Assembly (NCBI GenBank): GCA_003024785.1
Contig: PUQB01000328.1
Coordinates: forward strand, 186,001 to 250,000
Length of the DNA: 64,000 nt
Direction: 5' to 3'
DNA from: Selaginella tamariscina
Lineage: Eukaryota; Streptophyta; Lycopodiopsida; Selaginellales; Selaginellaceae
Made by a program: the position numbers and the translations under genes. A model generated the notes under the pieces. It was not told the origin of the DNA and did no database searches. It saw only the letters and a program-made list of their open reading frames with translations. The number at the start of each line of letters is the position of its first letter. The stretch's first letter is position 1. Below are positions 1 to 64,000 of the stretch, one piece after another.

Positions 1-2243
1 CGATAACCCAGATAAGTGGTGTCCTTTGATCCAAATACACACTTAGATGGCTTCAACTTCAAACCAACTTCCCGCAGTCGATCCAAAACCTTACGTACAT
101 CACCGACATGCTCCTCCCACGTTCCATCTGAATGGATCAAAACATCATCGATGAAATCAGCAGTCACCTCCGGCATGTCGCAAAGAACCTCATCCATCAT
201 ACGCTGGAAAGTTGCTGGAGCATTGCTCAAACCGAAAGGCATCACCAGGAATTCGTACAGGCCAAATGGTGTTCGAAAAGCAGTCTTGGGAATGTCCATG
301 TCAGCCATCGGAACTTGCCAATATCCAGATGCGAGATCTAACTTGGTAAACCAACGGCTCCGCCCCAGTCGATCCAAAAGGTCTGCAGTATGAGGAAGTG
401 GGTACACATCTGAGACGGTTACCTCATTTAACGGGCGATAATCAATGCAGAATCGAACGCTCCCATCAGGCTTCGTCACAAGGTGAGGTTCGCACGCCCA
501 AGGACTTCGAGACTTCCGGATAACACCCTTCTCCAACATCTCTTTGACATTCGCTCGTAAGATCTTGAGCTCCTTTGGTGATCGACGCCGAACAGATACC
601 TTGATTGGCCTAGCTTCTCCAGTTGGAATAGGGTGGCGTGTCGCAATCTTTGCCCCAGATGACAAGTCGAAGTTGAAAAGATCAGCATACTCCTTCTTGA
701 GTTGATCAACAACTACAGCACGACGATCATCTGATGGATCCAAAGAAGAAAAGGAAGAGCATGAAGGGAAAATGGTTGGAAATAAGGGTGAGACAAAAGT
801 GATGGAAGCAGAGGTGGAAGCAGATGGACGAAGTGGAATAGAAGTAAGAGGAATGGAAGAAAGACGAGGGAGAGTCAAACAAGGGGGAGACTTTTCAAAG
901 TCACACTTGGCATGATTGCGAGTTAACCAATCCATACCAAGAATAAGGTGAAAAGCTTGACTCGGCACCACCCGCAAAGATTGAAGCTCGAGCTCACAAT
1001 CATCCACACGAACAACAATGTCCACTTCATCCCGCGAACAAGCATGAGTATGTCCGTTGCCGTACAGAATGAAGACTGGTTCTACTGCACGACGCAAATG
1101 AAGGCTGCAACGTGTAGCAACAGATTGAGAAACAGAGGACAAACTTGAACCTGTATCCACCAACACTGAAAGGAAAACAGGATGAGGTGTGTGATTGAAA
1201 CGAGCTTGAAAAGTGAAAACCGGATGATTTGGTGCCGAGTGAACCCCTTGATGATACTCCCGAAAGAAAGATGGAGGGGTCACTAATTTATTCGCACGAG
1301 GACCCTCCTCTACTCGTGCGATTCGTCGTTTCCCGGAAGATCCACCGCATCACAACCTTCCACTGCAGCAGCACCAACCGGACGTTGTTGCCGCCATGGC
1401 CTCCATCCTGGAAATGGGGGACGCCAATCGGAAACCGTTGACAGCGCCGATACGTGTGTCCAACCTCATCACATGCCCAACAACGAACTGCACGTCCACG
1501 TCCTCGTCCACGGGCCCACCTTGTGCTGGTACACGAGCGGCAACAGCCTCAACCTCCATCGGAGCAGGTCCATCCCCAACATGGAGTGGAACAAGAGCAC
1601 GTGAAGGCAAAAGTGGGAGAGGTGACGACTCATATCGTTGTGCCAGCCTCAAAGCATCGTCAAGAGTCACTGGAGCTAGTGCATGCACAAGCCCCACAAG
1701 GTCTTGACGAAGTGCTGGCCACAACATACCTAACTTGATGCGTTCCGACATGTTAGGTTCTGCATGCAGCAAAAGGCTTCGAAAGCGAACACCAAACTTC
1801 ATCACCGACTCAGACGGCTCCTGACGAATACGATGCAACTGCTGAAAAGCAACATCACAGTCGTCCGCATGCCCAAATGCACGTTTGAAGATCTCTAGAA
1901 GAATATTCCAATCGCCACGAGTTGCAACGTCCAGACCATTGTACCACTGCAACGCCGTCCCTTGAAGACAAGTAGGAAACTCGCGCAAACACTGAGCACT
2001 GTCCCACGAATGATATGTGGCAACCACAGTGAAGTGGTCAAACCAATGGTACACATCATCTCCAGGATTTCCGCGAAAGAAATCCGGTCGGACACGGGGG
2101 TTTGCAACATGCGTAGGAGGAGTACCCTGGCCTGTGAATGCTGCCATCAACTGAGAATGATTGTTCAATTGCACACGCATGGCATCCAACAACTGCATGA
2201 GTAACTGCTCCACAGACAAGGGATTTGTCTGTTGTGGATTCAT
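1..2243 (-). mobile_element. Ty3/gypsy retrotransposon, gag-protease-RT part, cut by left window edge
   Basis: On the minus strand a retrotransposon runs from a gag start at 2243 to the window edge. The order is Gag (about 2243-1350), a CCHC zinc knuckle (CWACDEVGHTYRRC, about 1450-1500, in a different frame from Gag), an aspartic protease with LVDTGSS (about 1150), then reverse transcriptase. In 1-500 the RT shows FCIDYRPLN, FTKLDLASGYWQ, FGLSNAPATFQ and FIDDVL, the last being the catalytic YxDD box with Phe first. RT copies element RNA into cDNA; Gag packages it. RNase H and integrase would lie beyond position 1. The frame change between Gag and the zinc knuckle suggests decay or an indel. 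No LTR pair was located, so the 5' end is unknown. Confidence 0.88.
1350..2243 (-). CDS. Ty3/gypsy Gag (retrotransposon gag domain)
   Basis: About 297 residues from the ATG at 2243 (MNPQQTNP); an open frame continues slightly upstream, but this is the first ATG. The core retrotrans_gag pattern is visible: RPDFFRGNPGDDVYHWFDHF, then FPTCLQGTALQWYNGL, then a helical capsid region ending in APVTLDDALRLAQRYE. Gag forms the particle around element RNA. The nucleic-acid-binding zinc knuckle follows in another frame after about position 1500, so the C-terminal residues printed by this frame (past about residue 245) are probably not native. The Gag is clearly related to the remnant at 3190-3700 on the plus strand, which shares FPTCLxGxxLxWYNGL and the same C-terminal motif, so the two elements belong to one family group. 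Confidence 0.85.
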   Translation of the reverse strand: MNPQQTNPLSVEQLLMQLLDAMRVQLNNHSQLMAAFTGQGTPPTHVANPRVRPDFFRGNPGDDVYHWFDHFTVVATYHSWDSAQCLREFPTCLQGTALQWYNGLDVATRGDWNILLEIFKRAFGHADDCDVAFQQLHRIRQEPSESVMKFGVRFRSLLLHAEPNMSERIKLGMLWPALRQDLVGLVHALAPVTLDDALRLAQRYESSPLPLLPSRALVPLHVGDGPAPMEVEAVAARVPAQGGPVDEDVDVQFVVGHVMRLDTRIGAVNGFRLASPISRMEAMAATTSGWCCCSGRL

Positions 2244-2779
2244 GGATGAAGAAGAGACAAAATCCACAAGAAAGGAATAGATCTAGACAATGGAAAAGCT
2301 AGACCTAAGAAGACAGAGAAAAAAGACACAAATCCGAGCACTCCGTAGGGACAATTAGAGGTGCCCCTCACCTCCACCAATGTGAGAGCTCGGAATATAG
2401 AAATGTGTATCTCCATTAGTTCAGAAACCCTAACTTATATACAAGAGCGAGTGGTCCAGATTGAATCCAATCCGACGGCTATCAAAATCCACTACGCTAA
2501 TAATAGTATGTGCACATGCAGCCGTACACGTGGATCTTACAGTATATAATATATATTCTGTATTTCTTATTTTAAGAAATGCCTACCCATTATGTATGCT
2601 TGACTATGGAACTACTGAGAATCTATGAAGATATTGTATGGCAGATCCTTCAGCTTATGACATGAGCGTTGATCAATGGCGACTGTCAGATCCGACGGAC
2701 GTGAACAAGCTACTGTCGGAGATTCGATATCAGCCGCATCATTTTGATTTTGTAAATTGTATAAATAAATAAATGATAT

Positions 2780-2961
2780 TGTAAGATACTGTATATACGC
2801 ATGTGTATATACACACATGCGTAATGACACATGGGTGGTGATCTGGCTCCCATGTGTTAGTGCCATGTGTCGCATGTGTGCCACGTGGCAGAGGGTCTCC
2901 TGTATATAAGCAGGGTTTTTTGTAGATGAATACAGCTGACATTTCTGAATATATATCTGCT
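2780..2961 (+). repeat. Left LTR of the short element
   Basis: Starts TGTAAGATACTGTATATACG and ends near the shared TATATCTGCT. It contains a TATA-like CTGTATATAAGCAGGG box near 2900, a likely Pol II promoter, and several short inverted motifs (TGTGTATATACACACA). It matches 4452-4650 except for a small expansion of a TA run, and matches a more diverged copy at about 33068-33235. Confidence 0.8.
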
Positions 2962-3536
2962 TCTTTCATTGGTGGAGAAGTTGGGTATTCCTTTCTTCCG
3001 CCTTTTCCTTTTCTTGTTTCCATGTCAATGAACATGAAGATGGCTTTTAACATTATTACTACTGCTATTGATGCATAAACTAAGTTGTTGGAGCGCTTTG
3101 TTGAGGGTCCGTCCTCCTCTTCCCCGCCTAAGCCTCATGCCAGGGGATCTGCTTCTAGTACTCCTTCATCTTCTTCACAGGCCACAAATCCGAGGGTTCA
3201 ACCCCGATCTTTTTGTGGTGATCCGGGAGATGATGTATACCACTAGTTTGATCATTTCCAAGTCATTGTTCGTTACTATGGTTGGGATGAGGCCCGTGCT
3301 CTTAGAAAATTCCCTACATGTTTGGAAGGCCCTACGCTCAAGTGGTATAATGGATTGGCTGTGGAGATTCAAGCCAATAGTAATCGGTTGACGGAATGCC
3401 TCAAACGTACGTTTGGCAAAGTTGAGGATTCAGATGATGCTTTCCAACAACTGTATGCGATACAACAACATCTTGGTGAGTATGTTATGCGGTTCAGTAT
3501 TAGGTTCGGGATTTACTTCGGCGTGCATATCCTAAC

Positions 3537-4103
3537 ATGCCTGAGCCTATTAAGCTCGATATGTTATGGCCAACTATGCGACCCAAACTTGTTCGATTTG
3601 TTTGCGCTCTTTGTCCTACCACATTGGAGGAAGCTTTTACACTAGCTCAACGTTTTGAGTTGATGCCTGGTGAGGGCCGTGGTCCCCTTGGGTTACCTGC
3701 TCCTCTTGTTCAGCGTGCTGATCCAATGGAGGTTGATGTTGCTACATATGTGCCCGCACGGCAAGCCTTTCGTGGTCGACGTTGGGACCCACCCACTGAT
3801 GGTTTGGTGGAGCGATTGAATCGGACCTTCAAGGGTATGATCTCGAAGTATGTGAACTTCAATCACACGGACTGGGATTGGTATTTGCGATGTTTGAAAT
3901 TTGCTTATGTAACAGGCATTCAGAGTTCGATTGGTATTTTTCCATTTAAGGCATTGTATGGATATGATCCTAAGTTGCCTAGTGAATTGGGGTTATCATT
4001 AAATCTGCCACGTGCCGAGGATGCAAAGATGTGGGCTCGACATTTAAATGCTGTTTTGCCTCTTCTACGTGCAGAGTCTGCTGAACATCTTGGTCGAGCT
4101 TAA
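3537..4103 (+). CDS. Gag C-terminus fused in frame to integrase C-terminal half
   Basis: One open frame of 188 codons that looks chimeric. Residues 1-45 (MPEPIKLDMLWPTMRPKLVR) match the C-terminal capsid region of the Gag at 1350-2243. After a linker containing PMEVDVATYVPARQAFRGRRW the protein switches abruptly at about residue 83 to a Ty3/gypsy integrase core C-terminus: DGLVERLNRTFKGM, then PFKALYGYDPKLP. Integrase would insert cDNA, but most of its catalytic core is missing, so this protein should be inactive. The fusion follows from deletion of protease, RT, RNase H and most of integrase. The start is arbitrary because upstream gag sits in another frame. Confidence 0.7.
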   Translation: MPEPIKLDMLWPTMRPKLVRFVCALCPTTLEEAFTLAQRFELMPGEGRGPLGLPAPLVQRADPMEVDVATYVPARQAFRGRRWDPPTDGLVERLNRTFKGMISKYVNFNHTDWDWYLRCLKFAYVTGIQSSIGIFPFKALYGYDPKLPSELGLSLNLPRAEDAKMWARHLNAVLPLLRAESAEHLGRA

Positions 4104-4451
4104 ATGCGGCAGCAATCTTCTTACAATGCACGACATTAAATTCCACCAGATTTTGCTGACGGTGACTTAGTCCTGGTACGTTTTCCCAAGCTGACTGCAC
4201 CTGGGCTTGCAACTGGTTTATTACATAAATGGCTTGGTCCCTACCGAGTACTCCGAAAGATTGGTCATCAGGTATATCAAGTACAGTTGGTGGGATCTCA
4301 TGAGGTTGAGATAGTTCACGTGGTTCGAATGAAACGGTTTGTCGTTCGAGACTCGTTGAGTACATTTGGTCATACCTTAGATGGCCCAGCTCACACGGAT
4401 CCAGGACCATCAGATCCATCACCATCTACACAGCTGCAGAAGGGAGGATAA

Positions 4452-4650
4452 TGTAAGATACTATATATATATAACATACTGTATATACGCATGTGTATAT
4501 ACACACATGCGTAGTGACACATGGGTGGTGATCTGGCTCCCATGTGTTAGCGCCACGTGTCACATGTGTGCCATGTGGCAGAGGGTCTCCTGTATATAAG
4601 CAGGGTTTTTGTAGCTGAATACAGCTGACATTTCTGAATATATATCTGCT
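4452..4650 (+). repeat. Right LTR of the short element
   Basis: Direct repeat of 2780-2961, with a longer TATATA run after the first 12 bases. It carries the same CTGTATATAAGCAGGG promoter-like stretch. It follows the purine tract that ends at 4451. Confidence 0.8.
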
Positions 4651-5826
4651 CTTTTAATATGTGAAAATTTATACATATGTGTATAAATTATAAAAAAGGA
4701 TTAAAATAATTTTTGTCAATTTAAAAATTGTAGCATAAGTTAAATTATACATGTTTTAGGATAATGAAGGCATCATAAAACTAGAGGTTATTTGAATATT
4801 TGTAATCATCTCTCCCTATTAAAATCGACACGGTGTACTAATTGGCTTATTCATCCACGGTGTCATTAACTCAAGTCTCCTTCAAGAACAAATCAAATAT
4901 ATGTGTGTGTGTGTGTAAACATGTACATGAGCATCAATTTACTATGCTACATACATGGGCAACAAATATATATAATAAACTATATATGTATATGCTATGT
5001 ATTTACTATATAGTGTATACATGGCTTAAGTGTTGGTGGGAAGTGTCCGTGACCACCATATCCATAACTGGGAGAGCTGAAAAAGACTTTGCAAGGTTTG
5101 ACAGAGATATATACACTACTTGGAAGATCTGAGTTACAAATAGCAAAGCCAGACGAGGAGATTATGAATATCGATGTACAAACAGAGCTTTTTGAAAAGT
5201 CTGGTTTTGAAGCACCTCTGTGTGCTACTTATCGCAACAGGTTGTGTTTAGGTGTGTATAAAACAGAGGCACATATGTATGTGTATATAGAAATCAAAAG
5301 CATCAGAAGTTTCTCTCTCTCTCAGATTATGAACGTTATAACTAAAATGAGAACGTCTATAGTCCTATTTTCTTAATAATTAATAATTTTAATTATTTAA
5401 TTAATATTTTTTAATATAAAGAAAAAATTTAAATAATATATTTTTTAAAAAAGAATATTCTTTAAAATGTATATTTAAAATATTAATAATTAATATGTAA
5501 GTATTAATTAATGATTTTTTTATATTCCCATTTTCATAGATGTTCGAAGGGAATTTGATTTAAAAAGGTGTACATATCTTACGATGCTCTTATCAGGTAC
5601 AATTTTGATAGTTATTTAATTAATTATTATTTGAAACTATTGAATATAATCATTTATACATACTTTTTAGATATTTAAAGTTCTATACATTATTGGTTTA
5701 AATATCAAATTTCAATGGCTAATTTCACGGTTGTAAATCTTTCAAGTATCTTTATGTGTTATTTAATATAATAAATTAAAGTAGCATATATTTATGCTCT
5801 TAAAATTAATGTATGTTTTTAACTTT

Positions 5827-5858
<32 letters not shown>

Positions 5859-7277
5859 ATACAACAAATTTTATATGTTCATATTTGTGTGTATTTTTAT
5901 GTGTATATGTATATAAATTTCGGTAGAAACGCTTCTGGAATAGGTGATCTCATTCACTTCATTAACTTATTCTACTGTAAGTTTAAAAAAGCTTAATTAC
6001 ACATTATTATTAAATAATAATAAAAAAAAGCTTGAGGTGAAAAAGAAAAAAAGAAATGGAGAACCAAGAGATGAAGAAAATGTTTTATGTGTCTTTGTAC
6101 TCAATACATTTACTCATTTCTTGCTTTTACGGGAGCAACATCCACAACAAAAACATGTCGATGTTAATTTAGACACTAACCATTAATAATTTTAATAAGT
6201 GTGATTAAGTACATCACAAACTTAATAAGACAATGGCCACCATCCTTGTCCTTAATCATGATACCATGATTAACACCATTAATGTGAGCAGTTTCCACCT
6301 TTATATGCACATAACTAGTAAAAACATTGAAGGTTGAAGGAGTGATGCCCTTTAAAATAGGTAATTGTATTCTCAAAATTGTTTTAAATGTTATACATGA
6401 GTGAAAGTCTCTTTAAAATGATAAGACCTAGTGCCTAAACATAATCAGCAAGATTTGGTTAAAGAGCATACCATAATAACTCCATAGTTTGAAGTAAGTA
6501 CTATTATGTAGTTTATTATTAAATTTCACGATCTCTTTATGCAGGCTCATCAAGCATAATAAATTAAAGATGTTAAAATCTTTTGCTTTCCTAAAAGTTA
6601 ATTTAAACTCTATTTTAAAGATGAACCATCATTGCTCATATGTGAGTAAACATGTTGGTGGTGGACAACTATTATATCACTATAGAACAACATTTAAAGA
6701 ATATATTAGAAACTTGTAAAGACAATGCATAATTGTCCATTCATAATATATAGTAATATTAATGAAATGAATAATCAACAATGAACATTTGCATCCGGAG
6801 TACTTCGAAAAGATTAAGGCCATACACATGAGTTTGATTAAGAAGGAGCTAAAACTTAAACTTATAAGCATTGAATAAGGTAATCGTTGTGGTGTATAAT
6901 ATAAATTAGTTATTTTAAAAGTTGTTGTGTCTTCATAACCATTCTCTCATAAATTACTAAGCATCTCCACAAGTGTGAAAACACAATAAAGTAAAATAAA
7001 AAAAACAAAAACCCTCATATCTAAGGTTCGGTGTTTATATACAAAGAAAAATATCTTAGAAGAATTTAGCCACATAAATATCTCTGGTAACTTTTAGAAT
7101 GTACTATAGTTAACCTCTATATAAGATATACTAAGTTAAATTGTTAACGTTGTAAAAGAAATTATATCTTATACTATGTGTTATGTGTTATGCTATAATA
7201 CATTATGGGCCGTTGGATCTTGATTAACATATGGGCGTCATACTTATATTTATGGTCATGTTTCTATTCTATCCACT
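4651..7277. other. AT-rich spacer without a recognised gene
   Basis: Strongly AT-rich, with TG/TA microsatellites (4905-5010, 5833-5870). Open frames here are short and of low complexity. Apart from the transposon relic at 5335-5545 I see no coding or RNA feature. The last few hundred bases must include the promoter of the SDR gene that starts at 7278. Confidence 0.6.
5335..5545. mobile_element. Short non-autonomous relic of the 15-kb element family
   Basis: The left end (GTTATAACTAAAATGAG, then TCTATAGTCCTATTTTC and AATAATTAATAATTTTAATT) aligns with the left terminus of the large element at 33737 onward (GTTGTAACTAAAATGGG, CTATAGTCCCATTTCC, AATAATTAGCAATTTTAGC). The right part (TATATTCCCATTTTCA, 5521-5537) matches the large element's right end at 48710-48723, in the same orientation. 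The interior is only AT-rich filler with an AAAGAATATTCTTTA motif shared with the large copy. This is what an internal-deletion derivative (MITE-like) would look like. The extreme right terminus is degraded. Confidence 0.65.
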
Positions 7278-8886
7278 ATGAAGCACGTAATTATTACTGG
7301 AGGAAATAGCGGTATTGAAGTCAATTTAACTGATTTGTATAATTTTTATACATACAAGTATTTAATTTATTTAATTTCATACGACTATGTTCAGGAATTG
7401 GCAAAGCAACGGCCATGGATCTTGCCAAGCAGGGCATGTCAATAACTCTTGGTAAAGAGTAAATACAAACTGACTTATACATATGTGTATCATACACACA
7501 CATACGTATATACATACATATGCATATCTATATTAATAACTCGGTGAGCTGAAAAGCTTGCAGGAATCCAGAATCTGGAGCAAAAGCGGCTTTTGAACTT
7601 ACCTCCATCACTGGAAGCACTAATATAAGGTCTCTCTCTCTCACACACACACGCGCGCGCGCGCGCACGCACGCACAGGTTCTCAAATGGCTTTTTAGGT
7701 CCATGCAATGTGATCTTGCTTCATTTAGCTCCATGCATAACTTTGTAAAGGAGTACAAACAAAATAATTTCCCTCTACACGTCTTGGTAAATATATATAT
7801 ATATCTGTGCGTGTGTGTGTGTGTGATTTATTCTTTCTTCCAGGTAAACAATGCAGGAATCATGGCTTGTCCTTTGTCCTATACACAAGAAGGATTTGAA
7901 CAGCAGTTTGGTGTACATTCTCTGTCTATAACATATATTTACACACACCTACACACCTATATATATATTATATATATATATATAGGTGTGTATGTGTGTG
8001 TGATGATATACATATTGTAAAAGGTAAACCACCTGGGCCACTTTCTGCTCACAATGCTACTCATGGACCTTCTTCATTCATCTGCGACTGAGCTAAGGTT
8101 CTTATACGAAATATATATAGTATACATATATATACGAATGTTAATTAGTAACTTAAAGTTCTCTCTCTCTCTCTCACACACACACACATTAAATTGCTAA
8201 GCTTAATTAAACTCGCTCATGCAGGAGAGCTTCCAGAGTTGTGGTTCTTGCTTCTGCAGCTGAACAAATTGGAAACTTGGATTTCGAAGACCTTAACTAC
8301 ACAAAGAACCGAGGTGAGTACTCTCTCTCTCTCTCTATATATATATATAATGCTATGTGTGCAGCTTATAACCCATGGTTTGCATATGGACAATCCAAAC
8401 TGGCAAACTGTCTGTTCAGCCTTGAAATGAGTAGACAATGCAGTAAACTTAAGCTGCCAGTCACATGTAACTCCATGCATCCAGGCATTGTTGACACACA
8501 AGTAAGTTTTATACACATATATATAATATATACATACTGTTTTCGGTAACGTTTGCAGCTGATAAGGCATATTCTGCCTGGTGTTGTGGGATCTCCAGAT
8601 AACAGCTCCAGGCGTTTATTTCGAAATCTGACCGGTCTCAAGTGTGTTAGACATTATTAAATAGTCAATTAACTCTCTTAATCCTGTTTAGTCTCCAGGG
8701 GAAGGTGCCCAAACAGTTGGATATCTAGCAAGCTCTCATGAGGTGGAGAATATTACTGGCGAATATTTCCAAGAGTGTCGGATAACCAAGCCAAGCTTAA
8801 GAGCCAGAGATAGACACTTGGCAGAAAAGCTATGGAACGTCAGCGAAGAACTAACTGGAGTAGAGTTCCTGAACAGCATTAAATGA
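7278..8886 (+). CDS. Short-chain dehydrogenase/reductase (retinol dehydrogenase/TIC32-like)
   Basis: A spliced SDR, roughly 300 residues, NAD(P)H-dependent; substrate not predictable. Exons: 7278-7311, 7395-7451, 7557-7629, 7699-7786, 7844-7912, 8024-8097, 8225-8313, 8365-8501, about 8559-8643, about 8692-8886. Joining them gives the N-terminal cofactor motif TGGNSGIGKATA, LACRNPESGAKAA, the NNAGIM strand motif, VNHLGHFLLTMLLM, and the catalytic YGQSK (YxxxK) after VVVLASAA. The C-terminus is SPGEGAQTVGYLASSHEV. Splice sites were placed by GT-AG and by restoring these motifs. The exon 9/10 junction does not keep frame with a plain GT donor, so it is uncertain. Introns are short and loaded with TA, TG and CT microsatellites. 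There is no clear transit peptide. The architecture is like WWOX/RDH11-14 and plant TIC32 relatives. Confidence 0.87.
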
Positions 8887-9567
8887 TAAATATATAGGGA
8901 CTGCACCGTATCTGAAGCGTATAATACGGGTGGGCATGGGTACACATACGAGGGAATTGACTACTGTGGTCAAGTCAGAGTAAGTATTCTTTTGTTGACC
9001 ACAAATGTCCTTTTCAGTAATTCGAAACTGTGTTATGTTTGTACAAGAGAAAAATAAAGGGAGAAACTGTGTAGGTCGCAGTCATACTCCTACCGATTCC
9101 GCCGCCATTGGACCAGCTGACTAATGGCATTATTTAAAGATAAGTTAAACATAAGGACCTGGTCTGTGTCCAGGAGGAAAGTATAAAGTAAACAAGCAGC
9201 CAGCAAGTCTGGTTCCTTTTTCATATATATTGTTTACCGAAAAGCTCCTTGTATATCCATGACCAGGCACATCTCATAATAATATGCATATGTATCTTGT
9301 GTATTTTTCCATAGATACGCGCGAACTTCGACAACTTTTGTGGAGACTGCAACCCATCTAGCTCTTGACTGGGACGACAATAGGTACAGGTTTCCATGGC
9401 ATTTTCTACACAACAGTTGCTGTGTTTATATACATCTTCCGGTCTGGTCTGTGCTGGATTTCATTTTCATATTAGTGCGATGCCCCTCTCATGTGCTGCT
9501 CATATTAAACAAGTTGACAAGGCTGTACTGTAGCCAGTACATGTTAGGTGGGTTCTCTTAACCACAA
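8887..9567 (+). other. Spacer between SDR and BAHD genes
   Basis: No convincing coding region. It should contain the SDR 3' UTR and the BAHD promoter and 5' UTR. I saw no conserved element that I can name. Confidence 0.5.
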
Positions 9568-10975
9568 ATGGGATCTGTTAAATCCATGGAAGAGATGGAA
9601 CCGCGGTTCAAGTCATTTCAGATTCTACGGCGCAAGGTCCAAGTCGGAGGGAAGGATTTCATGTGGCTCAGCACATGCGACCTGGCAATACCGAATGTAT
9701 ACGCCATGGCAATATACGCATTCGCCTCCCCCGGGAGGCCGGTAACGGAGCAGCTGTGTCGGGCCCTGACAGATACACTGGATGTGTATCCTGAGTGGGC
9801 GGGGAGGATGGCACCGGACAATGCAGCAGCTGTCCAGCTCAATGACGAGGGGGTAGCGGTGATTGAGGCGGAGATGGATTGCACTCTGGGGGATCTGATG
9901 CCTTTTAACCCCTGTCCTCTACTGTTCCAGCTGGTTCCAGCTACACACTCTGCCCAAGAGCTTCTCCTTATCCAGGTACAAACAATAAACTGTTTGTCTT
10001 CTAATTCTGTCCCGTCTTTTGTTTGCTTTCATTAACACCTATATATAAGGTTTGCTTAAGTACAATCTGTGCGTGTTTGTTCAGGTAACAAGCTTGAGAT
10101 GTGGAGGGATTGTTCTTGGGATCGCGTGGCATCACAGGTTAGCAGACGGGCAGGCTTTCTTCACTTTCATGGACAACTGGTCGCGTGTCACGAGGGGAGC
10201 ACCGCTGGCCTGCGTTCCCTTCCGGGACCGGTCGGCACTTACCGCACGGGCGTCGGTAAAGCCACTCAAAGACGACTACATGTTACTGCCGGCGGTACCG
10301 CTACCTCAGACTAGTAACAACGCCCGACTGTCCGCTAAGAAGCTACATTTCGACCCCGAGACGCTGCACCGTATAAAACAGAAGGCTTCACTAGAGGGGC
10401 AAGTGACTACCTTCGAGGGGCTAACTTCTCACTTATGGAGGTGCATTACGGAGGCGAGGAGTTTAAGTCCCCAGGTTAAGACGCAGATAATGATACCAAT
10501 GAACGGTAGGGGCCGGTTAAACCCGTCGTTACCGGAGAGCTACTTTGGGAATGCCACGTTCATGCCCTCTTCGGAGGGCGTGGAAGCTGGGAAGCTGGTT
10601 ACAGAGCCGCTGGTTTACGCTGCTAAACTCGTGCAAAACGCGATTAAGAAGGCGGATGATGAGTACCTGAGGAGTGCCATCGACTTAATGGAGGTGCAGA
10701 ACAGGATTGCAGAAGTTAACTACAGCGACGTCAAGGTTCCCACCAGTATGTCTCCGCATGTCGTGGTAACCAGCTGGGTGAGGTTTCCTCTATATCAAGT
10801 AGATTTCGGGTGGGGCAACCCGGTTTACGTCGGTAACGTGATGGATCTGTTCGAAGGGATTATGATTCTGTTACCGTCTTATACCAAGGATGGAAGTATA
10901 GATGCTGTGGTAGCACTAGTCGAGCCGGAGATTGAGAAACTTGAAGAGATTTGCTACAATCTAGAGGATGAATGA
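9568..10975 (+). CDS. BAHD-family acyltransferase (HCT-like)
   Basis: Two exons, 9568-9975 and 10085-10975, with an intron 9976-10084 (GTACAA...TTCAG) in phase 0, giving 432 residues, the normal BAHD length. BAHD enzymes move an acyl group from acyl-CoA to an alcohol or amine in the cytosol. Both family signatures are present: HHRLADG (HxxxD, catalytic His, about residues 155-161) and DFGWGNP near the C-terminus (structural DFGWG). Other typical blocks are DVYPEWAGRM, FFTFMDNWSRV and SLSPQVKTQ before NGRGRLNP. The overall layout resembles shikimate/quinate hydroxycinnamoyltransferases and related clades, but acceptor specificity cannot be read from this. The start ATG (MGSVKSMEEME) is the first in an open frame and is followed directly by family sequence. 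Exon 2 is clearly richer in GC than the flanks. Confidence 0.93.
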
Positions 10976-12264
10976 AACTTGTTTTTGTATACTACTTGTG
11001 TGTAACGTTAAGTTGTTAACAAGCCTGTCTGTGTTGAATTCTCTTGAGCTTACACGTGTCCCAAAACGTGGCACCCTCGTTTCGAGATCTTAAACACCAG
11101 CGTGTTTGTCAAGCACGTATACGTATACACACATACACACCCCAGTGGAGGTTGTATGCATATCATAAGAAAGATTTAATTTATCTTTTAATTATATACA
11201 GTAGTTTTAGTTGCTGTAAATAAGTGGCCTTTTTGAGAACACACTTAAATATTAACGGCATATAGATTTAGAGGATATAAATTAAAAACACATTTAGGAT
11301 TATGATTTGGTATATATAAGTTTTTTTTACATACATGTTTTTTTTTAATTAATTAAATTTTAAATTAATTACCGCTAATATAAAAATAGGCTGGATTGTG
11401 AAAGCATTCCTAAAAAAGTTCTTATTATAAATATTTTAAAATAAAAATAAAAATCATTATTAACATAATTATTATAACCATAGGTATATTATGTGGAAGA
11501 CAGCGCCAACAAGACGATTACACACACACACACACACATAGTATAAAGATTGAAGTATGAAACTTTAAAATGCAATAGTCAGAAAATGTGTATATTAAAG
11601 TGGTCTCAATTTAAAATTGAATATATAGTAAAATATATGACTAATATTCATGATTTTATTTAATTGTAAGTTTTTTATAAAATGTTTGCAATAGTTAAAT
11701 GAAAAATGATTTATATCAATTACTTTTAAAATAAAATGTTATCAATAGAAATTGAATTATTTGACATTTAAAATCAAAACGTAAAAATACAAGTTATAGT
11801 AATAATTCATTATCTAAATATATTACTATGTTTATTGGTCGGATGGAATACTCATTACAAAGAAGTTTTAATTTAATGGCAAAAGTAGTGTCAAAGTCAC
11901 TTATCAACTAATCTTGCTAGTCGTATTATTATTTTAATAATTTTAATGTTTTTGTAACCGTAACAAACACCAATCATATACAAATTGACTTTCAAACCAA
12001 TTGAACGGCTGAGATGGAACGGTGTTACTAATCCCAGTCAAACTGAGTTTCTGTTTATTTTACGGAATCACACGGAATTTGTTTGGCACGTGTTACAGAA
12101 GATTCACCAATCGGTTTCTTCCGCAGCGGAATAGCGTACAGATGACCGTTGGATCGACACATGATTCTTTTTAGGGCTTTCATGTATTAGGGTTTCTCGT
12201 TCCATATATGGAGCTTCCCTCTCTTGCAGATTATCTCGTGTAGAAATCTGTAAAAATCTTCACA
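10976..12264. other. AT-rich intergenic spacer
   Basis: 3' region of the BAHD gene, then AT-rich DNA with a CA run (11521-11539). No open frame of note and no repeat match elsewhere in the window. The last 250 bases are less AT-rich and presumably carry the promoter and 5' UTR of the carrier gene. Confidence 0.5.
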
Positions 12265-14928
12265 ATGGGGTACAATATGGAGCCGCACCTGAGCTATTTG
12301 ATCGCAATGAGCTTCAGTTCGAGCAATAAAACAGATTTCTCCATTGCTTGGAGCAAATGCGACGATCCGTTACAGTGTTTCTTGCCATCGCCATTCTGTT
12401 CTTCTTCATTGACGTCCCTGTTACCAAATCCAGCTTGTTCTTCCACAGCTAGATGCTTGGCTTCAGTCTCTGTATCAAATTCTCTCAGGCGCCATAGAAA
12501 TCCTGCACGTAATCCAGTAGAAATTTTATCATCTTCGGTGGGATTTCTGTTTCATGGATCGAACAGGGTCCAAGCTGCCGAGGATGGTCTCAAGGTGTCC
12601 TTACTTCTTGATGGGTGAGAAGAATGAGGATGAATTCAAATGCATCACCAGGGAGTCTCTCGATGCTGTGAAGACCTCCAAACATCTGCTGGCTGGCGCT
12701 ATGTCTGCTGTTATTTCAAGGTACTTGCGTATATATGTGTGCGTGTATGTGTGTAGGTGTGTGTGTGAAATTCAAATGACGTAATAAAACACATTATTTA
12801 ACCAAACAAACAAACCAAGAAAGCCCTTTAAAAATATAACTGAGTTGTTTGTGTGTGTATATACGCATGGTAAGTGTGTGCATATAGTCTCTCTCTGTGT
12901 ATACTGTTTCTGTAAAGAACAATGCTACATTTTGAAATATTTTATATATTCTTAAATATATATTATGTGTGAATAATGAAAATCAAGTTACACGTTACAC
13001 GTTATGGTTTGTGTGTGTTTGTGTGTGAGTGGTACTGCTCGCAAGATAATGCTCTCTATAACACACATTAATATGCATATATGTGAATAAAGAATAAAAC
13101 AAAACTAACAACTTGTATTATTGATAGACAAATTAAGTTGTAGGTTCACATGCACACACATGTTTATTTCCTATAGAGAAGACATGAAAACATCAATTTT
13201 ACAGGCTGAAATGTATATATAAATGCACATCAAATAGTATGCCTTTAGTTTAGATATCATTTACAGAAACGTATGGCCTAAGGTGTATATATGCACATCT
13301 TTCTCTCTCTTTGCGGTTATTAACTCTGTCTGACTTATAACTGTTATTATATGTAGAACTGTGGTGGCACCATTGGAAAGGCTAAAGCTCGAATACATAG
13401 TACGTGGAGCCACGGCAGACGTGATGGACGTGGTTAAAATGATACTCTCTTCAGAAGGGCCAAAAGGGTTTTGGAAGGGCAACCTTGTTAACCTTATTCG
13501 CACAGCCCCGTTCAAGTCCATCAACTTTTATACATACGATACTATACGTAAGAGAATCACTTCTATGTCTGGACGCAAGGATACGACGAAACTCGAAAAG
13601 CTTGCTGCTGGTGCCGCTGCTGGAATCTTTGCCACCATAATCTGCTTCCCAATGGACACTGTAAGTGCTATCTGGATGCGTATTTGTACATATTATATAT
13701 CTTAACGTGTCATATCTTATGTTTATATGGTTTATTTCTTAATCGAATGTAAACTGTGTGTGTGTGTGCGCGCGTGTGTGTGTGTGAGAGAGAGAGGGAA
13801 GAATATTTTTGAGTTGTCGAATGGACACTAAGTGGTTATGTTTGTGTACGCAAACTTACAGTATTCCAACGCAAATGTAATAGATCAAAAAGTGTTGAAA
13901 TAACCTCAAGCGAGGGGAATAGCTAACGTAATATAAGTTCTGTAAGTGTATAGAGAGAGAGCGAGAGTAGCTATATTGTTAATTGTCGTCGTACTTCCAT
14001 GTTATTTGTGTCTGCGTATATGAGTGCATTTTCCTACATACATAATGAGAGAATCGAAGTAATAATTGTGAAGTATAAGTCATTTAACTAGGTATAGATT
14101 TTGGAATATGTTCTTAGCAACAAGTTTATCTAAACATCTAAATCTATTAAGCTTCACACTGTGTCAAATGATCATCTAAGCTCAATGAATGGTTTTACGA
14201 GTGTATATATTTATACACACACGCAGGCACACACACACACGCACATTTTTTGTATTAAACAAGGCTCCTTAATATGTTACAGATTAGAACAAGAATGGTG
14301 GCACCGGGTGGTGAATCAATGGGGTATAATCGGGTGTTTGAGATACTTAATTTGCAATCAAGGATTTCTTCATTGTACGCTGGATTGCTGCCAGCTGTTA
14401 TAAGCATGGCACCCGCAGGAGCAGTGTTTTACGGAGTTTATGACATTCTTAAGTCGGGTTATCTCTCATCTCCTGCTGGTCAAGAAGAACTAAGAAGACG
14501 AGCCATTGAAGGTACATTCATATATATAACATTATTTATATGTTTGTACTTAACAATCAGTGTGTATACAGGTAAGGCAGAAAATGAGCATATGGAGCTT
14601 GGGCCATTGAGAACCTTGGTGTATGGTGCAATGGCGGGTGCTTGTGCGGAGACTGTTACTTATCCATTTGAAGTTGTGAGAAGGCATCTGCAAATGCAAA
14701 ATGCCGCAAACAGGCTTGGTTTACTGCCTACTATACAAGGCCTTGTTCAACAGGGAGGTGTTGGTGCTCTCTATGCTGGCTTGCTTCCAAGTACACTCCA
14801 GGTGTGTGTGTGTGTGTGTGTGTGTGTTATGTGTGTGTATGTTTATTTTATTGTTGTAGGTGCTTCCTTCGGCTGCATTGAGTTACTTTGTTTATGAATG
14901 GTTAAAAATGTCTTTAAAAGTGACATAG
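12265..14928 (+). CDS. BTL/Brittle1-like mitochondrial carrier (probable adenine nucleotide transporter)
   Basis: Exons: 12265-12720, 13357-13660, 14283-14511, 14572-14801, 14860-14928, all with GT-AG borders. The product has three mitochondrial-carrier repeats. Signature boxes are VVAPLERLKLEY (repeat 1, PxE/D-x-[KR]), CFPMDTIRTRMV (repeat 2) and TYPFEVVRRHLQM (repeat 3); each repeat also has a GF-W-KGN or ALYAGLLP-type block. The C-terminus is VLPSAALSYFVYEW followed by KMSLKVT. This pattern matches the plant BTL/BT1 branch that moves adenine nucleotides across the inner mitochondrial or plastid membrane. The first exon encodes a poorly conserved N-terminus, plausibly a transit peptide (Ser-rich, few acids). 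The frame in exon 1 changes near 12610: either a 37-nt intron (12616-12652) or an indel. Introns carry TG repeats. Confidence 0.9.
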
Positions 14929-15700
14929 TGTTCGTACAAAGCAGCTTTGCAAGAAATTGCTTCTTCAGGTTTGTATTAGATTATTTGTTTGTTTGTTTGT
15001 TTACTTATTCTAGTTATTTATTACAGGGGCTACTTTGTTTCTCAGAAGAGAAGCATGTATATACATCCTATTCAATTGATTAAATTAATCCACCAATTGA
15101 ACTCAAACTCCTAATCTTAAGTTAACTTTAGCTATGAATGCAAAGCTTATATTCTTAGCACTACATTATTTACAACATACACACATTCTTTGTGGATGTA
15201 TCTGTATGTGTCCATGGGACAAGAGGAGACACAAGGACTTCCGTACAGAAGGTACTGATAGTATTCATATTATTATATTCTAGTTATACTTCTGTATCTT
15301 GATTCTTACATACAAGGTTATATATATATGTATATGTTATTATATGTAGTCATTGCTAACACGACCTTTGTGCATGTGCATGCGTGTCCGTGCGTGTTTG
15401 CATGTTGGATATGGTTTTTCAGATGAAAATATTAGATGACTCCTGTTTCTCGTAACATAGACGTAAATTTGACTAGGTCTGACGTAAAGAATGCATTATA
15501 TTTTAAAGAATGTAATAAGTGAATGGCATATCTTATAATGAAAGATATTATGGAAGTATACATTGACTAAGTGATTATTTTATACAGGTCGTGCAGGGAT
15601 GAACACATTGGACATGTTTCAAGAGGGGTTGTGCAAGCACGTTTTTGTATAACAAAAGTCATTAGAACATGGCTTTTTCCATTGATGAGTTGAATCAACA
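14929..15700. other. Spacer between carrier gene and GUX gene A
   Basis: Carrier 3' region, including a (TTTG)n-like stretch near 14985-15000, then AT-rich DNA. No gene recognised. It includes the promoter of the next gene. Confidence 0.5.
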
Positions 15701-18700
15701 ATGTATTATGCTTCTCGGCCTCGACCACTCGGGTATGTTTTTCTAAAATCATAATCATCATAATATATATATATATATATAAATGTTAAGTTTTCATTTT
15801 GTATTTTTATTTCTTTTCTGTTGTAGAGATGATTCACACAGGGAAAAGAAGCAAAGAAAGAGAAATGAGAGATTTTGTGAAAGATATTCACTAAGGACGG
15901 AGGTGCTAGCAGGAGTGTTCATATTTGTGTTGTTAATCCTTCTAAGTACTTTTGTTGAACAAGAATGCGCCTGTGGACAACCGCCTGCTGAGGTAATACA
16001 CACACACGCAGAGGTGCGTATTCGTGACATAGAGTCCTATATGCATGTAATATCTCATGTTAAAGAGAGACTAGGACACACACACACACACACGCAGACA
16101 TACAGGTGCGTATTGGTGACATAGAATTCTATATGCATATAATATCTCATGGCAAAGAGAGACTAGGACACACACACACACACACGGTTGTATACGTACT
16201 AATGTTGTGATTCCTGTAAGGATCAGGCAGAAGTTGCAGAAGAGGCTACATGTAACAGAAACACAGACTAACAGTATCAGTAACTTAATCCCAAGAAGTG
16301 ATCATAAAGTACTTGAATGGTTACGATCGTCTGAAAGAGTCAAGATTCTGAGAAGTCAAAACAATGGGATTCTTAGGTTTGGACTGATCAACTTTGTTAA
16401 ACCTGACGTTATTAAGTGGAAGGAGTTTAGTGGTGACCATAAACCAACGCTGTTTAGCACTAACAAAGAGGTGAAAACACACATACATATATACTGATGT
16501 ATCTCTATATATGTGTGTATATACAGCATATAAATATTATATAGACTTACATAATAAATAAATCTAGGCCACCGTTTGTTAAACGTGTATTGTATGTATG
16601 AGAAAGCAAATGTAGTTGATATCTTCGTAATAATTGTACTTAGAGACTTCAATCGCTAATGTGTGTTATTATAAAAGCAGTTTACAAAACCATTAAGAAG
16701 TAGAAGCTTGAGCTGGAGTGATTTCTTCCCGGAGGAACTTGATAGCGATGAGGAGATACAGAACCAAAGATGCCCGGATATGCCTTTCCCAGTCGTTCAA
16801 GAAGACCTTAAACTTGATATAATCATTGTAAGTCTACAATATACATAGGTGTGCGTGTATAAATTATGTGATGTCGTATATATGTGTACACGGACGTATG
16901 TATATGTTGTATCCAAACACAGTTCGTGCATGTTTATCCCCCCTCTCTCTCTCTCTCTTCTAAATCCACATTCGCACATATGGATATGAATATGTTTGTC
17001 TATACACATATATAAACATGGATATGTTTAGGGACATATATTGTATACTTTATTCACGACGGTTTTCCAGGTATCATTGATGGATTCATGCGATGGTTCA
17101 AGAGATATTAATAATTTACAAGCGTCTTTATCTGCTGCATATATTGCAGCTAAAACAGGCACGAAGTCTATGCACATTGTTGTGGTAGGCGAATGCCAAG
17201 CTTGTCTGAGTGTTTTTAAGTGCAAGGAGCTTGTTGAACACCAAGATGGAGTATGGATGTACGGATTGGACCTGGATAGGGTACGGAATCTACTTTCTTT
17301 GCCCGTTGGTTCATGCAAGGCTGCTCTACCGCCTATAAGTAAGTTTATCAACATATTGCTATGATAAATATAGCATAATATACTGGTTATAACTGTTACA
17401 ACTGTGTGTGTGTGATATTAAGGTATTACATTATAATAACTATATAACAGACATTTACTTAGAACTTTGAAATGTTACATATATTTTTATAACATTGTTA
17501 CACCTTAAATTATACGAGTGTATAATTATATACTATTATGTGGTTGTTATAAATTAGTAGCCAACCACTCAGTAGTAAATGATGTTTTAAATTTATTATA
17601 TAGTTTGTTATAAGAGGCCTTTGTCTCTCTCTATCCTGTCTCTGTCTGTCTCTCTCCCACAGACATACACACACACACTGTTAATAGTCATAATTTTATT
17701 GTAGTTAGTGAGGTATTGAGCCGTGTGAAATGGTAGTGGATGCAAGTTACTTTAGTACCTGAACAGTAACTTTTCATGTTCAATCCATGGAAACTTGTCA
17801 ATATATGTTAGTATACCAATGTGTGTGCGTATGTGCGTGTGTACAGTTATACCTAGCTACAAATTTATATATAGCATGTGAATCTTGAAACAAAAGTAAT
17901 CATAGTCTTATAGCTGTCATTTCAGGTGATCAAAGAGCTTCTAGAGAGGCCTATGCGACAATATTGCACTCGGTGGGATCTTACGTGTGTGGTGCTATAA
18001 TGCTAGCACATAGCATACGTAAAACAGGCTCTACACGGGATTTGGTGCTCCTCGTTGACGACCATATAAGCACGCGACATACGAATGTACTTGAAGCATC
18101 TGGCTGGAAAGTCCACAGGTGTGTCTGTGTGTGTTTCTCTTCTATATTTATATACTCTTTATCAGGATTGAACGTATTAAGAATCCACAAGCCAAGCACT
18201 TGTCTTACAATGAGTGGAACTACAGCAAGTTCCGTCTTTGGCAGCTCACACAGGTATCTCAGAAACAAGTTAATTTTCTTGTGTATGTGTGTGTGAAATA
18301 TGATACGACACTGTTTGCTTATTATTATAATTAGTTAATGTGTCAAATGGGACTCTCTCTCTCTCTCTTACACGCACACACACAGGGATTCTAAACTAAC
18401 ATAAACTTTTGCATCAGTACGACAAGCTTATATTTGTAGATGCTGACGTGGTAGTTGTACGAAACATGGATTTCCTATTTAGTTTACCGGAGTTATCAGC
18501 TGCACGTAACCATGGTAGCTTGTTTAATTCCGGGGTTATGGTAATTGAGCCGTCAAATTGTACGTTTGACTATTTGGTTAACCAAGTTGGCCGGATTCAT
18601 TCATATAATGGTGGCGACCAAGGCTTCCTTAACGAGGTTTTCACGTAAGTGTGTGTGTTATAGGTTATGTTTATTGAAGTCCATTCATGGATATGATACA

Positions 18701-19496
18701 ATACATAACTCGAGTTCCACATAGTTTAATTACATATACTTATTCATACGCGCCTACCATGTGGCAAATATACATACACAACTATATGTGTGTAAACTAA
18801 TACTTGATTGTAGTTATTGGCACCGGCTCCCGAGGAGTGTAAACTTCTTAAAGCACTTTGACGACAACCTAGAGGAGAACACGCTCAAGCTTAAGATGTT
18901 TACCGCCAACCCGCCTGTGGTATACGCAATGCATTACCTCGGAACGAAACCATGGTTATGTGGACGAGCATACGATTGTAACTACAACCATACGTATACA
19001 AGGCCGTACGCTAATGACGTGGTGCATTCTTTGTGGTGGCATTTGTACGATGAGATGCCCCGGGGGTTACGCAAGTTTTGCCGGTGAGTTTAAGCAAGTT
19101 TAACAACCAAACTGTAAGTTCTCGTCATTTTCGATTAATACACGCATCGAACATCAGATATGTATATTAAGGGATATATATTTTGTTTATGTTTATGAAG
19201 TTACGTGCTTATTAAATTATTTGTGTTGAGCTATCCTTTTCCGGAATAAAGGCATGAGAAGGATACAGAACCGACCTGGTGTAGGTAAATCTACCAATTA
19301 TAACAGGATTTTGTTAGCGTCATACATGCCCCCTGTGTATGTATGTATATACATACAGAGAGTTGTGTGTGTGCGTGTGTGTATTATATATGTGTACTAT
19401 ATACTGTGTGAATCTATAGGCTCGTATGACATCAGGAAACACTATACCCACCGCAATACGTGGGATCCAGATGTTGTTATCAATATGGACATGTGA
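15701..19496 (+). CDS. GUX-type glucuronosyltransferase (GT8), copy A
   Basis: Putative UDP-glucuronate:xylan alpha-glucuronosyltransferase, a Golgi type II membrane enzyme that decorates xylan. Exons: 15701-15732, 15827-15992, about 16231-16470, 16681-16827, 17071-17338, 17926-18118, 18166-18253, 18418-18644, 18814-19083, then about 19252-19278 and 19420-19496. The N-terminus starts MYYASRPRPLGDDSHREK, followed by one membrane segment (VLAGVFIFVLLILLSTFV). The GT8 catalytic part has REAYATILHS, YVCGAIMLAHSIR, SYNEWNYSKFRLWQL, the metal-binding DADVVV (DxD), LFNSGVMVIEPS, NGGDQGFLNEVF and HYLGTKPWLC. The phases of the last two short exons did not resolve cleanly, so the exact C-terminus (ending DPDVVINMDM) is tentative. 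A second GUX gene follows 1.2 kb downstream in the same orientation, implying tandem duplication. Confidence 0.9.
16070..16187 (+). repeat. Duplicated microsatellite unit in a GUX-A intron
   Basis: Two nearby copies of a unit combining GTGCGTATTxGTGACATAGA, ATATGCATxTAATATCTCAT and AAAGAGAGACTAGGACACAC, each ending in a CA run (first copy about 16013-16090, second about 16105-16186). A short tandem duplication inside the intron between exons 2 and 3. Confidence 0.7.
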
Positions 19497-20738
19497 AAGA
19501 ATGTATACATACATATTAAATCTAATAAATTTTGAGTCTTAGAATTTAAATTTTTTGGCGGGACTAAGATTAGGGTTCTTGGGTTTGGTGGGGGATTTTG
19601 TCGAGCTATGGTAGATGCGGCATCGATCTCAAGCAGAAGCGCACATTTTAGCAATGTGGGGCATCTAAGAATTACAGGCGAGCGTTTAATATTTATTTAT
19701 TGTGTGTGTGTGTGTGTGTGTGCGTGTGCGTGCGTGTGTGTATGTGTGTGTGTGAGGCTACACACTATTGGGCAGTCGCAATCTGGGTAGGGTACAAACA
19801 AATCCTTTGTTCTTTGCTTTTATATATTCCCATCATGTGCTTCTCCAGTTTGTATTGTATAGACACGTCAAGGGTGATGTAAAAAATTTGCATCTATATT
19901 ACATACCTTGTATATATTTATTTAGAAATAATATATATATATATATATATATATTGGACAACCCATTTGCCCAACCACCATGACCGACTCCACATATATA
20001 TCATAGATAGGTCTTAATTATTCCACACGTACACATACACACGATATGGACATGTTTTTGCTTAATTATGAGTTAAATTATTCTATATATTCTTGTAAAT
20101 TTTACTATGAGGTTTTACTTGACAAGTAGCTGGTTTAGACCTCGTGCCAGTTTCCTAACGATTGGTGACGTTTTATTCTACTACATTTTCCACCCACATC
20201 GTGTATATACCTGTGTGTGTGAGAGAGAGAGAGGATTAGGTACATAGACATGGGGTCTATAAATTATATATAGATATATTGTGTGTCCTAATATATGTGC
20301 ACTAAGTATTGTTTATATTTGACTCCGTTTATGCAAGCGAAAATGAGACATCGTCCAATGGTTAGGTGGGATGTCTAAGAACTCTTCTTTAAGTCACATA
20401 CACGCATATACCCTGACACACACACACACATGCATACACATGTGTGTAATATGCATGTGTGTGTGTGTTAATTATATGAATGTGATTAGGTGAGAGAGGA
20501 GCACGTTGTGTACACGCACAGGTCATATGTACGCATCAACCTCACCTGTAGCTTCACTCCAAGTTTACCACATCAAGGTACATTCTACAGCTTATGTAAT
20601 TTGTCATACTTTCTTGTTCATGCTGGGATTCGACTGTCTCTGTTTCAGCTGTCGTAAGCATGAGTGTCTGTATATGTTCTACACACTACATATTAATAAT
20701 CTCATAAGGTGATTTATTCATTCGTTTGTATGAGGGAA
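19497..20738. other. Microsatellite-rich spacer between GUX genes
   Basis: Contains a TG/CG run (19701-19756), a TA run (19929-19955), GA (20220-20233) and CA/TG runs (20418-20470). No coding region recognised. The end should hold the promoter of copy B. Confidence 0.55.
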
Positions 20739-23192
20739 ATGAGGACTTCGAATGAAGCTAGATATCGTTTGACTGGGTAATGCATATTGAATGCATAATT
20801 CATGTATTTTTCTTGAAATATTTACATAATTCAAGTATTTTTTGTAAAATTATACATAATTCAGTGTTTTTTTTTGTGTAGAGATGATCTTTCACCCGAT
20901 GCAAAGGCTAAGAAAGATGCAGAGAAGAAGAAGATTGAAGATAGTGTACCAATTAATTACACATCCTTCACAGATAAGCAGAAGAACAAGGTGCTTAGTG
21001 CGGTACTCTTCACATTGACATCTCTACTTGCATTATATGCACTCACAAGCTCACAGAGTGAGGCTGTTATACACAAATTGAGGTAAAATTCGCCCCATAT
21101 TTTCATATAATTCCCATAATTATGAATTTATAATGCACTTCCCCCATTTTTGTATATTTAACATAGTTTTACATCTAGTAAACCTCTTTATCATTCAGAC
21201 ACAATCAATGCTTAAGATGGTCTCTTTACTTAGAAATTTATCACAATTACATTGAATTATATATATCAATCTTGTTCTTCCTACATTAATATATAATTTA
21301 GATACATTCTAGGCAGCAGGATAACAAGGTACTGGAGAAGAGACCATATCCAACATGTAATGAAGACAAAGTCTTGAGATGGTTACAGTCATCTAAGGAG
21401 ATTAGAACACTGAAACAAGCTAAGGAGCAGCTAAAGGTGGGTCTAGTCAACTTCAAAGCCGTAGATTCTATCAAGTGGGAGCTATTCAGCGGTGGAGATC
21501 GACCGCATTTATTCAAGTTTAAGAAGGTTAAGCAGGGGATTAGCTGGGCAGACTTGTATCCTGAGCAGATTGACGAGGAGCACGCGTGGAACACGAGCTG
21601 TCCCGCTGTACCGCTCCCAGTAGTACCAAGGAACGTATCTTTGGACTTAGTAATTGGCAGTATACCGTGCAGCAGCGTATATAAACTGGACTACTCAAGG
21701 GATGCTAACTGTTTACAAGCGTTTCTGGCCGCTGCAAGAGTTGCGGAGAGTACTGCGCAGGATTATGTACACGTTGCTCTGTGTGGGGAATGCAGGCCCG
21801 TACCGAACTTGTTCGTGTGTAAGGAGCTTGTGGAGGAGCGGGATGGTGTGTGGTTGTACAAGGTTGATGTGAAGAGGTTACGTAATCTTCTCACTCTTCC
21901 AGTTGGATCTTGCCAGTTAGCTCTTCCTACGCAGGTTAAAGGTACATGCGTGCGTGTGCGTGTGCGTGTATGTAATGTTCATGGTTAGATATAATCATAT
22001 TATAATGGTTTATAGTTATGTGATAAGCTTATGTTATCCGAGGATGCATCTTGGATTCATCTGGTCAACATTAAAATGCTCTTACATTATTGGGTTTTTT
22101 GTTTCTTATATATATATATACATACATACGGAGCAGCACTTCTGTATACCACCACCTAAGGTCAAAGATACGATGACAAAATGAGATTAGTGGAGAAGCT
22201 TCTCTTCTTATATTAAACCATTGAAAATTAGACACTTTTTGCATCTCTCTCTTTCTCTCTCACACACACCCACGCACACGCACACACACGAGTGATGTAC
22301 TGAACTATGTTAAACACAGGTGAACACGTGATTTCACGTGAGGCATATGCTACAATACTTCATTCGGCTCAGTCATACGTGTGTGGTGCAATAACCTTGG
22401 CACACAGTATACGGTCCACTGGTTCAAAGAGGGACTTAGTTATACTTGTTGATGAGAACATAAAACCTGAGCAGAGACAGGGCCTTAATTCTGCTGGATG
22501 GAAGGTTTTCACCATCGAGAGAATACGTAACCCCAAAGCAGAGCCGTCGTCGTATAACGAGTGGAACTATAGCAAGTTCAGGCTTTGGCAGCTCACTCAG
22601 GTATGGTAATCCCATAATATTCACACGTATCCCATCGTGCTCGCATTGTTCTACCTACATATTCATTCACAGCTTGTGTGTGTGTGCACACGGGCGTTTT
22701 CACGAATCCCATATTCCCAGAAAATCCTTCAAGTAGAGAAAGATGGACACTGCAGAGAATTAATTAAACTTGTGACACACACACGCACGCGCTTTAAACT
22801 CTCTCTCTCTCTCTTCCTCTCCAGCAGCTTCCCACGAATACCATAATCCCAGAAAATCCTGTAAATAGAACTGCAACTAAACTTGTGACACACACGCGCG
22901 CACCCACGCACGCACTTTAAACTCTCTCTCTTTCTGTCTTTAAACTCTCCCTCTCTCTCACTCCCTCTTTCCCTCCCTCCCTCCTCCCCCCCCGCTCTCC
23001 CTCTCACCCCTCGTCTTTAAACTCTCTCTCTCTCCCCCCCCCCCTGTCTTTACTCCTCTCTCCTTCTCTTTAACTCTCTCTCCAGCAGCTTCTCACGAAT
23101 CCCATAATCCGAGAAAATCCTATAAGTAGATGAAAGATGGACACTGCAGAGAATTAACTAAACTTGTGGCACACACACACGCACGGGGCTTT

Positions 23193-23231
<39 letters not shown>

Positions 23232-23898
23232 ATCTACAGCACAAACGTGAAATGTTTTAGTGCAGTATGACAAGCTGGTGTACATAGACGCGGACATAGC
23301 AGTACTCCGAAACCTTGACATGCTATTCGACTTACCGGAGATCTCCGCAACAAGGAACGATCAGAGTCTGTTTAACTCCGGCGTGATGGTCATCGAGCCG
23401 TCCAACTGCACATACAACTTCTTAGTAGAGCACATAAACGACATAGACTCGTACAACGGGGGAGACCAGGGATACCTGAACGAGGTTTACACGTGGTGGC
23501 ACCGATTGCCGGTCATCATAAACTTCCTTAAACACTTTGATAACGATACCGTGGAGAACACGAAGAAGCTAAACATGTTTACCGCGGAGCCGCCGGTACT
23601 GTACGGTATGCATTTCCTGGGGATTAAACCGTGGCTGTGTTATAGAGACTACGACTGTAACTGGAACCAGGACCAGCTGCATATATTCGCAAACGATGCG
23701 GTACACACTATGTGGTGGAAGATTTACGACAGTATGCCGCCGGGGCTGCAGCAGTTCTGTGCTCTGCAAGGTACACAGAAGTTCCTGCTGGAATGGGATA
23801 TTATTAAGGCCAGGCGAAGAAAGTACAGAGACGGACATTGGAAGATCCCTATACAGGACCCCAGGTGGCACTCCGTCAAGGCGGTTGGGGCTAGGTAG
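20739..23898 (+). CDS. GUX-type glucuronosyltransferase (GT8), copy B
   Basis: Five exons, 20739-20776, 20882-21082, 21313-21941, 22320-22600 and 23266-23898, join in frame to 593 residues, close to the usual GUX length. The start MRTSNEARYRLTGDDLSP mirrors copy A, where the same phase-2 junction falls just before GDD, supporting this exon 1. A membrane segment (VLSAVLFTLTSLLALYAL) anchors it in the Golgi. Catalytic blocks: REAYATILHS, YVCGAITLAHSIRSTG, SYNEWNYSKFRLWQL, DADIAV (DxD, binds UDP-sugar metal), LFNSGVMVIEPSNC, SYNGGDQGYLNEVY, HFLGIKPWLC and a C-terminal DPRWHS. It should add glucuronic acid side groups to xylan. Compared with copy A, introns have been lost or gained: copy B has no introns inside exons 3 and 5, where A is split. 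Exon 5 is GC-rich relative to its surroundings. Confidence 0.94.
22690..23245 (+). repeat. Three-copy minisatellite with CT tracts inside the last GUX-B intron
   Basis: Three copies of a block that begins CACGAATCCCATA, continues CCAGAAAATCCT and ends AACTTGTGACACACAC then TTTAAACTCTCTCTC (starts near 22703, 22833 and 23094). Copies 1 and 3 share GATGGACACTGCAGAGAATT. Long CT and C runs fill the gaps. The intron is 665 nt, much larger than most others in the gene, and the expansion explains why. Confidence 0.85.
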
Positions 23899-24062
23899 AA
23901 GAGGATATGTATTAGTTTCGAACCCGTATATGTACATTTCTCGGCTGTTTACTGTTAACCGGTTGCGATATACATTTTTTTTTATTAAGTTCAGCTCCAC
24001 AATACGATAATAAATACATGGTTGGATCTCTTATTTTGTATCGAGACACACAACTGCTTGTG

Positions 24063-24065
<3 letters not shown>

Positions 24066-24134
<69 letters not shown>
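24066..24134 (+). repeat. (TG)n(AG)n compound microsatellite
   Basis: About 18 TG units followed directly by about 16 AG units, just downstream of GUX copy B. Confidence 0.95.
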
Positions 24135-24138
<4 letters not shown>

Positions 24139-25406
24139 GAAATAAATCTTAAGCATATATTTTGATTGAATGATTTAAATTTTATTTAAAAAGTATTAAT
24201 TATAAAAAATTGAAATATTTAATGATAAAAAGTATAATAACCTAAGGATTTGTTTTAATTAAATGCTTTATTTAAGAAATTATAATTGTAAAGCAAATTA
24301 AAATATCCTACTTTGAACCTTAAGTTTTGTTTAATAATAAACAAAATTAGATGGTTTATTATTATTTTCTTTTAAGAAATTAAATATTAAATATATAATA
24401 AATATTTTATTTTCGATAAGATAATATATTTTAAAGATTCTTTACCATTAGATTTTTAATATGAATATATTTCTTTACATATATATTAAAAATAATATGT
24501 GTATATATTTGTCTCTATTGTTTAATAGGAATTTATACATGTATAATTCTTTTATTAAGAAGTAATATTTAAATGAAATTAAAATATACTAGTAAATTTT
24601 AAGGTGTTATATATATGTATATATATAGTTTATTTTCAAAAGTGTGTGAATTTCAACAAGCTGAACAAGATAATCATTTAGTAAAATATATATAATTAAA
24701 AGTGAATTAAACAAAAATTATTCATTTAATTTATATAAGTATTCTTCATTTGTAGCAAGTTACTTTTTTTATATTATGTACTAACAATGAAAAGTAGCTG
24801 TTAACCAGTTATTAGTCAGCTGGTTAAATCTTGCGTACTTGATTAATGTATTTATTCAATTGATCATGTTAACTTTAACTAAGAATGTGTTAAGGGTTGT
24901 TTCACACTGGCTCACATAAATTAAATAAGGGTTAAGGGTGAATTTCATTGGCACTAAGATTAAAAATAAGGGTTAAAGGTTCCATGGTATATACTATGTA
25001 TATGGAACCTTACAGATTGTATACTTATAATGAAAATATGAATAATTTAATATTTAAGTTAACATTATTAACTTAATTATTTTTATAATTAACTTAATAT
25101 AATATGTGCACACTTAATTCCTATTTGAATTTTTAATATTTAAAATGAATTTTATTATTATAAAAATTATAAAATTAATTAAAAATGCATTTAGAGAAGT
25201 GAAATTAGGGGACGAAATTTCAAATTTTGGAGGCAAAACGACCCTCCTCATTTAACTCTTTTTATGTATTTTTTTTCTCCCTTAAAAGACATGAATTCAT
25301 TGCCTTTTATAAGGGGCAAAACAATTTAAGGGCAGCATTTTCCCTTATTTTAAGAAAAATGGTGTTGTGTATATAATATATTTCTTGTCCATATATTAGT
25401 CTACAT
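24135..25406. other. AT-rich spacer
   Basis: Very AT-rich, with short low-complexity frames only. No gene or named repeat recognised. It ends at the Harbinger terminus. Confidence 0.55.
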
Positions 25407-25894
25407 ACAGCCCACTCCCACCGACAGTTAACATAGTTAAGTTAAGTTAATTATTATAATTTAACTAGATTGATCACACTCCCACCAAAGCTTAGTTAAG
25501 TTATATTTTAACTTAACTAAATTAGTGTGATTATGATGAAGTTAAGTTAAGTTAAATAAGTTATTTTAACAAAATCACACTCTCACCATTAGTTACATAA
25601 ATAAAGATTAAAATTAATTAATTTTTAATAAATTAATTTATTATGCTGTATTTGAACCACAGACCTTCAATATAAAAACGTAGATTTTTACAAAGCAAAC
25701 TAAAAATTTACCATATGGAAAGTGTATTTACAAAGCAGGTGTTTTTTTTTTTTTTTTTTACTCCACGCCCCCTCCCTAGTGGAACGGCAGCCACTCCTTC
25801 AGAGCCTCCCTCTTTGCCATCCCTCCGTTCCTCCGCTTCGTCTTCTCCGGCCGCTTCAGGCCCCGTGTCCTCGTCGCCCTCTTCCTCGCTGTCC

Positions 25895-27106
25895 TCACCC
25901 CTTGCGTGCCTCCCCGCCCGCTCCTCCTCCAGCTCTCACCTCTTCCTCCGTGTCTGCCTCGTTCAGGTCTATCAATAAATTTTGAAGTATGCAACACGTC
26001 ACAATGCTGTCTGTTGCATTCCGGACCTCCAGATTCATCTCATCGTGCAGGATTCTAAACTTCATTTTCAGCACACCGAATGCCTGCTCCACAACCACAC
26101 GCGCCTTGGAGACTTCGTAGTTGAACATCGACTCTGCAGGTGTCCAGTGCCTTGGGTTTCCCATGTACGGTGCCGTCACCCACGGCCTACACCGATATGC
26201 CTTGTCTGCCACTAGGTAAGGTGATATCTCCCTCCCATCCCCCAGCACCATGCGCGTTGTTGCAGCACGCTGCCCCGACGACAGCGCTCTTGAAAACCAC
26301 ATAGCCTCCATATTCTACCGTCGTGCACAGAGCCAGGATATCCTGCATGCAAATCCAAAAACCTTCTCCTGCTGTCTACTATAGCCTGTGCAACAATCGT
26401 ATACCTGCTCTTTCGATTATAATAGTCATTCCCATGCTCCACTGGCCGACGAATGTTGAAGTGTGTGCAATCCAATGCCCCAGCAACATTTGGTAATTTG
26501 GAAAGTTGTTCAAATCCAGCAATACTCTCCATAACCTCTTCCAAATGACTTGGCCATTTCAACTTGTATCTGAATACTCGGGTGATTGCCTCACAGGTCC
26601 GTTTAAAACATTGAACTGCTGTTGATTGACCAATAGCAAACCGTTCTGATAAATCCAAAAAGCTCGGATTATTTAACAACTTATATAATGTGCAAGCAAC
26701 TTGAACAACAACCGGCACAGCAAATCTGTAGTTTGTGTCTTGATGTTTCAAGTCCACAACAAGCATCCGACATAACCAAAGAAACCTCTCCTTAGACATT
26801 CTAAAAATGTCTCCAACGCTCCTCATCGTAATAAGCCATTAAGAAATTATCAAACCATGCAATACTACGTGGCTTCACCCACCAAGGCCCGACATCCCTA
26901 TATCTACAAGCTACAAAGAATCTATTCTCTTCAAGAAACCACATATCTAAAGGATCAAATAATATTCTATCTTCACATCTTGCTCTCTTAACAGGTCTAC
27001 TACGACTTTTAAATAACTCTTTAAATAAAACAAAAAATAAAAACATAAACTGAAACGATGCTTCAAATAACTCATCAACATCACCTACATCTAATTGATA
27101 ATCCAT
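25895..27106 (-). pseudogene. HARBI1-like DDE transposase of the Harbinger element, frame-broken
   Basis: Read on the minus strand from MDYQLDVGDVDEL (27106) to the stop at 25895. The DDE_4 nuclease triad is recognisable: first Asp in GALDCTHFNI, second in PGSVHDGRIW, Glu in VVVEQAFGVLKMKF. Upstream is the helical N-terminal region (RMSKERFLWLCRML, FAIGQSTAVQCFKR) that binds DNA. The frame breaks twice: near 26805 in a run of five T (dropping one restores WRHFRMSKERF), and near 26290-26330 after the second Asp. Each is a one-base change, so this is either a young pseudogene or assembly error. The protein would excise and insert the element together with the SANT partner. Confidence 0.85.
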
Positions 27107-27297
27107 AATTAATTAACTTCTTATACTAATGATGTCCCTCGTTCTCGCTCTCACTTTTAGCTAATCGAGCTGATATTCAAAAAATATAAAATGTGTTAAA
27201 ACCATGAAACATGCAACAACTAAACTATAATGAATGCAATATCTAATGCCAACTTTAGTTTTACCTTCACGCATCTCCATTGCAGTTCCCATCCTCT

Positions 27298-27915
27298 TCA
27301 TGCCTTCTCCATAACTCCCAACACCCCCAGTAGCCCAGCCCTCTCTTCTTTATCAACACAAACTCGCTCTCGCTCAAGTTCCACCCACTCCTTATCGAGC
27401 TCCATCTTCAACGTGTCTCTATGAGCTTGCGACTCAGAAATATGTAGCAAAACCTTCCCTTGATTTTCTGAAGAAGCTCTAAGCGTGTCTACAAGTAACT
27501 TTGTACTCTCGTTGATTCGCTTCAAGCCCTTTGCCTTTCCAGTACTTCCAGGAGCTCTATCTCCACGTGCAGCAGTTGAAGTGTCACTTTGGAGCTCGTT
27601 TTCTTCTTCTGCTTCTTCTATGTGTTCACTCTCCGGTCTACTGCTATCAAACATTTTTGTAGGAGTCATCACTGGTCGTCTCTGCTGCACCTTGTATGTC
27701 CTCTCATCCATAGTAGGAAGGTTCTCTTTCTTACGCTCTGCAGGAGTCATCTTAAAGTAAGCTCCACTGCCAGTATGAGTTTGATAATCGTGTATCATAC
27801 GATAATCCGAGAGTAAATTCTCCCACTTAAGGCGACATTGCTCTGCAGTCCTATCCACGTTCTTAATCACTAACTCTGCAGCAATCTTCTTCCACTTAAT
27901 TGTCAACCTTTTCAA
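27298..27915 (-). CDS. Myb/SANT-like DNA-binding protein of the Harbinger element
   Basis: 205 codons on the minus strand. The visible N-terminus (IKWKKIAAELVIKN, RTAEQCRLKWENLLSDYR) is the third helix and end of a trihelix/Myb-SANT domain. Then a Lys/Arg-rich linker, an acidic patch (EEAEEENELQ) and a C-terminal helix rich in charged residues (LDKEWVELERERV), probably a coiled coil. In PIF/Harbinger elements this second protein is needed for nuclear import and terminal-end binding of the transposase. The domain start lies upstream (27915-28020, in another frame, with RAPNWRDHEIDALI-like sequence), so the true first exon is probably missing from this frame. Confidence 0.75.
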   Translation of the reverse strand: MKRLTIKWKKIAAELVIKNVDRTAEQCRLKWENLLSDYRMIHDYQTHTGSGAYFKMTPAERKKENLPTMDERTYKVQQRRPVMTPTKMFDSSRPESEHIEEAEEENELQSDTSTAARGDRAPGSTGKAKGLKRINESTKLLVDTLRASSENQGKVLLHISESQAHRDTLKMELDKEWVELERERVCVDKEERAGLLGVLGVMEKA

Positions 27916-28659
27916 ACTTGTCCCGTGATGAAGAAGATTGTTCTTGACAAAGCATCTCTTCTATTTTGGCAGTGATTAAAGCGTCAATCTCATGATCCCT
28001 CCAGTTTGGAGCTCTCTTCCTCTTTTTGAAGGCTCTCCACCTGAAGTTGGAGGAGCCTCAGCTATTGGTGTTGTTTCAGCATGTGCAAAGAAGGTGTGGG
28101 AGTAACAATTGGTGTAGAATTAAATGCCGGTTGTAGAGGAGTTGGTGAGGAATAGCTACTGAAGGTGTGGGAGTACTTATTAATGGTGTGGCAGAAGGTG
28201 TAGAGGGAATACTCCTCCTGTACAAAATTTACATTCTACTGCTCAAATGTTGTCCAATCTATTGCAAAAATATATGCATACTGTTACCTGGCTGCACTAG
28301 AACCTCCTCGTGCCATGTTTAAATTATCACTGGATTCACAAATGACTAGAGCTCCACGATACTGATCCACGAACACACAATACCCTAACCTTTATCCTAA
28401 TTCAATAAACATTAACTAAATCTTGTTAAAATTACTAACCGGGGGGAGCCCCCTAAATTTTACATTCAATTTACTAAAATAGTTAAGTTAACTTAACTTA
28501 ACTAATTTGGTGTGAGTACAAACATTTAATAAACCCCTGTTAAGTTTCACCTTAACAAGTTTTAGTAAATCTAAACTAAACTAATTTGGTGTGAGTGTGA
28601 TTGAGTTTAGTTAAATCCATTTTAACTATTGGTGTGAGTGCGCTAATAGATCTACACAT

Positions 28660-30860
28660 ATATAAACGCACGGTCTACTATAGCTAACAAAATAAATGAA
28701 TTTTAAAGTATTAACCTGAAATTTTAAACAATGCATTTCCATCCAAACTTAAGTTAATTCTCTTCCATCTTTTTAAGCTGGTTATCGCCTTTGTGCTAGA
28801 GCTTTGGCAAGTAGTGAAATGTTTATGGTAAATTTAAGACAATGAATTAAAAAGATAACCACTCTAAACCATACTTCTCAAAATGTAAAATCATCAAATA
28901 AGATTGAATATAAAGATCTTATAAAGTACGTGAGAATCTTTTCTTATTTACGAGGATGCACTTAAAATCAGAAGAATTAACATTAAGTAAGAGAGGTCAC
29001 GAATGATTTACTTTTGAAAAAGAACTTGTTACAAAAATGACAAATGAAATTTTAAAAGCAACCCCCAAGACCAAATGTGATTAATAATTCTTATTCATGG
29101 TGATTAAGAATCTTAAAAATTATTGATGATTTATTTTCAATAAGAATTTGAAATAAACTTAGATAATAATGATTATTAAATAAGTAGAATTTAGAAATAA
29201 TCATTAATGATGATCCACTTTTAAAAAGAAATTTACTACATAACTTGTATTATTGTTATTTAATGAAGAAATTTACAAGAATAATAATTCTTATTTAATG
29301 ATGATTAAAAATTCAAAAGGTTGTCAATGATTTACTTTTAAAAAATTCTAGAATATGCAAAAACTTTAGTCATTAATAACGATTATCGAATAAGTAAATT
29401 CAAAAATAATAATTAATAATTCACTTCTAAAAAGAAAATGCTACATAAATCCATAAGTACTTATTGTCATTATTTAATAAAAAAATTATAAGAATAAATG
29501 CGATGATCAAGGATTTAAAAGGTTATCGATAATTCATTTTTAAAAAAGAAACATAAAATTTATAAAAATAAATTTGATTAATGATGATTATTAAATAAAT
29601 AAAGTTCGAAAATGATTATTAATGATTCACTTTTAAAAAGAAACATGTTACAAAAATTCGTAAGGTATTTTTGTTAATTAATTAATGATGAAATCTACAA
29701 AAACAAATGTAACTAAGTAGTAATTTAGAAGTTTGTTAATAATTCACTTTTAAAAAGGAATTTAAAATTTATAAGAATAAATTTAATTAATGATGATAAT
29801 TATTAAATAAGAAAGATTTAAAAATGTTTATCTTTTTTAATAAGTAAGAATTGTTGTTTATAAGGTATTTATTATCATTAATTAGTGAAAAAATCCACAA
29901 AAACAAATATTATTAATAATTTTACTTATGAAAAGAAGGTAATTACTCTTTTTATAATGAAAAATCAACACAAAAAGAATTAACAAAATCAAATATGAAA
30001 ACACTTATAAAATATGTAAGAATTCATTTTTATTCTTAAAGATGCACTTTTTTTTAATGAAAAATCAAAATTAATAAGACCAAATATAAAAACATTTATA
30101 AAGTATATAAGAATCTCTTTTTATTTTTAAAGATGCACTTCTTTTAATGAGTAAAATCTATAAAAATGTTGTTAATAATACATTTTTAAAATGAAACATA
30201 TTGTAATAAGGATAAATGAAATTTTAAAAGTAATATGCAAAAACAAGCGTAATCAATATTTTTATTAATGATAATTAAAAATTAAAAAGGTTGTTAATAG
30301 AAAGGAGCTTGAAATATAAAAAACAAATTTAGTTATTATTATTAATTGATAAAGAAATTTATAAGAACAAATGGGACTAACAATACTTAATTGACAATAA
30401 TTAAAAATCTAAAAACTTATTAAATAAATAAATTAAAAAATGATGGTCAATGATTCATTTCTAATACAAAATATGTTACATAAATAAATTTGTAAGGTAC
30501 TTGTTATTAGGGTCAATCTTAAACTTTTGAAGGTGGATTTCGTGAAATCAGCCATGGCCAAATGAGTTAAATTTTTTATATCAAATCCACCTTCACTAAT
30601 TAATAAAAGAATTTATAAAATCAAATGCAATAAGTAATTATTACATGTTAATGTTTAAGAATCTAAAAGGTTGTCAACGATCCACTTCCAAAACAAATTC
30701 CACTAATCACAACGATTATCGAACAAGCAAAATCTGAAAAACGATTATCAATTATTTACTTTAAAAAGAAACATGTTGCATAAATCTGTACACTTCTAAA
30801 AACGAGTCTGGAATTTACAAGAATAAATTTGGGGCTATGGAAATAATTTTGGAACAAGCA
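28660..30860. repeat. Degenerate AT-rich tandem repeats
   Basis: Recurring words: CACTTTTAAAAAGAAA, GTTACAAAAA, TTAATGATGATTATTAAATAA, AAAAGGTTGTCAATGATT and GAATTTACAAGAATAAATT. They come round every roughly 110-230 bases with much divergence, for example near 29100, 29210, 29330, 29420, 29625 and 29740. No protein coding is visible. This looks like an old satellite or a nested array of a decayed element. Confidence 0.65.
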
Positions 30861-31199
30861 GAATTTTAAAATGATTGCAGACATCCACTTCTCAAAAGAA
30901 ACCAACTGCAGAAATCCACAGTGTTGTTGTTAACCGAACAAAAGAATCTACAAAAACAAATACCACCCGTAATTCTTACCTGATTGATTGTCACTGGAGA
31001 ATTCGGAAATGGTCGGACAAGTATACACCTCCAACAAGCAATCGGCTGCTGGAAAGTGAGCTCCAACAAATGCCTGAAAGACACGACTGGAAGAATTTAC
31101 ACTGTACTCAAAATAGCTAACAGTTTAAACTATACTTGAAAAAATGGGAAAATCTCCCACATAATAAACTATCTCTCTCAATTCACTCACATGCCTGCA

Positions 31200-31804
31200 T
31201 ATCATGCAGCGCTCTCTCTCATATCTGGCAACTCCATTTTCCGCACATCCTCAGTGTTCTCCTCAGCCATTGTATCTTCGGAAGCATGGCAAGGAACACG
31301 CCTACCAAGCCGTTTCCATGTTTGTTTGGCATTCTTGTTCTTTAGGAACGCACTATTTAGCGTGTGCGTGCGTGTGCGTGCGTGTGTGTGTGAGAGAGAG
31401 ACGTGTAGAGAATGTGTGTGTGAAGCATGAATGCAATATACGTACACATACACTGTTTGTTTGTGTGTGTATGGATACCTTTGGCTGAAGAACAGTTCGA
31501 GGGATAAATTGGCTCCGCATATCCCAACAATAATGAGTTCCATGAAACTAAGTTGTAACACAGCATTGAATCGAATATTCTTCCCGCATCTAATCAATAT
31601 CCACAGTTTGCATATATTTCCACCAAAGAGCTTGCATAATCCTGTTTACCTATATAATAATAATAATAAATCAATAGTTATCAGCGTATCAAGATATTAA
31701 GTAATTAATAACAATAATTAATTATGACGGTACCTGTGCGAGTCGAGAGTGGATACACATGTCTTTTTCTAGTGGTGTATATATATTAACATGCAGCAAT
31801 AAAA

Positions 31805-31855
<51 letters not shown>

Positions 31856-32330
31856 TGTTTCATATCAATATATGCTTATTATGAATGAAGAACGCCTAAC
31901 AACATACACACGCACGGACGCACAACCTAATGCCATGATTAGTGAATGTCCTTCTTAAGAATATTCTAAAACACCCTGATAGGCTTCCACACTTGCAATA
32001 GATTGCTTGACACGGAGATATCCTTCATTGTGTCAATGTACTCCTTTCTCCAAGGATTTTACCTGTGAATGAAACACATGCCTCACGAACACATATGTGT
32101 GATTATTGACATAAAGACTCGAGGAGATAGCGTACATTTCTGTGTATGTATATACACATATATAAGTTTTTATCATACATGTATAATTTATACATGCAAA
32201 TAAACCTTTACATACACACAAGGGTGATAGCAGCAAGAGAAACGCAGGCCTTATGTACCGCAACGAAAGAGAAGATACTCAAGGCATAATCCTCTTCGTT
32301 AATCTCAGCATATCCGAGAATAAGTGAAAT
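31200..32330 (-). other. Possible exons of an unrecognised minus-strand gene
   Basis: Three or four stretches read sensibly on the minus strand and are flanked by AG/GT. About 32210-32300 gives ILGYAEINEEDYALSIFSF then VAVHKACVSLAAITL. About 31486-31585 gives CGKNIRFNAVLQLSFMELII then VGICGANLSLELFFSQR, a hydrophobic, membrane-like segment. About 31204-31352 gives FLKNKNAKQTWKRLGRRVP then a C-terminal ELPDMRESAA and stop. Order and strand agree, so this could be the 3' half of a membrane-protein gene. I do not recognise the family. The gaps contain TG and GA runs. Microsatellites give false frames here, so confidence is low. Confidence 0.3.
31801..31858 (+). repeat. (TA)n(GA)n microsatellite
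   Basis: TA run followed by about 15 GA units. Confidence 0.9.
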
Positions 32331-32448
32331 AATACTGGATATGGCAACTCATAAGTTGCATAGAAATCCGCCAGACTGTTCATCACAATACGTTCTCTGC
32401 AGTAAATATATGTGAATTCTTATCAAACACTTATATTTGCGTGTACTG

Positions 32449-32450
32449 CG

Positions 32451-32516
<66 letters not shown>
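32449..32516 (+). repeat. (TG)n(AG)n microsatellite
   Basis: About 12 TG units followed by about 22 AG units. Confidence 0.95.
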
Positions 32517-32518
<2 letters not shown>

Positions 32519-33059
32519 TCAGTTTTCCACATATATAAGTTATCTATGTCTAGGTATGTGTGCAACAAGTGAAATAAATTCTCCAGCATATTTGTGCAGA
32601 CCTTAAGGAAACCTATGTTTAATTGCACGCGCCGCGCGCGCACACACACGTGTACATGCATACATGTCTTTTACATGTATTAACACAACATAATTTACAT
32701 TATTTGGCAACATAATGGAGAGCTGTGTATATGTGTTTCTTGCACTTCTATATTAGTGGGTCCATGATATACACCTTGGCTCCTGCGTGTGTGTGCTTCG
32801 CGTATAAACTTAATCCGTATATGTTTACAGAACAAAATAACGAAAATAGAAAATGTGTATAGTGTATGAACATGTTATTTTTATGCAATATTGAATTCAT
32901 TTTCTATAATTTATATAACGAGTTAATTAAGCTTATAAGATAAGAAAAGAAGAACTTACAGAATGCGAATGTCTCTAAACCCACAACAGGAATGTAGATG
33001 TATGTTTGCTTTATTTATGTTAGCTTTTAAGGGAATTATAAATATATAAACCTTAAACT

Positions 33060-33729
33060 TGTAATACACAGTATATATGCATGTGTATACACACGTGCAT
33101 AGTGACACATGAGTGGTGATCTAGCCCCCATGTCAGCATCATGTGTTGCATGTGTGCTACATGGTAGAAGGTTTTTGTATATAAGCAGGGTTTTAAAGCT
33201 GAATAAAGTATCACATTCTGTACATATTTATTTGGTGGAGAAGTTGGGTATTTGTTCTTTTCTGCATATTCCTTTTCTTGTTTTCATAACAATGAATGTG
33301 AATACGGCTTTTAACATTATTACACATTGTTATTAATGCACATATTAAGTTATTGGAGTGCTTTATTGAGGGTCCATCCTCTTCTTCCCTGCATAAGCCA
33401 TGCTAGGGAATTTGCTTCTAATACTCTGTCTTCTTCATATGTCACAAATCCAAAGGTTCAACCCCAATCTTTTGGTGGTGATCTAAGAGATAATATATAC
33501 CACTAGTTTGATCATTTTTAAGTTATTATTCGTTATCATGGTTAGGATGAGGCTCGTGCTTTCAGAGAATTCTTTACATATTTAGAAGGTCCAATGCTCA
33601 AATGTATAATGGATTGACTGTGAAGATTTAAGTTAATAGTAATCGACTGACGGAATGCCTCAAATGTATGTTTGATAAAGTTGAGAACTTAGATGATGTT
33701 TTTCAATAATTGCATGCAATACAACAACA
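33060..33729 (+). mobile_element. Decayed copy of the 2780-4650 LTR element, broken by the 15-kb element
   Basis: The LTR-like part (about 33068-33210) repeats the 2780-2961 LTR with the same ATACACA..TGTGCAT hairpin words, the GTGACACATG..GTGGTGATCT stretch and a TGTATATAAGCAGGG promoter-like box. Then GGTGGAGAAGTTGGG and gag sequence follow to 33729, collinear with 3060-3470. The match stops at ACAACAACAT, exactly where the inverted terminus of the large element begins. In the intact copy this sequence continues CTTGGTGAGTATG, so this is an insertion junction. Confidence 0.8.
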
Positions 33730-33757
33730 TATGCAAGTTGTAACTAAAATGGGCATG
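33730..33757 (+). repeat. Left terminal inverted repeat of the 15-kb element
   Basis: Begins TATGCAAGTTGTAACTAAAA and ends TGGGCATG. Pairs with 48728-48755 with two mismatches. Confidence 0.8.
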
Positions 33758-34235
33758 GCTATAGTCCCATTTCCTAATAATTAGCAATTTTAGCTATTTA
33801 ATTAGCATTTTCTAATATTAAAGGAATATTCTTTAGAATATATGTTTGAAAAGAGAATATTCTTTAGAATATTCTATTTTGTATTCTACCCTTTAATAAA
33901 TTATAGCATTCATTGAACAAAAATTAATAACATTATAAAAGTAGAATGTATTAAATTATATAATAATTGCCTAATATAACAATTAAGGAAGAGCATAAGA
34001 GGTACATTATATAAATATTGATGTTGTTATTAAAATATTAATATTTAAATATAACATTATTAATTAAAAATTTGTAGTAGTAATATATATATATAAAATC
34101 CTATAATAATATAGTCAATCTTCCATATCATTTTTTAAATTTATATAGTTAAGTATACAATTTGGTACTATTATTAAAGAGTTTATAATAATTATGAATA
34201 TTAAATATATGATATTTTATAATTTTGTAATTGCT

Positions 34236-37200
34236 TTAAGCTTCAGAAAACATACATTCCCTTGCAGTTTTGTTAATCGTGACTTTATCAACGCTTCTTG
34301 ACATCCACCCATATCGAATGGATTTAACATTTATAAAACATGCTGGGTCTTTTTGATTGGGAGACCATGTTTTCTCTAGGCATCCATTATATCTTTCGCT
34401 CTCCTTCTCGTGTCGCCTTTTTTGTGGTTTGAACCATGCAACCTTAACAATACTATTTTTTGTGATTACTTCAGGTGTGTCGATAATTTGACCCATCCAA
34501 ATAGGCTGATTATATGACGCATCTGGAGTAATGAGAACCATCATTAGTTTTTGAAGATCCTTGCAGCAATCAAAGTATGCTTTAGGTTTTTGGTTCCTTT
34601 GTCCAACAAAGTGTGGGGTTTGCACTTCCACATCACTACTGGCTTCTATGTCGTCTGCTCAGTGATGTCATTTCAATCTCCTCTCGCCACCTTGTTTTAG
34701 GCCAGAAAGGGTGTTGCAATTCTGTACTTGTGACAGTAGGCCCTTCCAACTCTCGAACAACAGTCTCCCAATAGTTGACCACATGCTTATATAGTTCTGA
34801 GTAACCAGTTGCCTTATCAGAATTCTTTGGCATCGATTTTTGAACCCATGCCACATATTTTTTGATGCCATCAATAATAACCTCTTGTTCCTTGAGCTGG
34901 GCACTCAATGGAATAGGGTCTGGTTGTCCTTCTGGGAGAAGTGGCTTTCCATCCTCTCCACTTTTGAAGAGCATTAAGCCCTCTTTCGGTAACCACTCCT
35001 GCTCTGATGGCCGTAACTTGTACTGCATAATAGGTATACCATCTCGTATGGAGAAAAAGAATTGTAGCGGCACAAGGTGACCAACTAAAGAATCACTCCC
35101 TTCTTTTATATACTCCTTGAGAAATTTTTTGAAGTCTGGCACCTCAGTCACAAGCAAAGCACAACTTTTTTTGGAGATGCAATTTTCAAAAAGATTCATC
35201 ATATGCGGTAAGGTAAGTGCACTTGTCCTTTTTGTAGAGTTGGAGACCTTGCTGAAGAACGCATCAATATCTTCATGAGTGTGACCAACCATAAGGAAAC
35301 TGAGCGTGATTGTTTCAAACACACCTTTGGCAACAAGCATTGACAAGTATGCTAGCACATATCTAGAAAATAAAAGTAAGTATGAGCTTGAGAAACCCTT
35401 AAGTAAAATGATTTACCTATTTTTGTTCTCGCCTGCACAATTATCCATCTGTAAAAGCAAATGACGAGGAAGCTTATTTGATGTTGAGGACACATGTACA
35501 CTATTTGAGCTAGATCCCTCCACTGAACCTGAACTCTCAACAGGGCCATCTGTTTTTTGTGCAGGTTGCTGACAATGCCTCTCATATTCCCAAGTAGCCT
35601 CAAGTGCAGACGTGTTCATGAGAGCATTATGTAAAGGTTGAAGGTGTTGTTTCTTCACTTTGAGATCACTGATAGGACTTGTCTGTGAGTGGGCTTCAAG
35701 GTTTCTGAAACACATGGCTAACGACCCAATAGTGAAATTGGAGTCGCTAGACCAATGTGGAAGTGAAAAGTGTCCATATGACTCACAACCGTGTCCATGT
35801 GTTAGCACACCTGTCAATGAAATCGGAAGTTTCATGACATTTCCAAGGCACTTTGGTGTTGCAAAGAGCTTTGGAATGCTGGTCTTTGAATGATCCATCT
35901 TGTCATGGATCAAGCACAGGTACTCTGATGGGCGTGACACAGAAAGCATGCGGTGTGCATAGTACTGAGACCGACAAGTTTGTTGTGCAATCATGTGGGC
36001 CTCCATCTTCCTTTGAATGGTAGTGATCTCCACCAAGGTTTTTGCACAAGCCTCTGCAGCCTTCAATGATGTACAAGTGTCACACTTAGAAAAGCTAGAG
36101 TGTTTTGCAATCTCCACATCCTTAAAATGAGTATTCCATATGTTGTTGAAGGTACCAGTGCAGATTGCTTGGAGCCCCATCAAACTGAGGCACTTGTTCA
36201 CATGTTCACACAGTTTCAATTGAGTGTAGATTGAAGGTAAAACCTTGAGATTTTCCCTGACCCCTGCATTTGTGGTTCGGCATTTGTGAGGCATCCTGTC
36301 TGCATTTGCTTCCACAAAAGCCTTGAGTATCTCTATGGCTGCCATGATGTGAGAGCGGGTTTTGACCAAGCGAGTGTTCCCATGAACTGAGGTTCGCGCT
36401 CCATCTAGCCACTCATCCCTCCGACGGTAGAACGTGGTCTTTGGGATCCCGTATATACTGTACCAAGCTTTGAAGCAGATGGCCACCTTATTAAATACCA
36501 TGGATGTACTCTGATAACCTGTGTCCGAGGCCATTCCATCAATACACCCAGTTAGTGCAGCATATACAAACTCATGCCTTTGCTTTTGGGTGAGCATACG
36601 AAAGACATGTCTACATTGGGTAATTTCATTCCGGTCTGCCATCTGACAACACTTCTTCTTGCAACAGTCAATCGTGGAAATGCTCGTAACACTTTCGGAA
36701 GATGTAGGATCCATCTTTACCCTCTTGCTGAAACTTGCAGGGGAAGATCTACAACCCATGAATCGCCTTTTTCTTACAATAGGACCAATGCAAGGAACCT
36801 CTTCAAATATGAGTTGTTCTTCCGGGTTGTTATTATTGAAATCCAACCCAGAATATGTTGAACCATCTTGCCGTCTTAATTCAGATGTTCGCCACCTCAC
36901 GAGGGATCCAGGATACAATGTGCCATTAGGTGAAACCTCTGTCACAACTACACCCACGAAGTCGGACCCTAGTTTCTCTTCTGACACTGCTTCCATTGGA
37001 TTTATAGCTGTGATGATGCCTCTTCCGACTTCAATCTCACGAAGAAAGAGAATCACCTCATCCATCACAGCAGGCAAGCCATCATCTGGTAAACTCGTGC
37101 TACTATTTGTTTGTGACTCTGCATATTCTGTGTCAGCCTTGACTTCATCCAAATTCCACAATACAGGAGAACCCTCCTCAAATTCCATTCCCAGAACCTC

Positions 37201-37359
37201 AACATGCTTGTAAATGGTGTTCACCCATACGTACACACAAGATCCTTGGGCAATATTGTGACATGATGCATTATTATCTCGAACTTCCACAGTTCCAGTG
37301 CCAACTATCTCGTTGTTCCGAAGAAGACATACTTTATCTCCAGTATTAAACATATTGTC
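34236..37359 (-). CDS. Large DUF7869-like protein, putative DDE/RNase H-fold transposase
   Basis: Minus strand. Exon 37359-35417 (first ATG at 37353), a 54-nt intron 35416-35363 (GTAAAT...TTCTAG) and exon 35362 downward, restoring the unbroken motif NCAGENKNRYVLAYLSML. The N-terminus has SH3-like, beta-rich sequence (DKVCLLRNNEIVGTG). The middle holds Cys-rich DCCKKKCCQ, PKTTFYRRRDEW (HTH-like) and FSKCDTCTSLK. The C-terminal half carries possible acidic catalytic positions: IHDKMDHSKT, LLLQMDNCAGENKNR and VGHTHEDIDAFFS. These are the hallmark blocks of the DUF7869 family, often seen in multicopy, transposon-like genes; a DDE transposase role is inference. The frame shifts by one base near 34640-34690; the tail (34631-34236, PHFVGQRNQ to CMFSEA) continues in the new frame. 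A good acceptor (TTATGTGCAG) just before 37359 implies an upstream 5' exon that I could not find. Confidence 0.75.
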
Positions 37360-37507
37360 CTGCACATAAATAATTGTATTATTTATGATATCTGTTTATG
37401 CAATATTTTTAAGAAATCTGAATTACGGTTACTTAATAATATGCATATGCAATAATACATAATTATGTTTAGAGATAATATCTCATGTTTGATTAATACA
37501 ACTGATG

Positions 37508-38305
37508 GGCGGGATTAATCCCGCCACGAATCCCTCCGACGAGGAACGGTCGGCGGGATTAATCCCGCCGCCGACTCAACCCCTTCGGAGAGAGTCGGCG
37601 GGATTAATCCCGCCTTGGACTCCCTCCGACAAGGAAGAGCCGGCGGGATTAATCCCGCCGCCTCTTCCTCGGGGGAGTCCGGCGGGATTAATCCCGCCGA
37701 CTCTCTCCGACAGGAGAGTCCGGCGGGATTAATCCCGCCGACTCCCTTCCTCTCGGAGAGAGTCCGGCGGGATTAATCCCGCCGGACTCCTCCGACAGGA
37801 AGAGTCCGGCGGGATTAATCCCGCCGACTCTCCTCCCGGGAGGTCGGCGGGATTAATCCCGCCGGACTCCCTCGACGAGGAAGGCGGCGGGATTAATCCC
37901 GCCGGCTCTTCCTTGTCGGAGGAGTCGGCGGGATTAATCCCGCCCACAATTCTTACGACGGGGAATGGGTGGCGGGATTAAACCCGCACATAACTCTCTC
38001 CAAAACTATGATTTCAAAGAGATCTCGGGATAAATCCTGTCCCCAAATCTTAAAACAGGGTGGTGGCGAGATTAATCCCGCCACCCCTTCCCTGCCTCCT
38101 AAAATGGTTGGCGGGATTAATCCCGCCGACAACTCTTTCTAATAAATTCTGGTAACTCTTCATCAGTTGAGAAGGTTATCGACGGGATTAATCCCGCCAC
38201 TCTTTTTCAGTGGCGGAGAAGCATTGCCCGAGATGGTGGCGGGATTAATCCCGCCACCTCTTCGAAAGAGCGAAAAAGAAATGGCCGGATTAATCCCGCC
38301 GCCCC
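37508..38305. repeat. Palindrome array 1, about 17 copies of GGCGGGATTAATCCCGCC
   Basis: The perfect 18-bp palindrome GGCGGGATTAATCCCGCC recurs every 39-47 bp from 37508 to about 37943, then more loosely and with changes (for example near 37971, 38065, 38108, 38178, 38237, 38284). Several copies extend to longer palindromes such as AGTCC...GGACT around the core (37762-37789). Spacers of about 20-25 bp are G/C/T mixtures (CTCCGACGAGGAA, TCGGAGAGAGTC) that look related, some to their own reverse complements. The array lies just upstream of the DUF7869-like gene, where its promoter should be. GC content is far above the surrounding sequence. The copies look conserved in the core while spacers drift. 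Confidence 0.97.
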
Positions 38306-38309
38306 GTTA

Positions 38310-39660
38310 ACCTAGAATATTAAGTTAAAAGGATATTTAAACGGATAAATCCCTAACGGAATATATTATAATCCTAATGCCCTAAATTGTAATTTTAAGA
38401 GAGAATGTAAGAGAGTGAATCTTATAAGTATTTTTAAATTTGTTTATAATACTTACTTGTAAACAGCACTGAAGGCGCCGTGCTTTCCTATAAAGAATAG
38501 CACCCAATTTAATCTCGCTCCTGAGATGATCACTATGAAGAAAAAAGAAGATCTAAAGAGTGAAAAATACAGAAATGAAGAAACCCTTGCCGGAGAAAGA
38601 ACCAGATCTGAATTTGAGTGGGAAATTAAATGCATTTTCAAATTTACATGTCAGACCGACAATACATATGTCAGAAATTCAAATTTTTTAAAAAGAACAG
38701 AAAATAAAATTTAAGATGAGTTGACACAAATATCCGACACTCTGACATATATACTCTCCAGTTCCAATGAGTATTTTAAAATTGCATTTAATGTTATTCA
38801 AGTGATTCAAGCTGTTTAATATTACGAAATTTTAGACTATATTCTACATTCTTAGTATTCAAGTATATTTTATATATATATATATAAATATATACTTATA
38901 CAATAAATAAATTGATATATTATTATGTATCATTTAAAATATATTCATAGTCTGTTTATTATTATTATTTTCTTAATTACTCGAGTATTTAGTTTTCATT
39001 TCCTAGTATCAATGGGATATTCTTTAATATTTTATTAATATTTGAAGAATATTCTAATATTAAACCTGATTATCATAATTAAATTAGTCTTGTTCTTAAT
39101 TATTGCAGTAATTATTCTACATTTGTATATATTAATGGGATTTTCTCAATTAATTTGTTATTATTTCAAGAATATTCATGTGTTAAACCTTATTATCAAT
39201 ATTAAATTAATACACACTATGAACATATTTTAAATTATACATAATAATACATCATTTTATCTAATATATAGTCATATATAGTTTTAATAATATATATATT
39301 AATATCATTTCCTTAATTACTTGAGTAATTAATCTTCTTTATATTAATGGGATATTCTTTATTATTTTCTTATTATTCCAAGAATATTCCAATATTAAAC
39401 ATGATTATGATAATTAATTTAGTTAATTATTTGAGTACTTAATTTACATTTGTATATATTAATGGGATTTTCTCAATTAATTTCTTATTATTTCAAGAAT
39501 ATTTCAATGTTAAACCTTTTTATCAATATTAAATTAATATATATTATTAAAACTATATATGGCTATATATTAGATAAAATCATATATTATTATGTATAAT
39601 TTAAAATATGTTCATAGTGTGTTTATTAATATTATTTTCTTAATTATTCGATGTTTGTTT
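38310..39660. repeat. AT-rich repeats with a 90-bp inverted repeat
   Basis: A unit of about 110 bp (TTAATTACTxGAGTA, TATTAATGGGATATTCT, CAAGAATATTCxAATATTAAAC, GATTATxATAATTAA) recurs about four times between 38975 and 39520. The segment 39208-39302 (CACACTATGAACATATTTTA onward) is the reverse complement of about 39530-39622 with few changes, and a third partial copy of the same end lies at 38925-38970. The last two can form a large hairpin. No coding is seen. The AGAATATTC words also occur near both termini of the element. Confidence 0.8.
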
Positions 39661-39699
39661 TGCACACATATATAAACACAATCATAAATTTACACACGC

Positions 39700-40560
39700 A
39701 TTACAAGAACTTACAAAAACACATATGCACACACATGCACAACCCTAAACCAAACTGAAGAAATATGTTGCTTCTTTATTGAAAACATCATGTTCAACGC
39801 ATGTATGATATATGTACTCAATCTGTGTGTATGTAACACATTGAATTTACATGTGTAATATTTATATTAAGCTTGTTGGGAGCAAACCCTAAACCCTAAA
39901 CCCTAAACCCTGTGTATACATGTGTGTACAAAAATAATTTTTCAACACTCTCTCTTCACACCATGCATGATCCATCCTAAACCCTAAACCCTAAACCCTA
40001 ATATGTAACACAATGAATTTACTCATGTAATATGTATGTATGTCTGTGTGTATACACGTGTGCATGTATATATGTGTACTTGTATGTATATATGTGTACT
40101 TTCTGTCTTCTCTCATACATACACACCATGCATGATCCATGTTAATATGTACTGTCTCTCTTCTCTCAAACATACACACCATGCATGATCTATAATATGT
40201 ACTCGGTCTCTCTAATATTATGTACTAATGTATGTATGTATGTCTGTGTATAATACACACCATGCATGATCCATAATATGTACTGTCTCTCTTCTCTCAT
40301 ATACTATGTATGTATATCTGTGTATAATATGTGTAAGTATATATGTGTACTAATATATGCAATGTGTACAAAAATAATTTTTCAACACTCTCTCTTCTCT
40401 CATACATACACACCATGCATGATCCATCCTAAATCCAAAACCCTAAACCCTAAACCCTAAACCCATGTAATATGTATGTATGTCTGTGTGTATACACGTG
40501 TGTATGTATATATTATGTGTATTAATATATGCAATGTGTATGTATGTATTGATACACATG
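39700..40560. repeat. Interstitial telomere-like CCCTAAA tracts and satellite-like repeats
   Basis: Plant-type telomere repeats appear three times: about 39885-39911, 39976-40000 and 40438-40464, each with three or more CCCTAAA units. Between them, ACCATGCATGATCCAT, TGTATGTATGTCTGTGTGTAT and TACTGTCTCTCTTCTCTC recur four or five times. Confidence 0.9.
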
Positions 40561-40679
40561 AAACTTTAACACTCTCATGGACACACACATGTTAAATCCC
40601 TGCATGATTTATATTTTTGGGGTGTATGTGATACACCCACGCACACGCACGCGCTAATAATATAATGAAAGAATATTCG

Positions 40680-40805
40680 TTTAGGGCGAATCTATATTTT
40701 ATTCTTTTTAGGGTTTAAGTATATTCTCAGAAGGAATATTCTATTAGGGTTAATATATATATTTAATTCCTTTAGGGTTTAGGTATATTCTTAGGGTTTC
40801 AAGAG
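40680..40805. repeat. Short repeats of TTTAGGGTTTA/AGAATATTC before the satellite
   Basis: TTTAGGG-like words (TTTTTAGGGTTTAAGTATATTC, read in part) alternate with AGAATATTC. They may be diverged telomere-like sequence. A GGCGGCGG tract (40804-40835) follows. Confidence 0.5.
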
Positions 40806-40839
40806 GCGGCGGCTGTGAAATCGGCGGCGGCGGCTGTGC

Positions 40840-40853
40840 ACACAGGTGAGATC

Positions 40854-40884
<31 letters not shown>

Positions 40885-41150
40885 ATATGTATAGGAGTGT
40901 GCGTATAAATTTATTTATTAGTTTTATCTCTCGCACACACACGCACACTCCTGTGTATGTATATGTGTGTGTGGGTGTGTGTTTGTTTATCTGTATGATT
41001 TTATTTGTTTCGCTCACACACGCATACACACGATATACATATACACATATATATATATACCTATATACATATATACATACATATATTATGTGTACCAGTA
41101 TCTGTAAATTTTTTTTTATTGATCTATCTCTCCCACACACACGCACATGC

Positions 41151-41216
<66 letters not shown>

Positions 41217-41955
41217 ATATAATGCATATTAACAAATAGTATACAACACTAGTTTATATATGCTTATATATTCATATGGGTTATATATCTATATAACACA
41301 TATATATATGTGTGTTTTTTATCTGTATAATTTTATTTATTTATTAGTTTTATCTCTCGCACACACACGCACACTCCTGTCCTGTGTATGTATATGTGTG
41401 TGTGTGTGTGTTGTTTATTTGTATGATTTTATTTGTTTTGCTCACACACAGCATACACACAATATACATATACACTATATATATACCTATATACATATAT
41501 ACATACATACAACACTAGTTTATATATGCTTATATATTCACAGACTCTCTCTCTTTCTCTATGGATTATATATCTATATACACACATATATATGTGTGTG
41601 TTTATCTGTATAATTTTATTTATTTATTAGTTTTATCTTTCGCACACACACGCACACTCCTGTGTATATATATGTGTGTGTGTGTGTTTGTTTATCTGTA
41701 TGATTTTATTTGTTTCGCTCACACGCATACACACGATACATATCATACACACATATATATACCTATGTACACACATATATTATGTGTACCAGTACTGTAT
41801 AATTTTATTTATTTATCTATCTCTTGCACACACACGTACACTCCTATACATACATACATATAATATATAATATATAATATTATTACACACACACATATAT
41901 ATATGTGTGTGTTTTTATCTGTATAATTTTTTTATTTATTAATTTTATCTCTCGC
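40840..41955. repeat. Microsatellite-based satellite, about 300-bp unit
   Basis: A unit of TTTATCTGTATxATTTTATTT, TTAGTTTTATCTCTCGCACA, CACACACGCACACTCCTGT, a TG run, then a TA/CA run repeats about four times (starts near 40895, 41315, 41610, 41915). There is a long perfect CA run followed by TA at 41152-41217. It separates the two palindrome-bearing blocks. Confidence 0.9.
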
Positions 41956-41964
41956 ACACACGCT

Positions 41965-43600
41965 AAGCCCTCGAGCGCGATTAATCCCGCCGTTATAGGT
42001 TTATAGCCTCGGCGGCGGGGATTAATCCCGCCGCTATATGGTTGGGGCCATGGCGGCGGGATTAATCCCGCCGCCGAGGCCCTTCACGCAGGCTATGGGC
42101 GGCGGGATTAATCCGCCGCTCTACGACAAACCGAAGAGCGGCGGGATTAATCCCGCCGCCCATGGCCTGCGTGAGGGGCCTCGGCGGCGGGATTAATCCC
42201 GCCGCTCACCCATGCCCTGCGCGGAATGCGGGATTTATCTCGCCGGCAATGGCCTGTGTGAAGGCCCTAATGGGCGGGATTAATCCCGCCGGATTCCGCG
42301 CGGGCATTTACAGGGGATGGGCGGCGGGATTAATCCCGCCGCTCATGAGGCTAACCGAAGAGCCTGCATGAAAGATCCTGCACGGAAGGCTAACCGAAGA
42401 GCCTGCATGACATGTCCTGCGCGTAAGGCGGCGGGATTAATCCCGCCGCCCAGGGAATTCACGCAGGACATGAACGCGGGATTAATCCGGCCCCACGCTC
42501 ATGCCCTTCGCGGAGGGCGGCGGGATTAATCCCGCCGCTCAGGCACTTCCGCAGGATATAAGCGGCGGGATTAATCCCGCCCCCACCCATCCCTGTTCAA
42601 AATGCCGCAGCCAATATATATGTGTGAGCGCATGATTTACGAGAGGGCGGCGGGATTAGTCTCTCCGAACCTTCATTACCCGGTGGCGGGATTAATCCCG
42701 CCACCCTTCTTTTTTCCTCCATTGGTATGTTGAATCAATCCCGACTAACTCTGTCTGAGACGGAGAAGGTTTACAAAATACCAATGGAGGGAACTGAGAA
42801 GGGTGGTGGGATTAATTTCACCATCCCTTACATGGTGGGCGGGATTAATCCCGCCGCGTACGCATGCCCTGCGCGGAATCGGGCGGGATTTATCCCGCCG
42901 CCATTGGCCTGCCTGAAGGGCCTAGGCGGCGGGATTAATCCCGCAAGATTTCGCACAGGGCATTGGCGTTCGGCGGGATTAATCCCGCCGACTAAGGCCT
43001 GAGTGAAGGGCCTGGGACGCGGGATTAATCGCCGGTACGCATGCCCTGCGGAATCGGGCGGGATTTATCCCGCCGCCATTGGCCTGCCTGAAGTGCCTAG
43101 GCGGCGGGATTAATCCCGCCCGATTCCGCGCAGGGAATTGGCGTCCGGCGGGATTAATCCCGCCGCATAGGGACCGAGTGAAGGCCCTGGGCGGCGGGAT
43201 TAATCCCGCCGAGTCTTCAATGCCTGTTGGAGGAATGAATCCCGCCACCCTTCTTTGTTTTCTCCATTGGTGAGTCGGACCAATCCCAAACGTTTCTGTC
43301 TGAGACGTAGAAGGTTTTCAACATACCAATGGAGAGAATTGGGAAGGGTGGGGAAATTCATTTAACCATCATTACATGGTGGGCGAGATTAATCCCGCCC
43401 CCTTTCTGGAGTCACTGAAGGGGTGTGAGAAATAAATCCTGCCCAGTTCTCTCTGAGAAACCGAGAAGGGTGGCAAGATTAATTCCGCACTCCCGTTCAA
43501 GGCCTCCAGAGGCATTGAAGGGGTGGCGAGATTAATCCCGCCACTCTTTCAGGAGGCATTGAAGGGGTGGCGAGATTAATCCCGCCGCACCTTCCATGTG
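41965..43600. repeat. Palindrome array 2, about 30 copies of the same 18-bp palindrome
   Basis: Copies of GGCGGGATTAATCCCGCC, many perfect, some with TTAAT to TTTAT or one-base changes, at roughly 40-50-bp steps (for example near 42053, 42139, 42185, 42273, 42322, 42428, 42520, 42838, 42973, 43103, 43147, 43192). Between about 42230 and 43200 the spacers include CATGCCCTGCGCGGAAT and GGCCTGCGTGAAGGGCCT. The latter occurs in both orientations (near 42075 as the reverse complement), so the array mixes orientations. The 3' part (43380-43590) is looser. It lies directly upstream of the ParB-like gene start at 43930, mirroring array 1. Confidence 0.96.
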
Positions 43601-43929
43601 AATATATATGTGTATTAGTATATATAAGTTGCATATCTCATTTTATTTACTTTTATCATCTTATCATAATATTTCGAGTAAAAGCTAGGAATCTATGTAA
43701 AACTGTCCAGAGCTCACATTTGTGGTGGTTCTAAAACGAAATGTTATCTTTCTTTTGCACTAACACAAATGTGAGCTTCGGACAGTTAATTACGTCTACT
43801 TCTCTCTGTGTATTATTTTTGTATATTCGGGTTTATACAAGTGTGTGTGCGTTTTTATATAATTTATATTTATAGTGTATTATTTTGCAGAAGGACGATT
43901 TGATCAAACAAGGAGATCGAGTCATTAGT

Positions 43930-46900
43930 ATGGAGTCGTCGTCAAATTCTGGGTAAGAATTAAAATAAAATCTGTTATACTCGGATACTTGAACTAATCA
44001 TTTTTGTATTCAGATGTGGAATTGAGGTGACATTAAAGACAAGAGCAGGAGAAGAGATGGGCAGGGGGATTCTGGAATCAACTTGGCCATATTTTAAGAT
44101 AAATGGGAAGCGCATTGGAGCAACCATGGCTGCTGTCAAATTAACCTCTGTCACATCTCATGGACAAGCAAAACAATGGAAAGTAGATTCGCTAGTCAAG
44201 CACCCGAAAGCAGGCTGCGAACCCAGATTGGACGATGCTCGACACATATGCCTTGTTCCATCCAATGTCACGTTCTCGGATCCAGAGGTCGTCAGTTACA
44301 ACATTAATTTCGGGTGGTTTTGTCGACTTGTGGATAATGACGTTCACGTGTTCACTAATGATGTTGACCTTGGAGTTCTTCTTCAACTCAACGAAAGCCC
44401 ATCTATGGAGGGGATCCATCTGGATGTCTACTTCGAAAATCTTCAGACTCATCGAGTAGGTGTATTGTCAGGAGATATTGCTTCACAATACAGAAAATCA
44501 GCAAGTGAGCAATCTCCCTCTTCACATTGAAGAAGAACACAGCGACATCATAATGGAGATTGAGAGGGTGGCTCGGTCTCAGGTTCTCTACAGATCACGT
44601 TCAATTTGCTTAGGGAGCTTTGGGAGCTGGAAGAGTGTACCGAGAACACTAGAACAGCTGCAGTCGGGGATCACACATGTTGATTCGGATCGCAAAAGAA
44701 AATCATCAATCGTTTTGTCAGCTGCACCTGTGGCATCTCATGCTGCAATAAGTCACAAGGAAATGATGTTGGATGATAAGATTTATCCTTGTAGGGTTAA
44801 ATATTGCAGCGTCAACCCAAACTTCAATTACAGGCCACTCAACCAGGAACGTGTAGCTGAGCTCATGGAGAAGATGAAGGACGACAATTCTTATACCGTT
44901 CCACATAATGCTGTTTTGTGTCCATACTATGAAAGAAGGAAGGGCGCTGACAAAGTCTGGATCACAACACCAGAACAACTCATGAAGATTCAGACGGAGA
45001 ATAAAAAATCTATCAAGTACTACATCATTAGTGGCCAGCACACAATAACGGCAGCCCAACGACTTCTCGAGGAACACAACAAAGGAACGATGGCAACAAA
45101 ACTTTCCGAGCATACCCGTGAGAAGCTGACAAAAAGATCGGCGTTTTTAGCTAAGCCGAATCTCACAATCGAGCAGTACCATAAGTTATCGGCGGAATGG
45201 GACGCTGCCGACACCAACCACTACAACAGCAAAATATGGGAGAAGTTTAAACACACGCGAGCCGTGTGGGAATCTCTTCAGCGACCACAAAGAGCTACCG
45301 CAGGGAATACACAATCTGCGGAATACCGGGTAAGCAAATTGTTTGGGCGGGATTTATCTCGCCGGTATATTAATCTGTCTTTTTCCTCAGAGAGTTGAAG
45401 AAATTGCAGCAGTTGATTTTGCCCAGGTGGGCGGGAAGGAAACATCCTTTCTGATGATGTTGATTTCTTGCCCCGAAGATACTTTGCCAAATGGTTGGGG
45501 ATTATGGAATCCTTTTCAAAAGGAACACTGAAGAAGAAGCAGACAAGTGAAGGGGAGCCCTCAGAAAAGTCTGCAAAGAAACCCAGTAAGACGCCGAAGG
45601 CTAAGTCTGTTCAATCTACAAAGGATGTAGACAACGATTTCAAGCTCACATGGTTGAAGCCTTTAAATGGAACAACGATGGAGGAGATGGAAGTCTTGGC
45701 TGATTTGGTGATCGATGGCAAACTACAAATTAATAACAGCAGCCCAACCTCTCCTTTTCATCTCAAGGCAATGGAGTTGAAGACGGTCAGGCATTTCAAG
45801 GAGTGGTTGGGAATACACTGCCACAAACTGGGTTGGACCTCGACTTCAACATATGAAGAGGTCAGCAAATATTTGCATGTGACGAACGATGATATGCTTG
45901 TCGAATGGGTGAACCAATCGGAAGATCTGGGCAAGAATCTATTGCACGCCAACGCCAAAAAGGAGAACATTGGGATGACGCCTTCTCTTATGGCAGTCCT
46001 TCAGCAGCGGAGAACCGAATTGAACCTTATAAAGGAGGATGCTACAAATCACGACAAGCCCTACAGATGTTTGTTGTTAGATTCGGAGACTTTATGGGTA
46101 ACATCACTGCTTGTAGGAAACCGTTTCAATTGTTCGTGATGGATCGGCGGGTGTCAAAAAATCTTTCGACAGATAGGGCACTAGAGGATCTGGTGGAGAA
46201 ACTTAGCCGTGCAAGCATATACATAGAAGGTATTTATTATTGAATTCATGCTTGCGCTCTTCACTGATACCTACTTTTTCAGGTATTTATTTCTTGATTC
46301 TTGCTCATGTCACCGATACTTTTGCCTTCGCCTTCGCCAAGAAGAATAGACATCGTTGGACAGGATTTTATATGAACGATGCTAATCCCAAGTGCATTGA
46401 TACCGTTGTTCACTTGGTTGTTAGGAATGCGCCAAACAATTTCAAGCTTCCAAATGACTGGCCAGGCATCTGTTTGCACTCCAACGGCCCTGAACCTCCA
46501 TCCGATACACCGATAGGTATGAGTGACGTATTCGACAATGTACGTTATCCAAACATTACAAGTCAAGCGGCACGGAGCATCGTCAACTTGATTAGGGGTC
46601 CTCACAGTGATGCGTGGGTTTTTGACTACTGCACTAGGGGGTCCGTCTTGAAGGAGTGTTACCTTCGGCATACATGTGTGTTTGCCGTTGAAAAGGATAA
46701 GACCATGGTTGAGGACCTGAACAAGTGGATAGATTGGGTCTCAACTGAGTACCCCAACGATTCCATAAAGGCGTATTTGAGAAAGTTCCCTCCAGATAAG
46801 TGCGATAGCTCTGAAGGTGAATCTGGTTCAATCTCGGAGTCTGAGAACGAACTTCAATCAGATATTAGACCGGAAGTTATCTCGAGGAGTACAGAACATT

Positions 46901-47028
46901 CGCACACTCCAGGACCCATGGAAACATCAATAGAAGATGCAGAAGATCTTGAACCATCTCACAAGCGGCTTAGACCTTCTTCGCCTCACTCAGAAGGTAA
47001 TAGCGAAGAAGAATTGATAATGAATTGA
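43930..47028 (+). CDS. ParB-like protein with possible degenerate N4/N6 DNA methyltransferase tail
   Basis: Spliced: 43930-43952, 44014-44455, 44502-45329, then 45391 or 45427 to about 46229, and 46283-47028. Introns are 46-61 nt except the 45330 one. A central block looks like the ParB/sulfiredoxin-type nuclease fold: FNYRPLNQERVAELMEKM, a variable strand, then YYIISGQHTITAAQRLLEE, where SGQHTITA sits at the family's G-x-H-R loop (Arg missing). The C-terminal half resembles beta-class N4/N6 methyltransferases: SQAARSIVNLIRGPHSDAW, FDYCTRGSVLKEC (motif I position, Gly-rich loop weakened) and VFAVEKD. No DPPY box is visible. ParB-MTase fusions are known from phage and mobile elements. The frame shifts by one base near 45427 and again near 46000-46060, so this copy may be non-functional. 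The far C-terminus is acidic and Ser-rich. Confidence 0.6.
45344..45363 (+). repeat. Lone diverged palindrome inside an intron of the ParB-like gene
   Basis: GGGCGGGATTTATCTCGCCG lies within the 45330 intron. It has the ATT-to-TTT and CCC-to-CTC changes seen in some array 2 copies (near 42230). It is outside the arrays by 1.7 kb. Confidence 0.85.
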
Positions 47029-47300
47029 TAGAGTGACGAATAGTTGTAAATGAGTGTAACATAAGGCATTTTTGTATATTTCTTTTATATTTGTACAGAA
47101 AATAAATTCTCAAGGATTAATGAAGCTTTTAGTTCAAACATGGGTCACACATTAACAAGGTAAATAATATACCTTGATAATTTTAAGGTCAGCTAATTAT
47201 CATTTTGCAGATGTAATGAAATAATTGAGAACATGGATTTTCAGCATTGCCATGAGGTAAGAGAGGGGTTTGGCGACAATTTCTTGTGCCACATGTCAGA

Positions 47301-48466
47301 ATGACAGAGTTCATGCAGGAAATGGATAATAATGCAGCTCAAAACATCGTTACCATGGGGGCCACTTCATCATCATTTTTATTGGCTTCAGTTCCGAAAT
47401 CAATTTCTTCAGCGCATGCAATATCTGAATCTTGTAAGGATGATGTACAATTAAATGATGAAGGGATAGGCAACGAGATAGTGGCAACGGATAAATGTGA
47501 AAGGGAGCAAACAAGTGATTTGCAAAGTATTCAAGAGGCAACGCCATCTCATGTTACTCATGGCCATATTGTGTTGTTGGATGTCAATGGTGTTCTGCTT
47601 CATCGACAAAGGCCCCAGGATAGAAAAAAGAAATCAAACAAGGAGATTTCATTCCTTGTCATGGTAAATTTCGATATGATATTATTTTTCGTCCAGGGTT
47701 GGATCGTCTCTTTCAAAAGCTTAAGGAGATGGGTGCGCTTGTGGGGATTTGGTCATGCATGCAGATTCATAACTTAACACCGCTGTTGAATTTACTTAAG
47801 AAACATTGTAGTGTTGCAGAAGAGGTGATTCGTAAAGATTGGATTTTTGACCAGCGAATGTGTCATAAACCTCTCGAATTTCAGAATATAAGAAAGGAAA
47901 GCAAGCCATACTTCTTCAAGAATGAAAGAATAATTGGGACTCATGGGGAGATCAGTCGCTTAAGGATAATGAAGAACGCACAGATGTTAGTAGTAGACGA
48001 CTCTCCTCAGAAGGCTATGCTCAACCAAAACATTGCTTGTATTCATCCAATCACTTTCGATCCATATTCTGATACCGATATCATGGATGAGCTAGTGAAC
48101 TACTTGGATACGTGCCTCAGAAAGAAGAATCTCGAAAATTTTTGTGAGCAGTATCCACCGTATCATACATTTCCTGAAGCTTTTCTTTCTCGTGATATTG
48201 AATTTTATAAAATGAAGGATAGCAACCGGGCGCTTTATAATATTATTCTTAAGGAACGTCAGTTTTTAGATGAGCCTTTATGCAGACCTTCTCTTATCAC
48301 ATCTTATGTATTAACAAGGATGGCAACTCCCAATTGCATTCGTGAGAGTGTTAAGTGGTGGCAACAACATCAAGATATTGACCAAAATGATTTGATTAAT
48401 CCGGAGAGTGATGATTTAGACAAAATGAAAAGATTTCTTTGTATGATAGAAAGAAAGTATTTATAA
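47301..48466 (+). CDS. FCP1/NIF-type HAD phosphatase-like protein
   Basis: Read from the ATG at 47301. Residues about 85-110 give HIVLLDVNGVLLHR, HAD motif I with the second Asp replaced by Asn (D-x-N-G); the same DVNG form occurs in some land-plant NIF-domain proteins. After a one-base frame change in the A-run at 47624-47630 come KFRYDIIFRPGLDRLF, GALVGIWSCM and, as motif III, MLVVDDSPQKAML (DDSP-x-K), then a helical C-terminal region to the stop at 48466. FCP1-like enzymes dephosphorylate Ser/Thr on proteins such as the Pol II tail; with the changed motif I activity is unclear. It sits in the same orientation and 270 bp downstream of the ParB-like gene. The exon 5' of 47301 was not resolved: a candidate 47211-47254 exon ends in a good GTAAGA donor but does not join in frame. 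Confidence 0.72.
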
Positions 48467-48727
48467 AAAATTAACATGTTGATAAGAAAATGATTTCATT
48501 TGTAATTATGTTTGATAGTATTTCTTCATTATTGTAAACTATTTTTAGAATAATATGAATATTCTAAGATATTTTAGGAATATTCCTTACTAAGTAAGGT
48601 TATTGAAGGATTAATTAATTAATTAATTAATATTTAAGGCTTAATTACATATTAATTAAATGATTAATTAATAATTAAAACTTAAGTATTAATTAGTAAT
48701 TTATTTTATATTCCCATTTTCACGTAT

Positions 48728-48755
48728 CATGCCCACTTTAGTTACAACGTGCATA
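48728..48755 (-). repeat. Right terminal inverted repeat of the 15-kb element
   Basis: Reverse complement begins TATGCACGTTGTAACTAAAG and ends TGGGCATG. Differs from the left copy at 2 of 28 positions. AT-rich sequence with AATATTCC words lies just inside (48560-48600). Confidence 0.8.
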
Positions 48756-49735
48756 AGGATGGTCAATGAGTTTAGCCAGGTAGTTCAACATGCTCAAGCA
48801 CAAGACGCTGAGGTGTAGGAGCTCAGAGGACAGCTAGAGCCACCATTCTCATTTTAGGATGGAGTTTTGTACTACAATGGCTTGTGTGTATCTTCCTTGT
48901 ATGGACCATTTGATCAATCAGTTACTATATTTCCATCATGATCACCCGGAGGCTAGTCATTTTGGGGGGAGGAAAACGTATGAGTTGATCAAGAGAAGGT
49001 TCTATTGGAGGAATATGAAAGCTAATATCATAGAGTACTGCAGGACTTGTGACAAGTGTCAGCAAGTAAAGGTGCCCAGGGAAAAACCAAGTGGGCTATT
49101 AGTACCATTGCATATTCCAAACAGGCGATGGAGCAGTATCTCTATGGACTTTGTCACCCATTTGCCAAGGACATAGTGGCATTGGAATGAGTCCATATTA
49201 TGCTATGTTTGGACGGCATTCCAAGACATCTTTTGAGTTGGGTTTAGCAAGTAAGAAAGCTCAAGGCAACATGAATGAGGAAGCTAAAGATTTGAGTGTT
49301 AAGCTTAGAAACATTTAGAGTTTATGCAAGAAGAACTTACAAATAGCTCAGAGCCGAGCTATCAAGTTTGTTAATGAGCACAAAAGCTTCCAAGAGTTTC
49401 AGGTGGGAGATTATGTATATTCTCTGAGTGGTATTTGCCACACATGTAAGGCAGAACACTATTGTGGCCTTACGGAAGGGACACAATGATAAGTTGTCTC
49501 CCAGGTACTCAGTCCTTATGAGATTCTGAAGCGTATCGATAAGGTGACATATCGACTACGATTGCCAGAAGGAGTGAGGGTGCACCCAGTGTTTCATATT
49601 AGCCAATTAAGAGAGTACTCACAAGGAATGAGTCCCGGGTAGATTCTTTGTGGATGTACAAGGCTAATGATACAAGACCAGTTGAGTAAGTTATACTGCC
49701 CTTGAGGACAAGGACTTGCTAATGGGGGGAGGATT
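48756..49735 (+). mobile_element. Ty3/gypsy integrase relic
   Basis: The frame 48859-49176 gives an integrase H2C2 zinc-binding block: HHDHPEASHFGGRKTYELIK, RRFYWRNM, EYCRTCDKCQQVK, followed by PLHIPNRRWSSISMDFVTHL at the start of the catalytic core. The rest of the core is missing; sequence then picks up SPYYAMFGRHSK and a chromodomain-side region (49190-49700) with stops. A purine tract (GGGGGGAGGA, 49725-49734) and TGTTATGACCCG follow, a probable polypurine tract and LTR start. Confidence 0.82.
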
Positions 49736-49985
49736 GTTATGACCCGTATAACGAATTAAAGAATATTCCTCAGAAAGGTATAAGCTAGAATATTCCTAAA
49801 GAGCTATACCTAGATCTAAGAGAATTAAGGGCACCCTAATATTGGAAGCCTTTTTAGAGAGCAGAGACTAGAGACAGCTCGGGGGAGGTCGGGTGGTTTT
49901 GTGAGGGTCTTTAGTTTGTACATAGTGGTGCCTAACACCCATTCAAAAACATTGTACCTTGCTATGCATGTACCTTGCCATGCAT
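49736..49985 (+). repeat. Probable 3' LTR start of the 48.8-kb gypsy relic
   Basis: Begins TGTTATGACCCGTATAACG directly after the polypurine tract. The end and any partner LTR were not found. Contains an AGAATATTCC-like word. Confidence 0.5.
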
Positions 49986-50580
49986 AGCAGACATGATTTG
50001 TTTTCTATTGTTGTATATGCAGCTCAACACATGAAGAAAGATGTGATACGCATTCTTAATTATCTTATAGGCACTCCACTTAGCCATCAAGTTTTAATGG
50101 ATTAAGCATGGAGGATTTTTTCATGTATGTAGATGTTGACTTTTGCCAAATAGCAAGGAGATTTTAAGTCTAGAACCAAATGGTGCATAGTCATGTTTGG
50201 AGGAGCTTTTTCTTGGAAATGTAAAAAGCAAAGGATCATGGCTACATCGATTGTTGAGGCTAAATGCAATGCTATATATTTCATTACAAAAGAAGTAATA
50301 TGATTATACAGATGGCTTATTAATGCTCATTCTTTAGTAATCTTCAATGATAATATCTCATGTATAGAGATTGCAAAGAATCTTATGCAACATAATTTAT
50401 CTAAGCATATGAATATACATGATTGTTGATTAAAAGATCATATTGACAAGGGAAGCATTTAATATTAAAGTATATTCAAGGTAAGGATCATCTTATAGAT
50501 GTCTTAACTGAACATGTTCCAAAAAATGAGTTTGTGAAGCATTGGGACAAACTTGGCTTAGTATTGTGTCCAATCTAAGG
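49986..50580 (+). mobile_element. Ty1/copia RNase H C-terminal relic
   Basis: Frame-broken reading: RTKWCIVMFGGAFSWKCKKQ and IMATSIVEAKCNAIYFITKE match the end of a copia RNase H (the GAISWxSK and STTEAEYIA blocks), then NLSKHMNIH and GKDHLIDVLTEHVP, the usual C-terminal helices. Several stops interrupt it. The upstream Ty1 domains are absent. Confidence 0.7.
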
Positions 50581-52915
50581 TGAAGATAATGGGTATTGCA
50601 TATCAGAACATTTTAATCTATATAGTTTGCTCATTTTTTTGAGTGAGCCCCAATGCCGGAGTAGAGTTGTGCTCAAGGAGTGTTGGAGTAGCGTGGATCG
50701 AGCTGATGCGTGTGTGTGAATCAAGCCATGACTCATGGTGCACCACATACATATAGCTCATGAGGATGAGTGAGTGGCTATTCGTTCAATGCGAGTTTAA
50801 TATATTCTATTCTAACAAGTGCAATAATTGGATGACATGGTCACGTATAAATGTGGAATAGATTGCAAATAAATTGCAAAAACATGACAACCTAATGGTT
50901 TGACCATGCATACATGATTATAATAGAAAATGGTCATGTAGATGAGCAAATATGAAGAATGTTTTCATTATGGTTTTGTAATTTATCTCCATGTACTTCA
51001 ACAACTTGAGAATTCTTTAAAGTTTTAATAAAAACTTGTATCATTTGTTAGTAATTGTACCGAAGAAATGTTGTGATCATTGAGATATGTGCATACCCTT
51101 TGTCATCCATGTTAGGGTGTAATATATATCATCAATGAGATTTTTGTCACTACAATAATACTCAATTTGCCTTTGTAACACAAAATCCAAATTTGGCATA
51201 AGCATCAATATAAGTGAGAACATCATTTTATACATAATTCCTAAAGAGCTAGCTTTAGAAGATGGAATTGTATATGACAAGCAATAAATATTCTCAATAT
51301 TTGACTCTTGTCTTCTATTACCATCTAGCCTTGGCTATAGATCGGCCTGAGGGACATCTAGTTGGTTAAATACAATAAGATTTAGAACGTCCCTTGGCTA
51401 CAAATCAACCTAGGGAACATTGCTGATTAGATGCAATAGTATTTAGATCCTCCCTTGGCTACAAATCAACATGGGGACATCTAACTAGTTAGATGCAACA
51501 ATATTTAGATCCTTTCTTGATTGGGGAACATATGGCTAGTTAGACGTAAGCTTGAAATGATCACCCTTGTTAGCACCTCTGTCATAGTTTTTACTTAGTG
51601 CCATGAAGGTGGCCTACCAGATGCCAATCATGGAATCTCTCTTTGAAAACCCCCACATTATCTGGTAAAGTATGCGTGTTAGGAACCCGTCACTTAAGAA
51701 CTCATACCCCCCAATTGGCCAAGTCCACAGTCAAGGCTCACCTCGTGAGTTAAGATGTGTGGGCTAGCCGAGTTACAAGTATCATTCCTAGCTTGGCGTC
51801 GATGAGGCAGCCAAAGTAAGGCCTCATCCACTAGTCTTGCGAAACATGAACTCGGGCTTCCAAGCTTGGGAGCGGGTTGATAGTCCCAAGAATTAACTAA
51901 CTTCTTGGACGTGATGTACCTAGTCACAAGGGCGAAATCCTGCCAATGATAAGGGTAGGTTAACTTGAAGTTGGGACGTACCCATGTTGTGTGGAAGTTA
52001 GGGCGGCACAACGAAGAGTTATGCTTTGACAACATAAGCTTAACTTGCATTGGTAGGAGAATAACAAACTCTCTTTTGAATCTGGGAACTCTCACTACAT
52101 ATACCCTACCTTATTTATGTGACAGACCCCCCTCCCCCCGTTTTCCTAATTGAGTAAGTGGGTTGGCTTGGAATGCCAGCCCTTAAAGAAATGAGATGAC
52201 CTAAACCTACTAACCCTAAATAGCATGGGGTTAGGGCAACCCTGGGGTTTGACAAGCTATACTTTTTGAAGGAAACCTAACTAGAACATCAAACCAGGGG
52301 AGAGTTTTATAAATAGAAGTGCTAGCTTCGCCTAGAATTTCTTGCAAATACCTAATGACACCCAACTGGACTATCACTAAATACTCAAGTGCACTATGTG
52401 GGCCTGTTTCTTTTACACCTAGGTTTGTCAACACAACTTGGCAAGTAACAATAGTCAACCTTCAAAGTAAAGGGTCGAGTCATAATAAAAACTATAACAC
52501 ACTCCCTGCCTTTAAAAATGTCAACATCCTCGTTGACATTTAACTTCAAAACTACATTAAGTTAGAAAAAATTAATTAAAAAGCTAATGCTAATCATTCT
52601 ATGCGGAGTCAACAAAAAACTCACATAATTTTCATTTACCCCCTTGTATTATGCAAAGCTAAGTACTGTAGAACCGTTGTTCATTAAGCGGCAAGTTTAG
52701 CTGCTGAAGGTACCACTTTTGATATGAAGAATTTATATCGAAGGTCTCTAGTTAATACGCCTCAAATTCCTTCACCAACTCCATTGCGTTTTGCAAATTC
52801 TCCAATGGTTCCCATGTCGATTCACACGCCCGATTGATGAGATACTTGAACTTACATTTATGCGGCCATAAACCTTCCTTTTGCTCAATATGGATTGACT
52901 TCATATTTCTTCTCT
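50581..52915. other. Spacer with no recognised gene
   Basis: Open frames are short. One low-level repeat is visible near 51330-51540, where CTTGGCTA..ATCAACCT.GG.ACAT and TTAGATGCAA recur about four times. Other parts look like decayed retroelement sequence. Confidence 0.5.
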
Positions 52916-52919
52916 TCAC

Positions 52920-54120
52920 CAACTAATTCAGGGGCCATATATAAGTTATTGTATCTTTGTGGATGTTTCTATCCTTGTGGAATGGTTCAAGCAAATTGAC
53001 ATGAAACACATTGTCTAACGTTCCCAACTTCGAAGGAAGATCTAACTCATAAGCCACCTTTCCTACTTGTTTTACCACCTTATACGGACCTATGTAATGC
53101 GATAGAAACTTTCTTGAAAGAGTTGTTGGAACCTTTAGGTTTCTGATACTCAACAACACTATATCTCCAACTTGATATTCTACATCCTATTGATGCTTAT
53201 TGTACTACTGATTATACCATTCTTGTGCTACAATCATCGCTTGATGAGCAACTTTCATGTATGATACAATTGTCCAGTGAACTCTGTTATAAAGGAAATT
53301 CGATTGAACATCATCTTTCAATAACACCATGCTTTGAGGAATACCACCCTTATTCCCAGTTAACACCTCCATCGGGTTACACCCAATCATAGTGTGTGTC
53401 GAGTTATTATAACATATCTTAACCATATTCAAGTGTTCAGCCCAATTAAGTTGATCACCTTGAATATAGCACTTGAGATAGTCCTTGACTTGTCGGTTCA
53501 CCCTTTTGACCATCTGTTTGCGAATGGTAAGCCATACTGAACCTCAGTATTGTATCAAATTGTTTAAACAACGTTCCCCAAAACTTCTCTATAAACTAAG
53601 GATCCTTATATGATATCATAGTTTTTGGTAGTCTGTGCACTTTTACGACCTCATGAAAGAACAACTTTGCTACTTGTTTTACATTCATTATCTCTACAGT
53701 TGGAATGAAATGAGTAACCTTTGAAAACCGATTGACCACCACCATGAGGAAAATGAAACCACAAGATTTTGGCAATCTTGTGATAAAGTCCAAAATAACA
53801 CTTTGAAACAACCACTCTGAAATCGGTATTCACTGAAACTTCTCAGCTCATTTTTAAGATCTACTCTTTACTTGTTGATATGTGGGACATGTCTTAACGT
53901 ACTTAACAATGTCGTTTATCATTCCCAGCCAATAAAACCTCTGTTTCAGTAGATAATGTCTTATGTCTTCCACTATGTCTTGCCAAAGGAACATCATGGT
54001 GTTCTCTTAACAATTTTTGCCTCCATGTTCCTTTTGGAACATAAAGTCTCTTCTCTTTATAATAGAGAAGTCTATTTCGCATTGCAAAATGTGGCCGCTT
54101 GAGTGTTTCCATTTGACTTC
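52920..54120 (-). mobile_element. Reverse-strand Ty3/gypsy integrase and chromodomain-side relic
   Basis: Reading from high to low on the minus strand: RLYVPKGTWRQKLLREHHDV (54000s, zinc-binding region), FQSVILDFITRLPKSCG and MVVVNRFSKVTHFIP (integrase core), RVNRQVKDYLKCYIQGDQLN and NSTHTMIGCNPMEVLTG (core C-terminus), then FLSHYIGPYKVVKQVGKVAY and HVNLLEPFHKD (domain before the chromodomain). Stops and indels break it up throughout. No LTR was identified. Confidence 0.82.
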
Positions 54121-57000
54121 CTATTTCTACTAAAATATCACAACTTCTTCATAATTGATGAATTTGTTTCCTCTTTTCTACTAGGTTCAAGGCCTCCTTA
54201 GCAAACTTGTCTTGAAGGATATGCCATCACAAATTCATCCACTAAAGTTGACACTGGTGTTGACATCCTTGGTCATCGTCTAGCCCAATCCACTTGCAGA
54301 TCTCCAGTTGCAATCCCTTATGGTACCACATCTTCTTAGTTAGGTCAACGAGGGCATCCCTTAGTTGGGCAATGTACCCCAACATGCGAATCATTTCAAT
54401 CTAGTTAGTTTAAGGATTACCTCTTCTTCACTCTTTTCCTCTTGGAAGGTATCTAGAAACGCCCTTTGTGCGGTTTCCTAAAGAGCTCCTTCATTTGCCT
54501 TGTGAATCGCATCCACCAATGTTTAACAAGTTACTCGTGCTAAGAAGGTGGAGTGGCGAGAAGCTGAGAGACGCCAAGAGAGGAAGGTGCAAGACAACTT
54601 AGATGCTAAGGGAGTGAACAAGACCACCATAGACGAGGAGAACCTCTTGGACACCCAAAAGCCTGCCAAAAAGGAGCGGCAGTCGAGAGCCAGAGAGCAC
54701 ATGCAATCACAACAAAGGGAGGCCCACAAGGCAACAACATGGAAGGAGGACCTAACTACCACCCTCACCTAGCTAGGATACACCGTGCGTGGGGACAATT
54801 ATTGCAAGGTGTGTAATGGTTGGCCCATGGGTAAGTTGAACCCCCCTTTTGCTTGCATGTCGAGGATGACCACGTTTGTCAAGTTCTTGATACTTTGAAT
54901 CATCAGAGGTCGCACTCTTGGGAGTGCCAACCATATCGACAGAGGTATGACAATAGAAATAGATGGCTAGAATGCCAAGAGATGATCTGCACGCTGTGCA
55001 GCGGCACCACTTGCTATATCGATGCTCATGGAAGGCCACAAGGGTAGCCGAAGAACCAACTCCGGCCTCGGCAAGAGCAACCCCCACACCACAAGCCAAC
55101 CATGTAGAAATGTCACCACCAAAGCTATAATGCGAGGCAATCATGAGATCACAAGCCCAACAGACAGGATCATTGGTCAACCTCGAGGAGGAAGATGACA
55201 GGGAATCTAGTGAGGGGAAGTGGTGGCCGAACCCATGAAACCAGGACAATGGCTTGGAGACATGCCAAAGTGGAGGCTGTTGCGAGCAAGTGAGACTCTT
55301 GCAAGTGGTTGTTGCCCCTCCCTATGGGGGCCTTTTACATGAAGCTTTTCCTCCTCTCTTTTTGGGCATCCATGACCAGTTTGCCTCACCCTTCTCGATG
55401 ACAGTGGCCTTGGGTTTAATGCACCACGCCCTTTGCTTCCTCGGGCATGTGGAATTGTTGGTTCTCGTCCTTCATCACTCCACTCATTGTCATCATTGCT
55501 TCAAATTTCCTGCCTCTAGTGCAAGCTTCCCATCCCTTGGGGTTCTTTTGCACAAGGTCTCCTCCCTTAGGGGTACTCCTCTAATGTGGGTTAATCGTGT
55601 TGTGTGCCGGCTCATTGTAATCATCACTCTCTCCTACATCGAGAGCAGGTGGTGAACTTTCTTTGTCCAACCATTCGTCCCATTCTCCTTTGTAGGTCGT
55701 ATCGAGGTGGTTTCTCCATTTGGATGTTACTCATTCCCATGCATTTCTACACCTGGAATCTCATTAGGATGTGTTAGGGGTTCTTCATACCTTTCTTCAT
55801 CATTGAGATTGGCTTTGAGGCCATCATCACTCTTTTGCATGGTCGTTTGAGGTGTCCTCCTCTCCCCGCGAGGTTGTGTGGTTGCATGGACCTATGGCAT
55901 TCGCATTGTAGTCTCGAGTTGGTGAGGCAAGAGCTAATTGTAGCATCCATGGTGCTCTCTTGTTCTCCCATGCTGCACGTCCCATTCTCCTGACCAATTG
56001 ATATTCAATTGATGTTCAATTATTTGAATGAGTTAGCTCTTGCTCTCCAATCTCTTCTTCATGTAGCAACTCAACTTGCTACGGTGAACTCCATCCGTGC
56101 ATGACAACAATCCCTTCGTGATCATCACAAATGGTCGTCAGGACTCTGCATGCTAGATATGAGGTGAATGTAGGTTGTTTTAGTGGTCTTTAGAACGTTG
56201 TTGCCAACATTCAATTCTGAGATTCTGAGCCAAGGTTTGATTGTTTTCCTAAAAGGTGTCGGAGTATGTAGTGATGGCCTTTACTAGGACGGGCATGTAA
56301 AGGTCTACAGTTCTACTAGAAAGCAAGAGTGCCAACTGGGTTAGAGAGAGAGAGAGAGAAGGGCTTCTACCGTTTGGCCAACAACAAGAGTATAAAAGAA
56401 AAGAATGACTATTGCATAACAGAATTACAAAATGGCCCTCCCCTTAGTGGCTGACTACCCAAGGCAGAATGCCTTGGACTGGTAGTAATCTAGCCTATCT
56501 ATTGGTAAGACAATTATGTGTGTAGAGAAGAGGAAGAATAAGAGGAACCCTGCCCACTAATTGCCTACCTGCTTATATAGTGGTTCAGGTGGTACTCGTC
56601 TGTAACCTAGGTAGCATCTTCCCTTTGGGTGCCTTTGTCATGATTAAGTGCAGTCAACTGTCTTAATGCATGATGTCCTTTATGTCTGGGGTGGTTGGTT
56701 CAAGATAATTAGATTTAACCTGTTATCAATGTTGTTTGACACCTGCCCCAATCTATCAACATCGCTTGACAACCATCACTATATATTCATTCCGCATGTC
56801 TAAGATTGCTAGAGGAAAGTCACCCACCCAAGGTCCCATGCTTTTGTTTGGGACTGCCGCTCGTCCACGTTGTCCATCCACTTTGGTATAGACATAGAGT
56901 AGAGATACATATATAGATAGATGGCTTTTAATATGTACACATAATGTTATGATACATATACACATGTAAACAAAAACATAGAAAATGCATGTATGTCCCA
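54121..57000. other. Low-identity region, possible gag-like relic near 54548-55050
   Basis: A plus-strand frame (54548-54772) is Glu/Lys/Arg-rich (WREAERRQERKVQDN) and could be the coiled part of an old Gag or plain low-complexity sequence. Downstream, short frames follow one another (CHVEDDHVCQVLDTLNH), with Cys/His pairs but no named motif. I cannot assign function. There is a GA run near 56345-56360. Confidence 0.35.
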
Positions 57001-58617
57001 ATATACACAATCATACATATAAAGTGTATACAATATACATTATATATATAAGTACTTGAGGCGTATGTATGGTAGATGAACCTACAAAGACATCAAGATG
57101 TAATTCTAATTTTATTTTTTTAATTATTTTGCTCCTAGATTCTCCACGACTAGAACATATTGACTTAAGAGAAATTATTTTAAAAACATGTTAGTTGTTC
57201 TTCAAACTAACCAATTTATAAAACCACATAAAAAGCTATATAATAAGACCAACAAAAAAAACTAAGTGGTCGTTCTTGAGACACCACTTCTATAAATCAC
57301 ATCTAAAAGAACATGTAATTGTTAAGAGCTAAAAATCTCTCATACACAAATCATAAGTAATATAGTCAATGTCAGTCAACACAAAATTTTTAAAAATACA
57401 CACAACAACAAAAGGGTAATGATGGCTAAGCTCAAAGAATGCTAAACTCACTCAAAAAACACAAGCCTCTACTATGGATTTCAACATCATATTGAGAAAC
57501 AATTATAAACAAAGTACTGCTCATAAAAAATATAGGTAATCATTTGTATTACTAATATAAAATAAAAATACAATAATGAACACATGATCCCCTCTTTCTA
57601 CTTCGTCATCTGTGTTTATATGTCCCATTTTCTATTATTGTAACCCTTATGTTCATTCTTGTTCGTTATCATAACTATTTGTTACTCTTATCCATAGAAC
57701 AATTACCTCTTCTTGATTTGCTCCTTGTTATACTCGTAATATGGTTATGACCTTGCAGTAGAACCTATTTAATTGAACATGTGTAAATTAAAACCCTCTC
57801 TAAATTAAACAAAAATCATGGTCCCAACTTGGGCTCTATACTTAAATTGAAAACCTTTTTAAATTAAAAAATTAAACATGGTGCCTCGATTTTTTAAACT
57901 GAATTTTCCTATATATGGCAGATGGAAATAGATAAACTAACCTACTCTGACCCAAAAAGAAAGTACTAGACATGAGGAAAGAAGTCAGAGATGGACTTCT
58001 ACTTCAGCTGACGTGTCTTGATCAAGCCAGCCTTGTCCTTCATATTGTGGAGGGCTGTGATGAAGTCTAGGCTTTGTTCATATTGCTGTAGCCAGAAAGT
58101 CTCTAGTGACTTGAGCATCTTGAGTGCCTTAGAAGGAGTGACCTTAATTGGTTCCAATAATGTCATTGTCGTCTACACCCTCGGCATCATTTGTAGTAGG
58201 TTCATAAGCCTGTAGGCAGTCTTCGACAAAAATGAATACGTGGTGATGACATATATAGTATATGTGTACATTACATACAATATTAAAGCACCAATGCCAT
58301 TAAACTTAAGTACAAAAAAATTACTATTGTATGCTATTGTATTTTGCTCTCCCTTATTTAAAACCCTAAATTAAACACTGCCCCCAATTTCAAATATTTA
58401 ATTTAGATAGGTTTTATTGTATATTGTTTATATATATTTCTCATAATGTTTATAAAATACTTTTAATTAATAATGAAAAAAAATTATCCAACATCTCCCA
58501 AACTTGAAATGAGCATCATCTTTGATGCTATCATTGCTCCATATTATTGGGCCTTTAACTTCTACATTGAGTATGCTAACCAGTTTAATATAGATCTTCA
58601 ATTAGTATACTTACTGT
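57001..58617. other. AT-rich spacer
   Basis: No gene, RNA or repeat recognised. Confidence 0.5.
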
Positions 58618-59150
58618 TAAGTCATGATCCAAGAGCAAGGAGGCTTAACTCAAGAGCAGGACAAGAACTAGGAACAAGATGAGAATAAGAGGAGGTAAGG
58701 AATAAGACAAAAATAGACAAGAATAATCATAGAATAACTGGTTTTAATAGTAATTGATTGTAAACAATTAGGTCGGATGTCATAGTTCTAGCCTGGTAGG
58801 TTGACTACCTAGGTAAAGATTGTGGGATATGTGGGATATGTGGGCAAAAAGACCCAAGCAGACCTGGGTCATCACGACTAGGGGCCCTCTCATAAACACC
58901 AATTGGCCATTTGCCTAGTTGGCATAAGGGAGAGGGAAAGTTGTGACATCGGAGCTTTTATGGTCACAACTCCAAGAGCTAATTTAGGCATGAGTTAAAA
59001 ATATACTCCAAGAGCTAATCTAGTTATGAATTAAAAATATGTCCCTTATCCTATAGGATATCTTGTATCCCGTATTCTATATCATGTATCTTGTATCGGG
59101 TCATGACAACAGGCATATCCTATATCCTGTATCTATATCGGGTCGTGACA
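58618..59150 (-). repeat. LTR-like sequence of the 59-kb gypsy relic
   Basis: Read on the minus strand it begins TGTCACGACCCGATATAG at about 59150, right after a purine tract (AGGGAGGAGGTGC). Much of it recurs at about 59785-60250 (AGTCATGATCCAAGAGCAAG, ACTCCAxGAGCTAA, GGATGCAxGTTCCCAAGTG), suggesting a second, rearranged copy. A fixed end was not found. Confidence 0.6.
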
Positions 59151-59164
59151 GCACCTCCTCCCTA

Positions 59165-59720
59165 AGGACGAGTTTCACGAGTCTTGTGACCTGGTTTAAC
59201 AGAATAACGTCGATGAAAGACAGTAACTTTGGAAGAAGCATGGAGTAAATTAGATGCATGAAGTAAATTGGATGCATGTTCCCAAGTGCGATCGGTAGGC
59301 AAATAACCTTTCTAATCCACCAAGTATTGAAGTTGGCGGCGATAAAGACGAGAATCAAGGATGTCTGCAATTTTGTACTCAGGTTCATTGTTAATGACCA
59401 CAGGAGAGGGAGGAGAAGAAGCACGACTAGGAAGAGAAGAAGGATGATATGGTTTCAACAAAAAGGTGTGAAACACAGGATGAAGTTTCACAGTAGATGG
59501 TAGCTCTAGTCGAAAAGCTACAGGATTGACCTTAGCCGCAATCCTATAAGGGCCCAATAGTTGAAAATCCAACTTAGAAGAAGGCATGTTGGTGAGAATA
59601 TGCCGATGAGGAAGCCACACGAGATCATTAATCTTGTATGCAGGTGTCGGCTGATGATGAGCATCAACATGATGCTTGTACCATTCATGTGCCTGCTGAA
59701 GATGAACTCGAGATCATCTT
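59165..59720 (-). mobile_element. Ty3/gypsy chromodomain-end relic on minus strand
   Basis: Minus-strand text: FQLLGPYRIAAKVNPVAFRL, ELPSTVKLHPVFHTFLLKPY, then a chromodomain-like YKIADILDSRLYRRQLQYLV and, in a changed frame, DRTWEHASNLLHAS. This is the C-terminal end of a chromovirus polyprotein. The purine tract and LTR start follow at 59151-59165. Stops interrupt the frame. Confidence 0.75.
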
Positions 59721-59789
59721 GTACTTAACGAAGATGCTGGAGACGATCCTGTACTGCTAGAGTAGAAGAAGGAGAAGCATGTGTCAAGT

Positions 59790-60060
59790 CATGATCCAAG
59801 AGCAAGAAGGCTTGACTCAGGAGTAGGACAAGGACTAGGAATAAGACAGGAGCAGGACAGGAACCAAGAACAAGATAAGAGAAGGACAGGAACCAGGAGC
59901 AAGACAGGAGCAGGACAGGATCCAGGAGCAAAATAGATCCAGGAGTAAGACAGGAGCAGGACAGGATCCAGGAGCAAGACAGGAGCAGGATAGGATCCAG
60001 GAGCAGGACAGGAACTAGAAACAAGACAAGGAAAGAACAGAAAGTAAGGAGCAAGACAAG
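59790..60060 (+). repeat. Minisatellite, AGGAGCAAGACAGGAGCAGG units
   Basis: About ten diverged copies of a unit of 10-20 bp (GACAGGAxCCAGGAGCAAGA) from the LTR-like region. A similar short stretch at 58640-58690 has only two or three copies, so it grew here. Confidence 0.85.
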
Positions 60061-60289
60061 ATTAATTATAGAAAGACTGGTGTTGATAGTAACTGATTGT
60101 ACAACAATTAGGTTAGATCTTTTATGCTCACAACTCCACGAGCTAAAAATGGTGACCCTTATTCTGTAGGTATATCCTGTATCTGGAATCCTGCATCTTG
60201 TATCAGGTCGTCCTCCCTAATGATGAGTTCCATGAGCATGGAGTAAGTTGGATGCAAGTTCCCAAGTGTAAGGATCATGGGTCATTTTT

Positions 60290-60365
60290 TGACTTTCATA
60301 GGACTTGAACCCGAGACCTTTTGGCTAACACACACATGTGTTAACCAACTTGGATGCTGAACTAC
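60290..60365 (-). other. tRNA-like stretch inside the LTR candidate
   Basis: On the minus strand: AGTTGGTTAACACATG, then TTAGCCAAAAGGTC and CGGGTTCAAGTCC. The last is close to a Pol III B box (GGTTCRANNCC) and the first to an A box, as in tRNA-derived sequence. The 5' and 3' acceptor arms do not pair clearly, so a working tRNA gene is unlikely. Confidence 0.35.
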
Positions 60366-60394
60366 ACCATCAACAGCAAGGCGTATATTCATAC

Positions 60395-60472
60395 GCATGT
60401 TCCAGACCAGTGTGGACCACACATTCCAGACCAGTTGTGGATCACACATTCCAGACCAGTTGTGGACCATAC
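60395..60472 (+). repeat. Three tandem 27-bp repeats upstream of the TATA box
   Basis: ATTCCAGACCAGTTGTGGA plus CACAC/CATAC spacers, three copies with small changes. Confidence 0.85.
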
Positions 60473-60811
60473 AATCCTCAGGACCTCAGATATATAAAAG
60501 GGTTCCAGTTCCAGGTTTCTCAGAATCATTCAACACCAGTCTTCGGCCTTGTGTTTCATTTTGTATTCATTTCTTTCTTGAATACAATCTCCTCCTTTCA
60601 AGGTTCCACCCTTGTTCTAAAGGTTTGCCCTTTGCACAAGGTCGTGACAGTTTGAATGATTCTGAGGTAGTGACAAGCTTCTGTTTCCGCTTGTCATCGA
60701 TCCCATTTTCTTTCTTTCTCTCTTTTTCAATTTTCTTTTCGATTTTTTTCTTTTCTTTTTCTTTTTGATTTTCTTCTCTTTTTTTTTTTGATTTTTCTTC
60801 TTCGACTCATC

Positions 60812-61375
60812 ATGTCCGAGCATGCTCTTCATGAGCAAGTTGCTGCCCTCCAGCAGCAGCTCAAACAACTACACCTGGAGAATGATCAGCTCCGACAGCG
60901 TGCGAATTCTCCAGAGCCGAAGATCAGCATGCCCGAAAAGTTCGATGGTACCCGATCGAAGTTCCGAGGTTTTCTCAATCAAGTTCGTCTGCGGATCGTG
61001 ATGCAGCCGAGGCGCTACAGCACAGAACCCATTAAGGTTGGATTGATCGGGTCGCTGCTTTCTGGTTCTGCTCTTTCATGGTTCTCAGCCTTGCTGGAGA
61101 ACAATGATCCGATCCTTGGGAATTTTGACGAGTTTGTGGAACGGTTCACGGCGATGTTCAGTGACGTGGATCGTGAGAGTGCTGCCATCACCAAACTCCG
61201 TCAGCTTCACCAAGGGGGTATGTCGGTAGCAGAGTACGCATCGAAGTTTCAACTTCTTGCTTGTGATGTCACATGGGGAGATCGTGCTCTCAAGGAGGTT
61301 TTCCGGTCGGGGTTGCAGGACGAGGTCAAAGACATGTTGCTGAATTTTGCGTTCCGGAAACCCTCACCAGCATGA
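60812..61375 (+). CDS. Ty3/gypsy Gag, N-terminal and capsid part
   Basis: ATG at 60812 (MSEHALHEQVAALQQQLKQL), 187 residues in this frame. The N-terminus is a Gln/Leu-rich coiled coil. Then PEKFDGTRSKFRGFLNQVRL, SLLSGSALSWFSALLE and FDEFVERFTAMFSD, the retrotrans_gag capsid core, followed by MSVAEYASKFQLLACDVTWG. The frame is lost near 61340: the next piece, ETLTSMIELAIRCDN and the zinc knuckle, is in a different frame that runs to 61716. Gag would form particles holding the element RNA. Confidence 0.88.
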   Translation: MSEHALHEQVAALQQQLKQLHLENDQLRQRANSPEPKISMPEKFDGTRSKFRGFLNQVRLRIVMQPRRYSTEPIKVGLIGSLLSGSALSWFSALLENNDPILGNFDEFVERFTAMFSDVDRESAAITKLRQLHQGGMSVAEYASKFQLLACDVTWGDRALKEVFRSGLQDEVKDMLLNFAFRKPSPA

Positions 61376-62253
61376 TCGAGTTGGCAATTCGTTGTGACAA
61401 CCGGTTGATCGAGCGGAAACAAGAACGTCGGCATCCTTCTTTCTTCTTGGTGCCGTCTTCTTCCATTTCTGCAGTCCCTGTTCCCTCATCTGCTGATTCA
61501 TCATCTTCCTCAGTAGAACCATCCCCGATGGAATTAGGGCGATCACGCCGAGGCAAGCTTTTGCCAACCGAACGTCAGAAGCGGATTCAGTACAAGCTTT
61601 GTTTGTACTGTGGGGACCCGTACCACAAGTTGGAGAATTGTCATCGACGTCCAAAACAAGCTCGTGAAGTGGCCCTTGCTGTGCTGCCGGGAAACGAGAA
61701 GATCCAGCCCGAATAGGAGCCGTCCGGCTGGATTGCCGTGGAACAACTCATGTTCCTCAAGGCTCTTCACTCATAACATCTTCCCTTCCTCATCTTGGAT
61801 CCATTCCATCCACGAAGGTGTGCAAGCCGTTCCATGTTCCGGTGCAGCTGAAGACACCAGAGGTGGAGTTCTCTGGTAAAGCTTTGGTGGATAGCGGAGC
61901 GAACGCAAATTTCATCGACAAGAATTTTGCTGTCAACACGGGATCCGTCTACATCCTTTGAAGACTCCTGGTTCTGTACGGGTCGTTGATGGACGAGATA
62001 TCAAATCTGGAGCGGTAATAAATGACACGGAGTTCGTTGAGGTCGTTGCTTGCGGTGCTGTGTGCAACATCTCCTTCAGTGTTGTTTCTATTCCAGACTC
62101 TACGATTATCCTTGGTTTGCCGTGGATCGAGTTGGTGGATCCTGGTTGGAGAGAACGTTTCATGAACAGTTTCCCAGCTGTTTCAACTCCAGCCACACTC
62201 TTTGATTCCGATCCTGTTCCAGTTCCTCCTCCACTTCAGTCTCGCATATCACC

Positions 62254-63776
62254 TTGAAGCAGTTCAAGAAAGATAGCCGACATGACCCAGCATCCGTGTT
62301 CGCGATCAAAGTCTATCCCTGCTCTGCTAAGGATGTTTCTGTTCCTCCTGCCTTACCAAAGCAGTATGCCGATTTCGCAGACGTCTTCGACAAAAAGAAA
62401 GCTTCTGCCTTGCCACCGCACCGTGAGTACGACTGTCCTATCGATCTCGTTGAGGGTAAGCAGCCGTCCTCCGGTCCCATTTACGGTCTCTCACCAACAG
62501 AGTTGGAGACATTGAGGAAATACATTGAGGAGAATCTTGTCACCGGATTTATCCGTCATTCGCGATCACCGGCTGGTGCTCCAGTATTCTTTGTTTCCAA
62601 GAAGGATGGAAGTCTCCGGCTCGTGGTGGACTACCGAGATCTGAATAAGGTCACCATTCCAAACAAGTATCCTCTCCCGCTCGTCTCCGACATGCTCGAA
62701 CGTCTTTCTGGTGCCCGGTACTTCACAAAGATCGATTTAAGAGGAGCGTACAATCTCATCCGAATTCGAGAAGGGGACGAGTGGAAAACAGCTTTCCGTA
62801 CACGCTACGGACATTTCGAGTACGTAGTAATGCCGTTCGGCCTGACAAATGCACCTGCTGTGTTCCAGCACATGGCTAACGATATTTTCGGGACTTCTTG
62901 GATTTGTTTGTCATCATGTACCTAGACGACATCCTGATATTTTCCAAGACTCGAGAAGAACACGAACGGCATGTACGGTTAGTCTTGGAGAGGCTCCGGA
63001 AGCACCACTTGTTTGCCAAGTTGGAGAAGTGCTCTTTCAGTCAGCAGTCTGTCGAGTTCCTGGGGTACATCATTTCAGCTGAAGGTGTTCACATGGATCC
63101 TGCAAAAGTCCGGACTGTATTGGAGTGGGAGAGACCATCAAATGTTCGTGATGTTCGATGTTTCCTCGGGTTTGCGAACTTCTATCGACGTTTCGTTCGG
63201 GATTTCTCCAAGATTGCATTGCCATTGACGAAGTTGACTGGCAAGGATGTTCCATTTGTCTGGTCCTCTGAGGCTGAGGAGGCGTTCGAGTTCCTAAAGA
63301 AGGCGTTCACCTCGGCACCTGTTCTTATCCATCCTGACCCTGCGAAGCCATATTTTGGAAGCTGATGCCTCTGACTTCGCCATTGGTGGAGTGTTGTCCC
63401 AGGAAGGTCCAGATCATCTTCTCCATCCCATTGCTTTCCATTCCCGCAAGTTCACTGCACCTGAGATCAACTACGATGTTACAACAAGGAGCTGCTGGCG
63501 ATCGTCGATGCCTTTGAGGAGTGGCGCAGATTCCTTGAAGGTTCCCCGCATGTGGTTAAGGTGTATTGTGATCACAAGAACCTCCAGTACTGGGCAACAG
63601 CACGAGTTCTCAATCGACGTCAGGCGCGATGGGCACAGTCTTTGTCCCGGTTCCGATACGTGATTATTCATCGTCCCGGTCGTCTAAATGGCAAAGCAGA
63701 TGCCTTATCTCGTCGCAGTTACCTAGCTCCAGTACCAGGTGAAATCCGATTTGATCAACAAGAACAAGTCATCTGA
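62254..63776 (+). pseudogene. Ty3/gypsy RT-RNase H, broken by three frame shifts
   Basis: RT fingers and palm sit at 62254-62890 and the YLDD catalytic loop, thumb and connection at about 62890-63362. RNase H is at 63355-63776 ([14 protein letters not shown]; later [15 protein letters not shown] in another frame; then [13 protein letters not shown] and [10 protein letters not shown]). The breaks near 62895, 63360 and 63480 are small. Except for these the protein is close to full length, so the copy is probably recent. It would copy RNA into DNA and remove the RNA strand. Start 62254 is not a real initiation site; it is where the frame opens. Confidence 0.88.
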
Positions 63777-64000
63777 GCTCCGACCAGTTGTTGGTAACGC
63801 GCTTTCCCGTTCTTCTGCTCCAGTTGACACTTCGTTTTTGGATCTAATCCGAGAAAATCTCCCTCAAGACGAGTTTGCTCGTGATGTCCTTGCACATGTT
63901 CGACGAGTTCAGCCATTGTCTTCAGGGTCACAACTACGAGATTATGCTGCTTTCCATCTTCATAATGGGTTGCTGTACCACCACATCCAAATCTATGTTC

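Follow-up and report, generated by a model that had tools for sequence, protein, structure and literature searches.

Results

Ends and probable insertion site of the element

Between positions 33730 and 48755 of the window, the 64-kb stretch of Selaginella tamariscina DNA that we analysed, lie three genes (A to C) and two arrays of one 18-bp palindrome, enclosed by terminal inverted repeats. This interval is probably a single copy, about 15 kb long, of a DNA transposon of unnamed type. The left repeat (33730..33757, forward strand) and the right repeat (48728..48755, reverse strand) are identical at 26 of 28 positions, as a sequence-only reading of the locus had claimed, and they bound the whole coding unit in the manner of a TIR DNA transposon. 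With up to three mismatches allowed, the end sequence occurs at these two sites only in the window, and at none in 100 shuffles. Complex 28-mers paired at an inverted identity of at least 26/28 and 0.5–25 kb apart numbered 14 in the window, 12 of them in the palindrome arrays, one formed by the element ends and one self-palindromic (2796/4486); five simulated array-free windows contained no such pair.

On the left, the flanking DNA aligns with a second Gypsy gag copy (2760-3471) at 79.8% identity, and the homology ends at 33730/3471. Since the whole-window self-comparison places the break at the same point, the earlier flank comparison, which had the left end starting exactly where a retrotransposon relic breaks off, was right. 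To the right of the element, the product of an ORF at 48838-49173 matches Integrase_H2C2, the zinc-binding domain of Gypsy integrases (E=2.6e-19). This domain begins about 150 bases beyond the right end and has the same orientation as the left Gypsy flank. Because gag and integrase flanks are not contiguous in a Gypsy element, a deletion before or during the insertion must be assumed. The target duplication is TA at most (2 bp) and ambiguous, with none longer seen at the flanks; each matched 28-mer may comprise a 26-bp end and a duplicated TA, in which case the left repeat would start at 33732.

Just inside the ends are clusters of GAATATTC palindromes, three on the left (33824..33874) and two on the right (48557..48585). 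With the arrays masked, the element holds ten against 0.44 expected under a first-order model and six in the 49 kb outside, for a motif chosen after ranking 256 8-mer palindromes, in which it came third by excess after ATATATAT and TATATATA. The centre of the element (38311..41959) is AT-rich and carries CA/TA microsatellites and three CCCTAAA runs.

Gene content

The protein of gene A (34236..37365, reverse strand) has about 1,020 aa and a DUF7869 core; the gene contains a single short intron, at about 35363-35416, and changes frame once, at about 34.64-34.66 kb, behind the core. The earlier suggestion of a DUF7869-like gene is confirmed by PF25273, which matches two exons at E=1.3e-25 and 2.5e-12 (90.6 and 47.2 bits against a gathering cut-off of 26), placing gene A in the family by score. 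An exon query matched proteins of about 1,050 aa over 99% of the exon (E=1.1e-99), and identity to the long relatives is 31–36%. These relatives, compared as proteins without DNA context, include two predicted Adiantum nelumboides proteins. In an alignment of 11 of the 19 relatives found, gene A retains 117 of the 138 columns invariant in at least 9 of the 11, along with the acidic family motifs IHDKMD, Q(L/M)DN and GHTHED; one relative, P0015, fails to align at GHTHED. DUF8039 (PF26133) is a precomputed label on relatives of gene A; the window protein gave no DUF8039 match at E<=1, and our own Pfam scan of the relative P0001 did not return it either. DUF7869 is named nowhere in the literature searched.

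In an AlphaFold2 model of a gene A relative, 242 residues within 526-804 have pLDDT <50. Because the catalytic part is so poorly modelled, the RNase H fold was read from strand order and motifs only; in this low-confidence part the strand order fits D, D, E/D, and comparison rows cover mainly residues 1-91. Gene A is a probable transposase. Pattern searches for the gene A family gave 47 matches in viral contigs (IMG/VR) and 37 in prokaryotic genome contigs, of which none was confirmed, and these absences say little about plants since the collections hold viruses and prokaryotes.

Gene B (43930..47028, forward strand), divergent from gene A, encodes about 975 aa with three frame changes, the frames being open between them, and a probable 61-bp intron at 45330-45390. 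The ParB-like character that it had been given stands as a weak profile signal at about 44751-45137 and finds no counterpart in Pfam, where ParBc gave no match at E<=10. In hhalign against 108 viral ParB-like sequences the probability was 6.6% and the score 21.1; one of 200 shuffles and none of 80 real decoys scored as high. At 46603-46698 a degenerate methyltransferase-like motif, FxGxG-like, can be seen by eye, with DRRV at the presumed DPPY position. We rejected the tail as an N4/N6 DNA methyltransferase, because shuffles (27 of 200) and decoys (8 of 80) scored equally high. Among viral loci with both matches, ParB-like and methyltransferase-like domains share one frame in 30 of 30.

Searches with the gene B protein returned 0 of 6,878 candidates at E<=1e-3, a phage search was empty, and one pattern match in viral contigs went unconfirmed; short pieces gave weak, chance-like matches only, in phages and plasmids. 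PDB sequence searches yielded no trusted match: designed dTor repeat proteins (E=2.9e-8) were dismissed as a repeat-inflated match, and p27 chains (E about 0.01-0.08) were not trusted, with no phosphatase in the same result.

Gene C (47286..48466, forward strand; one frame change near 47.62-47.66 kb) had been called a HAD gene and proves to be of the NIF/FCP1 type by PF03031 (E=3.1e-9, 37.2 bits against a gathering cut-off of 21.8); it resembles a plant HAD family gene. Across the roughly 7.4 kb of coding DNA in the element there are five frame changes; either the copy has decayed or the assembly carries indels. The Pfam scan (E<=1) found no Maverick/Polinton gene (polymerase, integrase, protease or packaging ATPase) among the ORFs it covered, nine of the 14 listed; the remaining five are two on microsatellites and three opposite larger ORFs.

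Palindrome arrays upstream of genes A and B

The divergent genes A and B each have an array of an 18-bp palindrome, GGCGGGATTAATCCCGCC, upstream of them; together the two arrays hold 44 copies, of which 27 are exact. The left array (37508..38300) has 17 copies with up to two mismatches, 13 exact, and the right array (41974..43586) has 27 with up to three mismatches, 14 exact. A 45th copy with two mismatches (45346..45363) sits inside the probable gene B intron, for a total of 45 copies with at most three mismatches against 0 expected. The arrays, absent from the sequence-only reading, are the most striking part of the element.

Both arrays fall in predicted leader introns. That of gene A is probable (37360..38456, reverse strand; donor CAA/GTAAGT, acceptor TGCAG/GAC); the scan for donors picked up one further donor-like site there. 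For gene B we predict a possible leader intron at 40846..43890 (forward strand; donor CAG/GTGAGA, acceptor TTTTGCAG/AAGG), a donor and acceptor pairing that is a guess because six other donor-like sites lie between.

In 493 pairs of copies compared between the arrays, identity is 0.924 in the core and 0.319 in the 10+10 bases that flank it; the core value is raised by construction because copies were chosen at <=4 mismatches, and the 27 exact copies are independent of that choice. Core CpGs are intact at 85 of 94 sites among copies chosen in the same way. An escape of the arrays from CpG loss was considered and rejected: their observed/expected ratios of 1.16 and 1.03 are due to the core, and the spacers (0.67 and 0.64) resemble the surroundings (0.68). 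The palindrome pair was found 0 times in the viral and prokaryotic genome contigs, which again says little about plants. In the literature searched, the full 18-mer was not found; one paper contains its 12-mer core alone.

Discussion

A probable transposon with predicted regulatory arrays

Taken together, the locus is best explained, with fair though not full confidence, as one large copy of a cut-and-paste transposon of a DUF7869 lineage, lying in a Gypsy relic, with gene A as its transposase, genes B and C as accessory genes and the arrays as predicted regulatory binding sites. The claim that the interval is one mobile unit is borne out in part, by the ends, the break in the relic, a transposase-like gene with its motifs and the shared arrays linking divergent genes; these stop short of proof, and it is the anatomy of one copy that suggests mobility. 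Under this explanation, the element would have entered an old Gypsy copy with an internal deletion, a TA being the most likely target. The gene A protein would be an RNase H-type nuclease with its acidic residues in IHDKMD, Q(L/M)DN and GHTHED. It may bind the ends, perhaps via the subterminal GAATATTC sites, excise the element and join the excised DNA elsewhere. An accessory role would fall to genes B and C, and the arrays, which occupy the predicted leaders of the two divergent genes, A and B, could be sites for a dimeric protein controlling the element. The palindrome binder that we favour as a candidate is the element's own ParB-like gene B protein.

The same transposon might instead owe its arrays to host factors, being sites of E2F-like (GGCGGGA) factors or of other dimeric regulators of the plant, picked up as enhancers for the two genes, which we regard as possible without favouring it. 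The arrays do lie at the 5' ends of genes A and B, the half site GGCGGGA resembles E2F consensus sites, and among the non-exact copies (n=20) the changes are mostly confined to one half, as a dimer site could tolerate. Set against this are the 45th copy inside the short gene B intron and the exact 18-bp palindrome with its central ATTAAT, which exceeds an E2F site in length and strictness.

A bolder version of self-binding is more doubtful still, namely that this is a vascular-plant transposon of an unnamed DUF7869 superfamily carrying its own ParB-parS-like self-recognition system, in which the ParB-like protein, formerly a ParB-methyltransferase, loads on the 44 leader palindromes of the two main genes of the element. 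The bound protein would then mark or organise the element's DNA and might keep both promoters active or the copies together.

It is unlikely that the arrays act as RNA, forming 7-bp hairpins with a UUAA loop in leader introns with folding spacers and affecting splicing or small RNAs. Their placement would allow it, with the left array and the 45th copy in probable introns and the right array in a possible one. Compared with shuffles, the 37 spacers show better folding (a mean z of -1.10) and a higher end-to-end dyad match (0.37, with 0.26 for comparison), and the copy at 42805 retains all its pairs via two-sided changes. Against such a role, all seven pairs are kept in just 2 of the 18 stem-changed non-exact copies, only one copy has a pair preserved through changes on both of its sides, and no Rfam family reaches its gathering score in 33000-49500.

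Slightly lower still we place the case in which the ends come from another TIR element, either a smaller or an unrelated one, with the genes captured or nested as passengers and the DNA not moved by gene A. Seeing a single copy in the 64-kb window fits this, as does a mixed gene content in which gene C looks plant-HAD-like. The space between the ends is, however, filled by genes A, B and C; arrays of the same core tie A to B; and inside the element there is no second non-array inverted 28-mer pair (at least 26/28, at least 500 bases apart). We consider it very improbable that the locus is an endogenous element that replicates or resembles a virus, such as a Maverick/Polinton or a piece of a giant virus: a 15-kb multi-gene unit with ParB-like and HAD genes, and palindrome arrays that flank an AT-rich centre and are comparable to baculovirus hr regions, would suit it, but no polymerase, protease, packaging or capsid family appears in 9 of the 14 ORFs of at least 120 aa, introns are present, the ends are just 28 bp, and none of the IMG/VR pattern matches for genes A and B was confirmed.

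If the transposon reading holds and the unit is mobile, the uncharacterised DUF7869 proteins would become transposases and a new superfamily could be defined. The ParB-parS-like version, if true, would mean a eukaryotic self-recognition system on a transposon.

Comparison with known systems

Clustered short palindromes near a ParB-like gene recall bacterial ParB-parS, from which the element differs in its plant host, in the weak ParB similarity and in that no ParA was seen. In baculovirus hr regions, palindromes set at intervals in arrays serve as enhancers or origins; the element is without sign of a replication function. Repeated binding sites near ends or leaders are also a theme of CACTA elements, and the N-terminus of one DUF7869 relative weakly matches the En/Spm family Transposase_23, below threshold (E=6.6e-4, 19.9 bits; cut-off 21). 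CACTA-type ends are absent here, where the ends read TATGCA or TGCA. According to the part of PMC12730594 consulted, CACTA/EnSpm (CMC) transposases carry the motifs C(2)C and H(3-4)H in the stretch from the second D to the last E; gene A lacks the C(2)C motif, with no CxxC between D639 and E678. The same part of that source gives Kyakuja-Dileera-Zisupton (KDZ) elements a target duplication of 7-8 bp, against at most 2 bp here, where a longer one may have been lost, the flanks being non-contiguous in the relic; no KDZ family was among the Pfam matches at E<=1.

The closest system found in the literature searched, as far as the consulted passages of PMC12477816 describe it, is Sola1-1_Ec32 of Ectocarpus, a 21.5-kb giant transposon whose accessory gene, on the other strand from the transposase gene, encodes a 1,104-aa ParB-like and DNA methyltransferase protein. 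In that paper, where work on transposons of green and red algae is cited (Iyer et al. 2011; Petroll et al. 2025), its authors suggest that such ParB-like proteins bind and modify their own transposon. The consulted part of PMC12695648 mentions neither ParB nor land plants. Sola1-1_Ec32 and the Selaginella element, probably a giant DNA transposon too, are alike in having an accessory gene opposite the transposase strand, for which the ParB-like signal in gene B is weak. A ParB/methyltransferase accessory gene is, on this account, already known. They differ in the transposase, Sola1 there and the putative DUF7869 one here, in the brown algal host, and in the methyltransferase domain, which is assigned in the alga; the tail of gene B is degenerate and fails the profile test. 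No palindrome array is mentioned in the passages on Sola1-1_Ec32, and the algal proposal, as given there, names no binding site. The 18-bp palindrome of the Selaginella element, present 44 times across its two arrays, is a concrete candidate site, which makes the self-binding proposal directly testable.

Inverted ends and insertion site

We consider it fairly likely that 33730–48755, known here from one copy, is a single large DNA transposon with gene A, which encodes a DUF7869 protein, as its putative transposase. The 28-bp inverted ends proposed in the sequence-only reading are present at these coordinates and identical at 26 of 28 positions. Allowing up to three mismatches, the end pattern occurred at two places in the window, both of them element ends; 100 shuffled windows contained no occurrence. 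Searching for 28-base inverted pairs, 0.5–25 kb apart, that match at 26 or more positions returned 14 complex pairs, comprising 12 in the palindrome arrays described below, the element ends, and a self-palindromic pair at 2796/4486; the identical search of five simulated windows returned no pairs.

The left end had also been placed at the break of a retrotransposon relic, and the alignment agrees: the flank is 79.8% identical to a second gag copy in the window, and the match ends at 33730, the first base of the left end. Outside the right end, an ORF at 48838–49173 contains a Gypsy integrase zinc-binding domain beginning about 150 bases beyond the end. The two flanks, gag to the left and integrase to the right, share an orientation and fit a Gypsy relic whose middle has been lost. 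A readable target duplication is limited to 2 bp, TA, if the element bounds are set at 33732–48753. The palindrome GAATATTC, third by excess among 256 ranked palindromes, is enriched in the element (10 copies versus 0.44 expected, with 6 copies in the remaining 49 kb of the window), and five copies lie within about 200 bp of the element ends, making it a candidate end-binding site.

Elsewhere in the window, a Gypsy derivative at 3247–4100 (plus strand) seems, from its translations, to pass straight from gag into integrase, a joint similar to that of the element's flanks and one that suggests an internally deleted Gypsy family; a Pfam scan of 3504–4100 gave no match at E≤0.001. A further Gypsy-like element (60674–63660, plus) has a reverse transcriptase frame, with RVT_1 at 62206–62922, and a PIF/Harbinger-like pair (25898–27960, minus) combines a DDE_Tnp_4 transposase (PF13359) with a Myb/SANT protein (PF13837). 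Ordinary plant-type genes on the plus strand encode a Transferase family protein (PF02458, 10049–10972), a mitochondrial carrier (14259–14894) and a GT8 glycosyltransferase (23251–23895).

Gene A encodes the putative transposase

Pfam assigned DUF7869 to gene A (34236–37365, minus), bearing out this part of the proposed gene content. Its two main exons, on either side of a short GT-AG intron near 35.4 kb, code for about 1,020 aa; a single frame change follows the conserved core. Protein searches recovered 19 different relatives: 8 with the 650-aa exon as query, and 13 with these 8, once aligned, as a joint query. Several have a length of about 1,055 aa and precomputed DUF7869 and DUF8039 labels; Pfam found no DUF8039 match in the window's own gene A protein. 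An organism is named for just two of the 19, in both cases the fern Adiantum nelumboides. Taken with the CCCTAAA runs and the plant-type genes of the window, these names would suggest a fern as the likely host. Two predicted proteins of A. nelumboides, P0017 and P0019, combine the N-terminal part of the gene A family with other sequence; element remnants may have caused the fusions, or the annotation may be in error.

Aligned with 11 of these 19 proteins, gene A keeps 117 of the 138 columns invariant in at least nine relatives. The acidic motifs IHDKMD (D486, D489), QMDN (D639) and GHTHED (E678) are kept; one relative, P0015, does not align at GHTHED. RNase H-fold transposases follow the order strand-D, two strands, helix, strand-D, helix, strand, E, and the predicted order of elements in the gene A core would be the same, in a region where the model of the relative P0001 has low confidence.

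Gene B and gene C

Gene B (43930–47028, plus), divergent from gene A, opens with a short exon, has splice sites of the GT-AG type, and changes frame three times, each intervening frame being open. Its stretch at 44751–45137 resembles a ParB N-terminal domain in its motif (NPN...R...SGQHTITAAQ). Against an alignment of 108 viral ParB-like sequences, fetched by generic consensus, hhalign scored the stretch at 21.1 with the register as expected, a value that one of 200 shuffled sequences and none of 80 real decoys attained. The hhalign probability was 6.6%, and Pfam gave no ParBc match at E≤10. Together, these comparisons weakly suggest that gene B carries a ParB-like domain, as the earlier description had it. 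No gene B relatives were found among 6,878 candidates in the protein search.

The C-terminal part (46603–46698) contains HSDAWVFDYCTRGSVLKECYLRHTCVFAVEKD, which resembles the SAM-binding motif found in N4/N6 DNA methyltransferases. The profile comparison does not support a methyltransferase: 27 of 200 shuffled sequences and 8 of 80 decoys scored as high against the 42-sequence profile. If the tail derives from such an enzyme, the position taken for the DPPY motif reads DRRV. All 30 viral loci matching both ParB-like and methyltransferase-like domains have them in one frame, so this pairing is common.

Gene C (47286–48466) is an FCP1/NIF-type HAD protein gene (E=3.1e-9 for the second part) with one frame change, in line with the HAD gene of the sequence-only reading. 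The frame changes in these genes may mean that the copy is inactive, or may be small assembly indels.

Palindrome arrays and their possible role

The 18-mer GGCGGGATTAATCCCGCC occurs in 45 copies at up to three mismatches, 27 of them exact, where none is expected by chance. The left array (37508–38300), upstream of gene A, holds 17 copies (13 exact), and the right array (41974–43586), upstream of gene B, holds 27 (14 exact); a lone copy at 45346 falls inside what is probably a 61-bp intron of gene B. Within arrays, successive copies start about 43 bp apart (sd 3.9, spacings under 55). Between arrays, cores are 92.4% identical and the 10+10 flanking bases 31.9% (493 pairs); preselection of cores at up to four mismatches raises the former value, leaving the exact-copy counts (13, 14) unaffected. 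Since spacers differ between arrays, recent array-to-array copying does not explain the common core. The preselected cores retain 85 of 94 CpG sites, and spacers are CpG-poor like their surroundings. These contrasts in identity and CpG content indicate that the core has probably been kept by selection, or by conversion confined to it. Spacers are partly self-complementary (mean z −1.10, 37 spacers, base-shuffled controls). RNA-hairpin compensation is scarce: 2 of 18 stem-changed copies keep all pairs, one through change on both sides.

Gene A leader splice sites (donor CAA|GTAAGT at 38457, minus; acceptor at 37360) would place the entire left array in a leader intron. For gene B, the acceptor ending at 43890 is clear; a leader intron using donor 40845 is a guess, because this is one of seven donor-like sites. 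The AT-rich, non-coding centre also contains three short CCCTAAA runs (39884–40464), a plant telomere-type repeat, near repeated CACACCATGCATGATCCAT units, and imperfect long repeats (38897–39651 and 41175–41771) forming a period-327 tandem array and a direct pair with a separation of about 270 bases.

In the mechanism we consider most likely, the protein from gene A would bind the ends, excise the element and insert it at targets containing TA, and the arrays would be dimer-bound sites through which genes A and B are controlled. Clustered palindromes are bound by ParB-type proteins; for this reason, and from the Sola1-1_Ec32 parallel below, we favour the gene B protein as the inferred binder. 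Binding of the arrays by host factors instead is about as likely.

Comparison with known transposons

A standard CACTA element, as characterised in PMC12730594, is ruled out by the element ends and the absence of CxxC. The 7–8 bp target duplication of KDZ type is absent here, but the flanks are not contiguous, so its absence does not exclude KDZ; no KDZ families are among the element's Pfam matches. TA duplications are reported for other lineages in PMC12730594. The name DUF7869 was not found in the literature searched. The element is probably a giant cut-and-paste transposon with accessory genes, its putative transposase probably belonging to a lineage without a name. According to PMC12477816, the 21.5-kb Sola1-1_Ec32 transposon carries a ParB-like and methyltransferase gene on the strand opposite its transposase, and such proteins are suggested there to bind and modify their own transposon.
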